DNA of 64,000 nt from Mixophyes australis (taxonomy: Eukaryota; Chordata; Amphibia; Anura; Limnodynastidae): assembly GCA_036250195.1 (NCBI GenBank), contig JAVHZZ010000011.1:50785311-50849310 (forward strand). The letters are read 5' to 3'. A model generated the notes under the pieces. The model was given only the letters and a program-made list of their open reading frames with translations. It did no database searches and was not told where the DNA came from. This document shows, piece by piece, positions 1 to 64,000 of the stretch. How positions within the stretch are numbered: the stretch's first letter is position 1; each line of letters begins with the position of its first letter. The position numbers and the translations under genes were made by a program.

Positions 1-130
1 GACATCCGAGTCTCTCGAGATCCGACGTGAGACTTGGATGTCATAGCCTCGGTTTGGCTCCGTTTGGCGCCCGGCAGTTCCCGAACAGTGCTCGGATCCC
101 GTCGGATCCGCACTGTTCGGGTGGGCTCGG
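1..130. repeat. GC-rich palindromic repeat fragment at window edge
   Basis: Two nested inverted repeats are visible. Bases 1-13 pair with 30-42 (12 of 13 positions), and bases 81-120 form a near-perfect palindrome with arms CCGAACAGTG and CACTGTTCGG around two GGATCC sites. The block is much more GC-rich than the AT-rich DNA after base 160. It looks like the end of a transposable element cut by the window edge. The family is not identified. Confidence 0.5.
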
Positions 131-1297
131 ATTTCGGAAATCAGCCCAGTAGGAGCTAATTAGGTTGAGGAGACAAGTTTAAGATATGCAGATCCTAGGC
201 ATCCATTGTTTTGATCATGTATTCCACTTCCTAATTGACTTCCTTTCAATAGGTATTGTAAACACAAAAGAACCACTAGTTTTCATTAGAAAGCCAAATG
301 CCTAGGTGAGAATCTTGGAGACCCAGGTAAAACCTGAAGGCTCTTTATGCAGGTATTTAGAACATATTTTTGGAAATCCATGTGCCACTGCGTACTGAGG
401 GGCAAAAACCATACAAAGGTTTTAAAACATAGATACCAACTATACAAGGAGCCGTAGTCACATGTATTTCAGGATGAGATCTGATATTGTTGTAATCCCA
501 TCATATTTGGTATTTAAATGTACGGGAAGTTATGACTGGTTTATTGAAGGGGAAGTTATGTATCTGGGATATATCTGAGAAAAGTTAGCAAAGTTAAAAA
601 CTTTAGGAATCGTTTTGAACAAATCGTAGGTGACACCCAGGGGACATTTCTGTCAGTCTTTTGGGAAAATCAATCAACATTGATAAGCTATCTATCTTCC
701 TAGCCAATTTCCCATGGCACAGATTATGCAACTCATGTAAATTATACTCCGAATGTAACTTTATTTTAAACTGCTTTGCTTGTGTATGTTATGTCAATTG
801 TTTATTAATTATTTTTTTTACATATATCTGTATGCCATGTACCTTTGTATATTAAATCTATAAATTTAGTAAGTGGTGTCCTTGATACTCAACGAGTTCA
901 TTAGCCTGTTAAGAAGAAAATAGCTCAACCAAATTAACCCTTTGAATGTCAGGGAGTGATTTGTTGATACATTTGACTAACAAGCCTAGTGTGTGCATGC
1001 ATTTACATCTGTGTAACATTCTGGAGATGTGAAGAGTTAACCCTTTGTTTGCTGGTGTGTTCCTTGCTAGCCTGTGGGTAGCCCGAAGCCTTGTGTGCCA
1101 GTGTGGGACAGTATACTGCGGTCCTATTGCCCGTATTCAATAGGTGGTGGCAAACCTGAAGTGTGTGTGGGGTGTGAGAGTGCGGTGTAGGGGAGATTCA
1201 GTAGGTCTGTAACCTGTGTGATAGGCAGAGAGAGACTGCGGGCTGGAATCATGTGTAACCTCATACAGCAAACACCCCAAAGTCACGAAAGCTGAAA
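131..1297. other. Gene-free AT-rich stretch
   Basis: I see no coding potential beyond short chance reading frames, no RNA gene and no clear terminal repeats. The sequence becomes G/T-rich around 1040-1260 just before the LINE remnant begins and may be part of an older repeat. Confidence 0.4.
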
Positions 1298-3911
1298 GTG
1301 TGTTCGGGACACTTGCCCTCAGCTCTCAGAAGGCCTCTAAAGCACCAGGCCCAGACGGACTCACTATGTCCTATTGCAAAAACATTTGCCCCCACACTGC
1401 TCCTGAAATTCACTCACCTATTTAACTTGATACTACACAGCGATACCTTTCACTCTGACACCACCTCCTCCACAATTAAAGTTATTCCTAAACCGGACAA
1501 GGATCAAACTGCCTGCGCTATCTACCACCCAATTTCCCTCCTCAATACTGATATCAAACTCTTCACTAAAATCCTAGCTAACAGAATGAATGAGCTTTTT
1601 GATCCTGACCAGGTGGGCTTTATTCCTAATAGACAAGCACTAGACAATACCTAATAGACAAGCACTAGACAATACTCGCAGGGTAATTGACTTAGTGCAC
1701 CACATTAATGTGAATAAACTTTTCCTTACTTCTACTAGCCTTGGACGTGGAAAAGACATTCGACAAGGTCTCTTGGCCCTTCATGTTCTCCACACTGAAG
1801 GCATTCAGTTTTCCAGGCCATTTTATGAAGGCTGTCACTGTCCTCTATACAAATCCCACCTCTCGGGTTATGACCAATGACCAGGTCTCCAGTCACATTC
1901 AACTACACAACAGTATAAGACAGGGCTGCCCTCTATCACCACTGTTGTTCTCCTTGTGCATTGTGCAGCTAGAATGCGCCTCAACGATGACATAACTGGT
2001 ATCTCCCCGGGCCCTAACCACTACAAATATCCCTCTTTGCAAATTACGTCTTACTTACACTAACAAACTCGGTCGTTTCTCTATCGAACCTAATGCTAGA
2101 ACTATCACACTTTGGGAAATTGTCTGGATATAAAATTAATGACACTAAATCTGAAGCCTTAACACTTCATATCCCCAGTCTCACCCGAGAAGCTCTTCAA
2201 ATATCCTACACTTTCCAGTGGCGCCCTCACTCCATGAAATATCTCGGGGTGAATATCACCAAACACTACTCAGGGCTGTACAGATCGAACTATCTGCCCT
2301 TATTAACAAGTATTCAACAAGACTTATCCAAATGGGAACCCATGTACATCTCCTGGGTAGGAAAAATACAAGCGGTCAAAATGAACATCCTCCCACGCCT
2401 TCTATACTTTTTCCAGACACTACCAATCCCAATCCCTCAAAGGACACTGATAAAACTTCAATCTGCCTGCAATCGCTTTATTTGCCGGCGGCAGGAAACC
2501 CAGGTCGAAGAAGTCACTACTTTCAAATCCCAAGGAGGCGGGAGGCATGGGATTCCGGTTACTACGCTAATACTACCTGGCCACACAACTTAGCCACATC
2601 AGCTCATGGCACCTCAACCCTGGACTCCTTCACATTAATAACATGGGACCTGGCTAACAAACACCACACGTTAGCGCCCTACCTATCTCCCCTGACGCCC
2701 ATTTGGACTCATCCATTGTTTCCGCCATGTGAGTCAGATGCAGCCTCCCACTGGTGGAGATCGCACAAGATTGACCACTTACTACACATTTTGGGGGAAA
2801 CAGTCCCTACATCATATGAAGAAATTCGGATAAAATGCCACCCTCCCCCGCCACACAATACCAATTCATACAAATGCAAAATTTTATACAATCCTGATCC
2901 CGAATATTTTCCCCCTTTGAACCAAACTGCTTATACTCTGCTGGACACAGAGGCAATGTTTTAATTTTGTTTTGAATGCTCACCGCAACTTTCTACCAAA
3001 TACACGAAGCAGCGTGGTAACACGACCTCGGGATCTCACTGGACAGCGAGGTGTGGTCCATCATCCGAGCACTTACGGCTAATGTCTCCATTAATGCAGG
3101 TGTACAGGAAAATTGTTACAAAATATATACACATTGGTACTTGGTTACAGTAAAACTTTATCGTACGTGCCCATCAGTATCTGACCGATGTTGGCGTCTC
3201 TGTGGAGCACAGGGAATTTTCTTGTACATTTGGTGGGAATGTCCTATTATACAGACCTTTTGGGATCTTACCCTAACTTTAGCTCGCCAGGCAACTGGTA
3301 TTAAAGTTCCCAAAATACCTGTATAGATACTACTTAACCAACTAATCACTGGGATCGAAAAGGCCACCAACTGGTTAATAGCACATATATGTCAGGTGTC
3401 CAATCTGCTCATTGCATGTGCATGGAAGCAACCCACACCACCCTCGAAAACAGGACTTCTTAATCGTATTTGGTTTGTTTCCTCCATTGAATATATCACT
3501 GTCCTTCTGAATGATTGTGTCTAAATTCCGTGAGGTGTGGACACCGTGGTTCAACACACATCATGCTCCAGTACCTGGGATTACCTGAGTGAAAAGCTCA
3601 TCCAATACACCCTTCCCCTTACCCTACCCCGGGTATATCCCCTCCCTACTCCCCTACCCCCTTCACTCCCCCCTTCCCGTAAAATATATAATCACCGCTC
3701 CATCCTAATTGTTTGATTTACCTTCTGTACATTAGTCAGTCCTCTTCTTTTCTTTGTTATTCCCACTTGTTCACCACATTGCTGTAGTAAGTTACCCTTA
3801 GTTGCCTACTTGAATTTTTGTACCATGTGCAACAGGCTGTTGAAGTGAAAGTATGTTTGTAAACTCATGTAAACTGTTATTGCGTATTCAAAATAAATAG
3901 TTAAAAAAATA
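1298..3911 (+). pseudogene. 5'-truncated Tx1/L1-type LINE, broken ORF2
   Basis: This is a dead non-LTR retrotransposon. The visible ORF2 pieces, scattered over all three + frames, are a reverse-transcriptase start (APGPDGLT, then IPKPDKDQ and YHPISLLN), the motif DVEKTFDKVSWPF, RQGCPLSPLLF, then SGYKINDTKSEAL and KYLGVN. A C-terminal segment follows at about 3150-3330 with the typical CWRLCG and IWWECP residues. These motifs are characteristic of the L1/Tx1 clade. A 24-bp tandem duplication (about 1631-1676) disrupts the RT frame, and the catalytic box region is poorly preserved. The 3' UTR carries a pyrimidine-rich tract (about 3598-3690), and the element ends in an A-rich/(AT)n tail near 3890-3925. 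No ORF1 or endonuclease is present, so it is 5' truncated. I could not define a target-site duplication. Confidence 0.85.
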
Positions 3912-4689
3912 TATATATATATTAATTCAAATAATGATGTACCATAGTAATGATTTTTAAAAACACCCAAGACACTTCCTTGAATGTTTTCATTATAAGG
4001 GAAGTGTGTCCATTAGACTTAACAAAGGTAAAATCACGTGTTTGAGTGATGGGGTGTTTAACCAGTAATAGCCTAGTTTAGTTTATTATCCAATAAGACT
4101 CGGGAGGGGAGTCGTTTAGGTTTATATAGGTTTTGGTGTTCAGCAGAGCTGTCTCTCTGCTTCTGGATTTCACACTGAGGAGTCAGGCTGAGTAGAGCTC
4201 TATTGCTTTGTGATATTTTGTTATTATACAGTTTACTTCTCCACTTATTTGTTGTATTTTTCTTTGGTGTATCCCCCCTGTCTCTCCTCTTTCTTTCTCT
4301 GTCCTTTCCTTCTCCTTCTCCCCGTTTCTCCCCTCTCCCCTCTCCCTTTTCCCCATTCTCTCACCCCTGCCCCCCCCTTCCCTCCATCTTATGCTCTGGT
4401 CGGCTGCGGGGCTCCGTGGCTGGATTCTTTTTTTGTTTCCCCTTACCTTGTCGTGTCCACAGGCATGTCTAGACATAGCCGTGTGTGCAGCGCGCCGGCT
4501 AGGTTTCGGGAGGCGGGGCTTGGCACAGGGTCACTCCCGTACTCTCCTTCACAGTGCATAGCGGGGGAGCAAGCTCTAGCGGGGTGTACGCCAGGGGGAC
4601 TCGCATTGTCTCTCCTCCATCTGGGTCCCAGGTCAAGGGTTCCACTAAGGTGTGCCCCACTATTAGCAGGGTACAGGGGTCTTCCTCCC
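3912..4689. other. Gene-free region with pyrimidine-rich tract and GC-rich block
   Basis: After an (AT)n tract the sequence is unique-looking until a TATA-like stretch near 4120. This is followed by a long C/T-rich tract (about 4258-4400) and a GC-rich block (4440-4690). The reading frames in the tract are compositional. The GC-rich block abuts the truncated gypsy RNase H sequence and could be LTR or unrelated repeat. I cannot assign it. Confidence 0.35.
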
Positions 4690-6900
4690 CTTACACCAAC
4701 ATCAAAAGCATCCACTTTAACTATAAAAGGGAGCTTTGCATCTGGATGTTTAAGGATTGGAGCGGAAACAAAGGTTTTTTTGAGAGTCTCAAATGCTTTA
4801 ACAGCTTCTGATGGCCATACCACTGGATCTTCTCCTTTCTTAATCAATTGAGTGATAGGTGCCAGAAATACTGACAAATTGCGAATGAATCTCCTGTAAT
4901 AATTGGCAAACCTGAGAAACCTTTGGATGTATTTTAGGTTACTAGAAAGACTCCAATCAATGATGGCTTGGGCTTTGGCTGGATCCAAAGTAAATTCGTT
5001 GGCAGAAATGAAATACCCCTAGAATGCCACAGTGGAGACTTCAAACTCCTATTTCTCCAACTTGGCAAATAGATGATTCTCTCTAAGTTTCTGTAGTACC
5101 AAACGGACTTGTTCACAGTGTTGAGACAAAGATATGGAGTAGATCAAGATGTCATCCAGATACACTATGACGAATTTACTCAGATATTCACGTAGTACAT
5201 CATTGATCAAGTCCTGCAACACGGCTGGTGCATTAGAAAGACCAAACGGCATAACACAATACTCGTAATGTCTGGAATGAGCATTTAAAAACGGTCTTCT
5301 GTTTATCACCCCTCTGAATGCTTTTCAAATTATTTGCTCTGCGTAAATCTATCTGAGAAAATACTGAAGCACCGCTTAACTGATCGAGCAACTGAGAAAT
5401 CAGTGGCAGAGGATATTTCTTTTTAATGGTATTCTGATTCAGACATCTCTAATCAATGTAAGGTCATAAATCTCCATCTTTCTTTTTGACAAAGAAAAAT
5501 TTGGCACCAAGGGGTGATCGAGAAGGTCTAATGAACCCTTTTTTCAGGTTCTCAGAAATATAGTTCTCCATGGCTTTGATCTCCTCCATGGAAAGAGAAT
5601 ATACACGAGTCTTAGGAAATTTACATCCAGGCTGAATATCAATAGTGCAGTCTTACGGGCGATGTGGTGGTAGTGTATCTACAGATTGTGTGGAGAAAAC
5701 ATCAGCAAAATCTTGATTTTGCAGCTATAGTGTAAGACCTGGTTTGACCGAAGCCGTAACCAGCATTAACAGGCGTTGCTAAGCATGTCCCCTGGCAGTC
5801 TTTCCCTCATGCCACCAATTCTCCTGTGAACCAATCAAGGACTAGATTGTGCTTGATAAACCATAGGTACCCCAGAACCATAGGATATGTTGGTGATTGA
5901 GTAAGATAAAATGATAGGGATTCTTTATGGTGTGCACCCACTGTCAGGGTAACAGTGCTGGTACTCTCTAGCACGCTTCCGCCCAAAAGTAGGTGCCCAT
6001 CCAAACCTCAGACAGGTACTGAAACTTCTAATGGGTGGTAGGAACAGTAAACTTCCGTGTCAGAGATATATCTAGAAAATTTTCAGCGGCTCCGCTGTCC
6101 ACGAAAGCTAGGACATCAATACTCCCAGAGGCCAGGAAACCCTGTGCAGGTAACTGGAGGGAGTTTTTGTTCTGTAAAAGGTAAAAGCCTAGATTACATT
6201 TCCTTGTAAACCATGTCCTAGCTGAGTTAGAGATATAGAAAAAGTTGTGCAGATGAGATTGCTTTTCCAGTCTTCTTTCATTTATTTGCAGATCAATGCG
6301 AATTGCCAAGCACATAAAGAACTCCAATGAATCAGGAGCTGGATATTGCACCAATATGTCCTTTATTAGTTCAGAGAGACCTAAACGAACTGACTACAGA
6401 GAGCTGGTCATTTAAATCACAATCTGAGGCCCATCTGCAGAATTCTGAACAGTATTCTTTGGCAGAACAACGTCCCTGTTTCAAAGATCTAAGTTTAGAC
6501 TCTGCAGAAGAGACTTTATTAGGATCGTCATACAGGAGGCCCAGGGCTTGAAAAAAGGAATCTACAGATAACAATTCTGGACTGTCAGGGCACAATCCAC
6601 ATGCCCAGATTTGTGGATCTCCTTGAAACAATGAGATAACAATACCCACTCGCTGCTGTTCAAAACCGGATGACTGAGAACGTAGTTTGAAATATAATTT
6701 GCAACTTCCCTTGTGGAAATCCCTTCAGTTGCCAGAAAATCTGTCTGGAAGATGAAGTGTGAGTTCTTCAACCTCAATTTCCTGCAAAGAGGTAGTCTTT
6801 GAGGCTTGTTCATGAACAGACAATCTGATAGAAAAGTCTTGAACAATCTGATATTGAGCCTGTAGTTGATTAGCCAGAACTTCTGCAATGGATAGCGCAT
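4690..6900 (-). pseudogene. Decayed gypsy-type (Ty3/Metaviridae) LTR retrotransposon, gag to RNase H
   Basis: Read on the minus strand from 6900 downward, the pieces are as follows. Gag-like sequence is at 6649-6371 (…LYDDPNKVSSAESKLRSLKQG). An aspartic protease segment at about 6150-6030 has VDSGAAENF, with the usual DSGA core. Protease/linker sequence lies at 6004-5807. Reverse transcriptase runs to 5049 with MPFGLSNAP and the YLDD catalytic box. The RT thumb and RNase H start at 4988-4690 show FLRFANYYRRFI and the residues PFIVKVDAFDVGV, where the family normally continues with the RNase H active site. The sequence switches abruptly there, so RNase H and integrase are deleted. Frameshifts and stops break every domain. 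Order and motifs are those of vertebrate gypsy elements. The element is old and inactive. Confidence 0.85.
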
Positions 6901-6940
6901 TGGACTTCTAATTCAAAAGTTGTGGGTTTGTGTCCCACCA
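6885..6940 (+). other. tRNA-Arg(UCU)-like segment at gypsy leader
   Basis: The stretch contains a D-arm-like start (GCAATGGATAGCGCA), an anticodon arm TTGGA-CTTCTAA-TTCAA with anticodon TCT, and a T-arm GTGGG-TTTGTGT-CCCAC. I recognise it as tRNA-Arg(UCU)-like without an intron. Both acceptor strands are missing, so it cannot be a functional tRNA. It lies exactly where the minus-strand gypsy element should have its primer-binding region, next to the presumed LTR. It may be captured primer tRNA sequence, or a tRNA-derived SINE fragment. Confidence 0.6.
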
Positions 6941-6941
6941 C

Positions 6942-7831
6942 TGTAGGTGAAGACCTCTACATCCTGTTCTGCAAGCTTATGATAATCAGACGTTAGTTGT
7001 AACATTCAGTCGTTAGCTGTAACATTATAACGGGCCAAGGTTCATTGAAACTGACAGGTATTTAAAGAAGGAGTAGCCAATCAGGGCAGGTGTCAGATTG
7101 AGTTGCAGGTGAGAGGAGTATAAGTGATCACACCCATGCTGAAAACAACACTGCAGCAGACAGAATGAAAACAGCAATTACCTGCTGTTCCTACCATTAA
7201 TGTTAGGGCTAACGGCTGAATGTTACTGCTAATGGCTGATTATCATAAGCATGCAGAACAGGGTGTAGAGGTCTTCACCTATGGCAGCCGCCTTTCCCAT
7301 AGAGCTCGTTGCGCTCACAGGTACTCAGATGCACCCAGGTCTTAAACTCAGTGTAGTGCAAGCTTATGAATATCAGCGCAGCGAGGTATAGGAGGTGATG
7401 ACAGGAGATAACTATGGTCAGGAACAAGATGGGGTCCGAGCACAGAAGCAGGCAACGAGGTAAGGTTCAGGCAACGGTCAGGGCCCACAGAAAGCTAGAA
7501 TATCCGAGTCACAAGCAAAAGGTCAGGGCCACCAGCAGTAAAACACAGTCCAGGAAACAAGGTCATACACAGAATATCAATCCAGGAATCAGCACACTAC
7601 ACAGGAGCAGGTAAGCAACTAGGAACTGAACGCTATAACCGGCAAAGGTTCAATGAAACTGACAGGTATTTAAAGACAGAGGTGCCAATCAGGGCAGGTG
7701 TCAGATTGAGCTGTGAGAGGAGTTCAAGTGATCACACCCAGGCTGAAAGCAACACTGCAGCAGACAGAATGAAAACAGTAATTACCTGCTGTTCCTAGCA
7801 CAGTGACTAGACATATACATAATTGTCACAT
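6942..7831 (-). repeat. Probable LTR and associated repeats of the gypsy element
   Basis: The block starts TGTAGGTG and ends GTCACA on the + strand, which would suit an LTR of about 890 bp in minus orientation beside the gag remnant. It is complex inside. Bases 6944-7025 form an imperfect inverted repeat with 7200-7287, and about 165 bp (7026-7193) are repeated directly at 7634-7797. This suggests one LTR disrupted by a second partial copy. The LTR assignment is inference because no matching LTR is recognisable at the other end of the element. Confidence 0.45.
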
Positions 7832-8090
7832 TAAATATCTTATTTGCACTATTTCTGTAAATATGGCTTATTAATTCTACCTTCAAAAACAATCACACTT
7901 TGTTTCTGGGAAATCACTTTTGTCAGATTTCCTTGAAAATAATCTTCAATAAAGACATGCTTTATAGCCATTTTATATTTTATCAGCATTTTTGTACTAA
8001 CGTTAACACATACTGACACTTCCATAGTAAACAGAACAATTCTCACACTCCATAAACAGTAAAGAGTTATCTATGCTGTGTCACCTTCAA
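7832..8090. other. Short gene-free spacer between transposons
   Basis: AT-rich DNA without terminal repeats or coding signals. Its last bases include the left copy of the target-site duplication of the following LINE. Confidence 0.4.
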
Positions 8091-8104
8091 AATGTTGACA
8101 AACT
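8091..8104. repeat. Target-site duplication of LINE, left copy
   Basis: The 14 bases AATGTTGACAAACT recur exactly at 13842-13855, directly after the A-rich 3' tail of the LINE. They mark both ends of the insertion. Confidence 0.85.
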
Positions 8105-8879
8105 GGGGGTGGCCTGGCCAGCATATATGGTGGACGCTTCCTGATAGAGCTCCTCCATCCCTAATTAAAAACAGACCTTTCTCAGAGGCTTCCCCTTCAC
8201 CAATTCATATAGAAAAAGGCATAAACGGTCCTAGATCTGAGTGGGATCCCTTCATCTACTAGATAAACATGGTACACCCGCAGCTCTGGGAGTACTGACG
8301 CTGGATCATTTTCGTGCCACTTGTCCTGAGACAAAGGCTTGAACTGCTCCTCCTGCAGCGAGCCACTCAACTCCCTTCTGAGCTTTTCCTGACCACTGTC
8401 TTTGCACTTACCATATCACCTATCTATCATCATTTCCACACAAAGTGTGCTTATATTCTGGACTCTGCACCACCCCCCACTCTCTGGCGGCTCTTCCCAT
8501 TCTAGCACACAGGGAGTAGCTCCTTTCTCCACACCCACAGACGGAGATGTCTGGACTTCTACTTGAACATTGCTATGCTCTAATGTGAGCCATGACATGG
8601 ACTAAGTTGTGATGCCCCACATAGCCCTTGGGTCGGGGTTCTCATCTGGATTGTCATGACTCTACATTTTCTTCTAACCTAAACACAGAAACCTCCACAA
8701 CAGCACGTCCTGTTTGATCTATTTGTGGCCTCTTCCTTGAGCGTACTATGCCTGAAGGGGACAGGAAGGCCGGGGGATCGAATCTCCCTTAGAGCCTTAA
8801 GAAATTTGCCTATACAGAAGCAAAGACACCAAGCACTTCCACTCCACACCGCATAGTTCATTCTGATTCTGATGATTCG

Positions 8880-9540
8880 CCACTGGCTTACAAATATTTA
8901 CAATCATTAATCCGTAAGGTCAAGGAGACAAGGAAATCGGTACAGGCGATCCAAACAGAAGTGCAAAAAGCAATTGGCTCACTGAAGACTGAATTGCAGG
9001 ACCTTGGGAACAGGATGGAACACCTTGACACTAAAATGGATGAAGTTGTCTCCTCTCACTGGGACACAGTGGCTGACCTCCAGCGACTACAGCAAGACAT
9101 GCTTCATCTGTAGGAACAACAAGAAGACCAAAAGAACAGGGCCTGAAATAATAACTTGCGCATCAGAGCGATCATAGAGAAGGTTGATCAAGCCCTCCTT
9201 GATTACTACCTGAGAAGACTCTTTGCCTGTCTAGCTCCTGCTAATCTAGAGGATCAGTTCCTCTTGGACAGAGCCCAGAGCCCTTCATCGTCACCCTCAG
9301 GAATCCTCGGGATGTCATCCTCCTTTGTCACTATGATACTACTAAGGAGGCGATCATGCGGGAATCTGGTAAGACTGACTCAATCTCATTCAAGGAGGCC
9401 ACCCCGCTCACCCTCCTCAAGAGGCGTGAATTGAAATCAGTGACATGTATCCTCAGGGACCATAACATCCGTTATCGCTGGGGCTTTCTGTTCTCTCTTC
9501 TCCTCTGGCATCATAACCGTCTTCACTCTGCTTGTACAAT
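8880..9540 (+). pseudogene. LINE ORF1 remnant
   Basis: Part of the 8105-13841 LINE. Translated pieces match the layout of L1-type ORF1 proteins, which are RNA-binding chaperones of the retrotransposon particle: a heptad-like coiled coil, then the RNA-recognition-like segment and the C-terminal domain. Several stops (for example near 9112 and 9145) and a frame change split it. Confidence 0.7.
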
Positions 9541-10406
9541 GGCAGAAGCAGTCTGACTCCTTGAGACATTGGGACTCCCAGACCCGGCCTTCCCTACCCA
9601 CCACCAACACAGGGACCGGGCTCAAGCTCTTTGGGATTCACCACCTCCGTCTGGAAGCTCCCAACTACCAAGTGGACAACTGTGACAAAAACCACTAAAC
9701 CACAGCCTCTGTTCTTGATATGTGCTTATTGTGTTCATATTCTCAAAAGCTCAAAAACTGCTTTACTTTATTTCCCATTTATCTACATGACAGACTCCTG
9801 GTTTTTGGTCCTTCTCATGTAGACTTAGAGGATTTGTGGGCCTTAGGTCCAGAATGTTGCTTTACCTTGTTGTTTACTAACTTTCTGTGTTTTTATTTCA
9901 TTGCTTTCTTACTGTTTTAGATACTCTGTTACTGCCCCATTTCTTTTTATTTGAATGGATATCTGGACCATGGTAGTAGCTGATCCATGCCCTGTATGAC
10001 ATTCCCCCTCCATCTGGTTCCCTTCTCAGCTTTTTTGACCATGGCCAGGAGGTGGTGTGGAAGTCCACCAACTGTGGTTGGGACTACCACACCTTTTCCT
10101 CTATCTCTGACCATGTCCTCATAATGGGTATACTGCCCTCGCCTGGACCTTCCCTGACATTGGCATTGCCCCTTACTTATCCTGGCCAGCATCACGGGCC
10201 AGATGTGCCCCCACATACTAGTTCTGTCCACTTCCCTGCTCCCCTTTTTTCCTCCTCGTCTCCCTTCCATTTTTCCTTACTTCAGGCACTTTTTGATATT
10301 CTTAGTCTTCATTGCAACATTACTGACTTTGTATTGTTGCTCTGTTTTCTTAAAGCACATCTGACCCTCACTCGAGGACCAGGGTTGGTCCTTTTTCCAC
10401 CTCCCG

Positions 10407-11970
10407 ATGGCTCTTAGGATCTTCTCCTTAAATGTTAAAGGTTTGAACAGCCCACAAAAATGTACAACACTTTATCTTACACTTAAACAACATAGGGCTG
10501 ATAGAGTCTTTCTTAAGGAGACACACTTTACTTGTCACTCACATCTGGAATTGAAGTCTAGACTGTACCCTTTTAGTTTCCATGCTTGTGATCCCCAGAC
10601 TGAAAAAATGGTGTGTTGCTACACTCTTTACCTCGCATGTGACATTTGAGCTGTTGACATGCCATTCTGACCCTGACGGTTGTTTTCTAATTCTGGTGGG
10701 AAAGCTCAACAATACCCTATTTACTCTAGCACCAAATCAAAACCAACATTTGTGTTTCGCTGCCCTAGACTCCTTGCTCTCTCGGGTCTGCCAGGTAGAA
10801 AAGTCAATGCTGTCTTGAATGGAGATCCCTTCCCTAAATCAATGTTGGAAGCGCGTATTGTAGTCATTCATAAGGAGGGGAAGGACCCCAGTGACTGTGC
10901 AAGCTATCATCCCATCTCCCTCATTAATGTTGATGTTAAGTTATATGCAAAGATCCTGGCTACCCATTTGAATAGAGTTCTTCTGGGTCTGATCCATTAC
11001 AATCAGACAGGGTTCATCCTGGGTCACTATACGAGGGATAATACCCGTTGCGCGATAGACCTAGTCCAAATAATCAACCAGAGACGTCTCCCAGCCATGT
11101 TGCTCTCCCTGGACACCGAGAAGGCATTCGACCGGATTTCATGGGACTTTATGTTTCATGTTCTGAAAGTGTATGGCTTCTCTGCTGAATTTCTGACGGG
11201 GGGTATATATTTATAATTTCCCTACAGTTAGGGAAAATTCAGGGTCTCCCTCTTTGCTGATGATTTACTGCTCTCCATGACGAATCCCCAGGAATCTTTG
11301 CCCACCCTCCACAGACTCATGGATGAGTATGGCCTTCTGTCAGGTTATAAAATTAACTTTACCAAATCAGAGGCCCTGATCCTTCATGCCCCTCCTTCCC
11401 TTAGGACCAGCCTACAGGCTAATTTTGTCTTGCACTGACAGGCAAATAAGATCAAATATCTTGGAATCTACATCACCTCTTCCTATGATAAATTATATTG
11501 GGAACATTTCCACCCTTTTGACTAAAATTAAGCAGGATCGAGCAATATGGAGGAGCTATATCATATCGTGGCTGGGAAGAATCATCGCTGAACCTGATCC
11601 GTAAACTTCTATACCTTTTCCAGACTCTTCCGGTGAAAGTACCTGACTGTGTTTTGAGATTTGCACTTCACTTTTCTCAAATTTATATGGTGTGTCAAGC
11701 CCCTAGAATCTCTGTAGCAGTGCTCAAGAGGCCCAGGGTCGGTGGAGGTAGAGGCATATGTGTCTACATTCCCCATTCACCAAAGGGATGATATCCAGGA
11801 TTTATAATTGGCTGATAAAGACCACCCTCGACACACCAGGATGGCAAGAACGGGAATGGGAGAATGACTGGGGACCCCTCCCAGATGACTCTTGTTGGGA
11901 GGAGGTCAGGAAGGGAATTGCCAAGAGTTTGATCTCTGCATTAATCAAGGAAACGGTCTACAAATTATAC
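10407..11970 (+). pseudogene. LINE ORF2 remnant (endonuclease start and reverse transcriptase)
   Basis: The ATG at 10407 gives the canonical ORF2 beginning. Most of the endonuclease is deleted between about 10640 and 10780. The RT part is readable from about 10740 to 11610 with another deletion near 11210-11240. The catalytic box reads FADD at about 11252. The C-terminal part is interrupted at 11970 by the hAT-like insertion and resumes at about 13082-13480. Confidence 0.8.
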
Positions 11971-12134
11971 CAGTGGTTCCCAAACTTTTGCAGTTCGCGG
12001 CACCCTTAGAGTCTCCAAATTTTTTCAAGGCAACCCTCCAAAATAATTATTGAGCAGTCCTGTTTTAGAAGTAGTTGGGTCAACAAAATGTAAAAAGTAT
12101 TTAGGTCAGGACAGAAATACTTATTTAGTTGTAT

Positions 12135-12800
12135 GCAAAAATGCCCCCTCTGCATCCAGACACTATGCCCCTTCTGCATCCAGACACACTGCCCCCTCTG
12201 CATCCAGACACACTGCCCCCTCTGTCACGCTGTCCCCCCTCCTCTGCTCTCTGTCACGCTGTCCCCCTCCTCTGCCCCTCTCACGCTGTGTCCCCCTCCA
12301 CTGCCCCTTTCACGCTGTGTCCCCCTCCACTGCCCCTCTCACGCTGTGTCCCCCTCCACTGCCCCTCTCACGCTGTGTCCCCCTCCTCTGCCCCTGTCAT
12401 GCTGTGTCAACCTCCACTGCCCCTCGCACGATGTCCCCCCCTCCTCTGCCCCTCTATCACACTCCTTTGTCCCTCTGTGTGCCCCGCTGTCACACTCCTC
12501 TGCCCCTCTGTCTGCCCCTCTGTCACACTCCTCTGCCCCTCTGTCTGCCCCTCTGTCACACTCCTCTGCCCCTCTGTCTGCCCCTCTGTCACACTCCTCT
12601 GCCCCTCTGTCACACTCCTCTGCCTCTCTGTCTGCCCCGCTGTCACACTCCTTTGCCCCTATCTCTGCCCCGCTGTCCACTCCTCTGCCCCTCTGTCTGC
12701 CCCACTGTCTGCCCCGCTGTCTGCCCGCTGTCTGCCCCACTGTCTGCCCGCTGTCTGCCCCACTGTCTGCCCCACTGTCTGCCCCACTGTCTGCCAGCTG
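12135..12800 (+). repeat. C/T-rich minisatellite inside hAT-like element A
   Basis: It starts with three to four copies of a 24-bp unit (CTGCATCCAGACACACTGCC plus four bases), passes through CCCCTCTCACGCTGTGTCCC-type units and ends in CTCTGTCTGCCCC and CACTGTCTGCCC units. The motif therefore changes along the array. It is not coding. Confidence 0.85.
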
Positions 12801-12848
12801 TCACACTGCCACTCACTCCTCTGCCGCGAGCCAGCCATAGGAAAAAAG

Positions 12849-12967
12849 AAATCCGTCGGGCGCCGGGACCCAGCAGCCTCCTCTCTCCCGCAGCTGTCAC
12901 TGAATATCGACGTCAGTAACAAGCTGCGGGAGAGAGGAGGCTGCTGGGTCCCGGCGCCCGACGGATT
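12849..12967. repeat. Long stem-loop within hAT-like element A
   Basis: Arms of about 46 bases (12849-12894 and 12922-12967) are nearly perfect reverse complements with a 27-base loop containing GACGTC. The stem is GC-rich. The corresponding hairpin in element C is at 58292-58450. Confidence 0.85.
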
Positions 12968-13855
12968 GGTAAGTTTATGTGCTGTTTCTTTTTTCCTATG
13001 GCTGGCTCGTGGCACCCCAGTGACAGCGCCGCGGCACCCCTGGGAGCCGCGGCGCACACATTGGGAACTGCCGAATTATACTATAGGAGGTACTAAACCC
13101 TGCATAAGCTGTCTAGAATGTTTCACATGGCCACTCCGAGTTGCTGGCAGGAATGTGGTTAGAGGGGTACGATGCTACATATATGGTATACCTGCCTTCT
13201 TATAGTTTACCTTCTGGAACATGGTCCTTGCGTTTATAAACTCTGAGTCAGAACAACAGGTGAGTAAGGACCTCTAGTTGTTCCTTCTCTCTCGCCATAT
13301 ACCTGATGAGAGTGCCCATTCTAACAAGCTTATCTCTTATATACTAGCAGCTGCTAAATCTCTAATAGCAAAGCATTGGCAAGGCCACTCACAAACATGG
13401 AGAGTATTACGTACTTACTCCATGATAAATAAAATAAATTCGACAATATGTGGGCGCCATGGTACTTACTAGAAAGCGTAGTTGCCTATCCACTTTGGCT
13501 CTCCCCCCGCTATTGGAACATAGTTCTTTGGCCGCAACTGGATCCCAATCTTGTTGATGTCTGATTTTTAACTACATGGTTTAATTGTTTCTGGCTATGC
13601 CCCATGTACTTTCCTTTGCAATGTTTCTGGTGGTATTTGTGCCTTTCTTATTTACTTCCCACCCACCTTCTTCTCCTCTCCTTCTTTCCCCCCCCTCTAT
13701 CCTCCCCCTTCCCTTTCCTTTCCCCTATTGATAAAACATATAAAACTAAAAGGAGACATCTTGTATATTAACATTATTTTGTTTAATATGATCTTTGTAT
13801 ACTTTCTGCTGTTTCCTCTTTAAATAAAGTTTTTTTAAAAAAATGTTGACAAACT

Positions 13856-14467
13856 TTACAATACTATTGTTTCTTAATATTTATTTTACAACAGTGAATA
13901 ATATTTTTGTTTAACAACATTAGATGCTTTAATTTGCACAACTCAGTTTGCAATTGTTTATATTTTAATATTTTACAATTATTAAGTGTTTTATATGCAT
14001 GCCTTTGGGTAAAATATTGCATGCAATTAAACTAAAGTTTAATTAAAAGTCAAAATTGCAGTTGTATGTAGAACTCTAGCGGCTTATAGTATACTTAATC
14101 AGCAGGTTGAACTGCCATAAAAAAATTGTCTGCAACGTCAAGTCGGGCAGGTTGCAGCCAGTGGGAAAATAATTTAAAAGAAATAGTTTTTTTTCCTGTA
14201 AAAGAGGGCAGGGCAGGAATGTTCTCAAAGCTTCCTGGGTGTGGATCAGATTGTGTAACCTTAGCTGTCTCATCTCACCTGCATATCTTCTTCATCGACA
14301 AGAATCAGGTTTCATCTTTAGAATAGGTGTGAGTCACGGGTAGTTAGTTATTTATCAGAGTACTTTCATTGTTCACTCTCTCTGATCCTAAAGCATCTCA
14401 ACAGATTTGCCAGCATATAGAATCTATAGCATTAAGAAGTATTTTATAAAATCCAGTAAGGAAGACC
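13856..14467 (+). promoter_or_regulatory. TRIM29: Presumed promoter and 5' UTR of TRIM29
   Basis: The region between the LINE and the first coding exon must hold at least part of the 5' UTR, and the promoter if there is no upstream non-coding exon. An exact AP-1 consensus TGAGTCA is at 14330-14336 and an E-box CACCTG near 14277. I see no convincing TATA box at a plausible distance, and the start of transcription cannot be read from the sequence. The start codon has a strong context (ACCATGG). Confidence 0.35.
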
Positions 14468-15070
14468 ATGGAAGATCAGGATATAAAAACAGCCAATGGC
14501 TCCTTTTCCGAAGATGGTAATGACAGTTTGCACCAGGATTTTGCAAACTCAAGTATCGATGAGAATCAAGAGGTACTAAGTAGTCCTGCTTCAGACAATG
14601 GCGGTGTGAAGACAACAGTACTTAAAACCAGTCCTGGAACAGGGGGTGTCAAAATTAGCAGGGTGAGCCTTTATACTGCATCTGATGTAAAGGCAGCTGG
14701 AAGTCCTAGTATTGAAAATTCAGAAGCTCGGAGATCTATTCGTGTAAGCACAGGATCTAACATAGATTCTGATGAAGTCCTCTGCGATTCATGCATTGAT
14801 GATAAGAAGAAAGCTGTTAAGTCCTGCCTGGTCTGCCAGACTTCATTTTGTGAGCCTCACCTGAAGCCCCATCTGGAGGGGGCTGCCTTTCGAGACCACA
14901 AGCTGCTGGATCCTATCAGAGACTTTGAAGCCAGAAAATGCCAACTGCACAGCAAAACAATGGAGCTGTTTTGTCAAACAGACCAAACATGCATCTGCTA
15001 TCTGTGCATGTTCCAGGAACATAAGAATCACAATACAGTGACAGTTGAGGCTGAAAAATATGTGAAAGAG
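14468..15070 (+). CDS. TRIM29: TRIM29 coding exon 1 (linker and two B-boxes)
   Basis: TRIM29 is a TRIM-family protein without a RING domain. In mammals it is cytoplasmic, is expressed in epithelia, and has been linked to keratin binding, p53/DNA-damage control and restraint of innate immune signalling. This exon encodes residues 1-201. Residues 1-104 are a Ser/Thr-rich disordered region. B-box 1 starts at C106 (CDSCIDDKKKAVKSCLVC) with HLKPHL at 131-136, and B-box 2 starts at C158 with CQTDQTCICYLC and EHKNH at 184-188, keeping the zinc ligands. The B-box part strongly resembles vertebrate TRIM29, while the N-terminus is divergent. The ATG is in a strong Kozak context. The exon ends in GAG followed by GTAAGT in phase 0. 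The fourfold match of exon layout makes a paralogue unlikely. Confidence 0.93.
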
Positions 15071-15454
15071 GTAAGTGTCGCTATCAGCAAATAATATTAA
15101 TTTATTGTAGGTTAAGAAGAACTAAAGAAGTATTGTCATTGTCAAATATAATACTCATGGAAAAAAACCTATATTAACATAATTTATCAAAGTGCCTGTA
15201 AGAGTTATGTATAGTCATAGTTAAATCATTACATTAAGAACGTTAATCTCTCCTTAGATAATGCCTATGAACTCTACTTGTATTGTTCAAGTAAACCAAG
15301 TAAAGCAAAATGCTAAAACAACTCTCAATGCAAATGCTGCTTTTGTTATATAAACTAGAGCCACCAGGGAAGGGCAATTACAAACAGATCGATCTATTTT
15401 ACAAGTTAGATAACACAATATTGTAAGATCTTTTTCAGAATGTATCTGCTTTTA

Positions 15455-15593
15455 GGGGTATATTTACTAAACTGCAGACTTAGAAAAGTGGAGATGTTGT
15501 CTATAACAACCAGATTCTAGTTATCATTTATTCAGCATATTCTATAGGTAACATCTCCACTGTTTCAAACCTGCAGTTTAGTAAAAATACCCC
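15455..15593. mobile_element. Palindromic MITE (GGGGTA…TACCCC family), copy 1
   Basis: Nearly its whole 139 bp folds back on itself. The left end GGGGTATATTTACTAAACTG pairs with the right end, and the internal motif GTGGAGATGTTG pairs with CAACATCTCCAC-like sequence. TTTA flanks both sides, which would fit a short T/A-rich target duplication. A sister copy is at 55957-56133. No coding capacity. Confidence 0.8.
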
Positions 15594-18294
15594 TTTAGTA
15601 TATTTTTTCATCTTGGCAATATCTGGAACACTGCAAGTGTAAGTGTAGAGTAGCATTGCTAAAGACTGGCAGCGTACACACAGAAATCCGATATTTTTTA
15701 ATTGTCATTGTGTAAAAAAATATCCTCAATATGGTCTGTAAGGTACCTGCACTAGTTTAATTGTTATGAACTATCCGGATAAAAAAATATATGGCATTAT
15801 CTCGTTTCACATGGTCTTATTATTGCCATCATCATAACTCTTATTTTAGATTATCCAAAAGAAAATCCCCCTATTCCCTAATTTTAAGGACATTATTTGA
15901 TATGTCAATGTTAATCTTCATGTGAGGTGAACAATCTTTGACATTATATACAATTGAGCAATATGATACATTCTTCATAAATTTTCCAATAGTTGTAAAT
16001 ATCAGTATGTGAAAATGGGATAAACTGTACATGAAAAAAAATATTAATAATCTATATTTTATGTTAATTGAATATCGTGTAGAAATGGGATATTGAGTCA
16101 TTCAATAATTAACACATATAATATATAATCAGTTTCCATAAACTTATAGAATGACATATTATATATTGTGCACTTTTTGGGTTTTCCAATATTGAAATAG
16201 AAAGCATTGACGATTTCTAAACACCTCTGTAAATTAACAGAATTGGATTTTACTTATTTAGGGTTTGGAAGTCATTTTGAAGTTCTATTGGAGAATGCAG
16301 AGTTTGGAAGTAGTTAACTGTAGGAAGACTTAAATTCTGCTGTTACCTGTCTGAACATAACTCAAACTGAGGGCGTCTCCTTTATTATGACATTTCATGA
16401 ATGCCTCTGTATAATAACTAAAATCTGTGGCTGTTGTGCAGCCCCACCTTGGGTGTGTCTGAGCATTATGCAGACAAGGCACTTGCCTGCAGCCTAATTC
16501 TGTGAGTTACGCAGACTGACATCACTTCAACCCCACCTGAGGAATTAGTAATGAGAACTTGCATCCGTGGCCTGTAAGATAGTTTCTTAGTGCTTTTTAA
16601 TAATGGTCTTCAGGCTTTAAAACCTGATGAATCCTGATCATTTTGCTGAGGCCTGATCTTTGTCTACCCTTTGTATACGCTAAAAACATCCCTATAGATA
16701 AAGGAAGAAAAAGGGTGCCTTTTAAATATAGTGCTATTTTGTACTGGTTGTTCCTGTATTCAAGTATACCTACATAATATGCTATTTACATGCTGCACAT
16801 TTTAATTATTAAACTAAACTACATTTTAACAATGGTGGCTCCCTAACTAGATAACTAACAACATTACTCAAATCAAACTGCTTGTAACCAGAATTATTTT
16901 TCATGTCCTATTTACTTTATAGAAAATAAATGCCAAAATATTGTCTGTGCAGAGAACATAGCTTTGTAGAATATTTTCATTTTTAAAGCCACAGTTGCCT
17001 ATTTGCTTGCAAATTTACATAACATTAATAGCAGCAATGACATCGAAGTGGCCATTATTGTGATACCCACCACTCCCTTAAGATCATGCATTAAACACAT
17101 TTATGTGGTCCCATACTATATAAAATCAAACCAAACCCCAGATCAAAAACAATTATACATCACAGACCAACTTTTATTGCATGTAAGATACTGTCAGATT
17201 CAGATACATTGCATTTCATTGTGTCATTTATAGCCAATATACATACAGGACATGTTTATGTGCTTCGAAAACTCTACCATTAACATTATATGTTACTATA
17301 GTAAAACAGGTTCTGCTACATTCATGTAATTACATTTTACTGCACATAAAGGTGACTTTATCCTAGTTCCAAATTTCAAAATTAATTGGTGAGGTAGATA
17401 TATATGTAAGTAAAAGTAACTCTACTCTCATTGAATTCTTGTATTTAAAAGACTAGACTTCAGGTGTCTGCCAGTGTGATTTTCAACATCCATTTTTGCA
17501 AGATGGTGCACAAAATAACTTAGCAAGAAGTTTAAATTTACCAGTGGGATGCCCCCTGCTTTCACATAAGCACATTACAGGTGCCACAAACACATGACAG
17601 AAAGTCACTATATGAAAAGTGTGTGGGTCCCAGTGATGATATTTATATTATTTTTATACTTACTATTTTGCACAACAACCAAGCATCTCACTAATATGAG
17701 GGCTTATTACACTAGTAGGTATCATTATAGTGCAAAATCCAATGTTTAAAGAATGGAAGTTTATTTTTATTACATTTAATTCACTGCATGCCATAATTTC
17801 TGAAAAAATTAAATATGGGCAGATAAAATGCATATACACGTCATACCAACAAAAGTAATTTATATATGTAAATAATATTACATGCAGATCCATCTCATAC
17901 TCAAATTATATCTTTAAATAATTTACACAAGCACTTCCAGCTCATACAATTTTTAAAATCAATATTATAAAAGTTTTAATCAATATGCAAAGAAAACCAT
18001 TGGTATTAATGTTTTATCAAATTCAAGTTTATTGACACATATCTTAATTTGTTTTCACCCAGCCAGCAGTACTCATCATGTTAATTATCTCTCTTTTTAG
18101 ATACTTATTCTCAATAAAGTCAATAAAAGCACATTTTAACTCATATTACTGTAAATTAGACACACCACCTAATACTTTAGGTCACACAACTAGGCATTAT
18201 TGATCATATGCTGTCCACGTAATGTAATGAAGGAAAATGTCAAACGTCCCTAAGCTACATGATGGCTACTAGAATCCTCACGCTTCACCTGCAC

Positions 18295-19190
18295 GACACA
18301 CAGAACCTGCTAAGGTATCCCTCACAGTACATCTCACTCATGGAGGGACACACAGTCACTGCTAAGGGATCCCTCTCAGTACATCTCACTCATGGAGGGA
18401 CACACAGTAACTGCTAAGGGATCCCTCACAGTACATCTCACTCATGGAGGGACACACAGAACCTGCTAAGGGATTCCTCTCAGTACATCTCACTCATGGA
18501 GGGACACACAGAACCTGCTAAGGGATTCCTCTCAATACATCTCACTCATGGAGGGACACACAGAACCTGCTAAGGGATTCCTCTCAGTACATCTCACTCA
18601 TTGAGGGACACAGTCCCTGCTAAGGGATCCCTCTCAGTACATCTCACTCATGGAGGAACACACAGTCCCTGCTAAGGGATCCCTCTCAGTACATCTCACT
18701 CATGGAGGAACACACAGTCCCTGCTAAGCGATCCCTCTCAGTACATCTCACTCATGGAGTAACACACAGTCCCTGCTAAGGGATCCCTCTCAGTACATCT
18801 CACTCATGGAGGGACACAGTCCCTGCTAAGGGATCCCTCACAGTACTTCTCACTCATGGAGGGACATACAGTCCCTGCTAAGGGATTCCTCTCAGTACAT
18901 CTCACTCATTGAGGGACACACAGTCCCTGCTAAGGGATCCCTCTCAGTACGTCTCACTCATGGAGTAAAACACAGTCCCTGCTAAAGGAACCCTCTCAGT
19001 ACATCTCACTCATGGAGGGACACAGTCCCTGCTAAGGGATCCCTCACAGTACTTCTCACTCATAGTGGGACACACATTCCCTGCTAAGGGATCCCTCTCA
19101 GTACATCTTACTCATGGAGGGACACAGTCCCTGATAAGGGATCTCTCACAGTACAACTCACTCATAGTGGGACACACAGTCCCACTTTCA
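18295..19190. repeat. 52-bp tandem satellite, about 17 copies
   Basis: A unit of about 52 bp is repeated head to tail with point changes and a 2-bp length variant. Constant parts are CTGCTAAGGGATCCCTCTCA and GTACATCTCACTCATGGAGG, followed by GACACACAGTCC. Many units contain GGATCC. The last unit decays near 19185. It lies in TRIM29 intron 1 and has no coding meaning. Confidence 0.92.
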
Positions 19191-20440
19191 CCTCATCTTT
19201 TTGGGTGATCTCTGTGTTTATTACTATTATATCTATAGACCTTCCCTTGTTTTTCATCAACTAAATTGGGTGGCATTGGACTAATGTGAGGCTTTTAGGA
19301 GACTGAGGTCACTGACACTGGACACATATATGGAGTTATTTTTCTGTTATATAAGTAAAGAATGCAAATTATACCAGAAGAAATAAATGCCATCTTAAAA
19401 AGAAGATGGCTAAAACATGTTAATTGAAATATATTAGTAGATCAGATTCATATTTTAGATATTAAATCATGCCATACCAAATTGAAATATATATAATTAC
19501 TTGAAATAAGATCTGCTTAACAGAATAAACTTATGAGCTATGCTCACTCTTCCCTATATCACGCCAAGTGACACATTTTTTTCATAGACAAAATTAAATT
19601 TCTTACTATATTATAAAATATAACATATATAATTTATGCTGTATAACACAATGCTAAATATCTTTCCTTGGGTTACAAACTCACTGCTTCTTTATTTTAT
19701 GTATTTTTGGCACGAAGTCAGTGACATGAAATGCTATCATTGTACATTTCTAGAAATGAATCGATCTCTTCTTAATTTATTCAGTTTTACACTCAACATA
19801 GCAAAGTAAATCTAATTCCTGACTCTTGTTTCTATACTGATTGTTGTAAATCACTCACTTACTCTGCTCTCTGTCCTACTTAATATCTCACCAGTTGGAT
19901 CAAATTAGTGGCAATATAAGTTTCTCAGTGAAATTCCTTTCAGTAGTGGCATTAAGCCAGTAATGAGTAACAGGATGTAACTTATCCACTGGATGTGCTC
20001 ATAACAGGAGAAATACTTATCCTTGGCAGGCCCTTCAGAGCAATTCAGAATGCAAATCAGGATGCTGAAGTCTAATTATGATAATAATTAAGGGTGGTGT
20101 AATACTTTTGGATGGAATTGAAAGCAGGAAATTCATACCATTTACATAATGGTCAGAAATATTTCATAAATATCTGGAGCAAGTAAAATTGGTTGAACAG
20201 AATAACAGAAATTGGCAACATGAATATAATTTTTCTATCAAATGTTTAAGGGGCTATTAATACAAAATTGAATAATTCATATTTAAGACATGACAAAATA
20301 AAGTAGATAGTGTAGCTCTAAAACGAGTTACTTAAGTTGCTTTTATATAAATCCATTTACCTGTGTATGAATCTACCAATCCACAAAGCGCAAGTCTGAA
20401 AGCCTGTAACTCACAATCTGCTGGTTTAGATACAGAAGCA

Positions 20441-20758
20441 TCTCTATCCCATAGTTGCTTTCCGGGAGAGGGGGCGAGACTGGAGGGTGAGAGGGGGCGG
20501 GACGAGGCCAATCGCGGCACTTTGGCCCCGCCCCCCGCGAAACCGTAATTTGCGTCGCGGGGGGCGGGGCCAAAATGACGCGATTGGCCTCGTCCCGCCC
20601 CCTCCCACCCTCCAAAATGGCACGATTCACCGAGAATCGCGTCAAATGACGCGATTCTCTGTGAAATTCGGGATGCGGGAAAAATGCCATCTCCCCCGGG
20701 AGACTGACTCGTATTTCGGGAGTCTCCCGGACTTTCCGGGAGAGTTGGAAAGTATGCT
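20441..20758. mobile_element. GC-rich palindromic MITE-like element
   Basis: A GC-rich island in AT-rich intron DNA. Arms 20493-20540 and 20555-20602 are almost exact reverse complements (GGGGGCGGGACGAGGCCAAT against ATTGGCCTCGTCCCGCCCCC). A second hairpin, GAATCGCGTCA and TGACGCGATTC, follows at about 20633-20664. The right end reads CGGGAGTCTCCCGGACTTTC and CGGGAGAGTTGG. A degraded relative with the same right end is at 43800-44045. No protein is encoded. Confidence 0.7.
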
Positions 20759-21228
20759 CTATCCTAACATGCTAATCCTTTTGCAAATAGCTGAACATGA
20801 CTGACATATTTAATTGTAGCATAAACTTAATTTATCTAAGGTATATTATTATGACAAATAGTGCCTTTATTTGCTTCTTAAATCATTTTGATTTTGAGCA
20901 AGAAATTCACAATAATGTGACTGGTTATGTGCACAATGCAAATTTTAGATTTACTTTTGGGGGACAGGGAATTGTAATGAGGGTGGTGGCTGCATATATT
21001 TTGTAATTGGTACTTAGCTATTATTTTCACTGTAATGCCTTTTGCAAAGTCACTACATATTTTTTTTTAATAGAGAAAGCCTATTAATAAGTATAGTTAG
21101 ATCTATATGATGAAAAAGTAAAAATATATCATTGTAATATTTGAATTTAAGTGCCCTTACTGCATGAGCTATAGCTTAATTATAGCATTATATTAAAAGG
21201 CAAGGAAAGAAAAAAGCACCTCCTAGTG

Positions 21229-21375
21229 CAGTGTTGGCTAACCTGTGACACTCCAGGTGTTGTGAAACTACATGTCCCAGCATGCTTTGCCAATATATAG
21301 CAGCTTATTGCTGGAAGGGTATGCTGGGACTTTTAGTTTTACAACACCTGGAGTGTCACAGGTTAGCCAACACTA
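21229..21375. mobile_element. 147-bp hAT-type MITE
   Basis: An exact 8-bp target-site duplication TCCTAGTG (21221-21228 and 21376-21383) encloses inverted ends CAGTGTTGGCTAACCTGTGA and, from the right, TAGTGTTGGCTAACCTGTGA. The arms are about 60 bp long and nearly complementary throughout. It is non-coding and needs a transposase in trans. Confidence 0.9.
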
Positions 21376-22475
21376 TCCTAGTGTAATATTTCCGAATTTA
21401 ATTGTCTAATTCAACTCTATATCTGCGTACTTTAAAACATAATACATCTAGGTCATCTGTATCATAATGGTCCACTGTTATTCATGGCTCTACTCCATTG
21501 ATCAGACGATGAACATATAGGACCGGCATAGAAAAGAAGGCAACAATAGTGTAATATTGCTTGTTCAACAACACCCTAGTGTTTTTAAACACACACATAG
21601 AGTGGGCTAATACCATCAATTCTTCTTTTATACCACATTTCCGAAAGTGATTATTTGTAGAAATCTTTTCACACTTCTAAAAAGCTCCATATTCACACGT
21701 GATGAACATATATAGAAGGCCTCTGTACCAAGTGTCAGAAAAAACGGTGCATATTTCCTCACAATCAGGATCTCTCTGCACTATAGACCTCTCCTTCAGT
21801 ACACAGTGGAGTACCCTTAAAAAAATAATTTGTTCCAGCAAAATCTAAAAATTTTGCATGTACATCAATATATTTGCAATATAGGAGAAAAGTGAAGATC
21901 AGTCACAGACTCCTTGGAGACCAGGCTATTTTATCAGAAGGGTTTTGCCACAATGTAATGTGAAGATTAGAGTTGAGTCATCAAACCCTCTCACCTCTGC
22001 TAACATTGAGTGGATAGGGCCGTGACGGTACAGTACCTTGCCCCGATATATCCGTGAACACCAAGTGGGCAGTAGTGTAACAAAGCAAATGGCATCATCA
22101 TATGTTTTACACCTCCCATTTTATGATCCATATTGCGTCATCAAGCCCCCTGCCCCCACTTTTTATACCTCACATCACCTGGAGGCCTTTAATGTGTACA
22201 ACCATATTGTGAACTAGTAAAACATGTTCTTATTCTTCTTAAAGCATATGTTTTATGCAGCTCTGAAAGATCTATCACATATAGTACAACTTGTGTAAAA
22301 GCCTAGTTGTAATGTGGAGTTTTAACTCACTATACATTACTGACAGAAATCAGCTATAAAACTGTGTCCTTCCCTTTCTGTGTCATAAGGCCTTAGGTAT
22401 TACTTCAATTAGCTGTCAGAGTGGGCTAAATTAGCTATGATTAATCAGTGCATATACTGAAAGCTTGAAGATTGT

Positions 22476-22483
22476 TGACGTCA
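22476..22483. promoter_or_regulatory. CRE-like palindrome TGACGTCA in intron 1
   Basis: An exact 8-bp cAMP-response-element consensus lies in a non-repeat stretch of intron 1. A single 8-mer is weak evidence for function. Confidence 0.25.
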
Positions 22484-23129
22484 CAGGATGTTCCTCAGGA
22501 ACACAATGAGCATGTTCCTGCTAGTACATGAGCTGTTGGCACTCTCATTAATACTCATGAATATTTATAGCTGACCAGAAAATCGCTTTATGCTGGCTTG
22601 TAAAAGGCAGACTATAGAAGAATCTATACCTCTGTAACATACAGCAAATATAAGTTTAGTTATGTGTTGTCTATTTAAATATCTGTTTATTGTGATGTTG
22701 TGTTTAGGTGACAGGCATGTTTTATAATGTTTTTATACAAATACTTTAAAAGCAAAATGAAGGCTGTGTTTATACCACGTCGAAAATATTTTCAAAACAC
22801 CACAAACATGATATTTTTATAGTATAGCAAAATGTATTTATTTTCCTCATGAATTATGATATTGAAAGTTAAACCACAGACACATATTAAATATTGTGCA
22901 GTTTAGAGTGGGAGCTAAAATAACTGAAAGTACTAAACTCATTTCTTAGCATCCCCCTCGTTCCAATGAGAGGAGCTGGGCGAATCATGGTGATCCATGT
23001 GTAACTCAGGCTAGCGACAGTAATGCACTTAATTCTGCATCCAAGAAATGAGATCTCATCTTGCCAGATGAGATATGCTATTTAGCTTAATGTGTGCACA
23101 TCTGTGAGGTGGCAGTAATCAGACACTTA

Positions 23130-23361
23130 AGGGGGTATTCAATTGACGGCGGGATCGCCGAAAATCCCGCCCTCGAAAGATATTACCGTTAATACGGTAA
23201 TATCTTGCTGGATTTCAGCTCGTGACTCCCTGAGCTGCGAGCTGAAATCCAGTGAGTAAATTACCGTATTAACGGTATTTACGCGCAGGATTACCGTATT
23301 AACGGTAATATTTTTCGAGCGCAGGATTTTCGGCGATCCCGCCGTCAATTGAATACCCCCC
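23130..23361. mobile_element. Harbinger-like palindromic MITE, copy 1 (232 bp)
   Basis: TTA flanks both sides (23127-23129 and 23362-23364), the target-site form typical of PIF/Harbinger. The ends GGGGGTATTCAATTGACGGC and its complement are long, and the interior carries repeated inverted motifs such as TTACCGTATTAACGGTAAT and the pair GATTTCAGCTCG/CGAGCTGAAATC. Nearly the whole unit can fold into one hairpin. Confidence 0.85.
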
Positions 23362-23620
23362 TTAGGATTACATTAATCAGGACACCTTTTGCACTTTCAA
23401 TACACATTTTATTTTGGACAGGAAATTTATAATCAAAAATTTACTAACATATTTAAAACATAAAAAAGTACAAATGTGCCACATAATATAAAGACTGCCC
23501 AAATTCCCCTTTACTCTCATGACAAAGGTAAGCTATAAACAAGGATGCAAGGAGCCCTATTTTAAGACAAATCTTCTGTGACTATAAAGATCTATGACTT
23601 GGAGCTCCATGTCATTCTTA

Positions 23621-23852
23621 GGGGGGTATTCAATTGTCAGCATTAACGCTGAAAAACGAGCGCTCAAAAAATATTACCGTTTATACGGTAATATTGCACG
23701 CGAAAAGCGTTAATACGGTAGTTTACTCGCGAAATTTCAGCTCGCCGCTCAAGGGGCAGCGAGCTGAAATTCCGCGAGTAAATACCGTATTAACGGTAAG
23801 ATTTTTTGAGCGCTCGTTTATCAGCGTTACCGCTAACAATTGAATACGCCCC
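23621..23852. mobile_element. Harbinger-like palindromic MITE, copy 2 (232 bp)
   Basis: Same length and design as the copy 260 bp upstream: TTA at 23618-23620 and 23853-23855, ends GGGGGGTATTCAATTG and CAATTGAATACGCCCC, and an internal ATTTCAGCTCG/CGAGCTGAAAT core. Its terminal segments differ in sequence, so the two are separate insertions of one family rather than a simple duplication. Confidence 0.85.
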
Positions 23853-23956
23853 TTAATCTTCAGTAAATTGTTACACAGTGTCAAATATGAATACTGAAAA
23901 GTTATAATCACTACTCAACAATGCTAATAATATTATCTACAGTAGATTAACACTTA

Positions 23957-24115
23957 TATATTATACATGTGTAACAAAATCAGAAACCTGCCCTTTACTG
24001 ATCAGATGTTTAATGATAGTTTGAACAGTAATTATGAATCCTACAATTGCAACTCTACTATTCACACTAATACAGCACACATTATTGATGCCAGCATTAG
24101 ATAAAGCTATAACTA
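23957..24115. repeat. 159-bp segment identical to 28143-28301 (copy 1)
   Basis: By eye, every base of this interval recurs in the same orientation 4186 bp downstream. The flanks on both sides are unrelated. I see no terminal inverted repeats or A tail. The opposite strand is open in one frame, but nothing recognisable is encoded. Confidence 0.85.
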
Positions 24116-24739
24116 AATATATGAATGTTATCCAGTATATATTGCCAGATGGAATTGATTGCTCAAGAGAAAATTGAAGATTCAATGTACCTTGCTGTAG
24201 TACATTAGTGCAGAGCAAGTTGGGATATGTAGCTGTACAAAAGGTTGTCTGAAGATGAACTTGAAGAGAGCAAAGAATCCAGCCCAATCATTGAATGACA
24301 AAATGTGTCTATACTTTGGCCACATGCATACATCCAAGGCATATCTAGTCACGCAGTGGGTGGACAGAATGAACAAATCTTGAGGAGGGTCATGTTACCC
24401 ATCAGACGGATTATCACAAGCATAAACTGCTGCAGTAATTTACAGATTTTCTTTGCAGAAAAACACTAAAGGAATTATTCCAATCTGATCCAACCACATT
24501 TGTGCATTCTATGATAGTTGTTATTTTGGCTCACATAATCCTAACTGACTGCTAAACTAAAATGAAAGGCCTACAAAGTTTACATGTTACTTGTACTAAA
24601 TAGCTGGATAAAGGGGCAATGAAAGTCACTCACCACTCAACTCAATGTAATATAAACCATGTGAGCATTCATTACTACAGGACAAGATATCTCGTGGGCA
24701 GTGGTGGATTAGAGTCCCGGAGTAAAACATCCCCTTTAT

Positions 24740-25010
24740 GATTGTCCATGCTAAATGACTGATTGGCTAGTATACAATGCTGAGCCACAGTTGGTTACTA
24801 GTATAGATAATCAGAGCCATAATTGGTGACTAATACAAAAAGGCTGAGCAGTCTGTGCTGACTAAGAGAAATTAAGCGATATTCGATGACTTGTATAGAT
24901 AAGTCATACAGTATCTGGTGACTAAACACATCAGGCACTAGTATAAAGAGACTGAGCCATATCTGATGACTAGTATATAAGAGTTGAGTCATAGCTTTTG
25001 AATCGACAGT
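24740..25010. repeat. Degenerate tandem repeat of about 36 bp
   Basis: Imperfect repeats built on GAGCCATATCTGATGACTAG and TATAAAGA, about seven units, strongly diverged. Non-coding. Confidence 0.6.
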
Positions 25011-25541
25011 ATAGTGATGTTAAGCAATATCAGGTACTTAACTGGCCCTGCCAACACTCAGACTTCAAATGCCACAAAAAGGCTTAAGGTGAAATAATAC
25101 ATATGTGGATGATTGTCTTGCGGAAGTATATATTTGCATTCTTGTCATGAGTTTCACCCCTTTCATTCCTTTAAATATTAAATTGTTCATTTGAAAATAG
25201 ATGGTGCTGTAAAAAAATGCTATATATAACTACTATTGTAATACATTCTCTAAATAAATAAATAAATACTGTAATAAATTTAAAAAATGCTAAAGAGAAG
25301 TTACATTTGAAATAACATTATATCACATTATATAAATAATTTCCATGTTTTTATACAGTTGTCTAACCAGTAAAAAACATACGGTATGTTCCCTGTCATC
25401 ATTATTTTGTCATTTGTTTTTAGCTATAGACCTAAAATATTTTTCAAATGTTAATTCTGCTTTGCTGACAGTCATGTGTTTAGAACTTTAATCTGATAAT
25501 AATAAATTGGGACTAATTCCCCTTTGCTTTCTCCATTAAAG

Positions 25542-25637
25542 ACCGAACTGTCTGAAATCCAGGAACAGCTTCATCTCCAGCTGCTTGATGTGGATGATGA
25601 AGTGGAGAGATGGCACAAAGAGAAAGACCGTGTCAGG
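25542..25637 (+). CDS. TRIM29: TRIM29 coding exon 2 (coiled-coil start)
   Basis: The exon has 96 bases, exactly 32 codons, in phase 0 on both sides, with AG before it and GTAAGA after it. It encodes residues 202-233, beginning TELSEIQEQLHLQLL and ending EVERWHKEKDRVR. This continues directly from the B-box 2 linker and starts the coiled coil through which TRIM proteins dimerise. It is separated from exon 1 by 10.5 kb of repeat-rich intron. Confidence 0.9.
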
Positions 25638-26312
25638 GTAAGAAAAACATAGTCTCTTTCAGGTTTTGATTTTTCTGTTTTATTACATTTTACGCAGCCA
25701 TCTGCTGAGCCTGCAACAGAGGCAGATTCAATACCAAAGTTTTATATAGATCATTTTTTTTATCAGAGACATCTAAGCTCATGATAGAGCTTGATAAGAC
25801 TTTTTCTAACAATGTAGATAATTGCGGAGAGTTTATCTTCGTTTGCTAAAGCATAGGATTTTACATCTACTTTCAGTGGGTGGGGAGGTGCACCTATTAA
25901 GACATATATTTACACCAAGCAGTAATGAACTTGTCAAACATGCAATTTTCATTATCACTAGCATCAAAGTGACTTTTTTTCCTTTATTTTCTGCCTTTGA
26001 ATCTTATGTTATGCTACCTGCTTCTTTAAGATGTTCCCATATACAGTTGGATTATCATTAGGTTTACTAAAGGCCCAATCTGATGCCAATGAGGAGGGTA
26101 TAATTAATCACACTGTACTCACCCGGCTTACTTCATAGTGTTACTAATATAATAATGAAATGTTGTTAGAATGTTTGATCGCACCATTTGTTTAAAATAA
26201 TAGCGCTCTATCTGTAACTTGCTTTTGCATTATTTAAGTTACAGAAAATTGACATAATGTGTAGACTGGCATCTAAGAGAGAAAATCATACTGCTTTATA
26301 TATGGCATAAGG

Positions 26313-27269
26313 CAGTGGTTCCCAAACTTTTGCAGTCCGTGGCACCCTTAGAATCTCCATAATTTTTTCAAGGTACCCCTCCAAAATAATTACTGAGCAG
26401 TCCCGTTTTATAAGTTGGTCGAAAAAATGTAATAAGTATTTAGGTCAGGACATAAATACTTATTTAGTTGTATGCAAAAATAATTAACATTAATCCAAAG
26501 GAAAATAATATTTTTATATATTTTTTTCCATTATATTTCTGTCAAAGAATAATTTACAATAATCTCCACACACTCTGTGCCCTCCTTCATCTCCACACAC
26601 TCTTCGCCCCCCTTCATCCACACACTCTGTACACTCCTTCATCCACACACGCTGCGCCCTCCTTCATCCACACACGTTGCGCCCTCCTTCATCCACACAC
26701 ACTGCGCCCTCCTTCATCTTCACACACTCTTCGCCCCCCTTCATCCCTACACACTCTTCGCCCCCCTTCATCCACACACTCTGTACACTCCTTCATCCAC
26801 ACACGCTGCGCCCTCCTTCATCCACACACGTTGCGCCCTCCTTCATCCACACACACTGCGCCCTCCTTCATCTACACACGCTGCGCCCTCCTTCATCCAC
26901 ACACGCTGCGCCCTCCTTCATCCACACAATCTGCGCCCTCCTTCATCCACACACTCTGCGCCCTCCTTCATCCACACAATCTGCGCCCTCCTTCATCCAC
27001 ACACACTGCGCCCTCCTTCATCCACACACTCTGCGCCCTCCTTCATCCACACAATCTGCGCCCTCCTTCATCCACACACTCTGCGTCCTCCTTCATCCAC
27101 ACACTCTGTGTGATGACATTCAGTGAGAATTGAGGAGGGAGGAGGATGCTGGGTCCCGGGCGCCGCCGGGTTGGTAAGTATTTTTTTTTTATTTCCTGGT
27201 CTCGGTGGCACCCCTGTGTCAATGCCGCAGCACCCCTGGGAGCCGCGGCGCACACTGTTGGAGCCACCG
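26313..27269 (+). mobile_element. Non-autonomous hAT-like element B with 25-bp minisatellite
   Basis: The left end CAGTGGTTCCCAAACTTTTG and the following 150 bp match element A. The right end carries GCACCCCTGGGAGCCGCGGC and, inward from the edge, CGGTGGCTCCAA. Only one arm of the internal hairpin remains (about 27128-27172). The 8 bases outside each end (GCATAAGG and GCAAGGAC) no longer match, so the target duplication is eroded or one end is displaced. No transposase. Confidence 0.72.
26570..27115 (+). repeat. 25-bp minisatellite inside hAT-like element B
   Basis: About 21 units of GCGCCCTCCTTCATCCACAC plus five bases, with variants (CTCT/AATCT, CGTT). Because 25 is not a multiple of 3, all three frames read open with a 25-residue protein period. 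That explains the long apparent reading frames, which are not genes. The unit resembles the 24-bp unit at the start of the element A array. Confidence 0.92.
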
Positions 27270-27639
27270 GCAAGGACCAGCAATACATTTTCTGTATGAA
27301 AAAATGTACATGCAAAAAATTACATTGTTTTTTTCGTATCCCAATAATTGCACAGTGGATGTGACATGACTTTACAGAGGAGGACAGGAAGGTGTGAGCC
27401 ACAGGGTCACACAACTTTTTTCAGATCTAGATGCCAATTCATAACATAAGAAACAACATAACTAGCTAATGCATTGTAACACAATGTCCAGCTGTTTCCA
27501 AAAGAGTATATTTTCGTAAAAGCTATTTTATGTCAGACTAAAACATTTTTTTTTTTTGGCTTAAATAGACTCAGGTGTACCCTCATTTTAAAAAAGAGAA
27601 TATGCCCTTGTTTCTAAAGATATGGTCCCTTTAATAGTT

Positions 27640-27930
27640 ATTGTTTGGTGATCATTTGTGGTGGCAATAACACATTGCACTACAGAAAACACCAAGGAGT
27701 CCAGCATGGGGAAGGGAATTTGCAATGCCCAGATCTTCCCCAGTCAGGCTCCAAAAATCTAAGGGGAACCTTAATTTGAAAGTGCACTGTCTCCTCTTTC
27801 AAATGGTGTGTCCACTTACTGATTATTGTTTGGTGATCAACAGCCAATAACACCTTATACTACAGAAACCATTAAGAAGTCCAGAGATGGGGGATTATTA
27901 TGCCCAGTTGTCCCACACCCTAACTTCAAG
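27640..27930. repeat. Imperfect direct duplication of about 120 bp
   Basis: ATTGTTTGGTGATCA, CAATAACAC and CTACAGAAA…CC appear in the same order in 27640-27760 and 27820-27930. This looks like an old local tandem duplication. Non-coding. Confidence 0.55.
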
Positions 27931-28142
27931 AAAAGGGATACCATCATTTTTTGTGGTAGGTTGCCTATTTTAAAACTGGCCTAACCATTTTATTAACATT
28001 TTATGCATATCATTCAAATAAAAGCATTTTCATTTTCAACTACAGATTTTCTTATGAAAATGTATGTGTAGTAGAATACTGCTGTTTACTGTTTTGGGAT
28101 GGTGGATTGATGCCAAAGCAAGAACCACTAAATACACACAAT

Positions 28143-28301
28143 TATATTATACATGTGTAACAAAATCAGAAACCTGCCCTTTACTGATCAGATGTTTAAT
28201 GATAGTTTGAACAGTAATTATGAATCCTACAATTGCAACTCTACTATTCACACTAATACAGCACACATTATTGATGCCAGCATTAGATAAAGCTATAACT
28301 A
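28143..28301. repeat. 159-bp segment identical to 23957-24115 (copy 2)
   Basis: Exact second copy in direct orientation. The identity stops abruptly at both sides. Confidence 0.85.
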
Positions 28302-28489
28302 TAGCTTGTGGCTCACTTTCTTGGAAGTTCGATAAAAACAAAACACTTTTTTTTGCCATCTTGGGTAGATTTTCTTTGAGATGTCAGGTTGCATAAGCAA
28401 ACTAGTTGTATTTTCTGAAAACGCAAAGTCTTCTGAAAAACAGCAAAGGTAACATTTGTATAGGTATGCATTAAAAAATGCTAATGTTG

Positions 28490-28653
28490 ATGTTGAAATT
28501 TGACCAGCCCAAAAAGCTTTTCTAGTCATTTCTCAATGCCTGAGCTATAGCATATTTAATTGTTTTCTAGCACTTGTGATACATGGGCTTGTATGTAACA
28601 TTTTTGAAAGTATGAGGAAATATTTTATTTTAGGTGTCTCACTTCCTACACAT
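28490..28653. repeat. Left half of tandem-duplicated unit interrupted by the ERV
   Basis: This segment and the sequence after the ERV (38452-38739, then about 39550-39715) together match 39716-39760 plus 42240-42750. Shared landmarks are TGACCAGNCCAAAAAG, TATGTAACATTT and GTGTCTCACTNCCTNNACATGAA. The second copy lacks the ERV. Confidence 0.7.
28650..28653. repeat. ERV target-site duplication ACAT, left copy
   Basis: ACAT precedes the 5' LTR and is repeated at 38452-38455 after the 3' LTR. A 4-bp duplication is usual for gamma-type integrases. The paralogous empty site has a single ACAT. Confidence 0.85.
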
Positions 28654-28725
28654 TGTCGAAGTCAGTAAATTGGATAAAGTCATTTCAATTAAAGTCTAGC
28701 AAACTTGGTTGTCTTTGTCTGAAAA

Positions 28726-28783
28726 GATGCGTACGGTACGCATCGACGTACAAGGGCACGCTACGGCGTGAAAGGGCGTACGC
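28726..28783. promoter_or_regulatory. Palindrome cluster in LTR U3
   Basis: Three dyads follow each other: GATGCGTACGGTACGCATC (28726-28744, 9-bp arms around one G), CACGC-TACG-GCGTG (28757-28770) and GCGTACGC (28776-28783). They are CpG-rich in an AT-rich LTR and are repeated in the 3' LTR. Dyads in U3 are often dimeric factor sites; that role is inferred here. Confidence 0.45.
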
Positions 28784-29243
28784 ATCCACTACACGTGGCA
28801 GCAACAGTAATTGGTCTTTTACCATACATTCACACAAACACACATTCTTATAAAATAGTACACATTATTGGTAGTTGCAACACATAGTCAGTTATGTCGA
28901 AATATAGTAGTATTTATATGTTATATCAGAGTTACATGCATATTAGTGAAATACACAGAACGGGTTAAAGGAATAACATCATGAGTGGTATCATAATGAA
29001 CCTTGTTACATATCCTACTGTTTGGTTCACTCTGCGAGTTATGAATGATAGGGAATTATGAACTACTTAAGACTAAGGAATTCTGGCGGGAAGAGCAGAG
29101 CATACCCCCTGCAGAGATGACCCCCTCCTTTGGATTCCTTAGGATGAACCAGCCAATGATTGACGACCCCTTGGACATTCCTGAGACCCGGACCAATAGA
29201 TGCAAGCCATACCATCTTCATTGTATTACTGTATTTCATTGTG

Positions 29244-29250
29244 TATATAA
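29244..29250 (+). promoter_or_regulatory. TATA box of 5' LTR
   Basis: TATATAA about 150 bp before the AATAAA signal, the spacing expected for a retroviral U3/R arrangement. The matching site in the 3' LTR is 38226-38232. Confidence 0.7.
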
Positions 29251-29469
29251 GCAGCAGCTTGTGATCCAGAGTGCAGACTTCTTGTCCCCAGACTTCAGGA
29301 TTGAATGACTGCACTGGATCCAGAGCGCCTGCGATAAGTAACGGCTGTATTTACTATTACTTCGCTTGAGCATATTTTTTTCCACTTATTGCGAATAAAT
29401 CTTTGTGCGTTGGAAACACAAATCGAGGTTCGACAATCGTTATTGGTTAGCGACAATACGCACATAACA

Positions 29470-30463
29470 ATTGGGGGCTCGTGAGCTTTGGAGGTTTCGT
29501 TGCCGATGATACGCAAGACCAACGGATTTCGGTTCCTCAACAAAGGGTGGAGACGCGTCATAAACGGGTAAGAACGCATGGTGTTCAAAACCTGAATTTT
29601 ACTCTGTGTTGCGAAACCGAATGTCCGTTTTGCATTATCTAGGGCACGCTAACTAGAACCTAGGGACAAAAGAGAAAACTGTTTCTTTTTTCTGTCATTG
29701 TGCGTTTTAACTGTATTGCATTATTTAGCGTATGTGTACTTCCTGCTGTGCGTACGCGAACTTCCGGTAAACTTGCCACGTGGTTAAACAATCGTTTTGA
29801 TAGTTATTATACATGCATAGTATAATTACTTGTGAAAGCCTCTGAGACATTATTACTATTGTTGGGAACTTTTGATTTTCTGCGCAGAAAAGGTGTATAG
29901 TGTGTGATGTTGTAACGTAGATACACTGTTTTATTGTTGAGGTGCTCAGTTGCTGTCTGACGAGGCGGATTGCCCAACTGAAGGACGGTATACAGGGCAG
30001 GTATACCGAATGCGAAAACTGGGTTTTCGCAAAGCGCTACCAATAGATCGCAAGGTTTGCTAATAATTAGTATTGGTAGGCAGTGCGATCCGGTCGCACC
30101 GTTAGTGCGAATTGGTGAAGCAGCTAGGAGGAATTATACTGGAAAGGCAGGTTGATTGTATCGACTTTGCGCTCCCAGCGATAATAAACTCAGCAGATTT
30201 TGTGGTTTAGCCAGGGTATCGAGGAGCTGATAGCCCTTGGGGCCCACAGTGATATTTCTGTATTAGGGAAAAGCGAGTGAGCGCGGCTAAAGGAAATACG
30301 TTCACCGAGGATTATAGATCTCTAGCGGTGAGTATAGCAACAGAGTTGAAATTATTAGGTGGAAAGAACAGAGCATTGCGGTGTGTCTGTATTTCACATT
30401 TGGCCGGAAGGAACAGAGCATTGCGGTGTGTCTGTGTTCCGGGTAGAAGGTATATTGTTCAAC
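29470..30463 (+). other. ERV leader (presumed packaging region)
   Basis: About 1 kb between the LTR and the gag ATG without a long open frame. It should contain the splice donor for env and the packaging signal, neither of which I can pinpoint. An in-frame 45-bp tandem duplication (unit with AACAGAGCATTGCGGTGTGT at 30367 and 30412) lies just before gag. The gag frame is open back to 30359 but has no ATG there and is preceded directly by TAG. Confidence 0.7.
29472..29482 (+). promoter_or_regulatory. Primer binding site, tRNA-Pro-like
   Basis: TGGGGGCTCGT begins two bases after the LTR end. These 11 bases match the start of the tRNA-Pro primer site used by many gammaretroviruses, but the following bases diverge from the full 18-base match. 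The actual primer is therefore probable rather than certain. Confidence 0.7.
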
Positions 30464-32083
30464 ATGGGTGCTAAGCATACGCTAGAGATGGTCAGTGTAC
30501 TGCCTAAGGAAGGCCCTATTGGTTCAGCGAGGTTTCTCATGTGTAAGAAGTATGGTGCATATGCAACTGTGTATTGTGACACGTGGGTCGGGATGACCAA
30601 AGCTTGTGATAGGCCTTTCCCAACAATAGGGAGTTTTAATGCAGAGGTACTGAATACTGTAAAAGATAAAATATGGTTGATCAAGTCAACGAAAAAGAGA
30701 AATAGACATAATGATTGTTTAAAATTGTGGCAAATGGAAGGTAACACGTGGCAGAGCAGCGAATGCAAACCGGAAATAGGCGTGGCGAAAAGCGCGCGCA
30801 AGACGGATGTAACCATTGAGAAGCGTGGCGAACTCAGCGCAAGCGCGCCCCCGCCACCTTATGTGGCGGGAGGGGTAAGTACAGCCGTTGTTAAAACTGA
30901 AAATAGAAAAATTACTAAGTTGTACCCTGTTTTAAATCAATTTCAATCAAGTGTATCTGAAAACGAAGATGAACCCACTGTGATTTCGGCCATTGCCCAT
31001 GCTGTTAATGTACTAGAGGCTCAGCGCAAGTATGAGAAAATGGCTGAGATAGGTGAGAGTAGCGTGATCACTAGGAGTGAAAGTGTTCTAAATCTAGGGC
31101 CTGTAAATCCTGTAGCGTCCCCTGAAGTTAGTGTACCAGAGGGTGTGTTCCCGGTCCGCACAATATCAGTTCCCAATGGGAAACCGGATAAGGATGGTGT
31201 AGTTCCTTTAAGAAATGTTACAATGCATTGTCCATGGACTAGATCAGAATTACGTTCCATTATGACTGAATTCCCAGATCCTAGAAAAGAGTTAGCTAAA
31301 TGTCAGAAATTTGTTAAAGACTTAGGGAATGCTCATGAACCAACCAGTAAGGATTGGCGGGTAGTGTTGAGGGCGTGTCTTCCTCCCAATACTAACATAC
31401 AAAAATTTATTGGAGATTGTTTGTTGGAGGAAGATGACACCCTGACTGATGAGATTAACCAACGGAATATAGAACAAATTGTCAAACACTTAGCCATCTG
31501 TTTTCCAGTAGTAGTAAATTGGAGTAAGATTTTCACCATTAAACAAAAGGATAGTGAAACTGCCTCAGATTACTTTGCTAGAGCTATAACAGCGATTGCA
31601 CGATTTACTGGGATATCCAACATAAGTGAGGACCCACATCACAGAGAGGTAGCTGTAGGGGTACTGATGGATGGCCTTAGGGAAAATTTAAAGACGAGAG
31701 TACAAACCACATTACCTAATTGGAGAGGCGTCACGGTAGACTTCCTTAGGGAGTCTGCTGTGGAGCATGACAAGAACCTTTTTAGAAAAAGGGAAGAGAA
31801 AAGTGATAGGTTAATGACGGTAAGTATACAGGCTCTAGAAGGGGTGCATACACGACCACCAGCATACAACCCATATAACAGGAAACCTAAAGTGATCAGG
31901 TGTTTCAACTGTAACGAGGAAGGACATTACAGGAGAGATTGTAATAAAGAAAGACTCAATACACATAGGGGTGGGTCACATAGATATCCTCCAAGAAAGG
32001 ATTCACATAGACTAGAAGACTCACATCTACCCGCGCATATTACGGCAGCAAATGCTGCGCGGGAAATCACTAGTCAGCGCTAG
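30464..32083 (+). CDS. gag: ERV gag polyprotein (539 aa)
   Basis: Gag builds the virus particle at the plasma membrane. The ATG at 30464 was chosen because it gives MGAKHTLEM, with a Gly2 suited to N-myristoylation, whereas the 35 upstream open codons lack an ATG. The matrix region covers roughly residues 1-125. A PPPPY stretch at 129-133 contains the PPxY late-budding motif. The capsid region runs from about 250 to 465, with a segment resembling the major homology region near 359-382. Nucleocapsid has one CCHC zinc knuckle, C480-X2-C483-X4-H488-X4-C493, and a basic tail. It ends at UAG (32081-32083), and the same frame continues as pol, so a Gag-Pol fusion would arise by readthrough. I see no internal stop or frameshift. 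Length and single knuckle suit gamma/epsilon-type Gag. Confidence 0.93.
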   Translation: MGAKHTLEMVSVLPKEGPIGSARFLMCKKYGAYATVYCDTWVGMTKACDRPFPTIGSFNAEVLNTVKDKIWLIKSTKKRNRHNDCLKLWQMEGNTWQSSECKPEIGVAKSARKTDVTIEKRGELSASAPPPPYVAGGVSTAVVKTENRKITKLYPVLNQFQSSVSENEDEPTVISAIAHAVNVLEAQRKYEKMAEIGESSVITRSESVLNLGPVNPVASPEVSVPEGVFPVRTISVPNGKPDKDGVVPLRNVTMHCPWTRSELRSIMTEFPDPRKELAKCQKFVKDLGNAHEPTSKDWRVVLRACLPPNTNIQKFIGDCLLEEDDTLTDEINQRNIEQIVKHLAICFPVVVNWSKIFTIKQKDSETASDYFARAITAIARFTGISNISEDPHHREVAVGVLMDGLRENLKTRVQTTLPNWRGVTVDFLRESAVEHDKNLFRKREEKSDRLMTVSIQALEGVHTRPPAYNPYNRKPKVIRCFNCNEEGHYRRDCNKERLNTHRGGSHRYPPRKDSHRLEDSHLPAHITAANAAREITSQR

Positions 32084-32100
32084 GGGTCAGGTCATACCTG
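32081..32100 (+). promoter_or_regulatory. gag-pol stop-codon readthrough site
   Basis: The UAG is followed by GGGTCAGGTC, with no frame change between gag and pol. A purine-rich start after UAG and a downstream pseudoknot are the known determinants of readthrough in gammaretroviruses. I see the context but cannot prove a pseudoknot without folding. Confidence 0.7.
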
Positions 32101-35100
32101 TAGTCTACAGCCAGTGAGGTTAACTGAGAGTCAGAGTGAAGAACCAACAATGATAGTTGACATAGCTGGCAGGAAACAAACTTTTCTTGTAGATACAGGG
32201 GCGGCCCGATCTGTGATAACCTCTCCTTTCAATCTACAGGTGACCAGCAAAACTATTCCAGCTATGGGGGTGACGGGAAAAGTGTTACATTATCCTCTAA
32301 CTAAACCCGCCGAAGTTACTATCGGGCCTCTGCATACTAAGCATTCGTTTCTCTTGGCTGCAGCGGCTCCTACTAACTTGCTAGGGAGAGACTTGTTATG
32401 TAAAATGGGATGTGTCATATACTGTACTTCAGATGGTGTGTTCCTAGATATACCCGAGAAGGTTGCACATGAGGTACAGGACATATTGGACACCCCTCCA
32501 AGGTTAATGTTACACTCTCCTGTTATAGAACAAAGTCCATCTCAAGTAAAGGGGATGTTGCTGGAAATACCAGGTTCCCTATGGACCAGAGATGGACAGG
32601 ACACTGGACTGATGGCAAACGTAGCCCCTGTCATGGTCAATCTAAAAAGTGGTAGGATAGCTCCAAAAATCCCACAGTATCCATTAAAACCGGAGGTGGA
32701 ACTAGGGGTATATCCTGTTATTGAGAGGCTGTTACAACAAGGGATTTTAATTCGTACAGCAAGTACAGCAAATAGTCCCATTTTCCCTGTGAAGAAGAGT
32801 GGGGGGAGGGGCTATAGATTAGTCCAGGACTTAAGGGGAATTAACAAAGTTGTTGAGAGCCAATTCCCCGTAGTGCCGAATCCAGCTGTCATCCTCATGC
32901 AGATTCCACCGTCTGCCAGTCATTTTACTGTCATTGATCTATGTTCTGCTTTCTTTTCAGTCCCTCTTCACCCTGACTGCCAATACCTTTTTGCATTCTC
33001 CTACAGGGGAGTGCAATACACATGGACCAGACTACCCCAGGGGTTCATTGACAGCCCCAGTATTTTCTCCCAAGCCTTACATGACTGTTTGCAATCCTTT
33101 CAACCCCACAATGGGTCTGTTCTAATTCAATATGTGGACGATTTGTTGTTGTGCTCTGATTCTTTTATGTCATGTTTACATGATACTAAATTGTTGTTGC
33201 TTCATCTTTCACAAACAGGGCACAAGGTGGCAAAGGTTAAATTACAGCCATGTCAGACTAAGGTCAAATACTTAGGACACTGCCTCACTAAGGGGCTAAG
33301 ACACCTGACAACCGACAGAATTGAGGCCATACAACACATGACCCTGCCGCAGAGCCAGAAGCAGATTCGTACTTTCTTGGGGATGTGTGGATACTGTAGG
33401 TCCTGGATCCCAGGTTTTTCTATTCTGGCATTACCATTGCAGGAGCTAGTCTCTTCCTCAAAACCAGAACGTGTCGTACACACAGAAGAGTCGGAGCAAG
33501 CGTTCTTTAATCTTAAAGATAGTCTGACAAAAGCACCTGCATTGGGAATACCTGATTATGAAAAGCCTTTTGAGCTATTTTGTACAGAAGCTGATGGCTG
33601 TGCAGCAGGTGTCCTCACACAGAAACATGGTGACGCTAGCAGACCGGTAGCATACTACAGTGCACAATTAGACAATGTGGCAAGGTCACTCCCAACATGT
33701 CTCAGAAGTGTAGCAGCAACGGCCCTTCTAGTAAGTAAGAGCGAGGATGTAGTATTAGGACATAATTCAACCATCTATACACCCCATGCTGTATCAGCTC
33801 TGTTAAATTCAGCCCAAACCAGACATGTTTCTTCAGCTAGATTCACAAAGTGGGAACTAGCCCTGATGGCACCCTCAAACATCACCATCAAACGATGTAG
33901 CACCCTAAATCCAGCTACATACCTTCCGTATGTGTCTCAAGAGACACAAAGGGTGGGAGGTGAGGAGACCCTGGTTGATGATGAGTTAGGCAAGAATACT
34001 GACACGCATGACTGTATGGAACACCTGAATCAGACCTTTACTGCAAGGCCCGACATACGTGACACCCCCTTAGAAAATGTAGATTTTACGTTTTATACAG
34101 ACGGAAGTTGCCATAGACAGACAGAGACAGGAGAGCTATGTACTGGTTACGCTGTTGTAGACGATCAGGATGTGGTAGAAGCTGAACCCCTTGGTCCACC
34201 TCACTCAGCCCAGGTGGCGGAACTAGTAGCACTAAGGAGAGCGTGTGAATTGGCAGAGGGTAAATCAGCCAACATATATACTGACTCTAGGTACGCCTTC
34301 GGGGTAGTGCATGATTTTGGGGCCCTTTGGCGTCTTAGAAACTTTACGACAGCAGCAGGTACACCAGTGGCACACTCACAACACATAAAAGGACTTCTGA
34401 CAGCGATACAGTTACCCAGAACAGTAGCCGTCATAAAGTGCAAAGCCCATACCTTTGAAGAAGACCCAGTGTCATTGGGCAACAACAGGGCAGACGAAGC
34501 TGCTAAATGGGCAGCAGGGCAACCTATGACTGTATCGACCGAGACTATGATGGTTTTTCAGACATTAGACACGCAGAAATTAATTGAAATGCAAGATTTG
34601 TGTTCCCTGCAGGAGAAGGCGGTCTGGAAGGCGAAGGGATGTGGTCAAGAGTCCTCAGGACTCTGGAGGGATGGACAAGGTAAGCCTGTAGCTCCCCGAA
34701 CATACTATCCAAGCCTGGCTGAAGCAGCACACGGCCTGACTCACCTGGGTAAAGAAGGTATGTGCAAACTGGTGAGAGCATACTGGTGTGCTCCCGGATT
34801 TTCCTCTCAAGCTGGTAAGAAAGCAATGTCATGTCTTACTTGTTTGAGGAAAAATGTTGGGAAAACTATTCCAACTGAGCCATCCCACATCCCTCCTACA
34901 GACGGACCTTTTCAGGTAATACAAATTGACTATATCCAACTACCACCGTGCAGGAATCTAAAGTATGTGTTAGTGTGTATTGATGTGTTTTCCGGTTGGG
35001 TAGAAGCATATCCGGCAGCCACTAATACTGCTGTGTTCACTGCAAAGAAAATTGTACAAGACTTTGTGTGTAGGTTCGGTATCCCTAGAATCATTGAAAG

Positions 35101-35758
35101 TGATAGGGGTACCCATTTTACTGGTGATGTCTTCCAAAATATGTGTAAACTCATGGGAATCAGTAGCAGACTTCACACCCCTTACCGACCACAAGCCAGT
35201 GGTAAGGTGGAGAGAGCAAATGGTACTATAAAGAACAAACTAGGTAAGATAATGGCTGAAACTGGGTTGGCATGGCCTGAGGCTTTGCCGTTGGTCCTCC
35301 ACAGCATTCGAACCACTCCTAGACCTCCTCTTAATCTGTCCCCCTTTGAGATACTGTTCGGACGACAACCTCATTTGATCGTGAGTCCACAAGACGACTT
35401 AAAGTGTAATAATGAAGTGACTGTACAATATCTTATAAGAATGAGTAGACAGCTGAAACAACAACAACAAAAACTAAAAATGCTGTCACCTGGTATGCCA
35501 GAGACGAACTGTCATGATGTTGAACCTGGAGACTATGTTATGATCCGCAATTTCTTACGTTCAGGTTGTTTAACAGACCGTTGGGAAGGCCCGTACCAAG
35601 TGCTGCTGACCAGTACTACATCACTGAAGGTTGCAGAGAGAGACACTTGGGTCCATTCCACCCACTGCAGGAGAGTCCATAATCCGGAGAAAGTGCAAGA
35701 CAAGACTCAGACCGACGACATAGAGCTGTCACTTGTGAGCCTGTTCCGGGAGACCTAA
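32084..35758 (+). CDS. pol: ERV pol polyprotein: protease, RT, RNase H, integrase (1224 aa)
   Basis: Pol matures Gag, copies the RNA genome and integrates the DNA. Numbering starts after the UAG. Protease has the active site DTGAARS at 37-43. Reverse transcriptase shows LPQGFIDSP and the catalytic YVDD at 350-353. RNase H starts near 660 with YTDGS (catalytic D673). Integrase has the HHCC zinc motif H883, H887, C917, C920, and the D,D35E triad D949, D1007, E1043. The C-terminal domain has GPYQV at about 1169, the GPY motif of gamma/epsilon-type integrases. All catalytic residues are present and no stop interrupts the frame. The first GTG in the frame is at 32114, but translation is expected as Gag-Pol readthrough, so the region is given from 32084. 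The UAA lies 57 bases before the env ATG. Confidence 0.94.
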   Translation, partial: GSGHTCSLQPVRLTESQSEEPTMIVDIAGRKQTFLVDTGAARSVITSPFNLQVTSKTIPAMGVTGKVLHYPLTKPAEVTIGPLHTKHSFLLAAAAPTNLLGRDLLCKMGCVIYCTSDGVFLDIPEKVAHEVQDILDTPPRLMLHSPVIEQSPSQVKGMLLEIPGSLWTRDGQDTGLMANVAPVMVNLKSGRIAPKIPQYPLKPEVELGVYPVIERLLQQGILIRTASTANSPIFPVKKSGGRGYRLVQDLRGINKVVESQFPVVPNPAVILMQIPPSASHFTVIDLCSAFFSVPLHPDCQYLFAFSYRGVQYTWTRLPQGFIDSPSIFSQALHDCLQSFQPHNGSVLIQYVDDLLLCSDSFMSCLHDTKLLLLHLSQTGHKVAKVKLQPCQTKVKYLGHCLTKGLRHLTTDRIEAIQHMTLPQSQKQIRTFLGMCGYCRSWIPGFSILALPLQELVSSSKPERVVHTEESEQAFFNLKDSLTKAPALGIPDYEKPFELFCTEADGCAAGVLTQKHGDASRPVAYYSAQLDNVARSLPTCLRSVAATALLVSKSEDVVLGHNSTIYTPHAVSALLNSAQTRHVSSARFTKWELALMAPSNITIKRCSTLNPATYLPYVSQETQRVGGEETLVDDELGKNTDTHDCMEHLNQTFTARPDIRDTPLENVDFTFYTDGSCHRQTETGELCTGYAVVDDQDVVEAEPLGPPHSAQVAELVALRRACELAEGKSANIYTDSRYAFGVVHDFGALWRLRNFTTAAGTPVAHSQHIKGLLTAIQLPRTVAVIKCKAHTFEEDPVSLGNNRADEAAKWAAGQPMTVSTETMMVFQTLDTQKLIEMQDLCSLQEKAVWKAKGCGQESSGLWRDGQGKPVAPRTYYPSLAEAAHGLTHLGKEGMCKLVRAYWCAPGFSSQAGKKAMSCLTCLRKNVGKTIPTEPSHIPPTDGPFQVIQIDYIQLPPCRNLKYVLVCIDVFSGWVEAYPAATNTAVFTAKKIVQDFVCRFGIPRIIESDRGTHFTGDVFQNMCKLMGISSRLHTPYRPQASGKVERANGTIKNKLGKIMAETGLAWPEALPLVLHSIRTTPRPPLNLSPFEILFGRQPHLIVSPQDDLKCNNEVTVQYLIRMSRQLKQQQQKLKMLSPGMPETNCHDVEPGDYVMIRNFLRSGCLTDRWEGPYQVLLTSTTSLKVAERDTWVHSTHCRRVHNPEKVQDKTQTDDIELSLVSLFRET

Positions 35759-35815
35759 AGCCTGCAGTTGAGACACCTGAACCAGAGACGTTACCTCAGA
35801 ACTATCTTTCCAGCG

Positions 35816-37606
35816 ATGGAGTGGCGGTTTTTGTTTTTCTTTTGTTCCAGGATTTTCCTTGTTTTTACTTTTTCTAGGACATTCTATTTTTGTGAAGGAG
35901 GATGGAGGAGAGAGGAGAGTTCTGGGAGTGATACGGATGAAATAGAGGCCGAAGAAAAGTTAATAGGATATCCTGAGCAGCCCATTATCAAACTTGGTCC
36001 AGGGGTTATGAAAAGGTCTGCTAGCTCAGGAACTCATAGGCAGTGTGAGGGGCTATTGTCTGATGAGTATTGTATCTGCAAGTTCTGCAACTCCCTAGTT
36101 GACGAGAGATGCATCCAACGATGCCAGTCCCCCAGTACTCTGAATATAGGCGGGCATCCTTTGGAGGATTATCACTCCCTGGTGGGTAAGGTGCTAAACC
36201 AAACTGAGTGTTGGGTGTGCTCTCACGTGCCTCAAGGGCAGCATAACATAGGACTAGTGCCATTCCCGCTAAACATATCCGAAGTACTCGAATTAAGGGG
36301 TGGGAGGCCCATAGAAGGGAGGTACAATAACACTAGGTCCCCTAGTCTGACGCTTCGACAATACTCCCTAGGCAGATCGTTGCTGTGCCTAAACATATCT
36401 CATGCAAAGCGCCTGGAGAATTGGGAGGCTGACCTATCAGATCAGACAATGGCTCGCCACACTCATTTTAGAGAGAGACTCACAAGGTCACTACTAGGCA
36501 GGAATGCTGATGGAAGTCACAAGTTAGGGCGTATAACCAAACATAAGAAGGTATCTATTGGAAAAGTCTCTACAGATAAATGTGAAAATATCATTAATGC
36601 CGACACGTGTCTAGAACAAATGGAGACACTAGGCATGGGTAGTTTTATCAAAACTCTGTGTGATATAATTCATGGGCATACTGTTCCTTATGTTCTCCCT
36701 GATGATGTGTATTTTGTTTGTGGGAGGAAAGCTTATTCCTGGGTGACTCCGAGTTCCAAGGGCTTGTGTTTCTTAGCTAAACTGGTTCCTGAAATCATGA
36801 CTATTACTCATGAAGAAATGGTAGATATTCACAAGACTACATCACCACCATACATACACACACAGTATGAACACCGTGGCAAGAGAAATATGATTCCTGG
36901 TGAGGAACCCATAGCTACAAAATTGATTAGTGAAACTGCTGGTTTCCAAGTTATGGTTGCTCTAGATCTCACCAGGACCGCTCGGGGAACATTAAACTTT
37001 AAATATATCCAAGACCTAGCTAAATTAATAGATAATATCACCGAGATGTATGATGACACTTTCAGGTATACAGGAAGGGAGCTACAAGCGTACAAAAAGG
37101 AGTTGGTGCAACATAGACTGGTACTAAATTATCTCACCTCTATTACTGGTGGGTACTGTGTGACACTGGCCACCCAGTTCGGTGTCAAATGTTGCACGTA
37201 CATTACTAATAATACGGAAGACCCTAAAGAGGTTATAGACCGGAAGATGGATGAAATTTTGCAGCTGAAATGGGAATTTCGAAAGAGCCATAATTCTTCG
37301 TTATATGAGGTCGGGGAAAAGGTGGCGGGTTGGTTCTCATGGTTGAACCCAGCAAAATGGTTCTCCGGTCTGGGGGAGTGGGTACAGGAAATGATTGCGA
37401 GTGTAGGTAAGCTCCTTCTCCTTATACTGGGTGTCATCTTAGCAATTGGTTTAGTTGTCAAATGTGTTCCTACTGTGTTGAAGTGTGGAAAACGGTCTCA
37501 TGGGAGTAACACTGAGAAAGAGACTGAAAGGGTGGTACCAGATACCGAGATCATGGTCTGTGAAGAAGTATTGTATAATCCTGAACTTGAAACGGTGATT
37601 GGGTGA
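35816..37606 (+). CDS. env: ERV envelope glycoprotein (596 aa)
   Basis: Env would mediate receptor binding and membrane fusion from a spliced RNA. The ATG at 35816 places a hydrophobic signal peptide at residues 5-25. The surface subunit contains a CWVC motif at 132-135 (the CXXC of gamma-type Env) and several N-X-S/T sites. A dibasic RGKR motif at 354-357 fits furin cleavage. The transmembrane subunit (358-596) has C448 and C459-C460, a CX10CC arrangement, longer than the CX6CC typical of gamma-type Env. A Trp-rich membrane-proximal stretch (GWFSWLNPAKWFSGLGEW) precedes a transmembrane helix at about 533-555 and a cytoplasmic tail of about 40 residues. The frame is intact. A classic strongly hydrophobic fusion peptide right after RGKR is not obvious, so the cleavage site is inferred. 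Confidence 0.9.
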   Translation: MEWRFLFFFCSRIFLVFTFSRTFYFCEGGWRREESSGSDTDEIEAEEKLIGYPEQPIIKLGPGVMKRSASSGTHRQCEGLLSDEYCICKFCNSLVDERCIQRCQSPSTLNIGGHPLEDYHSLVGKVLNQTECWVCSHVPQGQHNIGLVPFPLNISEVLELRGGRPIEGRYNNTRSPSLTLRQYSLGRSLLCLNISHAKRLENWEADLSDQTMARHTHFRERLTRSLLGRNADGSHKLGRITKHKKVSIGKVSTDKCENIINADTCLEQMETLGMGSFIKTLCDIIHGHTVPYVLPDDVYFVCGRKAYSWVTPSSKGLCFLAKLVPEIMTITHEEMVDIHKTTSPPYIHTQYEHRGKRNMIPGEEPIATKLISETAGFQVMVALDLTRTARGTLNFKYIQDLAKLIDNITEMYDDTFRYTGRELQAYKKELVQHRLVLNYLTSITGGYCVTLATQFGVKCCTYITNNTEDPKEVIDRKMDEILQLKWEFRKSHNSSLYEVGEKVAGWFSWLNPAKWFSGLGEWVQEMIASVGKLLLLILGVILAIGLVVKCVPTVLKCGKRSHGSNTEKETERVVPDTEIMVCEEVLYNPELETVIG

Positions 37607-37623
37607 TAGTTTATTACACTATC

Positions 37624-37634
37624 AAAGGGTGGAA
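37624..37634 (+). promoter_or_regulatory. Polypurine tract of ERV
   Basis: AAAGGGTGGAA ends two bases before the 3' LTR and is interrupted by a single T. It is the expected start point for plus-strand DNA synthesis. Confidence 0.75.
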
Positions 37635-37635
37635 C

Positions 37636-38451
37636 TGTCGAAGTCAGTAAATTGGATAAAGTCATTTCAATTAAAGTCTAGCAAACTTGGTTGTCTTTGT
37701 CTGAAAAGATGCGTACGGTACGCATCGACGTACAAGGGCACGCTACGGCGTGAAAGGGCGTACGCATCCACTACACGTGGCAGCAACAGTAATTGGTCTT
37801 TTACCATACATTCACACAAACACACATTCTTATAAAATAGTACACATTATTGGTAGTTGCAACACATAGTCAGTTATGTCGAAATATAGTAGTATTTATA
37901 TGTTATATCAGAGTTACATGCATATTAGTGAAATACACAGAACGGGTTAAAGGAATAACATCATGAGTGGTATCATAATGAACCTTGTTACATATCCTAC
38001 TGTTTGGTTCACTCTGCGAGTTATGAATGATAGGGAATTATGAACTACTTAAGACTAAGGAATTCTGGCGGGAAGAGCAGAGCATACCCCCTGCAGAGAT
38101 GACCCCCTCCTTTGGATTCCTTAGGATGAACCAGCCAATGATTGACGACCCCTTGGACATTCCTGAGACCCGGACCAATAGATGCAAGCCATACCATCTT
38201 CATTGCATTACTGTATTTCATTGTGTATATAAGCAGCAGCTTGTGATCCAGAGTGCAGACTTCTTGTCCCCAGACTTCAGGATTGAATGACTGCACTGGA
38301 TCCAGAGCGCCTGCGATAAGTAACGGCTGTATTTACTATTACTTCGCTTGAGCATATTTTTTTCCACTTATTGCGAATAAATCTTTGTGCGTTGGAAACA
38401 CAAATCGAGGTTCGACAATCGTTATTGGTTAGCAACAATACGCACATAACA
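37636..38451 (+). repeat. ERV 3' LTR (816 bp)
   Basis: Same length and ends as the 5' LTR. The poly(A) signal AATAAA is at 38376-38381 and the TATA box at 38226-38232. Two substitutions distinguish it from the 5' copy (C near 38207, A near 38434). Because it is in the sense direction of TRIM29, its poly(A) signal could also act on the host transcript. Confidence 0.93.
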
Positions 38452-38739
38452 ACATGAATAAGAGCAAAACTATTTTTTGAAAATACAGCTGCAGGCGCAC
38501 AATGGTCTTGGGTAAATGCCAATTAGTATTTTTTAGTATTAAACATAAAGAAATGTCTTTACATGTTTTATGTGTCTAATGAAAGCAAGGTGAATTGCTT
38601 TGTCATCCTAACTTGCTTCATATATGATATGTATAAGCTAATTAAGAAATGAAATTGTTACATATCTCACATATATATGCCTTCCTTTAAATGGCAAGAA
38701 TGTTTTTGGATGCACACATTATAAGCATTACAAATGAAT
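38452..38739. repeat. Right half of tandem-duplicated unit after the ERV
   Basis: It starts with the second ACAT of the target duplication and matches about 42345-42610 (landmarks GGTAAATGNCAATTAGTATTTT and AGCTAATTAANAAAT). It continues at about 39550 after a MITE insertion. Confidence 0.7.
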
Positions 38740-39286
38740 GGCCATATTCATTAAAGAAATATAAATCCAGATAAGTGCCGTATTTTGTCCGTTTCTGTGC
38801 ATGCTCAGAAACGGACTACACGCCAGTGAATGTGAGTGTATGTAATTTATCTTCAAACGCAAATGACACTTTCGACTGCCTACAATTTCAAAGGCAGAAC
38901 TGGTGAGGGTAGGGGTGTATGCATGTAGCCAATGTACAGTAAGGGCATGCTAAGTCCGGGCGCACACATCAGTCTGATTTAAGCTCTGTGCATCCCTAGG
39001 GTGCGTGATTTTTAGCCGTATCACTTGCACCAGCTACAGTTCAGGTGATGACTGACATTTATGCATGCCAGAACCTGTCTTTACAATTAAGAGCAACTGT
39101 AAAAATGTACTGTGTACAGTAGACATTACTAATATCCTGATAAATGTATGTCATATAAAAAAAAGTGAAATTTATTTTTCAATAAATTTTTATTAATGAT
39201 TATATTATTAATAGGTCTTAATGTCTTTTATGTATTTTATCTGTGCCTTCTGATGGGCTGATGGTTATATATATATATATAGATAG

Positions 39287-39319
<33 letters not shown>

Positions 39320-39549
39320 GATAGATATATAAAAACATGCATATGCATTGTATGTATTCTGCAGTGTGCTGTGTCTGTTTGCATACAGCAAGTGCCTTAT
39401 AGGGGGAGCGTACTTATAATCATATTCAATTAGAAATTTATCTTCAGATACACTTGTGCTTCAATATGGGCGTACTTCCATGCAATTCCTGTCCAATTTA
39501 AAAATATTTGCATATTGCGTTTACTTTGCATTCCTTAATGAATCAGGCC
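38740..39549. mobile_element. MITE of the GGCC…TTCATTAA family (810 bp)
   Basis: Left end GGCCATATTCATTAAAGAAA and, inward from the right, GGCCTGATTCATTAAGGAAT are imperfect inverted repeats of about 25 bp. The element splits the duplicated unit, whose paralogue at 42.6 kb lacks it. It contains TA/GATA microsatellite sequence at about 39268-39330. Relatives lie at 44399-44706 and 60250-61496. No transposase. Confidence 0.65.
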
Positions 39550-39829
39550 TGAAGGGTTTAAATGTTTAATTGCTGTTTAGATACTTTACAAGGTCTCACT
39601 GAATATACAGTAAATAATGTAAATAAGGTTTTAATGTGTATCACCATGGTCATTACTACCTGAAAATGTAAAGCAAGGTGTTTTGTGTGGATACTGTATA
39701 AACAAAGTACTGATAATTATGTTGAAATGTGACCAGTCCAAAAAGTGCCAAAATAAGCTCAGCACAGGGGTGAGAAGAGCCTCAGTGACAAAGGGGTTAG
39801 GGATATGCTAATTGTATCTGTGTCTGGGC

Positions 39830-40209
39830 CAGGGCCGGTGCTAGGGTACATGGCGCCCTAGGCATTTTGAAAAAATCGGCGCCCCCCCCCCCCCCGTAAA
39901 AATCGGCGCCGACCCCCCCCCCTGCAAAAACGGCGCCCTCCTCCCTCCTCACCCCGTTTTTCCTTACCTCACCACCGCCGCCTCTCTGCTCCGTCTCCTC
40001 CCCTCCACTCACTGACACTAGTGAGTGGAGGAGGAGGAGACAGAGCAGAGAGGCGGTGGTGGTGAGCAATAGCCTCTTCCCCCCTCCCCCGTGCATCTGA
40101 ATGCTGTGCGGCGGCCGTGACAGGTATGGTCAGCGGTCGCCGCACAGTTTTAAAGTAATTTTCATTCTGGAGGGCGCCCTAACCTTGCCTAATGGGAGCG
40201 CCGGGCCTG
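39830..40209. mobile_element. 380-bp GC-rich hAT-type element with internal hairpin
   Basis: An exact 8-bp target-site duplication GTCTGGGC (39822-39829 and 40210-40217) flanks ends CAGGGCCGGTGC and CGCCGGGCCTG. A hairpin with arms of about 45 bp (39968-40012 and 40021-40066) sits in the middle, next to C homopolymers at about 39884-39922. Non-coding. Confidence 0.85.
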
Positions 40210-40380
40210 GTCTGGGCTATACTTTAATGTTCATTTCTGTGGAGCTCGGCTCCTCTTCCTTTATCAGTTGGAGTACCACAAAGCGCAGTACTTGGCCCCT
40301 TGCTATTCTCTATCTATAACACTTCTCTTGGAAAATTAATAAGCTCCTTTGGATTTCAGCATCATCTCTATGCGGATGAA

Positions 40381-41027
40381 CGTAAATCATGTGTATGCAC
40401 AACAAATTCAGCAAGGAGCGGGAGTGAAGATACATGTGGTGATGAATACGGGTGTAACCCTGATCTGCTCTACTAGACAGGTCACTACAGGACACATCCA
40501 ATTTCTCTGTGGATTATAAACTTATAAAAGAACGCACAGATAAAAAAAAAGTATTCAATTAATGTCACAGTTAAAGTTTTTTTTTAATTTCCATGACATT
40601 CATTTATTAGTATGATATAAATGACTACTGTACATAAAATACAGTTTTACAGTTCATCCTGATTGCAAACACATGTCTTAGCACACATACTCAGCCGACA
40701 TCACTAGTAATCGGCACTTAGACTATACCTGTAGCTGGAGCAAGAGATACGGTTGAAAAGCCAGTACCTGAGAGCTTTAATCGGACGCTGCTGCGTGTAC
40801 ATGAGCTTGGCACACTCTTACTGTACATTGAATACATGCATACACCCCTTCCCCACCCCGTTCCCTCCCTGAAATTATAGGCTGTAGTAAATGTTTTTTG
40901 CGCTCGAAGTTTAATTAAATGTTGCTGCTTTCTGTTGCATATGGTCCGGTTGTGCGCATGTGCAGAGTAATTGTGCAGATTATGCACACAAAATCGCTGT
41001 TTATGTCTCTTAATGAATCATTAATTA
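40381..41027. other. Unassigned insert within the LINE fragment
   Basis: These bases are absent from the paralogous LINE copy, so they are an insertion or rearrangement. I see no clear terminal repeats, target duplication or coding sequence. Confidence 0.4.
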
Positions 41028-41511
41028 TCTCACTGTCTGTGTTGGTTTGTGTTACTGACTGTCTTTTTGCATTTCATTTTGGATGTCCTCTCGCCAACTC
41101 AATCTCAATCTTTCAAAAACAATGTTAATAATATTCCTACCTGCCAACAAAAGTTACCTTCTATATCTGTTGACAACATGACCATAAATCCCACCTCACA
41201 AGCTCGCTGCCTAGGTGTGATCCTTGACTCAGAACTATACTTTGTTCCTCACATCGACTATATCTATATCATGTTACATACATCTAAAAAACATTTCTAG
41301 AATACGCACATATTTCACACAAGACACTGCAAAAACTTTAATTAATTTACACTTCATGTCCTTCATCGATTATTGCAATTTCTTCCTTACTGATCTTCCC
41401 CTAAAATCTATTTTGCATGCAGCGGCTAGACTGATTTTCCTTGCAAATCATTCTTCATCTGCTGAGCCACTCTGTCAGTCTCTACATTGTTTGCCTGTTT
41501 TTCCCCAAATC

Positions 41512-41670
41512 CAGGGGAGGGCTGGCAAGCTTTAGCCTGGGGGGCAAGACTCGACTCAGCAGCCTATTTTAAATGAAAAATAAATGCAGGTGGCCTGTGA
41601 CCCAGCCCAAGGTAGACCACTATGGGACCTGCCCAGATACCCCCCTGCCCCCCAGGCCAGCCTGCCCCTG
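41512..41670. mobile_element. 159-bp hAT-type MITE
   Basis: An exact 8-bp duplication CCCAAATC (41504-41511 and 41671-41678) flanks ends CAGGGGAGGGCTGG and, from the right, CAGGGGCAGGCTGG. It interrupts the LINE between the motifs for PVFPQIQ and IQYKIL, so the uninterrupted LINE at 49200 is its empty site. Confidence 0.88.
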
Positions 41671-42240
41671 CCCAAATCCAATATAAAATACTTCTAATAA
41701 CATACAAGGCCATCAACAAAACTGCACTTACATACATCTCCTCACTTATCTCAAAATTTCTCCCAACTAGATGCTTCCATTCTGCACAAGAGCTACATCC
41801 CTCATCTACTCTGATTATATGCTCCTATTCTCGGTTACAGGACTTGTTCGAGGCGGCACCCACTTTGTGCAATTCCCTCCAACACGCAATAAGATTTTCA
41901 ACAACCCTCTTAGCTTCTCTAGGTTACCCTATTACCACTCTTTACACAGTTAACCCAAGACAGAAGCCCTTTGACCAACATTGCTATGTGACTTGATCAT
42001 ATAGCCCACTAAGCACTTTTTACTTTTTGCATTCTGGCTGAACCAATAAGCAATATGTAGCAATAACCTTAGGTATCAAACTCCCATTGTCCCATAGATT
42101 GATAGCTTGTGAGCAGGGCCTTTTTACCTCTCTGTCTGTCTGTATTACACAGTATTGTTTTATCACTATGTTTGTTCCCAATTGTAAAGCACTATACAAT
42201 ATGCTGGCGCTATATAAATAAATGTTGGTGATGATGATTT

Positions 42241-42760
42241 TTAAAAAGTTTAAAGCACTTTTGATATATGGGTTTCTATGTAACATTTCCTCATACAAAG
42301 TATGAGGAAAGTATTTTCATTTATGTGTCTCACTCCCTGTACATGAACAACAGTCAAAAAATATTTCCACTGTTGAGCTGCACACCTGTCTTTGGTAAAT
42401 GGCAATTAGTATTTTTTTTTTACTCGGCATGAAGAAAGGATTTTGCATATTTTGTATGCCAAATGAAACCAATGTGAACTGCTTTGTCTTCCTAGCCGGC
42501 TTCATAAGTGATATCGATCAGCTAATTAAAAAATCATATTTTTGTACATATCATATATATTCATTCCTATAATCTTTATGCAGGAATGTTTTTTATATAG
42601 GAATTAGAAGTGTTACAAGCTTGGATATTAAATGACTATTTAGCAACTTTGTAATGAATGTACAGTAAATAAGGATTTAATTTGGATCTCCATTGACATT
42701 TCTATGAGATGCACAATCATTTTAAGGTAATAAGTACAGGCCATGTGGTAATAGGACTAC
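42241..42760. repeat. Second copy of tandem-duplicated unit (no ERV)
   Basis: Related to 28556-28653 joined to 38452-38739 and 39550-39680. The site equivalent to the ERV insertion reads CCCTGTACATGAAC at about 42336-42349, with one ACAT. Confidence 0.7.
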
Positions 42761-42989
42761 ACTTATACATTATGGAATCAGAATGGTCATTTGGAACTAA
42801 TGTAGTCAAATTAAATACGGTGCAAAATGGACTTGAATTAAAAAATCTACCTATTTTGTATGCTGTAATAGTATACTACCATCCATAGCAACAAAGAGTT
42901 TATATACAGCTCTGTTATTTCCAGTTGCACTTATATACTGCATTGTGAAAACTCTAGTTAAGTATTTCTCTGAGGTTGAAACTATGGGT

Positions 42990-43430
42990 GGTAATCATAT
43001 TTCAGACGCAAATAATACAGACACAAAGAATACTAACACTAAAATGCCGGCACTTAAAATACTGACAAGTAGGAAATACCTAATGTTGTAAACACTGACA
43101 TGCAAAAAACACTGACAACCTAAATACCTACATGAATGAAATCTGGACACATATAAAATACTGAAAGTGTAATTGCTGACAGTGAAAATGCAGACAATCA
43201 CACTGCCGACATTGAGAGGGCAATGCGAGCTGGTCCGGCGGCGATACAGTTGCCGGGCCTGCCGACTGTATACTGTTAAAAATAGGGAAATTTTTTTTTT
43301 TTTTTAAAAAACGTGATGGGTCTCCCCATGTAAACACTATGAACCCTAGTGCTGCCAGGCTACTGCTGGTTTCTATGACATCTGAGAGAAAAAGTGTGAG
43401 GTCCCCCCACTTTCATGAAAACCAGCACTA
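42990..43430. other. Gene-free region with irregular ACTGACA-type motifs
   Basis: Short motifs such as AATACTGACA, AAAACACTGACA and TGCCGACATT recur irregularly between 43000 and 43270, suggesting a worn simple repeat. A T-rich run follows at about 43290. No gene. Confidence 0.4.
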
Positions 43431-43689
43431 GGCCTATTAGCCAAGGTGGGTGGCACTATAGCAGGGAGACAACAGCAGGGGTCCCCTAACATAATGAAAA
43501 GCCAACCCCAGGCTGTTCACTGGGCTGAATTCCCTAGGGAGTGGGGTCAGCCAAACAATTGTGCAGTCCCCCCTTCTAGGAAGACCCAGCCCAGTGCTGA
43601 AAGCACTAGCGCTCTTCTTACACCACTGGGGCAGTGGGTGTAGGGTAATACAGTGAAAAAAGTAGAATGAAAAAGTATAAAACACCATT

Positions 43690-44045
43690 TTAGTTAGTGG
43701 AACTACAAGTCCTAGCCAGATTGGGCTGCCATTAACAGTCTGGGCATACTGGTGCTTGTAGAACTACAAGCACCAGCATACAAATGGCAGCCAGAGGGGA
43801 GGGGAAGTCAAATGTGGGCACGGATGGGGGCAGGGAGCGGTGAATTGCATCATTTTGGCCCCACAGCGCAATGAGGTGACCGCGGGGTGGTGTCAAAATG
43901 CTTCAATTCGCGGTGAATGACGCCACCCTGCTCACTACATAGGAATTAGCAGGATGCGGGACAATGGCCTGCTCTCCTTGAAGTGTGGGAAACCTACCTG
44001 GAATTCGGGAGTCTCACGGACATTCCGGGAGAGTGGGCAAGTTTG
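43690..44045. repeat. Hairpin plus degraded relative of the 20.5-kb GC element
   Basis: CTGGTGCTTGTAG-AA-CTACAAGCACCAG is a perfect 13-bp-arm hairpin at about 43750-43777, within longer imperfect arms (GGCTGCCATT and ATGGCAGCC). It is followed (43800-44045) by sequence ending ATTCGGGAGTCTCACGGACA and CGGGAGAGTGGG, like the element at 20441-20758. Confidence 0.6.
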
Positions 44046-44398
44046 AACTAAAAATGAAAAACTTTGGATTAATTATGACTAGACTGCCATTTACAAATTA
44101 GTCCACCTAATTTAATATCTTTATGCCTGCTTTTGTGCTATGTGCACAATTAAGTACAATCCTAATTTTGTTTTTATATTGTCTTTCTGCTCAGGTGGTA
44201 AACCCTGCTTGCTAAGCTTTACCTGTGCATGTTAAAGTCAGTCTAAGTGTATAGTAGGTCATTTAAATGTCCCATGTGTACAATATAATCTTGTTTTTGT
44301 AATTTTGGTACTTTTGTCATTATATAATTACAATTTTATTGTTATACATCTATTTTACCCACCATTCAGAGTAAAATTGCCTTTTCATAAAAGATTAC

Positions 44399-44706
44399 GG
44401 GCCTGAGTCATTAAGGAGAGCAAAGCATAATAAATGCACCTGGGCAAAACCATGTTGTATTAGAGGGGGATGTCAATTTAAAATGTGGAGACATATTTAT
44501 AGTTGAGGTAGGGCATGTCCTAGATCAACTTAAAATTTCAGTATAAAAATAAAGCTATCAAGTATTTGTGTGCTAGATGAAAAAACAGTCAGTATTTAAC
44601 TTATGTGCAAAATAATAAACTATTTTGCACCCCTTGCATTGTAACATGGTTTGTCCAAGAGAATTTACTTCTTTTTTTGCCTTGCTTTCCTTAATGACTC
44701 AGGCCC
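44399..44706. mobile_element. MITE of the GGGCCTGAGTCATTAAGG family
   Basis: Inverted ends GGGCCTGAGTCATTAAGGAG and, from the right, GGGCCTGAGTCATTAAGGAA. 308 bp, AT-rich interior with sequence shared with 60250-60520 in reverse orientation. Non-coding. Confidence 0.8.
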
Positions 44707-45128
44707 TAAGACTATGTATCGTACTACATAAATCCATTCACAACAGTGTAAAACTAAAAACAAATCAGAGGCCAAAGTACACTGAAGCTCATTAGTGCTA
44801 CTCCACCCATTTATAAATTACCCCCTTTGTGATAGGGGAAACAAAGCACAGCAGGCGGTGGTTGATGATGGCAGTGCATGGTGTAATTAAAATTAATTTT
44901 AGGTGCTGTCTTGAAAACAAAGTATTAGTCCCACTCATTTTAATGGCTTGCATTGGAAGATTTCACAGTTGCTGTTGCTATGCAATTCTCTGTCTGGATT
45001 TTCAGGTTATGTGATCAAAATAAGTGGTAAAATAAAAAAAACGAATTCACACCTTCCAAACTCAAGGTATAGTAACAACACAAAAGACACATGTGAAATA
45101 TGTGGTAGGATATTTAATCCCATATTTA

Positions 45129-45270
45129 GGGGTAGTTTCAATTGGCTGCGATGTTCTTCAGAACATTGCGGCCGCTCTTTATTAACGTTACTATGGTAAA
45201 ATGTAACACAGATTTTTGCTCACACCTCTATGGGGCACGAGCAAAAATCAGCATTACTTCTGTCAGAAAA
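45129..45270. mobile_element. Truncated Harbinger-like MITE
   Basis: TTA (45126-45128), then GGGGTAGTTTCAATTGGCTG, resembles the left end of the 23-kb family. An inverted pair CAGATTTTTGCTC/GAGCAAAAATC lies inside. The right end is missing next to the presumed LTR at 45291; a short match CGCAGCCATT after 46706 may be its remnant. Confidence 0.5.
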
Positions 45271-45290
45271 TATCCATGAAAGGTGTCTCG

Positions 45291-46706
45291 TGTGGTGGTC
45301 GAGTACTGATGGGAATCCTTCCCTTACCTTGTCCTCCAGACACGAGTCAGGTTCTTTTCTGTTCGGATATCCGGTGGTCAGGAGATAAATACTTCAATGA
45401 AAGGGACAAGGATTGGTCAAACAAATTGGGTTTATTGAGAATGCGGTAAGGATAGTTTCGGTAAGACACCGCGCCACTGACCCCTTCAGCTTAATAGTAA
45501 TGACAAAATTATGCGTCTGATCAGCATAGAGCACAATAGCATTTAACATATGACATACACCTGGTGAGTATAAGGCAGAATAACGTTAACATCTTCAATG
45601 CACATTGTCTAATAAGGCACACTGGTAATCACAGTTACTACTTTCACGTTAACAATATCTGACTGGTGATGATGCAAAAACCATCAATAATAACCCATCA
45701 AGACTCTTACGGTCACTACCGCACCCACTAGAGGGCTACTTCTTATTCAGGTGTTTGGGGTACCGTGCTATTCCCTATGGGTCAGGCGCCCCAGTTTTAG
45801 CATCTACTGCTGAGTTAACTTGAATTTCAGCGGTACCACTAACACTGAATGTCCCACCTTCAATATTAATAAATCAATTCTTAGGTAAATCACATAACAT
45901 TAACATCCATCTCAACATTTGGTGCACCAATATTATCCCTGGTAACGTTACCATATTTTCCACTCAGTCCTGGGCTGACCTGTGCACAGGAATTTGGTAG
46001 TGTTCCAATGTCCTGCAGAGGTTTCCATCAAGGGTTAAGTATTATAGTAGAAAGCAGGGCTGTTGCTCATTTCAGCCACAAGATGGCGCTGTTCTCTCAG
46101 CAGTCAATGAATCTCTATCAGCACATGTGCTCTGCAACAGGGTATGGTGTCCAGATATCAGCACACACACAGGATATAACTAAAACGACCGTCTTAATTG
46201 TTCCCTGCAGCCTGTGTAAAGGTATGATCTGGGGGAAAATCTCTCACAATCCTTCCTTGTACAAGAATGCAATGTCAGTTTTGGATAGATTCTCTCATCA
46301 CTCTTCCCTCTGACACTGGGGTGTGTGCAGTACACTGCAGGCTAGGGTTTTACCTTGAGACGGTTCTGCAGTTAGTGGAGACTGTCTTTGGCACCCCGCT
46401 GCGTGTCCCCAGCTGTTCTCCGTCCGCTTTGCTGGCAATGTCACAGTTCTGGCAGCAGCTCACTCTTGTCTCTGCTCGGCTGCACGTCCTCCCCCTTGTT
46501 CCTTCTACCATGCTTCTCTCTCTTTTTCCTCCTTCCTGCACATCCTCTTCCTGTTACTCCCCCAGCCAATCAGGGCCTTCATCCTCCTCCTGTCAATCAC
46601 TCCTGGGCACAAGTTTTCAGGAGCACAATTAACCCCTTGTAGCCCTGCATTTTAAAAGCGTTTATGCACTCCTCTGTGCTGTTCAACAGGGCTTTGGGGT
46701 ACCACA
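45291..46706 (-). repeat. Possible solo LTR (1.4 kb), minus orientation
   Basis: On the minus strand it would start TGTGGTACCCC and end GACCACCACA, giving 6-bp inverted ends TGTGGT/ACCACA. A poly(A) signal AATAAA lies at 45436-45431 on that strand, about 140 bases before its 3' end, as expected for an LTR. No internal retroviral domains are adjacent. The flanking 5 bases do not match, so the call rests on structure only. Confidence 0.45.
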
Positions 46707-47105
46707 TTCGCAGCCATTCCGGAGGCAGCTCACACAGATTTTTTATGAATTTAATCTGTCCCTAAATGTAGTATGGGAATTAACCTATATATGGGATTAC
46801 TATAATGATATAGCAATACCTATACAACAAATTTAGGTGACAAGTATATCCCCAACTAAACTAAATTAAAAAAGAACGGATGTTGTTAAGACTCTTATGT
46901 TATTCTGTTCAATTGTAGGCACCCAAACTCTCTATTCTCTTGCAATTCAAATTATAATAAATGGCTTTGGTTGTTACTGTAATTGGGGATTAAATTATCT
47001 GTCACACTGGGGAATTTGATGTTACTTTACTATGTAATAATGTAAGACACTGAAACAGAAATAACATTGATAAAAACTTCACTAATTTATAACTTTAGTT
47101 TCTTA

Positions 47106-47286
47106 GGTGGGAATTCAATTGTCTGCGTTACTGCCAAAAGTAACGCAGCCTGCACTCTATTAATGTTAATACGGTAATTTTACCTTGATTTTTGCTAGCT
47201 GTTCCCATTAAAGATTACCATACTAACGGTAATAGTGCGCAGGAAACGTTACTTTCAGCAGTAACACGGCCAATTGAATTCCGCCC
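47106..47286. mobile_element. Harbinger-like palindromic MITE (181 bp)
   Basis: TTA at 47103-47105 and 47287-47289. Ends GGTGGGAATTCAATTGTCTG and CAATTGAATTCCGCCC. Inside, TAATACGGTAAT and TACTAACGGTAAT show kinship with the two copies at 23.1-23.9 kb. Non-coding. Confidence 0.8.
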
Positions 47287-47829
47287 TTAGAATGGGAGTG
47301 TTTTCCAATTTAACCCCCACTTTAGGTCTCTTTACATTGGGTCATCCCAACACTAGACTAGGTTTATATTAGTAAACTGTGAGTAAACTGCCCTCCATGT
47401 AGGGTCATAAATAAACCACAGCACAAAGCTGAGGGCAATAATTTTTATATTTTTATTTAAAGTATGCCACACCCGCTTTGCAGTAAACAATAGAATAACT
47501 AAGTGGTCCTTTGTGCATATGGTGGTTAAGAAGAACCTTTGGCATAAAGTATAATCAGGGACATTTTTATCCATCTGAGGACTTTTTTCACATTTGCAAC
47601 CACTGCCTGGCACTGTGTGCTGTTACTCGGCTTTCTGTCAATTAGCATTCCTAAGTAATTTTCCAATCTTAGTGTTTCACATCTTTATGTCATTTAATAT
47701 ATAAGTATCATAGTTATTACCACAGCATGGGTACATAATCCTATACTTATCGATTGACATTGCTCCTGCCACTTTCAAAGTCATTTTGTGTAAATATTTA
47801 TGTACCAAGATACTCTCCTGCTCTGTGTT

Positions 47830-48245
47830 ATCTCTACATAGTGTGGTGCCGTGTGTAGACCATTCTCAAGGTCATTAATAAGAATATTGAAAAGTACAGG
47901 CCTGGCTCAATATTTGCTCTGTGGTACATCACTAATAAAGTTAGCTCTGTCCATATATATTTCATATATAGCTACCCTTGGTTTACTATACTGTAACCAG
48001 TTCTCTACACATGTACATATATCTTCCCCTAGATTTAGTAATTTCATGTTATGTAACAAACTGTTGAACAAGTTTGCAAAAGCCAAATGTATTGCATCAA
48101 CTGCATTAACAAGATTAAATTTGAAACTTACCGCCTCATAAAAATTTGTTAGGCATGACCAGTCCTTCCGTAAACCATGCTCATACTGGCTTAAGAAGCT
48201 TAATTTTGTGTAGGTGGAACCACACCTTCTCCTGTGCTCAAAAAG
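47830..48245 (-). pseudogene. CR1-type LINE reverse-transcriptase fragment
   Basis: Minus-strand translation gives QYEHGLRKDWSCLTNFYEAV, a run resembling VDAIHLAFANLFNSLLHNML, then ENWLQYSKPRVAI and DVPQSKY. These correspond in order to the QHGFR…SCLTNL, D-x-AKAFD, WLxxRxQ and GVPQGS blocks of CR1 reverse transcriptases. Key residues are eroded, so it is an old dead copy. Confidence 0.65.
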
Positions 48246-48429
48246 TAACATTTAAATAATGAACATAGACATCCTTTGTGGGATCTGCTTTCGCTTCATC
48301 TCCTACAGTTGTGTCTCCTAGACTTTTGTTGGCCAAATATTATGTTTTATTTTTCCTGCTGTTTATGTGCTTTAAATACATTTGCAGATTAGATGTGCAA
48401 TCTGTGACCGCCTGTTATACAGTCGCAAT

Positions 48430-49800
48430 CGTTGCTAACCTTACTTCATTTCGGTCTTCAAGACACAGTTCTATCCTGGTTCACATCCTACCTTTCTAAT
48501 CGCTCTTTCACTATTAATTTCTCTGGGTCCACCTCTGCTCCGCTTCCTTTATCAGTTGGAGTACCGCAAGGCTCAGTGCTAGGTCCTCTGTTGTTCTCTA
48601 TCTATACCGCTTCTCTTGGAAATCTAATAAGTTCCTTTGGATTTCAGTATCATCTCTATGCAGATGATTCCCAAATTTATCTATCCTCTCTTGATCTCTC
48701 ACCATCTGTGTTGTCCCGTGTAACTGACTGTCTTTCTGCCATTTCATCTTGGATGTCCTCTCGCCAGCTCAAACTTAATCTTTCTAAAACAGAGTTAATA
48801 ATATTCCCACCCACCAACAAGAGCATACCTGACATTTCTATCTATGTTGATAACATGACCATAAATCCCACCCCCCAAGATCGCTGCCTAGGTGTTATCC
48901 TTGACTCACACCTATCCTTTGTTCCCCACATTGACTCTATATCTAAATCATGTTACATACATCTAAAATACATTTCCAGAACTCGCACATATCTCACGCA
49001 AGAAACTGCAAAAACCGTATTTCATGCACTTATCATCTCCCGCATTGACTATTGCAATTCCCTCCTTACTGGTCTTCCCCAAAACAGACTCAAACCCCTA
49101 CAATCCTATTTGCATGCTGCGGCAAGATTGATTTTCCTTGCAAATCGTTATTCCTCCGTTGAATCACTCTGTATGTCTCTACACTGGTTGCCTGTTTTCT
49201 ACCGAATCCAATATAAAATACTTTTACTAACCTACAAGGCCATCAACAAAGCTGCACCAACATACATCACCTCTCTTGCCTTAAAATATCTCCCAACTCG
49301 GCAACTCCGATCTGCGTCTCTCATCCACCCTCATTGCATCCTCCCATTCCCGGTTACAGGACTTTTTTCGGGCTGCACCCACTCTATGGAATTTTCTCCC
49401 TCGCACAATAAGACTCTCCTCTGGTCTACAAACTTTCAAGCGTTCTCTGAAAACCCACCTCTTCAGACAAGCTTATAATATTCCTCAACCACCCTCTTAA
49501 CCTTACTACATTACCCTATTACCACCCGTTACACAATTTCACACAAGACAACTACCCCCTGACCAACATTGTTGTGTGACAGGATCATTTAGCTTATGAG
49601 TCACTTTTACCTTTGCAGTCTGGCTGGGCCAAAATGCAAAATGTAGACTTAACCTCATGTGTCAAACTCCCATTGTCCCATAGATTGTAAGCTTGCAAGC
49701 AGGGCCTTCTCACCTCTTTGTCTGTTTTACCCAGTTTGTTTATTAAGGCGCTACGGAATATGTTGGCACTATATAAATAAATGATGATGATGATGATGAT
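48430..49800 (+). pseudogene. L2/CR1-type LINE fragment with 348-codon open frame, copy 2
   Basis: A 5'-truncated LINE that retains one open frame from 48432 to 49478. Visible blocks are [38 protein letters not shown], the catalytic YADD within [50 protein letters not shown] and [13 protein letters not shown]. The C-terminal part has [20 protein letters not shown]. The downstream motif for KTHLFRQAY is in another frame at about 49450-49477, so a late frameshift exists. The 3' end has GGCACTATATAAATAAATG and (GAT)n at 49780-49800. There is no endonuclease, so it cannot act alone, but its relatively intact frame suggests a younger insertion than copy 1. Confidence 0.85.
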
Positions 49801-52438
49801 TTCATATGTTTTGCAGTATTAATTGTATAACATATATATATACACACAGTGGTCAATGTGGGCTGGTATCCGGTGGTATGCCATACTGCCACTTATCCTC
49901 TTGCTTTCATTGTAAACGTATCAAATACCATTTGCTTATCAACTTCTTTATCGCCACTACTAAATTTCCACTTAGACCACTGTTTCAATAAGTAACTTTC
50001 AGTCCCTTCTATATCTAATAATTTAAATGCTCTCTTTAATATGGCTTTACATTTGCTCTCTTTTTTCTTACCAGTGGCCTGCATTGTAATGCTACCAGAC
50101 ATTTCAGGGTCTGCAAAGAAAGGCCACCAATTATTTTAAATATGAAGTTTAAATTACAGATGACAAGCACCATATTATACTTTGCTGGCCTTTCAATTTG
50201 TAATAACTGAATTCAGTACAGTCATTTAGGTTCAGTGACTTAAACCAATCCCCAGTCAGTACTTTACAGCTGTCTTTTTGCTTTTGTCCATACCCATATG
50301 GACTCTACATTGTTATTGTCTTACTATTATCTTCACAGACAGCTCCTTAAATGTGTTTACATATAGACAAATAATATATAAACATGCTATAGCATTCCAA
50401 ATTCATTGTTAAATCATGATTTTTATCCAGCCAAGTCTGTTATACCAGTTCAGTTATCTTGTTTGAAAGTCTCCTAGCATTTGTTACTATACACATAAGA
50501 TAAGTGCATAGAGACTATTCAGGAAACAATGATAGGTAATGATAGTCTGAATGTATGTTGTAATAAAGTCATTTGCTGAGCATGCTTTAGAATTTTCAAC
50601 ACTCAACTATGTAACAGTAGCTTCATTTACACATTAATCAAATTAAAAAGCTAAAATAAATGGAAGCATGTCAAAAAAATTCTAAAAAATATTATATCGT
50701 TCATGTTAAAGTATTTGTTTTAGCAAATACATTAAATGAAGTCAGTTGAGTAAGAAGTACATTTGGCCAAAAAGTTCATGAACATACAATACGTGTAAAA
50801 TAGTGATCATTAAGTAGAAAGATCATTTTTCTGACAAAAACAAAATTCAATGAATGCCTGGTATTTCTCCCTCAGGGAAGTGTCACGCGTTCAGTAATAT
50901 TCCATTTGTAGTAGATGTAAATCACAGTTACCGCCTCTGCTGGGAGGTAGAACCCAGTCAGTAGCATTACATTTTGATGAACACCAGGGTTAAAATTTAG
51001 AAAATGTTTTCAACATTTTACAAATTTTTCTTTACCAATTAGTTGAAGAAGCTTCTCATATTCCTCCAGTTTAAGAGCAAATAATAGTCATAGTAATAAT
51101 AATAATAATAACAACACATTTATGTTTACTGTATGGAGTTTTGAAAGCATATAGTTTTGTGGCAACATATAGTTTGCCAGTTTAAAATAGTGTATATTGT
51201 TAGACAATTATATTAACCATGTATAGAAAAATGCTTTACACACTATGAATATTAGAAATAAATAACTAGGCATAACACTATTGCAATATACAATGTCATA
51301 CATTTTTAACATCTAGGCTGATCTGAACAAGGTTCTTCTGCAAGCCCATCATCCAAATTCTAATGAAGGTTTTTTGCATCAGTAGAAATGTGTTCGTACT
51401 TATGAGGTTGTAACAGACGGGCCTATTATTTGAATGGTGGATTGAGGGAAGACAATTGGGGCAATTTAGCCCCTCACCCTAGCATTCCCTGCACAGAGAG
51501 TGTTGCCCTGGAAGCCCTTTAACTGCTGGGAAAGTATATTCTATGTCCCCAGCAATTAAATGGTTTTGAGCAGCAGAGGTGATCATTTCTGCTAATGCTC
51601 CATATAACTCCACCCAAAGACAAAGCAGGCCATTTACAAGTAGACTCGCTCAAGCAGATCCTGTCTGCAAGTATCCAAACATCTATACATATTTGCATAT
51701 TACACATACTATGGCTGTGCATCTTGCAATAGCTTTATCCCAGGTGATTTTTCGATCACACATATTCTGAAAGTGTCATGTTTCATGTTCTAGATATACA
51801 GACAGAAAAACAAGCATTGAGGATTTACATCAAACACACTAAGCAACCTGTCTTCTTTTCACAGTGTGTTCCCTATCAACTTCTGCTTTCCTCATGTATT
51901 TCCCTACTACAATAATTTGACATTTATGTTACTTTGAAGTAATGACTGAATGAAACATTAACTAATTCAACCCAAGTCACTGCAATTATAAAGATAAGTG
52001 GGACAAGCTGAACCTATTATTATTACACTTTGAAAAGGAGTCAGGCTGGCAGTTTACTTTATTTATAAAGTGGTAATTAAAATACAAATAAAAAAAACAG
52101 TTTCACTTTTTAGAAAATGCCCCTTTGCATAGTTTTTACTTATTAAACAAGGTTTACAATGATTATACAATAATAATGTTAATAATACTAATTTTATGTT
52201 TTTACTCTGTTGCATTCAGATTTTAAAGTTATACCCATAAAAGTGTGCGTGTTTTAAACAAGTGTAGATTTTGTTGAGAAGCATGTCACATAATAGTCTA
52301 TTCATAATGAGAAAAAACACAGTCTAGCAATGTGCCTTCTTGTCAACTTTTTTGTTTACAAATATATTGTGACTTAGTTGTAGTGACCTGTCTAACAGTG
52401 ATTGCATTTCAATCTTTTTTAATATTTCCTATTTCTAG
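49801..52438. other. Gene-free AT-rich end of intron 2
   Basis: No LINE, LTR or palindromic element stands out. There are (TA)/(CA) runs near 49832-49850 and (AAT)n near 51095. A reading frame on the minus strand at 50102-49893 has an ordinary composition but matches nothing I recognise. Confidence 0.4.
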
Positions 52439-52672
52439 AATTTCACAACAAACCAAAAGTCAGCTGTGGACCATAGCTTCAAGGATCTTATACGAGAACT
52501 TCAGAGACAGCAGGAAGAGGTGAAATCCCTTTTAGAACAAAAGGAGAGAGCTGCTGTAGATCTTATTGAGCAGATTATAGGTGATTTACAAGTGAAAAGA
52601 GATCAACTTCAAGATAAGCAACATGATGGAGACAAGCTGTTACATACCACAGATGCCGTACTTTTCTTACAG
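52439..52672 (+). CDS. TRIM29: TRIM29 coding exon 3 (coiled coil)
   Basis: The exon has 234 bases, 78 codons, phase 0 at both ends, after TTTCTAG and before GTGAGT. It encodes residues 234-311 from NFTTNQKSAVDHSFKDLIRE to DKLLHTTDAVLFLQ. The sequence is rich in E, K, Q and L with heptad spacing (ELQRQQEEVKSLLEQKERAA), the central TRIM coiled coil used for antiparallel dimerisation. Length and boundaries match the family exon that ends in VLFLQ. Confidence 0.92.
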
Positions 52673-54391
52673 GTGAGTTAATGTAAAGAAAATAGCACAT
52701 ACTTCTCTTGAAAAAAATTGACTTCAGTGAATGTGAGAACTAATATAGCAATAGCACGAGATCTATCTATGGTATGAAGTCATTACTTCAAGCTATTTTT
52801 CATGCATTTCATAATTTGAATGTACAGGTTGCTTTAACTAGAAGTTTACAGTTCATCTTTTGCATCTACTGAGTCATAAAACAGTCATATGAAAGGTTGT
52901 GGAATTTCCACACAGATCAAAGTATAAGTTCCATAAACAGGTGTGTCTTCATACAGCATTTTTAGCTGTGAAAGACAGATTTTAAATAATTAGCATAAGG
53001 AATTTCACAGAATATGTCAATTTGTAACACATTTGTAACACAATGGGTCAAATTCACACAGATTATGTTAAACTTGCATCAAATATCATCCGAAGTCTGA
53101 TTGTTTAACAGTAGAAATCACAGTTGTTGCATATGATGTCTATGAATTTGTAAATAGTAACTGCAGCTTTAAATATTTTTGTAGTTACAGCAAGAGCTAA
53201 CCTTAGTTTAGTTTTAATAATACTTTTGACATATTGCTGTAAATAGCCTTCGTGTGGGGTCACACTCACTAATTTTTGAGTGTCCGGGGTGCAGGGATGA
53301 AGCAATATGTCCAAAGTCACAAAGAGATGAAAAGTGTCCGGAAGTCCTGTCAAAATCATTAACCTCAGAAACAACTAGATGTTCACAGCTCCTACTTTTC
53401 AAAAGCTCCTTTACGTTAAGACATAATCAGTAAAGGTCATCTGTAAGCAGGAGCAGGATCTTAGTGAATTAATGCACTAAACAAACCACTCCTTTTGTAA
53501 TCCGTAAAATCCTTTGACATGTATAACAAAGGTTTACTCATATCAATCTGCAATACTGCTAAATAATTAAAAGGCTCATGAACTGTAATTATTTTAAGTA
53601 TATAATTTTACATTATATACAGTTGTGACAATGGATCTTACTGGGAAGACTGACTTTTAGTGCTGATGCAAGAGTTCAAACAATATTTTTATTGGCTTAT
53701 GTTTTTGTTTCTTTGTTTGTTATGTGTATTTTATATATATTGTTGTTTGATTGTGGGAAGGTAAGCTTCTGATTCTAATTAGGAGATAGTAAAGCGTTCA
53801 TATAAAAGGTAGTTCCTCAGCTGTACAAAAATAAAATTCTCTGACAAAGCAGAAAAACACATTTATTTGTATGTACAGATATGATGAAGAGTACAGATCT
53901 GTAGGTAAATCGTATAGGTGTGTACACATAATTCTGCATGCTCATCAGGAATTTTAGTCGTTGGTAAAATCGATACAAAAATCACATCTGCAGTAATTTT
54001 CTGTAATGTGTACCTAGCTTCAGGGTACATTTAGACAAATGTTTTTTTTCCTTTGCGCCATAACATTGTGTTCAGGAGCACGGAGGATAAAGCAATCTTT
54101 CATTTTTCATGTCTCAGGCACGGTCTAAAACTCATAGTCAAATTAGCATTTTTTTCATTCAAGTAAATGGAGGGGTCTAAAAAGGTCTTCAACAGAAAAA
54201 CAAAAAACAAAAATATTCAGAATAATCTGTAGCAGCATTTCGGGGTACATGCTTTAATGGAACAGGATGTGTAATATACAAAAATAATTGATATAAAGGC
54301 AGTGCAGAAATGAAACTGCCGATCATTACCATCTACCACCTCTCAGATGATGTATTTTAACTCTAAATCTAATGCGTATATATTTTTGTAG
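52673..54391 (+). other. TRIM29: TRIM29 intron 3 (1.7 kb)
   Basis: Bounded by GTGAGT and TTTTTGTAG. AT-rich, with no recognised transposon or gene. Confidence 0.85.
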
Positions 54392-54578
54392 GAGTTTCAG
54401 ATGGTTATAAGAAATGCTCCTCCAATACCTCCACTGCCTACCTACACAGTGACTCTGGAAGGAGAAAAACTGACGCAAGCTATGGCTGGCTTAAGAGAGG
54501 AACTGATTACAGTCTCCAAGAAGAATGTGGACAAATACAGTAAAATAGAGGCTAGTCGGAATCTGGTTGAAAAGAATG
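54392..54578 (+). CDS. TRIM29: TRIM29 coding exon 4
   Basis: The exon has 187 bases and encodes residues 312-373 plus one base of the next codon. It runs from EFQMVIRNAPPIPPLPTYTV through TLEGEKLTQAMAGLREELIT to SRNLVEKN. It follows the VLFLQ end of exon 3 and holds the proline-rich PPLPTY turn and the following helical segment typical of TRIM29. The donor is G followed by GTAAGA (54579), leaving phase 1. Reading past the donor gives only a short frame ending at 54628. Later exons are outside the window. TRIM29 has no SPRY domain, so the remaining part should be a short C-terminal tail. Confidence 0.9.
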
Positions 54579-55956
54579 GTAAGACAGAACTGAAATGGGT
54601 ACTAAAGTCAAAGTGTAACAAAATGTAATAGTGTGTAGTAAAATACAATTACATCATAGATAACAACTGAGCTAGATTTATGTTATATAGACACTGTGTA
54701 TAAGGTATTGAAGCCCTCTTACTGGCCACACAAGAGGCCAATTAATCAAAAATATAAAACAATTGACTCTAAAAAGACATCCTATAACATTATCAAAGTC
54801 TATGTAAGTTGTCTGTACCTTGTCAGAACTTGAGATGGTTAACATTTCATTTACATTCATTTGCCATGCAAAGATCTATTCCGAATTATTTACATGTATT
54901 TTCATGAATGTTCTTAGTTACTCTTTGATATGAGGCACAGTATTTTAAGTACAGTAGTCCTTTAAATTGTATAAGTTGCATTGAAATTATTTCAAGGCAG
55001 GTATAGATTTAAATGCATTTTAGACAAATAATAATGCATTTGGCTATACGCAAGCAGTATTTGTGATCTGAATTCAGTGGACTAGCCATTGGTAGCAGTA
55101 CTCATTACTGTTTTTTGCCAACCTTTTTCATATGACCGCAACATACTGTATTCCAAAGTTTTGCATAATGGAAAAAATCATGTTACAGCTACACACAATA
55201 GCAAAATTTAGCAAGGATATATCAAGGGTATGAAGAGACCCTTGATGGTATCAACCTCCAGCGAAGAAGAAAGTTATTGTGATTATATGATACAGAGGTA
55301 GTCAGTGCCATAGATGTAGTCAGAGCAAAGGATATTATGAAGGATTTAGTGGGACAAGGTTATAAATGGAGAAGGTATGGCAAGTTGTTCTTCCCATTGC
55401 ACTAAGAATAGCAGGAATATGTTGGGCATGGACTTAACAAAGGGTTCAAAAAACTACAGCAAATCGTGTGTGTGTGTACTATAATTGTTGCAAACCAGCT
55501 AGTGGTTACATAGGCTAGCAGTCGTTATGTGGTGCATTGCTATCCAGATCTCCTTTCACCTGTTCTTGAATTGGATGGATTTTGTATGGAGCTTTGAGTA
55601 TATGATATTAATATTGCAGGACAGCGCATACCAGTCATGGAAGCCATGGTGCTCTTACTGGAAATATTCATTTGTTTTGAGGTCATTAAAGTGAGAAGGA
55701 TCAATGAAGTATGGGTGAACATATATTTCTTATCTATCCCAGGTCTGATAATGTGATTTTTGTTGTCAAATGTATATTTTATTCTTCCTTTTTAAAACTG
55801 CAAACAAAATTATTAAAAAATTAGATGTTAGTTGACCTTTACTTTAGATAGCTTATTCCATCTAATCCCACATACACTCATTTGGATTGAGATCTGTTGA
55901 CTGGTGAGGTCACTGCAATGAACTTAATTCACAGTCACGTTCTTGGAACCATTCCA

Positions 55957-56133
55957 GGGGGTAAATTTATCAAGCTGCGGGTTTGCAAAAGTGGAAATGT
56001 TGCCTACAGCAACCAATCAGATTCTAGTTATCATTGATTTAGTGCATTCTACAAAATGACAGCTAGAATCTGAATGGTTGCTATAGGCAACATCTCCACT
56101 TTTTCAAACCCGCAGCTTCATAAATTTACCCCC
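55957..56133. mobile_element. Palindromic MITE (GGGGTA…TACCCC family), copy 2
   Basis: Ends GGGGGTAAATTTATCAAGCT and its near complement. Inside, AGTGGAAATGTTGCCTACAG pairs with the region CTATAGGCAACATCTCCACT. It is longer and better preserved than the copy at 15455. Non-coding. Confidence 0.85.
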
Positions 56134-57270
56134 AGGGCTTTTGTAACTTTGGGGCATGGAACATTATCTTTTTTTGAAGAGCCTCTTGTTATTCATATAT
56201 TGCTTTATTCATATCAAGGAGGTCAATCTGTGCCACAAAACACAACAATCTTATTGAGCAGTCAGTTACATGAAAATGAGAGGGTTCCCCTTAAAAAATT
56301 AGTCACACAGTCCACATTAAATGTGTTCTGTACTTAAAATTGTTTTTGTGAAGGTACATTGGAGAGTTTTGTGACTCGCAGTAACAGAAGACATTCTATA
56401 TCTTCCTGTTTGCTAAATTCCAGTACTTATTTTCATTCTAGATCCCTCTTCATTTCACATGAAAATTTATACAATATTGGGTTAAGACCCATTCATTATA
56501 CACAATAAATTAATAAAGCAGCAGGTTAACTGCCATATTCTAAGATATCAATTTATTTCAATATTTCAGGAGCTGCTAATTCACCTATAAATATTTATAA
56601 TGTGGTATGAATATTATTTCTATCAGGACTAATCATATTAATCTGCTATTCTTTATTTCCCAGGATGTTACGTAGAACATAAGGTGCCATGCAGAGGAGC
56701 TTAATTGCTTTTCTGAGTTCATTTTGGTGTTTGCAGCACTATTGCTTGCAATGTTTGTTTTTTATTAACCACTTTACCTTCCTTCCCTAAATAGAATGAA
56801 CATTGATCAGATGATGTTGAGCAATAACATTATTATTATTATGGAAAAATAAGGGCCATGAAACCTAACATTCAATATAAAAATTAATTCTTTAAGTTTT
56901 GCCTTATTCACTTCTCTGATTATGTTAGTGAGGAAGGGGCTGCATGTGAGAGATAAATGATAACAGGAGGATGATGGAGGCAAGCAAGAAGCTACAGACT
57001 GACTGATAGGTAGTGGCACAAAGTGGTTATGTGGGGAGCCTATCAAACTCACGCAGGAAAATTGTGGTGTCAAATGCATTTATAACAAAGAAAGTTCATA
57101 CATCCAAATTGTTTCTTAGCGTAAAGGTACCACACCAAACTGTCAGTTTATATATTAAGATTAAAAATACTAAATCAGGCGCTAAAGAATTAAAAAATAA
57201 AAAAGTATAGGTAAATTAAGACTGCAGCTGGACGTGGGATAGTGAATTCCCACAATAGTAACAGAAACAC

Positions 57271-57389
57271 AAAAGAGATAGTCCTGCGCAAATCTTAAAA
57301 CTGGAATATATAATATCCAAATAAATATAGAAACCAATCAACATACATAGGTATCAATAAATAGACATTTGCTATAAACTAGAAGTAGT

Positions 57390-57447
<58 letters not shown>

Positions 57448-57606
57448 TTGAATTAATATTTATTGTAAGCAAATAAAAAATAGAGATTCCTAGTTATTGG
57501 TATATACCATAGAATCAGCAATAATATTGTATATCTTGATGGTACCAAATTGATACATAAATAAGATACAAATGTAACAATAATGTAAATGAATACCACA
57601 GTAGAT
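57271..57606. repeat. Left arm of long inverted repeat
   Basis: It is complementary to 60040-59847 joined to 58216-58110. It carries a (TA)n microsatellite (about 57392-57434) that the right arm lacks. It contains the single GTATATAC that is the empty counterpart of the element C insertion site. Confidence 0.8.
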
Positions 57607-58109
57607 CCAGACCCTATTTGTGCATATGTGGTCAACAAGTTCTTAGGGAATAATTATACCCAAAATGATTAGGACTCAAGACCTATGCAAACATAAGTAG
57701 GAAAGAACCATATAGATAGTCAGTATTCTTAGGCTCACAGACTCTTGATAAGGAAATGTTCCAATATGCCAATTTACCGCTAGCATGTAACTCACGGTTT
57801 TCGCTGAAGACACTTTCTATTATCAGCTAGGCTGTACACAGGTATTCCCAGAGTCCTCGATTCTTAGAGCTGTGACGATTAACATCTGAGCAGCAGTCAC
57901 GTGACGTGACCGCGGGTGCACACCCTATTAAAGTTGTATGAAAAAAATAGCAGGATACAAAGTTTCTAAAGAAGTTGGTTCCTTCCAATGAAGTGATATA
58001 CACTATCTGATTCTGGTCTCTCAGATCCACGGGTATGTGATAGATAGGACTCGCTGACGCAATTCGTCTGATAGATGCAGACTTTTTCAAAGCAGTGAGT
58101 CTCACTAAC
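57607..58109. other. Spacer of the long inverted repeat
   Basis: About 500 bp between the arms, without recognised coding sequence or repeats. It is locally CpG-richer around 57895-57925. Confidence 0.5.
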
Positions 58110-58291
58110 ATCTACTGTGGTATTGATTTACATTATTGTTACATTTGTATCTTATTTATGTATCAATTTGGTACCATCAAGATATACAATATTATTGCTG
58201 ATTCTATGGTATATACTGGCGGTTCCCAAAGTGTGCGCCGCGGCTCCCAGGGGTGCCGCGGCGCTGTCACTGGGGTGCCGTGGGCCAGCCC

Positions 58292-58450
58292 AAAAAAAAA
58301 GAAAGAAAACAGAAAGTTACCAATCCGCGCGGCGCCGGGACCCAGCAGCCTCCTCTCTCCCGCAGCAGCTGTCACTGACGTCATTCAGGACGGCTGCTGG
58401 GTCCCGGCGCCGCTCGGATTGGTAACTTTCTGTTTTCTTTCTTTTTTTTT
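58292..58450. repeat. Long stem-loop within hAT-like element C
   Basis: Arms of about 59 bases (58292-58350 and 58392-58450), including CAATCCG…CGGATTG and GAAAGAAAACAGAAAGTTAC with its complement. The loop contains TGACGTCA at about 58376-58383. Confidence 0.85.
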
Positions 58451-58459
58451 TGGGCTGGC

Positions 58460-59530
58460 GCGGGGCAGAGGGAGGGGGACATAGGGCAGACCAGGAGGAC
58501 AGATGGCAGAGGAGGGGGACAGAGAGCAGACCAAGGGCAGAGGAGGAGGAGGACAGATGGCAAAGGAGGAGGACAGAGGGCAGAGGAGGAGGGGGCACAG
58601 AGGGCAGACCAGGAGGACAGATGGCAGAGGAGGAGGGGGACATAGAGCAGACCGAGGGCAGAGGAGGAGGAGGACAGATGGCAAAGGAGGAGGACAGAGG
58701 GCAGAGGAGGAGGGGGACAGAGAGCAGACCGAGAGCAGAGGAGGAGGAGGAAAGATGGCAAAGGAGGAGGACAGAGGGCAGAGGAGGAGGGGAACAGAGA
58801 GCAGACCGAGGGCAGAGGAGGAGGAGGACAGATGGCAAAGGAGGAGGACAGAGGGCAGAGGAGGAGGGGGACAGAGAGCAAACCAGGAGGACAGATGGCA
58901 GAGGAGGAGGGGGACAGAGAGCAGACCGAGGGCAGAGGAGGAGGAGGACAGATGGCAAAGGAGGAGGGCAGAGGAGGAGGGGGACAGAGAGCAGACCGAG
59001 GGCAGAGGAGGAGGACAGATGGCAAAGGAGGAGGGCAGAGGGCATAGGAGGAGGGGGACAGAGGGCAGACCAGGAGGACAGATGGCAGAGGAGGAGGGGG
59101 ACAGAGAGCAGGCCGAGGGCAAAGAAGGAGGAGGAAAGATGGCAAAGGAGGAGGACAGAGGGCAGAGGAGGAGGGGGACAGAGGGCAGAGGGGGGACAGA
59201 GGGGGGCAGAGGAGGAGGACAGAGAGCAGAGGAGGAGGACAGATGGCAGACCAGGAGGACAGAGAGCAGAGGAGGAGGGCAGAGGAGGGGGACAGAGGGC
59301 AGACCAGGAGGACAGAGGAGGGGGACAGAGGGCAGAGGAGGGGGGCAGAGAGCAGAGAAGGGGGGCAGAGAGCAGAGGAGGGGGACAGAGGGCAGAGGAG
59401 GAGGACAGATGGCAGAGGAGGAGGGCAGAGGAGGGGGAGAGAGTGCAGAGGAGGGGGACGGCGTGAGAGATGGCAGAGGAGGGGGCCAGCGTGACAGAGG
59501 GCAGAGGAGGGGGCCAGCGTGACAGAGGGG
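58460..59530. repeat. Purine-rich minisatellite inside element C
   Basis: Short units such as GGAGGAGGACAGAGGGCAGA and GGACAGATGGCAAA are assembled into higher-order repeats of about 78 bp on the left, and decay into simpler GGAGGGGGACAGAGGGCAGA units on the right. The + strand is almost pure purine with many GGG runs. Confidence 0.9.
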
Positions 59531-60249
59531 GCAACGTGAGAGAGGGCAGTGTGTCTGGATGCAGAGGGGGCAGTGTGCCTGGTTGCAGAGGGAGTAGTGT
59601 TTCTGGTTGCAGAGGGGGCAGTGTGCCTGGATGCAGAGGGGGCAGTGTGCCTGGATGCAGAGGGGCATTTTTGCATACAACTAAATAAGTATTTCTGTCG
59701 TGACCTAAATACTTATTACAACTTTTTGACCCAACTACCTCTAAAACAGGACTGTTCAGTAATTATTTTGGAGGGGTGCCTTGAAAAAATTTGGAGACTC
59801 TAAGGGTGCCGCGAACTGCAAAAGTTTGGGAACCACTCGTATATACCAATAATTAGGAATCACTATTTTTTATTTTTTATTTGTTTATAATAAATATTAA
59901 TTCAAACACATATATAAATGGACTACATCTAGTTTATAGCAAATGTCTATTTATTGATACCTATGTATGTAGATTGGTTTCTATATTTATTTGGATAAGA
60001 TATATTCCAGTTTTAAGAATTGCACAGGACTATCTCTTTTATATATTAAGATGTATAATTCATATTTAATTAATAATAATTATTATTATTAATAGTTAAT
60101 AATAAAATATTTATATTTATATATAAAACTGTTTCAAGAAATCTGCAGATATGTGTTTGTCTTCTTATATCACTGGAAAAGAAGCAAAACTATTTTTCTT
60201 TGTTGCAGTGTTAAATCCCTCTCTCTGTCTATCTCTCTCTCCTCTCTAT

Positions 60250-61496
60250 GGGACATTAAGGAAAGTAAGGTAAAAAAAAAGAAGTAAATGTTCTCCCGGA
60301 CAAACCATGTTACAATGCAAGGGGTGCAAATGAGTTTATTATTTTGCACATAAGTTAAATACTGGCTGTTTTTTTCATGTAGCGCACAAATGGTTAATAA
60401 TTTATTTTTATACACTGAAATTTAAAGTTGATTTAGGATATGCCTTAATCCAACTATAAATATGTCCCAACATTTTAAATTTACCTCCTCCTCCAATGCA
60501 ACATGGTTTTGCCCAGGTGCAAAGTCCCCATTTTTATTTTTTTTTAAAATATATTTTTATTCAGATTTTTGTCAAGAATAAACAGTACAGCATATGTTGT
60601 GTTAATACAACTCATAACAGTATTAACAGCGATAGTTTATAATACAGGTGAAAAAAGGACCTCAGAACCACCACAAACGGAGTGGTCCTTGAGATTAATA
60701 AAATACGGGTAAAGCGAGATTCAAAAGAACTGTGGTTATGAGATAACCGGATTACCATGGAGGGAAGATGGAGAAAGGGGGAGGAAGAGGGAAAAAAAAG
60801 AGAAGTGGAAAACAGAGAGGGGGCAGATTGTAGGGGGGGGAGAAGGGAGTGTTAGTAGGGGGGAAGAACAAAGAAGAAGGAAGCGGAAAAAGAGCCTAGC
60901 GAGACTCAGCTCAAACAATTACTGAAGTATCGATATTTACATTTTTCAAGAAGAGGAATGTGTAGCTGTGAAGTATTCTTGCCACCTATGCCATGTGGAG
61001 AGAAATTTGTAAGGGCGATCATTAACTACACTAGTCATGTGCTCTAGGTTATGAATATGCCAAACACTTTGAATTAGTTCCGCAACAGAAGGGCTCTCTG
61101 AATGTTTCCATTTCCTGGGTATTAAGCATCTGGCTGCGGTCAGGATATGGCCCGGGAGTAACCACATTATTTTGTGGGTGTCAGGAGGTAGCCGAGGGAG
61201 GAGAAAGTAAGATAGATGGAATGGAGATCTTTGATTCGTTATTTTATGAATAAGATCAGCTACCTCCTTCCAGAAGGGGATGATTTTTGGGCAGCTCCAC
61301 CAGATGTGGGACAGGGAGCCGCGCTGGCCACAGTTGCGCCAGCAAAGGGTAGAGGTTGCCGGATAAATTGTTTTCAGTCTGGATGGGACTAAATACCACC
61401 GGAATAAGAGTTTATTGGAGTTTTCCTTTATCTGTGTACAGATAGAGGATTTAAGTCCCCATTTTTTATGCTTTGCTCTCCTTAATGACTCAGGCC
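60250..61496. mobile_element. MITE of the GGCCTGAGTCATTAAGG family, split by a LINE
   Basis: The right end, inward, reads GGCCTGAGTCATTAAGGAGA; the left end GGGACATTAAGGAAAGTAAG is partly degraded. The parts 60250-60521 and 61467-61496 match the copy at 44399-44706 in reverse orientation. The LINE at 60536-61452 sits inside. Confidence 0.75.
60536..61452 (-). pseudogene. 5'-truncated Tx1/L1-type LINE 3' end
   Basis: A 14-bp target-site duplication AAGTCCCCATTTTT (60522-60535 and 61453-61466) flanks it. The poly(A) tail is read as T-rich DNA at the left, so the element is on the minus strand. The minus-strand translation from about 61440 gives the ORF2 C-terminus with CWRNCG, HIWWSCPKIIPFWKEV and LTAARCLIPRKWK, shared with the copy at 3150-3330. 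The 3' UTR is purine-rich on the + strand (60755-60895). Confidence 0.88.
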
Positions 61497-63659
61497 GTTT
61501 CTATAAGTTCCTGTCTATACATTGTATTTTTACTTGTATATACACTTTTATCATATGTCAGGTCCTGAATTTGTAAACCTTTCTTATAATACTACTGCCT
61601 TCAGTAATGTTGTCTAAAACATCTATCACACACAAGTAATAGCAAAGTAACAGCTCAACTAGAGAGTTGCAGCTCCTGTGAGATGCAATGTCTGTTACAC
61701 AATTCTCAAATGTTAGTAGAACCAGTTCAGATAATTTAAGAAAATGACATAAAGTAGCTTTCTTTTCCTTTTAAATGTCGCTCTTACTTGACTGATTGCT
61801 GCTATACGTGTGGAGTCCAAGGCAGACAATGACACGCAATGATTGTAACTGATAAAGTTATCTAGAAAAGGCCAGGTTCTTCCTGTAAATTCAGTATTGG
61901 AATTATAATCATTATAATGTTAACAGTAAACTGTCCAATATTTCACATCAAGGTTTACTGTTGTAACACTTTATATAATTCATGATGCATTACGCCATGC
62001 AAAATGGATTCTTACCTTTTTAATCAATACATATACAAAATGACATATCAGCACAACCAAAAATAGTTTATTTAGATGTTGATAGGATCACTGGGGTTCC
62101 ATATCATGGTCTAGCACCAACGTTCAATCATTTCTCAGATGCAGCCATTCACGTTATCTTTTTATAAACCTTTGACAATAAACGTATATTATGCATCTCC
62201 TGATCCACTAGTCTTGGAAAATTTGACGTAGAAACATACAGAGCTTTAGGACTTGACTTTTTATTTCATTTGCATTTAATCATATTCCGTATCTTTATTC
62301 CACATTAAAGACTAAGCAAAAGACACTTGGCTTTAATATATATAAAAGATTGTATTCCTGAGCTAAACAATATACAATAACTGGAGTGTCTATACATAAC
62401 TAAATATATCCACCACATTCTGTTCTCTTTCCCTCTGCTGCAACAAGTTACCATGTTAGGAGAAAGGTGTTTGTCTATTATAACAGACACAATTGCAAAA
62501 TTTGCGCTAAACCATAGTAACTTATAAGACGTTTGGTTTCATTGTTTAACTCACACTAAACATTTATTTAGTTGACAAATTTGAACAGAACATCAGCAAC
62601 CAATTTGCTATTAGATTTTTACTTTTTAATAAATAAACCCTAAAGAGTGAGCAGTATTATGGCATACTTGCTTTGCAAAAATGCAACAATGTGGATTGGT
62701 GTATTTATACACAGGGTCATGGTCATGATGTCACAACAGCTCAATTGCTTGTAGTCTCTTTTTTGGACCTATAGCAGATTGCAGGACACTGTTCTGACAA
62801 TGTGAGAGGGGGTTTCAGGGGCTGTCTGTAGTGGAGTGGATAAATACTACTTTTTTAACAGTGGAATATCAGCTTACCAATGCCTCTCAAATGTATCTAG
62901 GCAAAATCAGGACACAATAAGCCCAGCCCCCGATCTCTACAAGCCAAGTCCACACTTCACACAAACCACACCCCATTCCAACCAATCATGACTTCTTCAC
63001 AGTGAAGTCATGTCCACTTATCCATAACCCCCACCCTTTTTGGGGTCAACGAATCGGGACAGTTGAAGTTATGAGTTTATGCAGAAAAATAGATTTAACT
63101 TCATGGTACATTTGACTAATGTGATCATTTCTTTTGTGAGGTTTAGTGGTACTTTAAGGGACCATTAACCCAAAATCTAAAGGGATATAACATTCACATA
63201 CAAATATCTGAGCTTTTTAAAAGTAAAATAAGCAGGTACAGTTCTTTTTTTAAATCAACCATAAAATGCTTTTTTGAATTGCTGCATTTTTTTTTCCAAC
63301 TGCAGTAGTTTATCCTTCATCTAAAAAGCCTATATCCTACAAGTAATATGTTACTTTGTTATGCTACATTGCAGCAAAAAGGCAGCTTAGTAAGCTTATA
63401 AAAGAAATGGAAAAGCTGCAAGTTTGAAAGGTAAATGTAAAATCATAATGGTTTATGCTAACTATTGTAGGACATGTTGGCTACAGTAATTGTACATGTT
63501 GAAACAGGTTGGCTATATTTACTGAAAATCCCCTAGGCCAACAAAATATGTTAGAAAAATGATACAGTGCAATTTCTTGATCACAAAATCTTGCTACATA
63601 AACACTTTTACGGTGAGAGAATATAACCAAATATCAGCAGGTGTGATTACTGCATACGG

Positions 63660-63705
63660 GGTGCGGAATTAGTGGCGCTATAAAAATAAATGGTGATGAT
63701 GAAGT
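63660..63705 (+). repeat. L2-type LINE 3' tail
   Basis: GTGGCGCTATAAAAATAAATGGTGATGATG resembles, with changes, the 3' ends of the LINE copies at 42205-42240 and 49760-49800. Only the last bases are recognisable; upstream sequence gives no RT motifs. Confidence 0.5.
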
Positions 63706-64000
63706 ATAAATATTGGATGGAGATATAAAGCTGTGGCTCTTTCCAGGTCTTGACTTGCTTCAGTTAGCATGATTGTGAGCTTAAAAACATTATAAATGGT
63801 AAAGCCATGGTGATTTCTTGAATTATATTGTATCGCACAAAAGGCATTGGTGGAATTGAATGTTCTTACAGCCGGCCTAATAACCTGGGGTGATATGGGA
63901 AAATAAAGCAGATTCATTTTAGTTGGGAGTAAATATTCATAAATAGACAGTATTGTTTTAAAAAAATAATCTAAAAATACCCATACATTCCAAGCTATAT

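What the first reader, a model, noticed from the sequence alone, without database searches (positions are those of the whole stretch)
28654..38451. Structurally complete ERV with intact gag, pol and env in a TRIM29 intron
Seen: two full LTRs, primer site, purine tract, 4-bp target duplication, uninterrupted gag (539 aa), pol (1224 aa) and env (596 aa), with catalytic residues of protease, RT, RNase H and integrase in place. Known: most vertebrate ERVs are broken. Inferred: a recent germline insertion of an amphibian retroviral lineage that may still be expressed.
Basis: partly seen in the sequence, partly recalled or inferred. Interest (0 to 1): 0.9.

Follow-up and report, generated by a model that had tools for sequence, protein, structure and literature searches.

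The report
Frog retrovirus with rebuilt envelope switch
A structurally complete retrovirus with nearly identical ends, likely from a frog genome, carries an envelope protein whose fusion-control segment is 30 residues long where the published alignment finds a constant 26, so it would be a new variant of a fusion switch shared by many viruses.

Summary
Window 28654-38451 is a full-length provirus: 816-bp LTRs differing at 2 sites, ACAT target duplication, primer site, purine tract, and uninterrupted gag (539 aa, ends TAG), pol (1224) and env (596), all in one frame. It lies in sense orientation between a B-box exon best matching TRIM29 and a TRIM coiled-coil exon. Pol groups with frog class I ERVs, away from MLV. 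An intact frog ERV is already published (XtERV-S). The new point is Env. Its close relatives found are five proteins: two Mixophyes fleayi, two Pseudophryne corroboree, one unnamed Logan contig. In all five sequences that carry the region (window included) the disulfide loop has ten, not six, residues and ISD position 3 is His, not Asn; position 8 is Asn in four of five; one copy has lost the third cysteine. Hogan et al. 2024 found Asn3, Arg4, Asp8 and three cysteines 100% conserved and the 26-residue length constant in 37 proteins. SU keeps CWVC. I read it as a gamma-type-like Env with a rebuilt disulfide switch in a young provirus. Copy number, expression and fusion are untested.

The parts
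28650..28653 (.). Left target-site duplication ACAT
28654..29469 (+). 5' LTR, 816 bp, TGTCGAAG...ACATAACA; AATAAA at 29394
29472..29482 (+). Primer-binding-site candidate TGGGGGCTCGT (tRNA-Pro-like over 11 nt; tRNA end recalled)
30464..32083 (+). gag, 539 aa, ends in TAG; CCHC knuckle at 31901; PPPY and PPAY motifs
32084..35758 (+). pol, 1224 aa (PR-RT-RNase H-IN), same frame as gag, so readthrough of the gag TAG is the inferred expression mode
35816..37606 (+). env, 596 aa, syncytin-like SU/TM
36209..36220 (+). SU CWVC (CXXC) motif, residues 132-135
36875..36886 (+). RGKR furin-type cleavage site, residues 354-357
37106..37156 (+). ISD-equivalent segment of 17 residues (431-447) with H at position 3 and N at position 8
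37157..37195 (+). Expanded TM cysteine loop CX10CC, residues 448-460
37169..37180 (+). Four extra residues relative to syncytin-1, placed at 452-455 by the alignment
   Evidence: alignment
37412..37468 (+). Membrane-spanning segment (hydropathy maximum 2.97)
37624..37635 (+). Imperfect polypurine tract
37636..38451 (+). 3' LTR; AATAAA at 38376
38452..38455 (.). Right target-site duplication ACAT
14450..15070 (+). Host TRIM29-like B-box exon (end set by GTAAGT donor; 14450 is only the start of the open frame)
52439..52672 (+). Host TRIM coiled-coil exon (PF25600), between AG and GTGAGT

Best explanation
This is a complete, uninterrupted class I endogenous retrovirus, likely a recent germline insertion in a frog, whose Env is homologous to gamma-type fusion proteins but has an altered ISD and a CX10CC loop, and is predicted to work by the same SU-TM disulfide exchange with changed geometry. 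Inferred steps: full-length RNA from the 5' LTR; Gag-Pol by readthrough of the gag TAG; Env from a spliced RNA; furin cleavage at RGKR; an intrasubunit bond between the first two TM cysteines and a labile bond from the third to the SU CWVC motif; receptor binding lets CWVC reduce that bond and frees TM to refold. In MLV the ISD is proposed to hold this bond until the right moment (Hogan et al. 2024). The frog clade replaces two ISD residues that were 100% conserved in that study and lengthens the loop by four, so I infer that the changes are linked: the longer loop likely repositions the cysteines or takes over part of the restraint that Asn3 gives in MLV.
For: Provirus anatomy and open frames. 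Pfam domains. Env matches syncytin-1 in the PDB, E 4.7e-8, aligned through the ISD and cysteine loop with a 4-residue gap there; CWVC, RGKR and three loop cysteines present. Window, P0002, P0003, P0004 have CX10CC; P0001 has the same spacing but Tyr for the last Cys. His3 in 5 of 5, Asn8 in 4 of 5 (P0004 has Asp), Arg4 in 5 of 5. The Podarcis protein P0029 shows Asn3/Asp8/CX6CC. Published rule: six fully conserved residues and constant length in 37 proteins; N3A destabilises the bond and abolishes infectivity (PMC11575397). Pol tree puts the window with frog ERVs.
Against: No function was measured. In MLV, N3A kept full cell-cell fusion and D8A had only a modest effect, so the changed residues need not alter fusion itself. 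ISD change is not without parallel: snake arenavirus GP2 keeps CX6CC while its ISD is not recognisable (PMC3758190 passage). Only four sequences have the full CX10CC; two are Pseudophryne gene models, one an unnamed contig. One Mixophyes copy has lost the third cysteine. Structure predictions failed (mean pLDDT 32.4 and 37.7), so loop geometry is unknown. The TM piece alone scores below the TLV_coat cut-off (E 0.28).
Confidence: 0.72

Rival explanations
1. An ordinary young ERV: the loop and ISD changes are tolerated drift within the gamma-type range and have no mechanistic meaning.
For: The rest of the anatomy is standard. D8A and G15N have only modest effects on MLV infectivity and N3A keeps cell-cell fusion. 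Only four sequences with full CX10CC support the pattern.
Against: The longer loop, His3 and the CC pair are shared by the window and P0004, which have only 35% Env identity; Asn3 and the loop cysteines are 100% conserved and the length constant in 37 published proteins, and N3A abolished MLV infectivity.
Confidence: 0.3
2. Env has lost the covalent SU-TM switch and its subunits associate without it (as beta-type Envs do); the cysteines merely stabilise TM.
For: Loop spacing departs from CX6CC; one Mixophyes copy lacks the third cysteine.
Against: The third cysteine is kept in 4 of 5 sequences with TM, and SU CWxC in 4 of 4 that cover that part (window, P0001, P0125, P0002).
Confidence: 0.12
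3. The env of this locus is kept by the host (a syncytin-like or receptor-blocking gene) and is not just a young viral gene.
For: NCBI models call the Pseudophryne relatives syncytin-like; env is intact.
Against: gag, pol and both LTRs are equally intact and the LTRs nearly identical, so youth explains env by itself; the names look like automatic homology labels.
Confidence: 0.05

Closest known systems
Gamma-type Env (MLV, syncytin-1/-2; PMC9967133, PMC11575397)
   Same: SU CXXC, furin site, TM with ISD-like segment followed by three cysteines, a membrane span; sequence match to syncytin-1 and -2
   Different: Loop X10 not X6; ISD+loop 30 residues not 26; His for Asn3, Asn for Asp8
XtERV-S of Xenopus tropicalis (PMC8278194)
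   Same: Intact young frog ERV with in-frame gag stop before pol and a gamma-like TM
   Different: Class III pol, 441-aa Env, QNR-type ISD and CX6CC as reported there; here class I pol and CX10CC
Xenopus ERVs Xen-1 and XTERV1 (called epsilonretroviruses in PMC8278194; their sequences not compared)
   Same: Amphibian class I elements; the window pol groups with frog pol proteins including one Xenopus laevis protein
   Different: Epsilonretrovirus Env is described as predicted to be structurally distinct (PMC3758190); direct comparison not made
Mixophyes fleayi LOC142151874 and Pseudophryne corroboree 'syncytin-like' models
   Same: Same Env family, same ten-residue spacing and His3
   Different: P0001 lacks the membrane span and the third cysteine; P0003 and P0004 lack the N-terminal part of SU including the CXXC

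Membership tests
Endogenous retrovirus (provirus) | Paired LTRs with target duplication, PBS, PPT, gag-pol-env | tested here: met
   PBS matches the recalled tRNA-Pro end over 11 nt only
Class I (gamma/epsilon-related) pol | Pol closest to class I elements | tested here: met
   best PDB matches are MLV-type RT (E to 1.5e-149) ahead of Pr125Pol, listed next (1.5e-54), and HIV (1e-29 and weaker); groups with frog pols in a tree that held MLV but no class II or III rows
Genus Epsilonretrovirus / clade Mu | Groups with WDSV in pol | not tested
   no WDSV sequence was fetched; PMC6001957 states that clade Jin (gamma) infects only amniotes
Gamma-type Env | CXXC in SU | tested here: met
   CWVC
Gamma-type Env | CX6CC in TM | tested here: not met
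   CX10CC
Gamma-type Env | ISD+loop of constant 26 residues | tested here: not met
   17 + 13 = 30 residues
Gamma-type Env | Asn3 and Asp8 of the ISD | tested here: not met
   His3 and Asn8
Gamma-type Env | Arg4 and three loop cysteines | tested here: met
Gamma-type Env | Metastable SU-TM disulfide | not testable with these tools
   needs protein chemistry
TRIM29 intron location | TRIM29 exons on both sides, same gene | tested here: inconclusive
   B-box best match TRIM29 and a TRIM coiled-coil exon downstream on the same strand; the second exon is identified at family level only, and no transcript was seen

The most novel reading that the evidence does not exclude
Australian ground frogs and their kin host a retrovirus lineage whose Env runs on an alternative disulfide switch: the ISD and the cysteine loop changed together, so that a gamma-type-like fusogen works without residues thought to be indispensable, and at least one copy is young and intact enough to make it today.
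Probability: 0.45. Interest if true: 0.75.

Novelty: new variant of a known kind. Interest (0 to 1): 0.55.

Why it matters
The ISD + CX6CC block is used to identify gamma-type Envs, and why it is so conserved is an open question (PMC9967133, PMC11575397; passages and sections read). A natural family that changes its length and two of its fully conserved residues is a ready-made test of whether the block exists to control the disulfide. Screens keyed to CX6CC would miss such Envs, and none of the five relatives carries a precomputed Pfam domain.

Tried and rejected
Structure: full env with five relatives (mean pLDDT 32.4) and the TM ectodomain alone (37.7) gave no usable model, so no fold search was run. 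Readthrough: the 80 nt from the gag TAG fold no better than shuffles (z 0.71; 152 of 200 shuffles at least as good; pseudoknots not modelled), so readthrough rests on the shared frame and the TAG. Weak fusion peptide: considered and dropped, because the control P0029 is less hydrophobic by the same measure (0.19 against 1.05). IMG/VR scan with the Env alignment: 32 pattern matches, none a relative. Other copies in the window: none by blastn for six pieces searched apart. Gag beyond the zinc knuckle: no Pfam family above its cut-off (weak Gag_p24, E 0.13); PDB matches fall on the knuckle region. Env similarity outside the five: blastp against the other fetched proteins gave P0029 (E 2.9e-8, TM and SU), P0038 and P0018 (E 2e-6 and 8e-6, SU only) and a weak P0068. 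The homolog searches take only proteins sharing short words and of similar length, so more relatives may exist.

Papers: CX4/5/7/8/9/10CC gave 39 papers, 25 listed; no listed title or abstract start concerns a retroviral Env. CX6CC + endogenous: 36 papers, 30 listed, seen as a listing; CX6CC + amphibian + envelope: 7, 6 listed. Pseudophryne + endogenous retrovirus: 0. Wider amphibian or frog ERV searches showed no paper on this family in the rows listed. That a CX10CC Env is unpublished rests on these searches of an open-access library only.
Full report
What is there. The window holds a full-length provirus at 28654-38451 (9798 bp). The two LTRs are 816 bp and differ at two positions (29224/38206 T/C; 29452/38434 G/A, the latter in a CG in the 5' copy), flanked by ACAT on both sides. 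gag, pol and env are uninterrupted and lie in one reading frame, separated by TAG and TAA. The other two frames of the same stretches hold 45 to 88 stops each. Pfam recognises zinc knuckle, protease, RT, RNase H, integrase core, integrase C terminus and TLV_coat above their cut-offs.

Age. Two differences in 816 sites is 0.25%. With a neutral rate of about 1e-9 per site and year (recalled, not looked up) this is around one million years, with a wide error because it rests on two events. Three open genes agree with that.

Where it sits. An open frame at 14450-15094 carries a B-box above the Pfam cut-off and a second B-box-like match just below it; its best PDB match is TRIM29 (2csv, E 2.4e-29). 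It ends at a GTAAGT donor at 15071. On the same strand a TRIM coiled-coil region (PF25600, E 4e-17) corresponds to an exon at 52439-52672 between AG and GTGAGT. The provirus lies between them in the sense orientation, with AATAAA at 29394 and 38376. Sense insertions with such signals could truncate the host transcript; that is an inference. The nine frame translations of the flanks from 15095 on showed no other Pfam match than one RT fragment and this coiled coil. Host: the window's organism is not stated. Env relatives come from Mixophyes fleayi (Limnodynastidae) and Pseudophryne corroboree (Myobatrachidae), both Myobatrachoidea, so a frog of that group is likely, not proven.

Pol. The search gave 299 proteins, of which 120 were listed; I put 47 of these, picked by hand for named hosts and rank, in a tree with the window. 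The window groups with two unnamed Logan proteins (P0005, 81% identity over 797 columns; P0006; SH-aLRT 100 each), and then with 13 rows, of which 12 are frogs and one unnamed (96), far from Rauscher MLV. One frog row (Leptobrachium) falls elsewhere, beside fish, and the salamander rows form another group, so frog ERVs are not one clade. It was a quick tree without bootstraps and without WDSV or class II/III rows. PMC6001957 (abstract and one section read) states that the gamma-related clade is limited to amniotes and that epsilon-related elements occur in nearly all jawed vertebrates except birds; the window would fit the latter, not directly tested.

Env, the point of interest. The 596-aa Env matches syncytin-1 (E 4.7e-8) and syncytin-2 (E 0.0016) in the PDB. 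It has CWVC in SU, RGKR at the SU/TM border, and one strong membrane span. In the syncytin-1 alignment the segment runs through the ISD and the cysteine loop with four extra residues. The loop is CX10CC. Two searches of 5.8 billion proteins, one with the sequence and one with a five-row alignment, gave four and five relatives. Of the six family sequences (window plus five) P0125 lacks TM; the other five all have the ten-residue spacing. Four keep the terminal CC; P0001 reads CY. ISD position 3 is His in 5 of 5, position 8 Asn in 4 of 5 (Asp in P0004), Arg4 is kept in 5 of 5. As a contrast, the Podarcis protein P0029, the only other fetched protein that matched an ISD-plus-loop pattern (of 125 scanned), has Asn3, Asp8 and CX6CC. 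It is more distant (24% over 165 residues).

Against what is known. Hogan et al. 2024 (PMC11575397: abstract, section 5 and the first of two parts of the discussion read) aligned 36 gamma-type Envs and Ebola GP: N3, R4, D8 and the three cysteines were the only fully conserved residues, and the ISD + CX6CC length was constant. N3A destabilised the SU-TM bond and abolished infectivity while cell-cell fusion was kept; D8A was mild. 'Pushing the endogenous envelope' (PMC3758190, passages) calls CX6CC rigidly conserved, but notes that snake arenavirus GP2 has CX6CC without a recognisable ISD. The 2023 review (PMC9967133, passages) calls the co-occurrence of ISD and CX6CC invariant. The frog family departs in length and in two of those six residues. 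By those definitions it fails membership as a gamma-type Env; by homology and parts it would work like one.

How it likely works. Shown: the parts listed above. Inferred: readthrough of the gag TAG (same frame; no supporting fold), spliced env RNA, furin cleavage, a labile bond between CWVC and the last TM cysteine, and disulfide exchange on receptor binding. The specific proposal is that loop expansion and the Asn3-to-His change are coupled. Against it: few sequences, no structure, no functional data, and one relative without the third cysteine, which may simply be decay.

What stays open. Copy number in the host could not be checked: the genome search did not complete in six tries. Expression and polymorphism are untested. 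An intact frog ERV is not new by itself (XtERV-S, PMC8278194; abstract, env section and passages read).

Noticed in passing
window 10677-11216 and 48408-49478, + strand: Two partial reverse transcriptase domains (RVT_1, E 1.4e-15 each), covering profile positions 1-97 and 92-193: pieces of other retroelements, type not determined.
   Followed up: no
window 30361-30438: A 33-nt direct repeat with start-to-start spacing of 45 nt (94% alike) just upstream of the gag ATG, inside the open frame that runs into gag.
   Followed up: no
window 29470-30463: A long (about 1 kb) leader between LTR and gag; no + strand open frame of 80 aa or more there apart from the upstream extension of gag.
   Followed up: no
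window 12001-13000 and 58001-60000: GC-rich stretches with strong GC skews of opposite sign and overlapping long open frames in several frames; the frames 12129-13202 and 58317-59762 have no Pfam match. Possibly repetitive sequence.
   Followed up: partly
P0001 (Mixophyes fleayi LOC142151874): Relative annotated as a host gene; the model lacks the membrane span and has Tyr in place of the third loop cysteine, so it is probably a decaying copy.
   Followed up: partly
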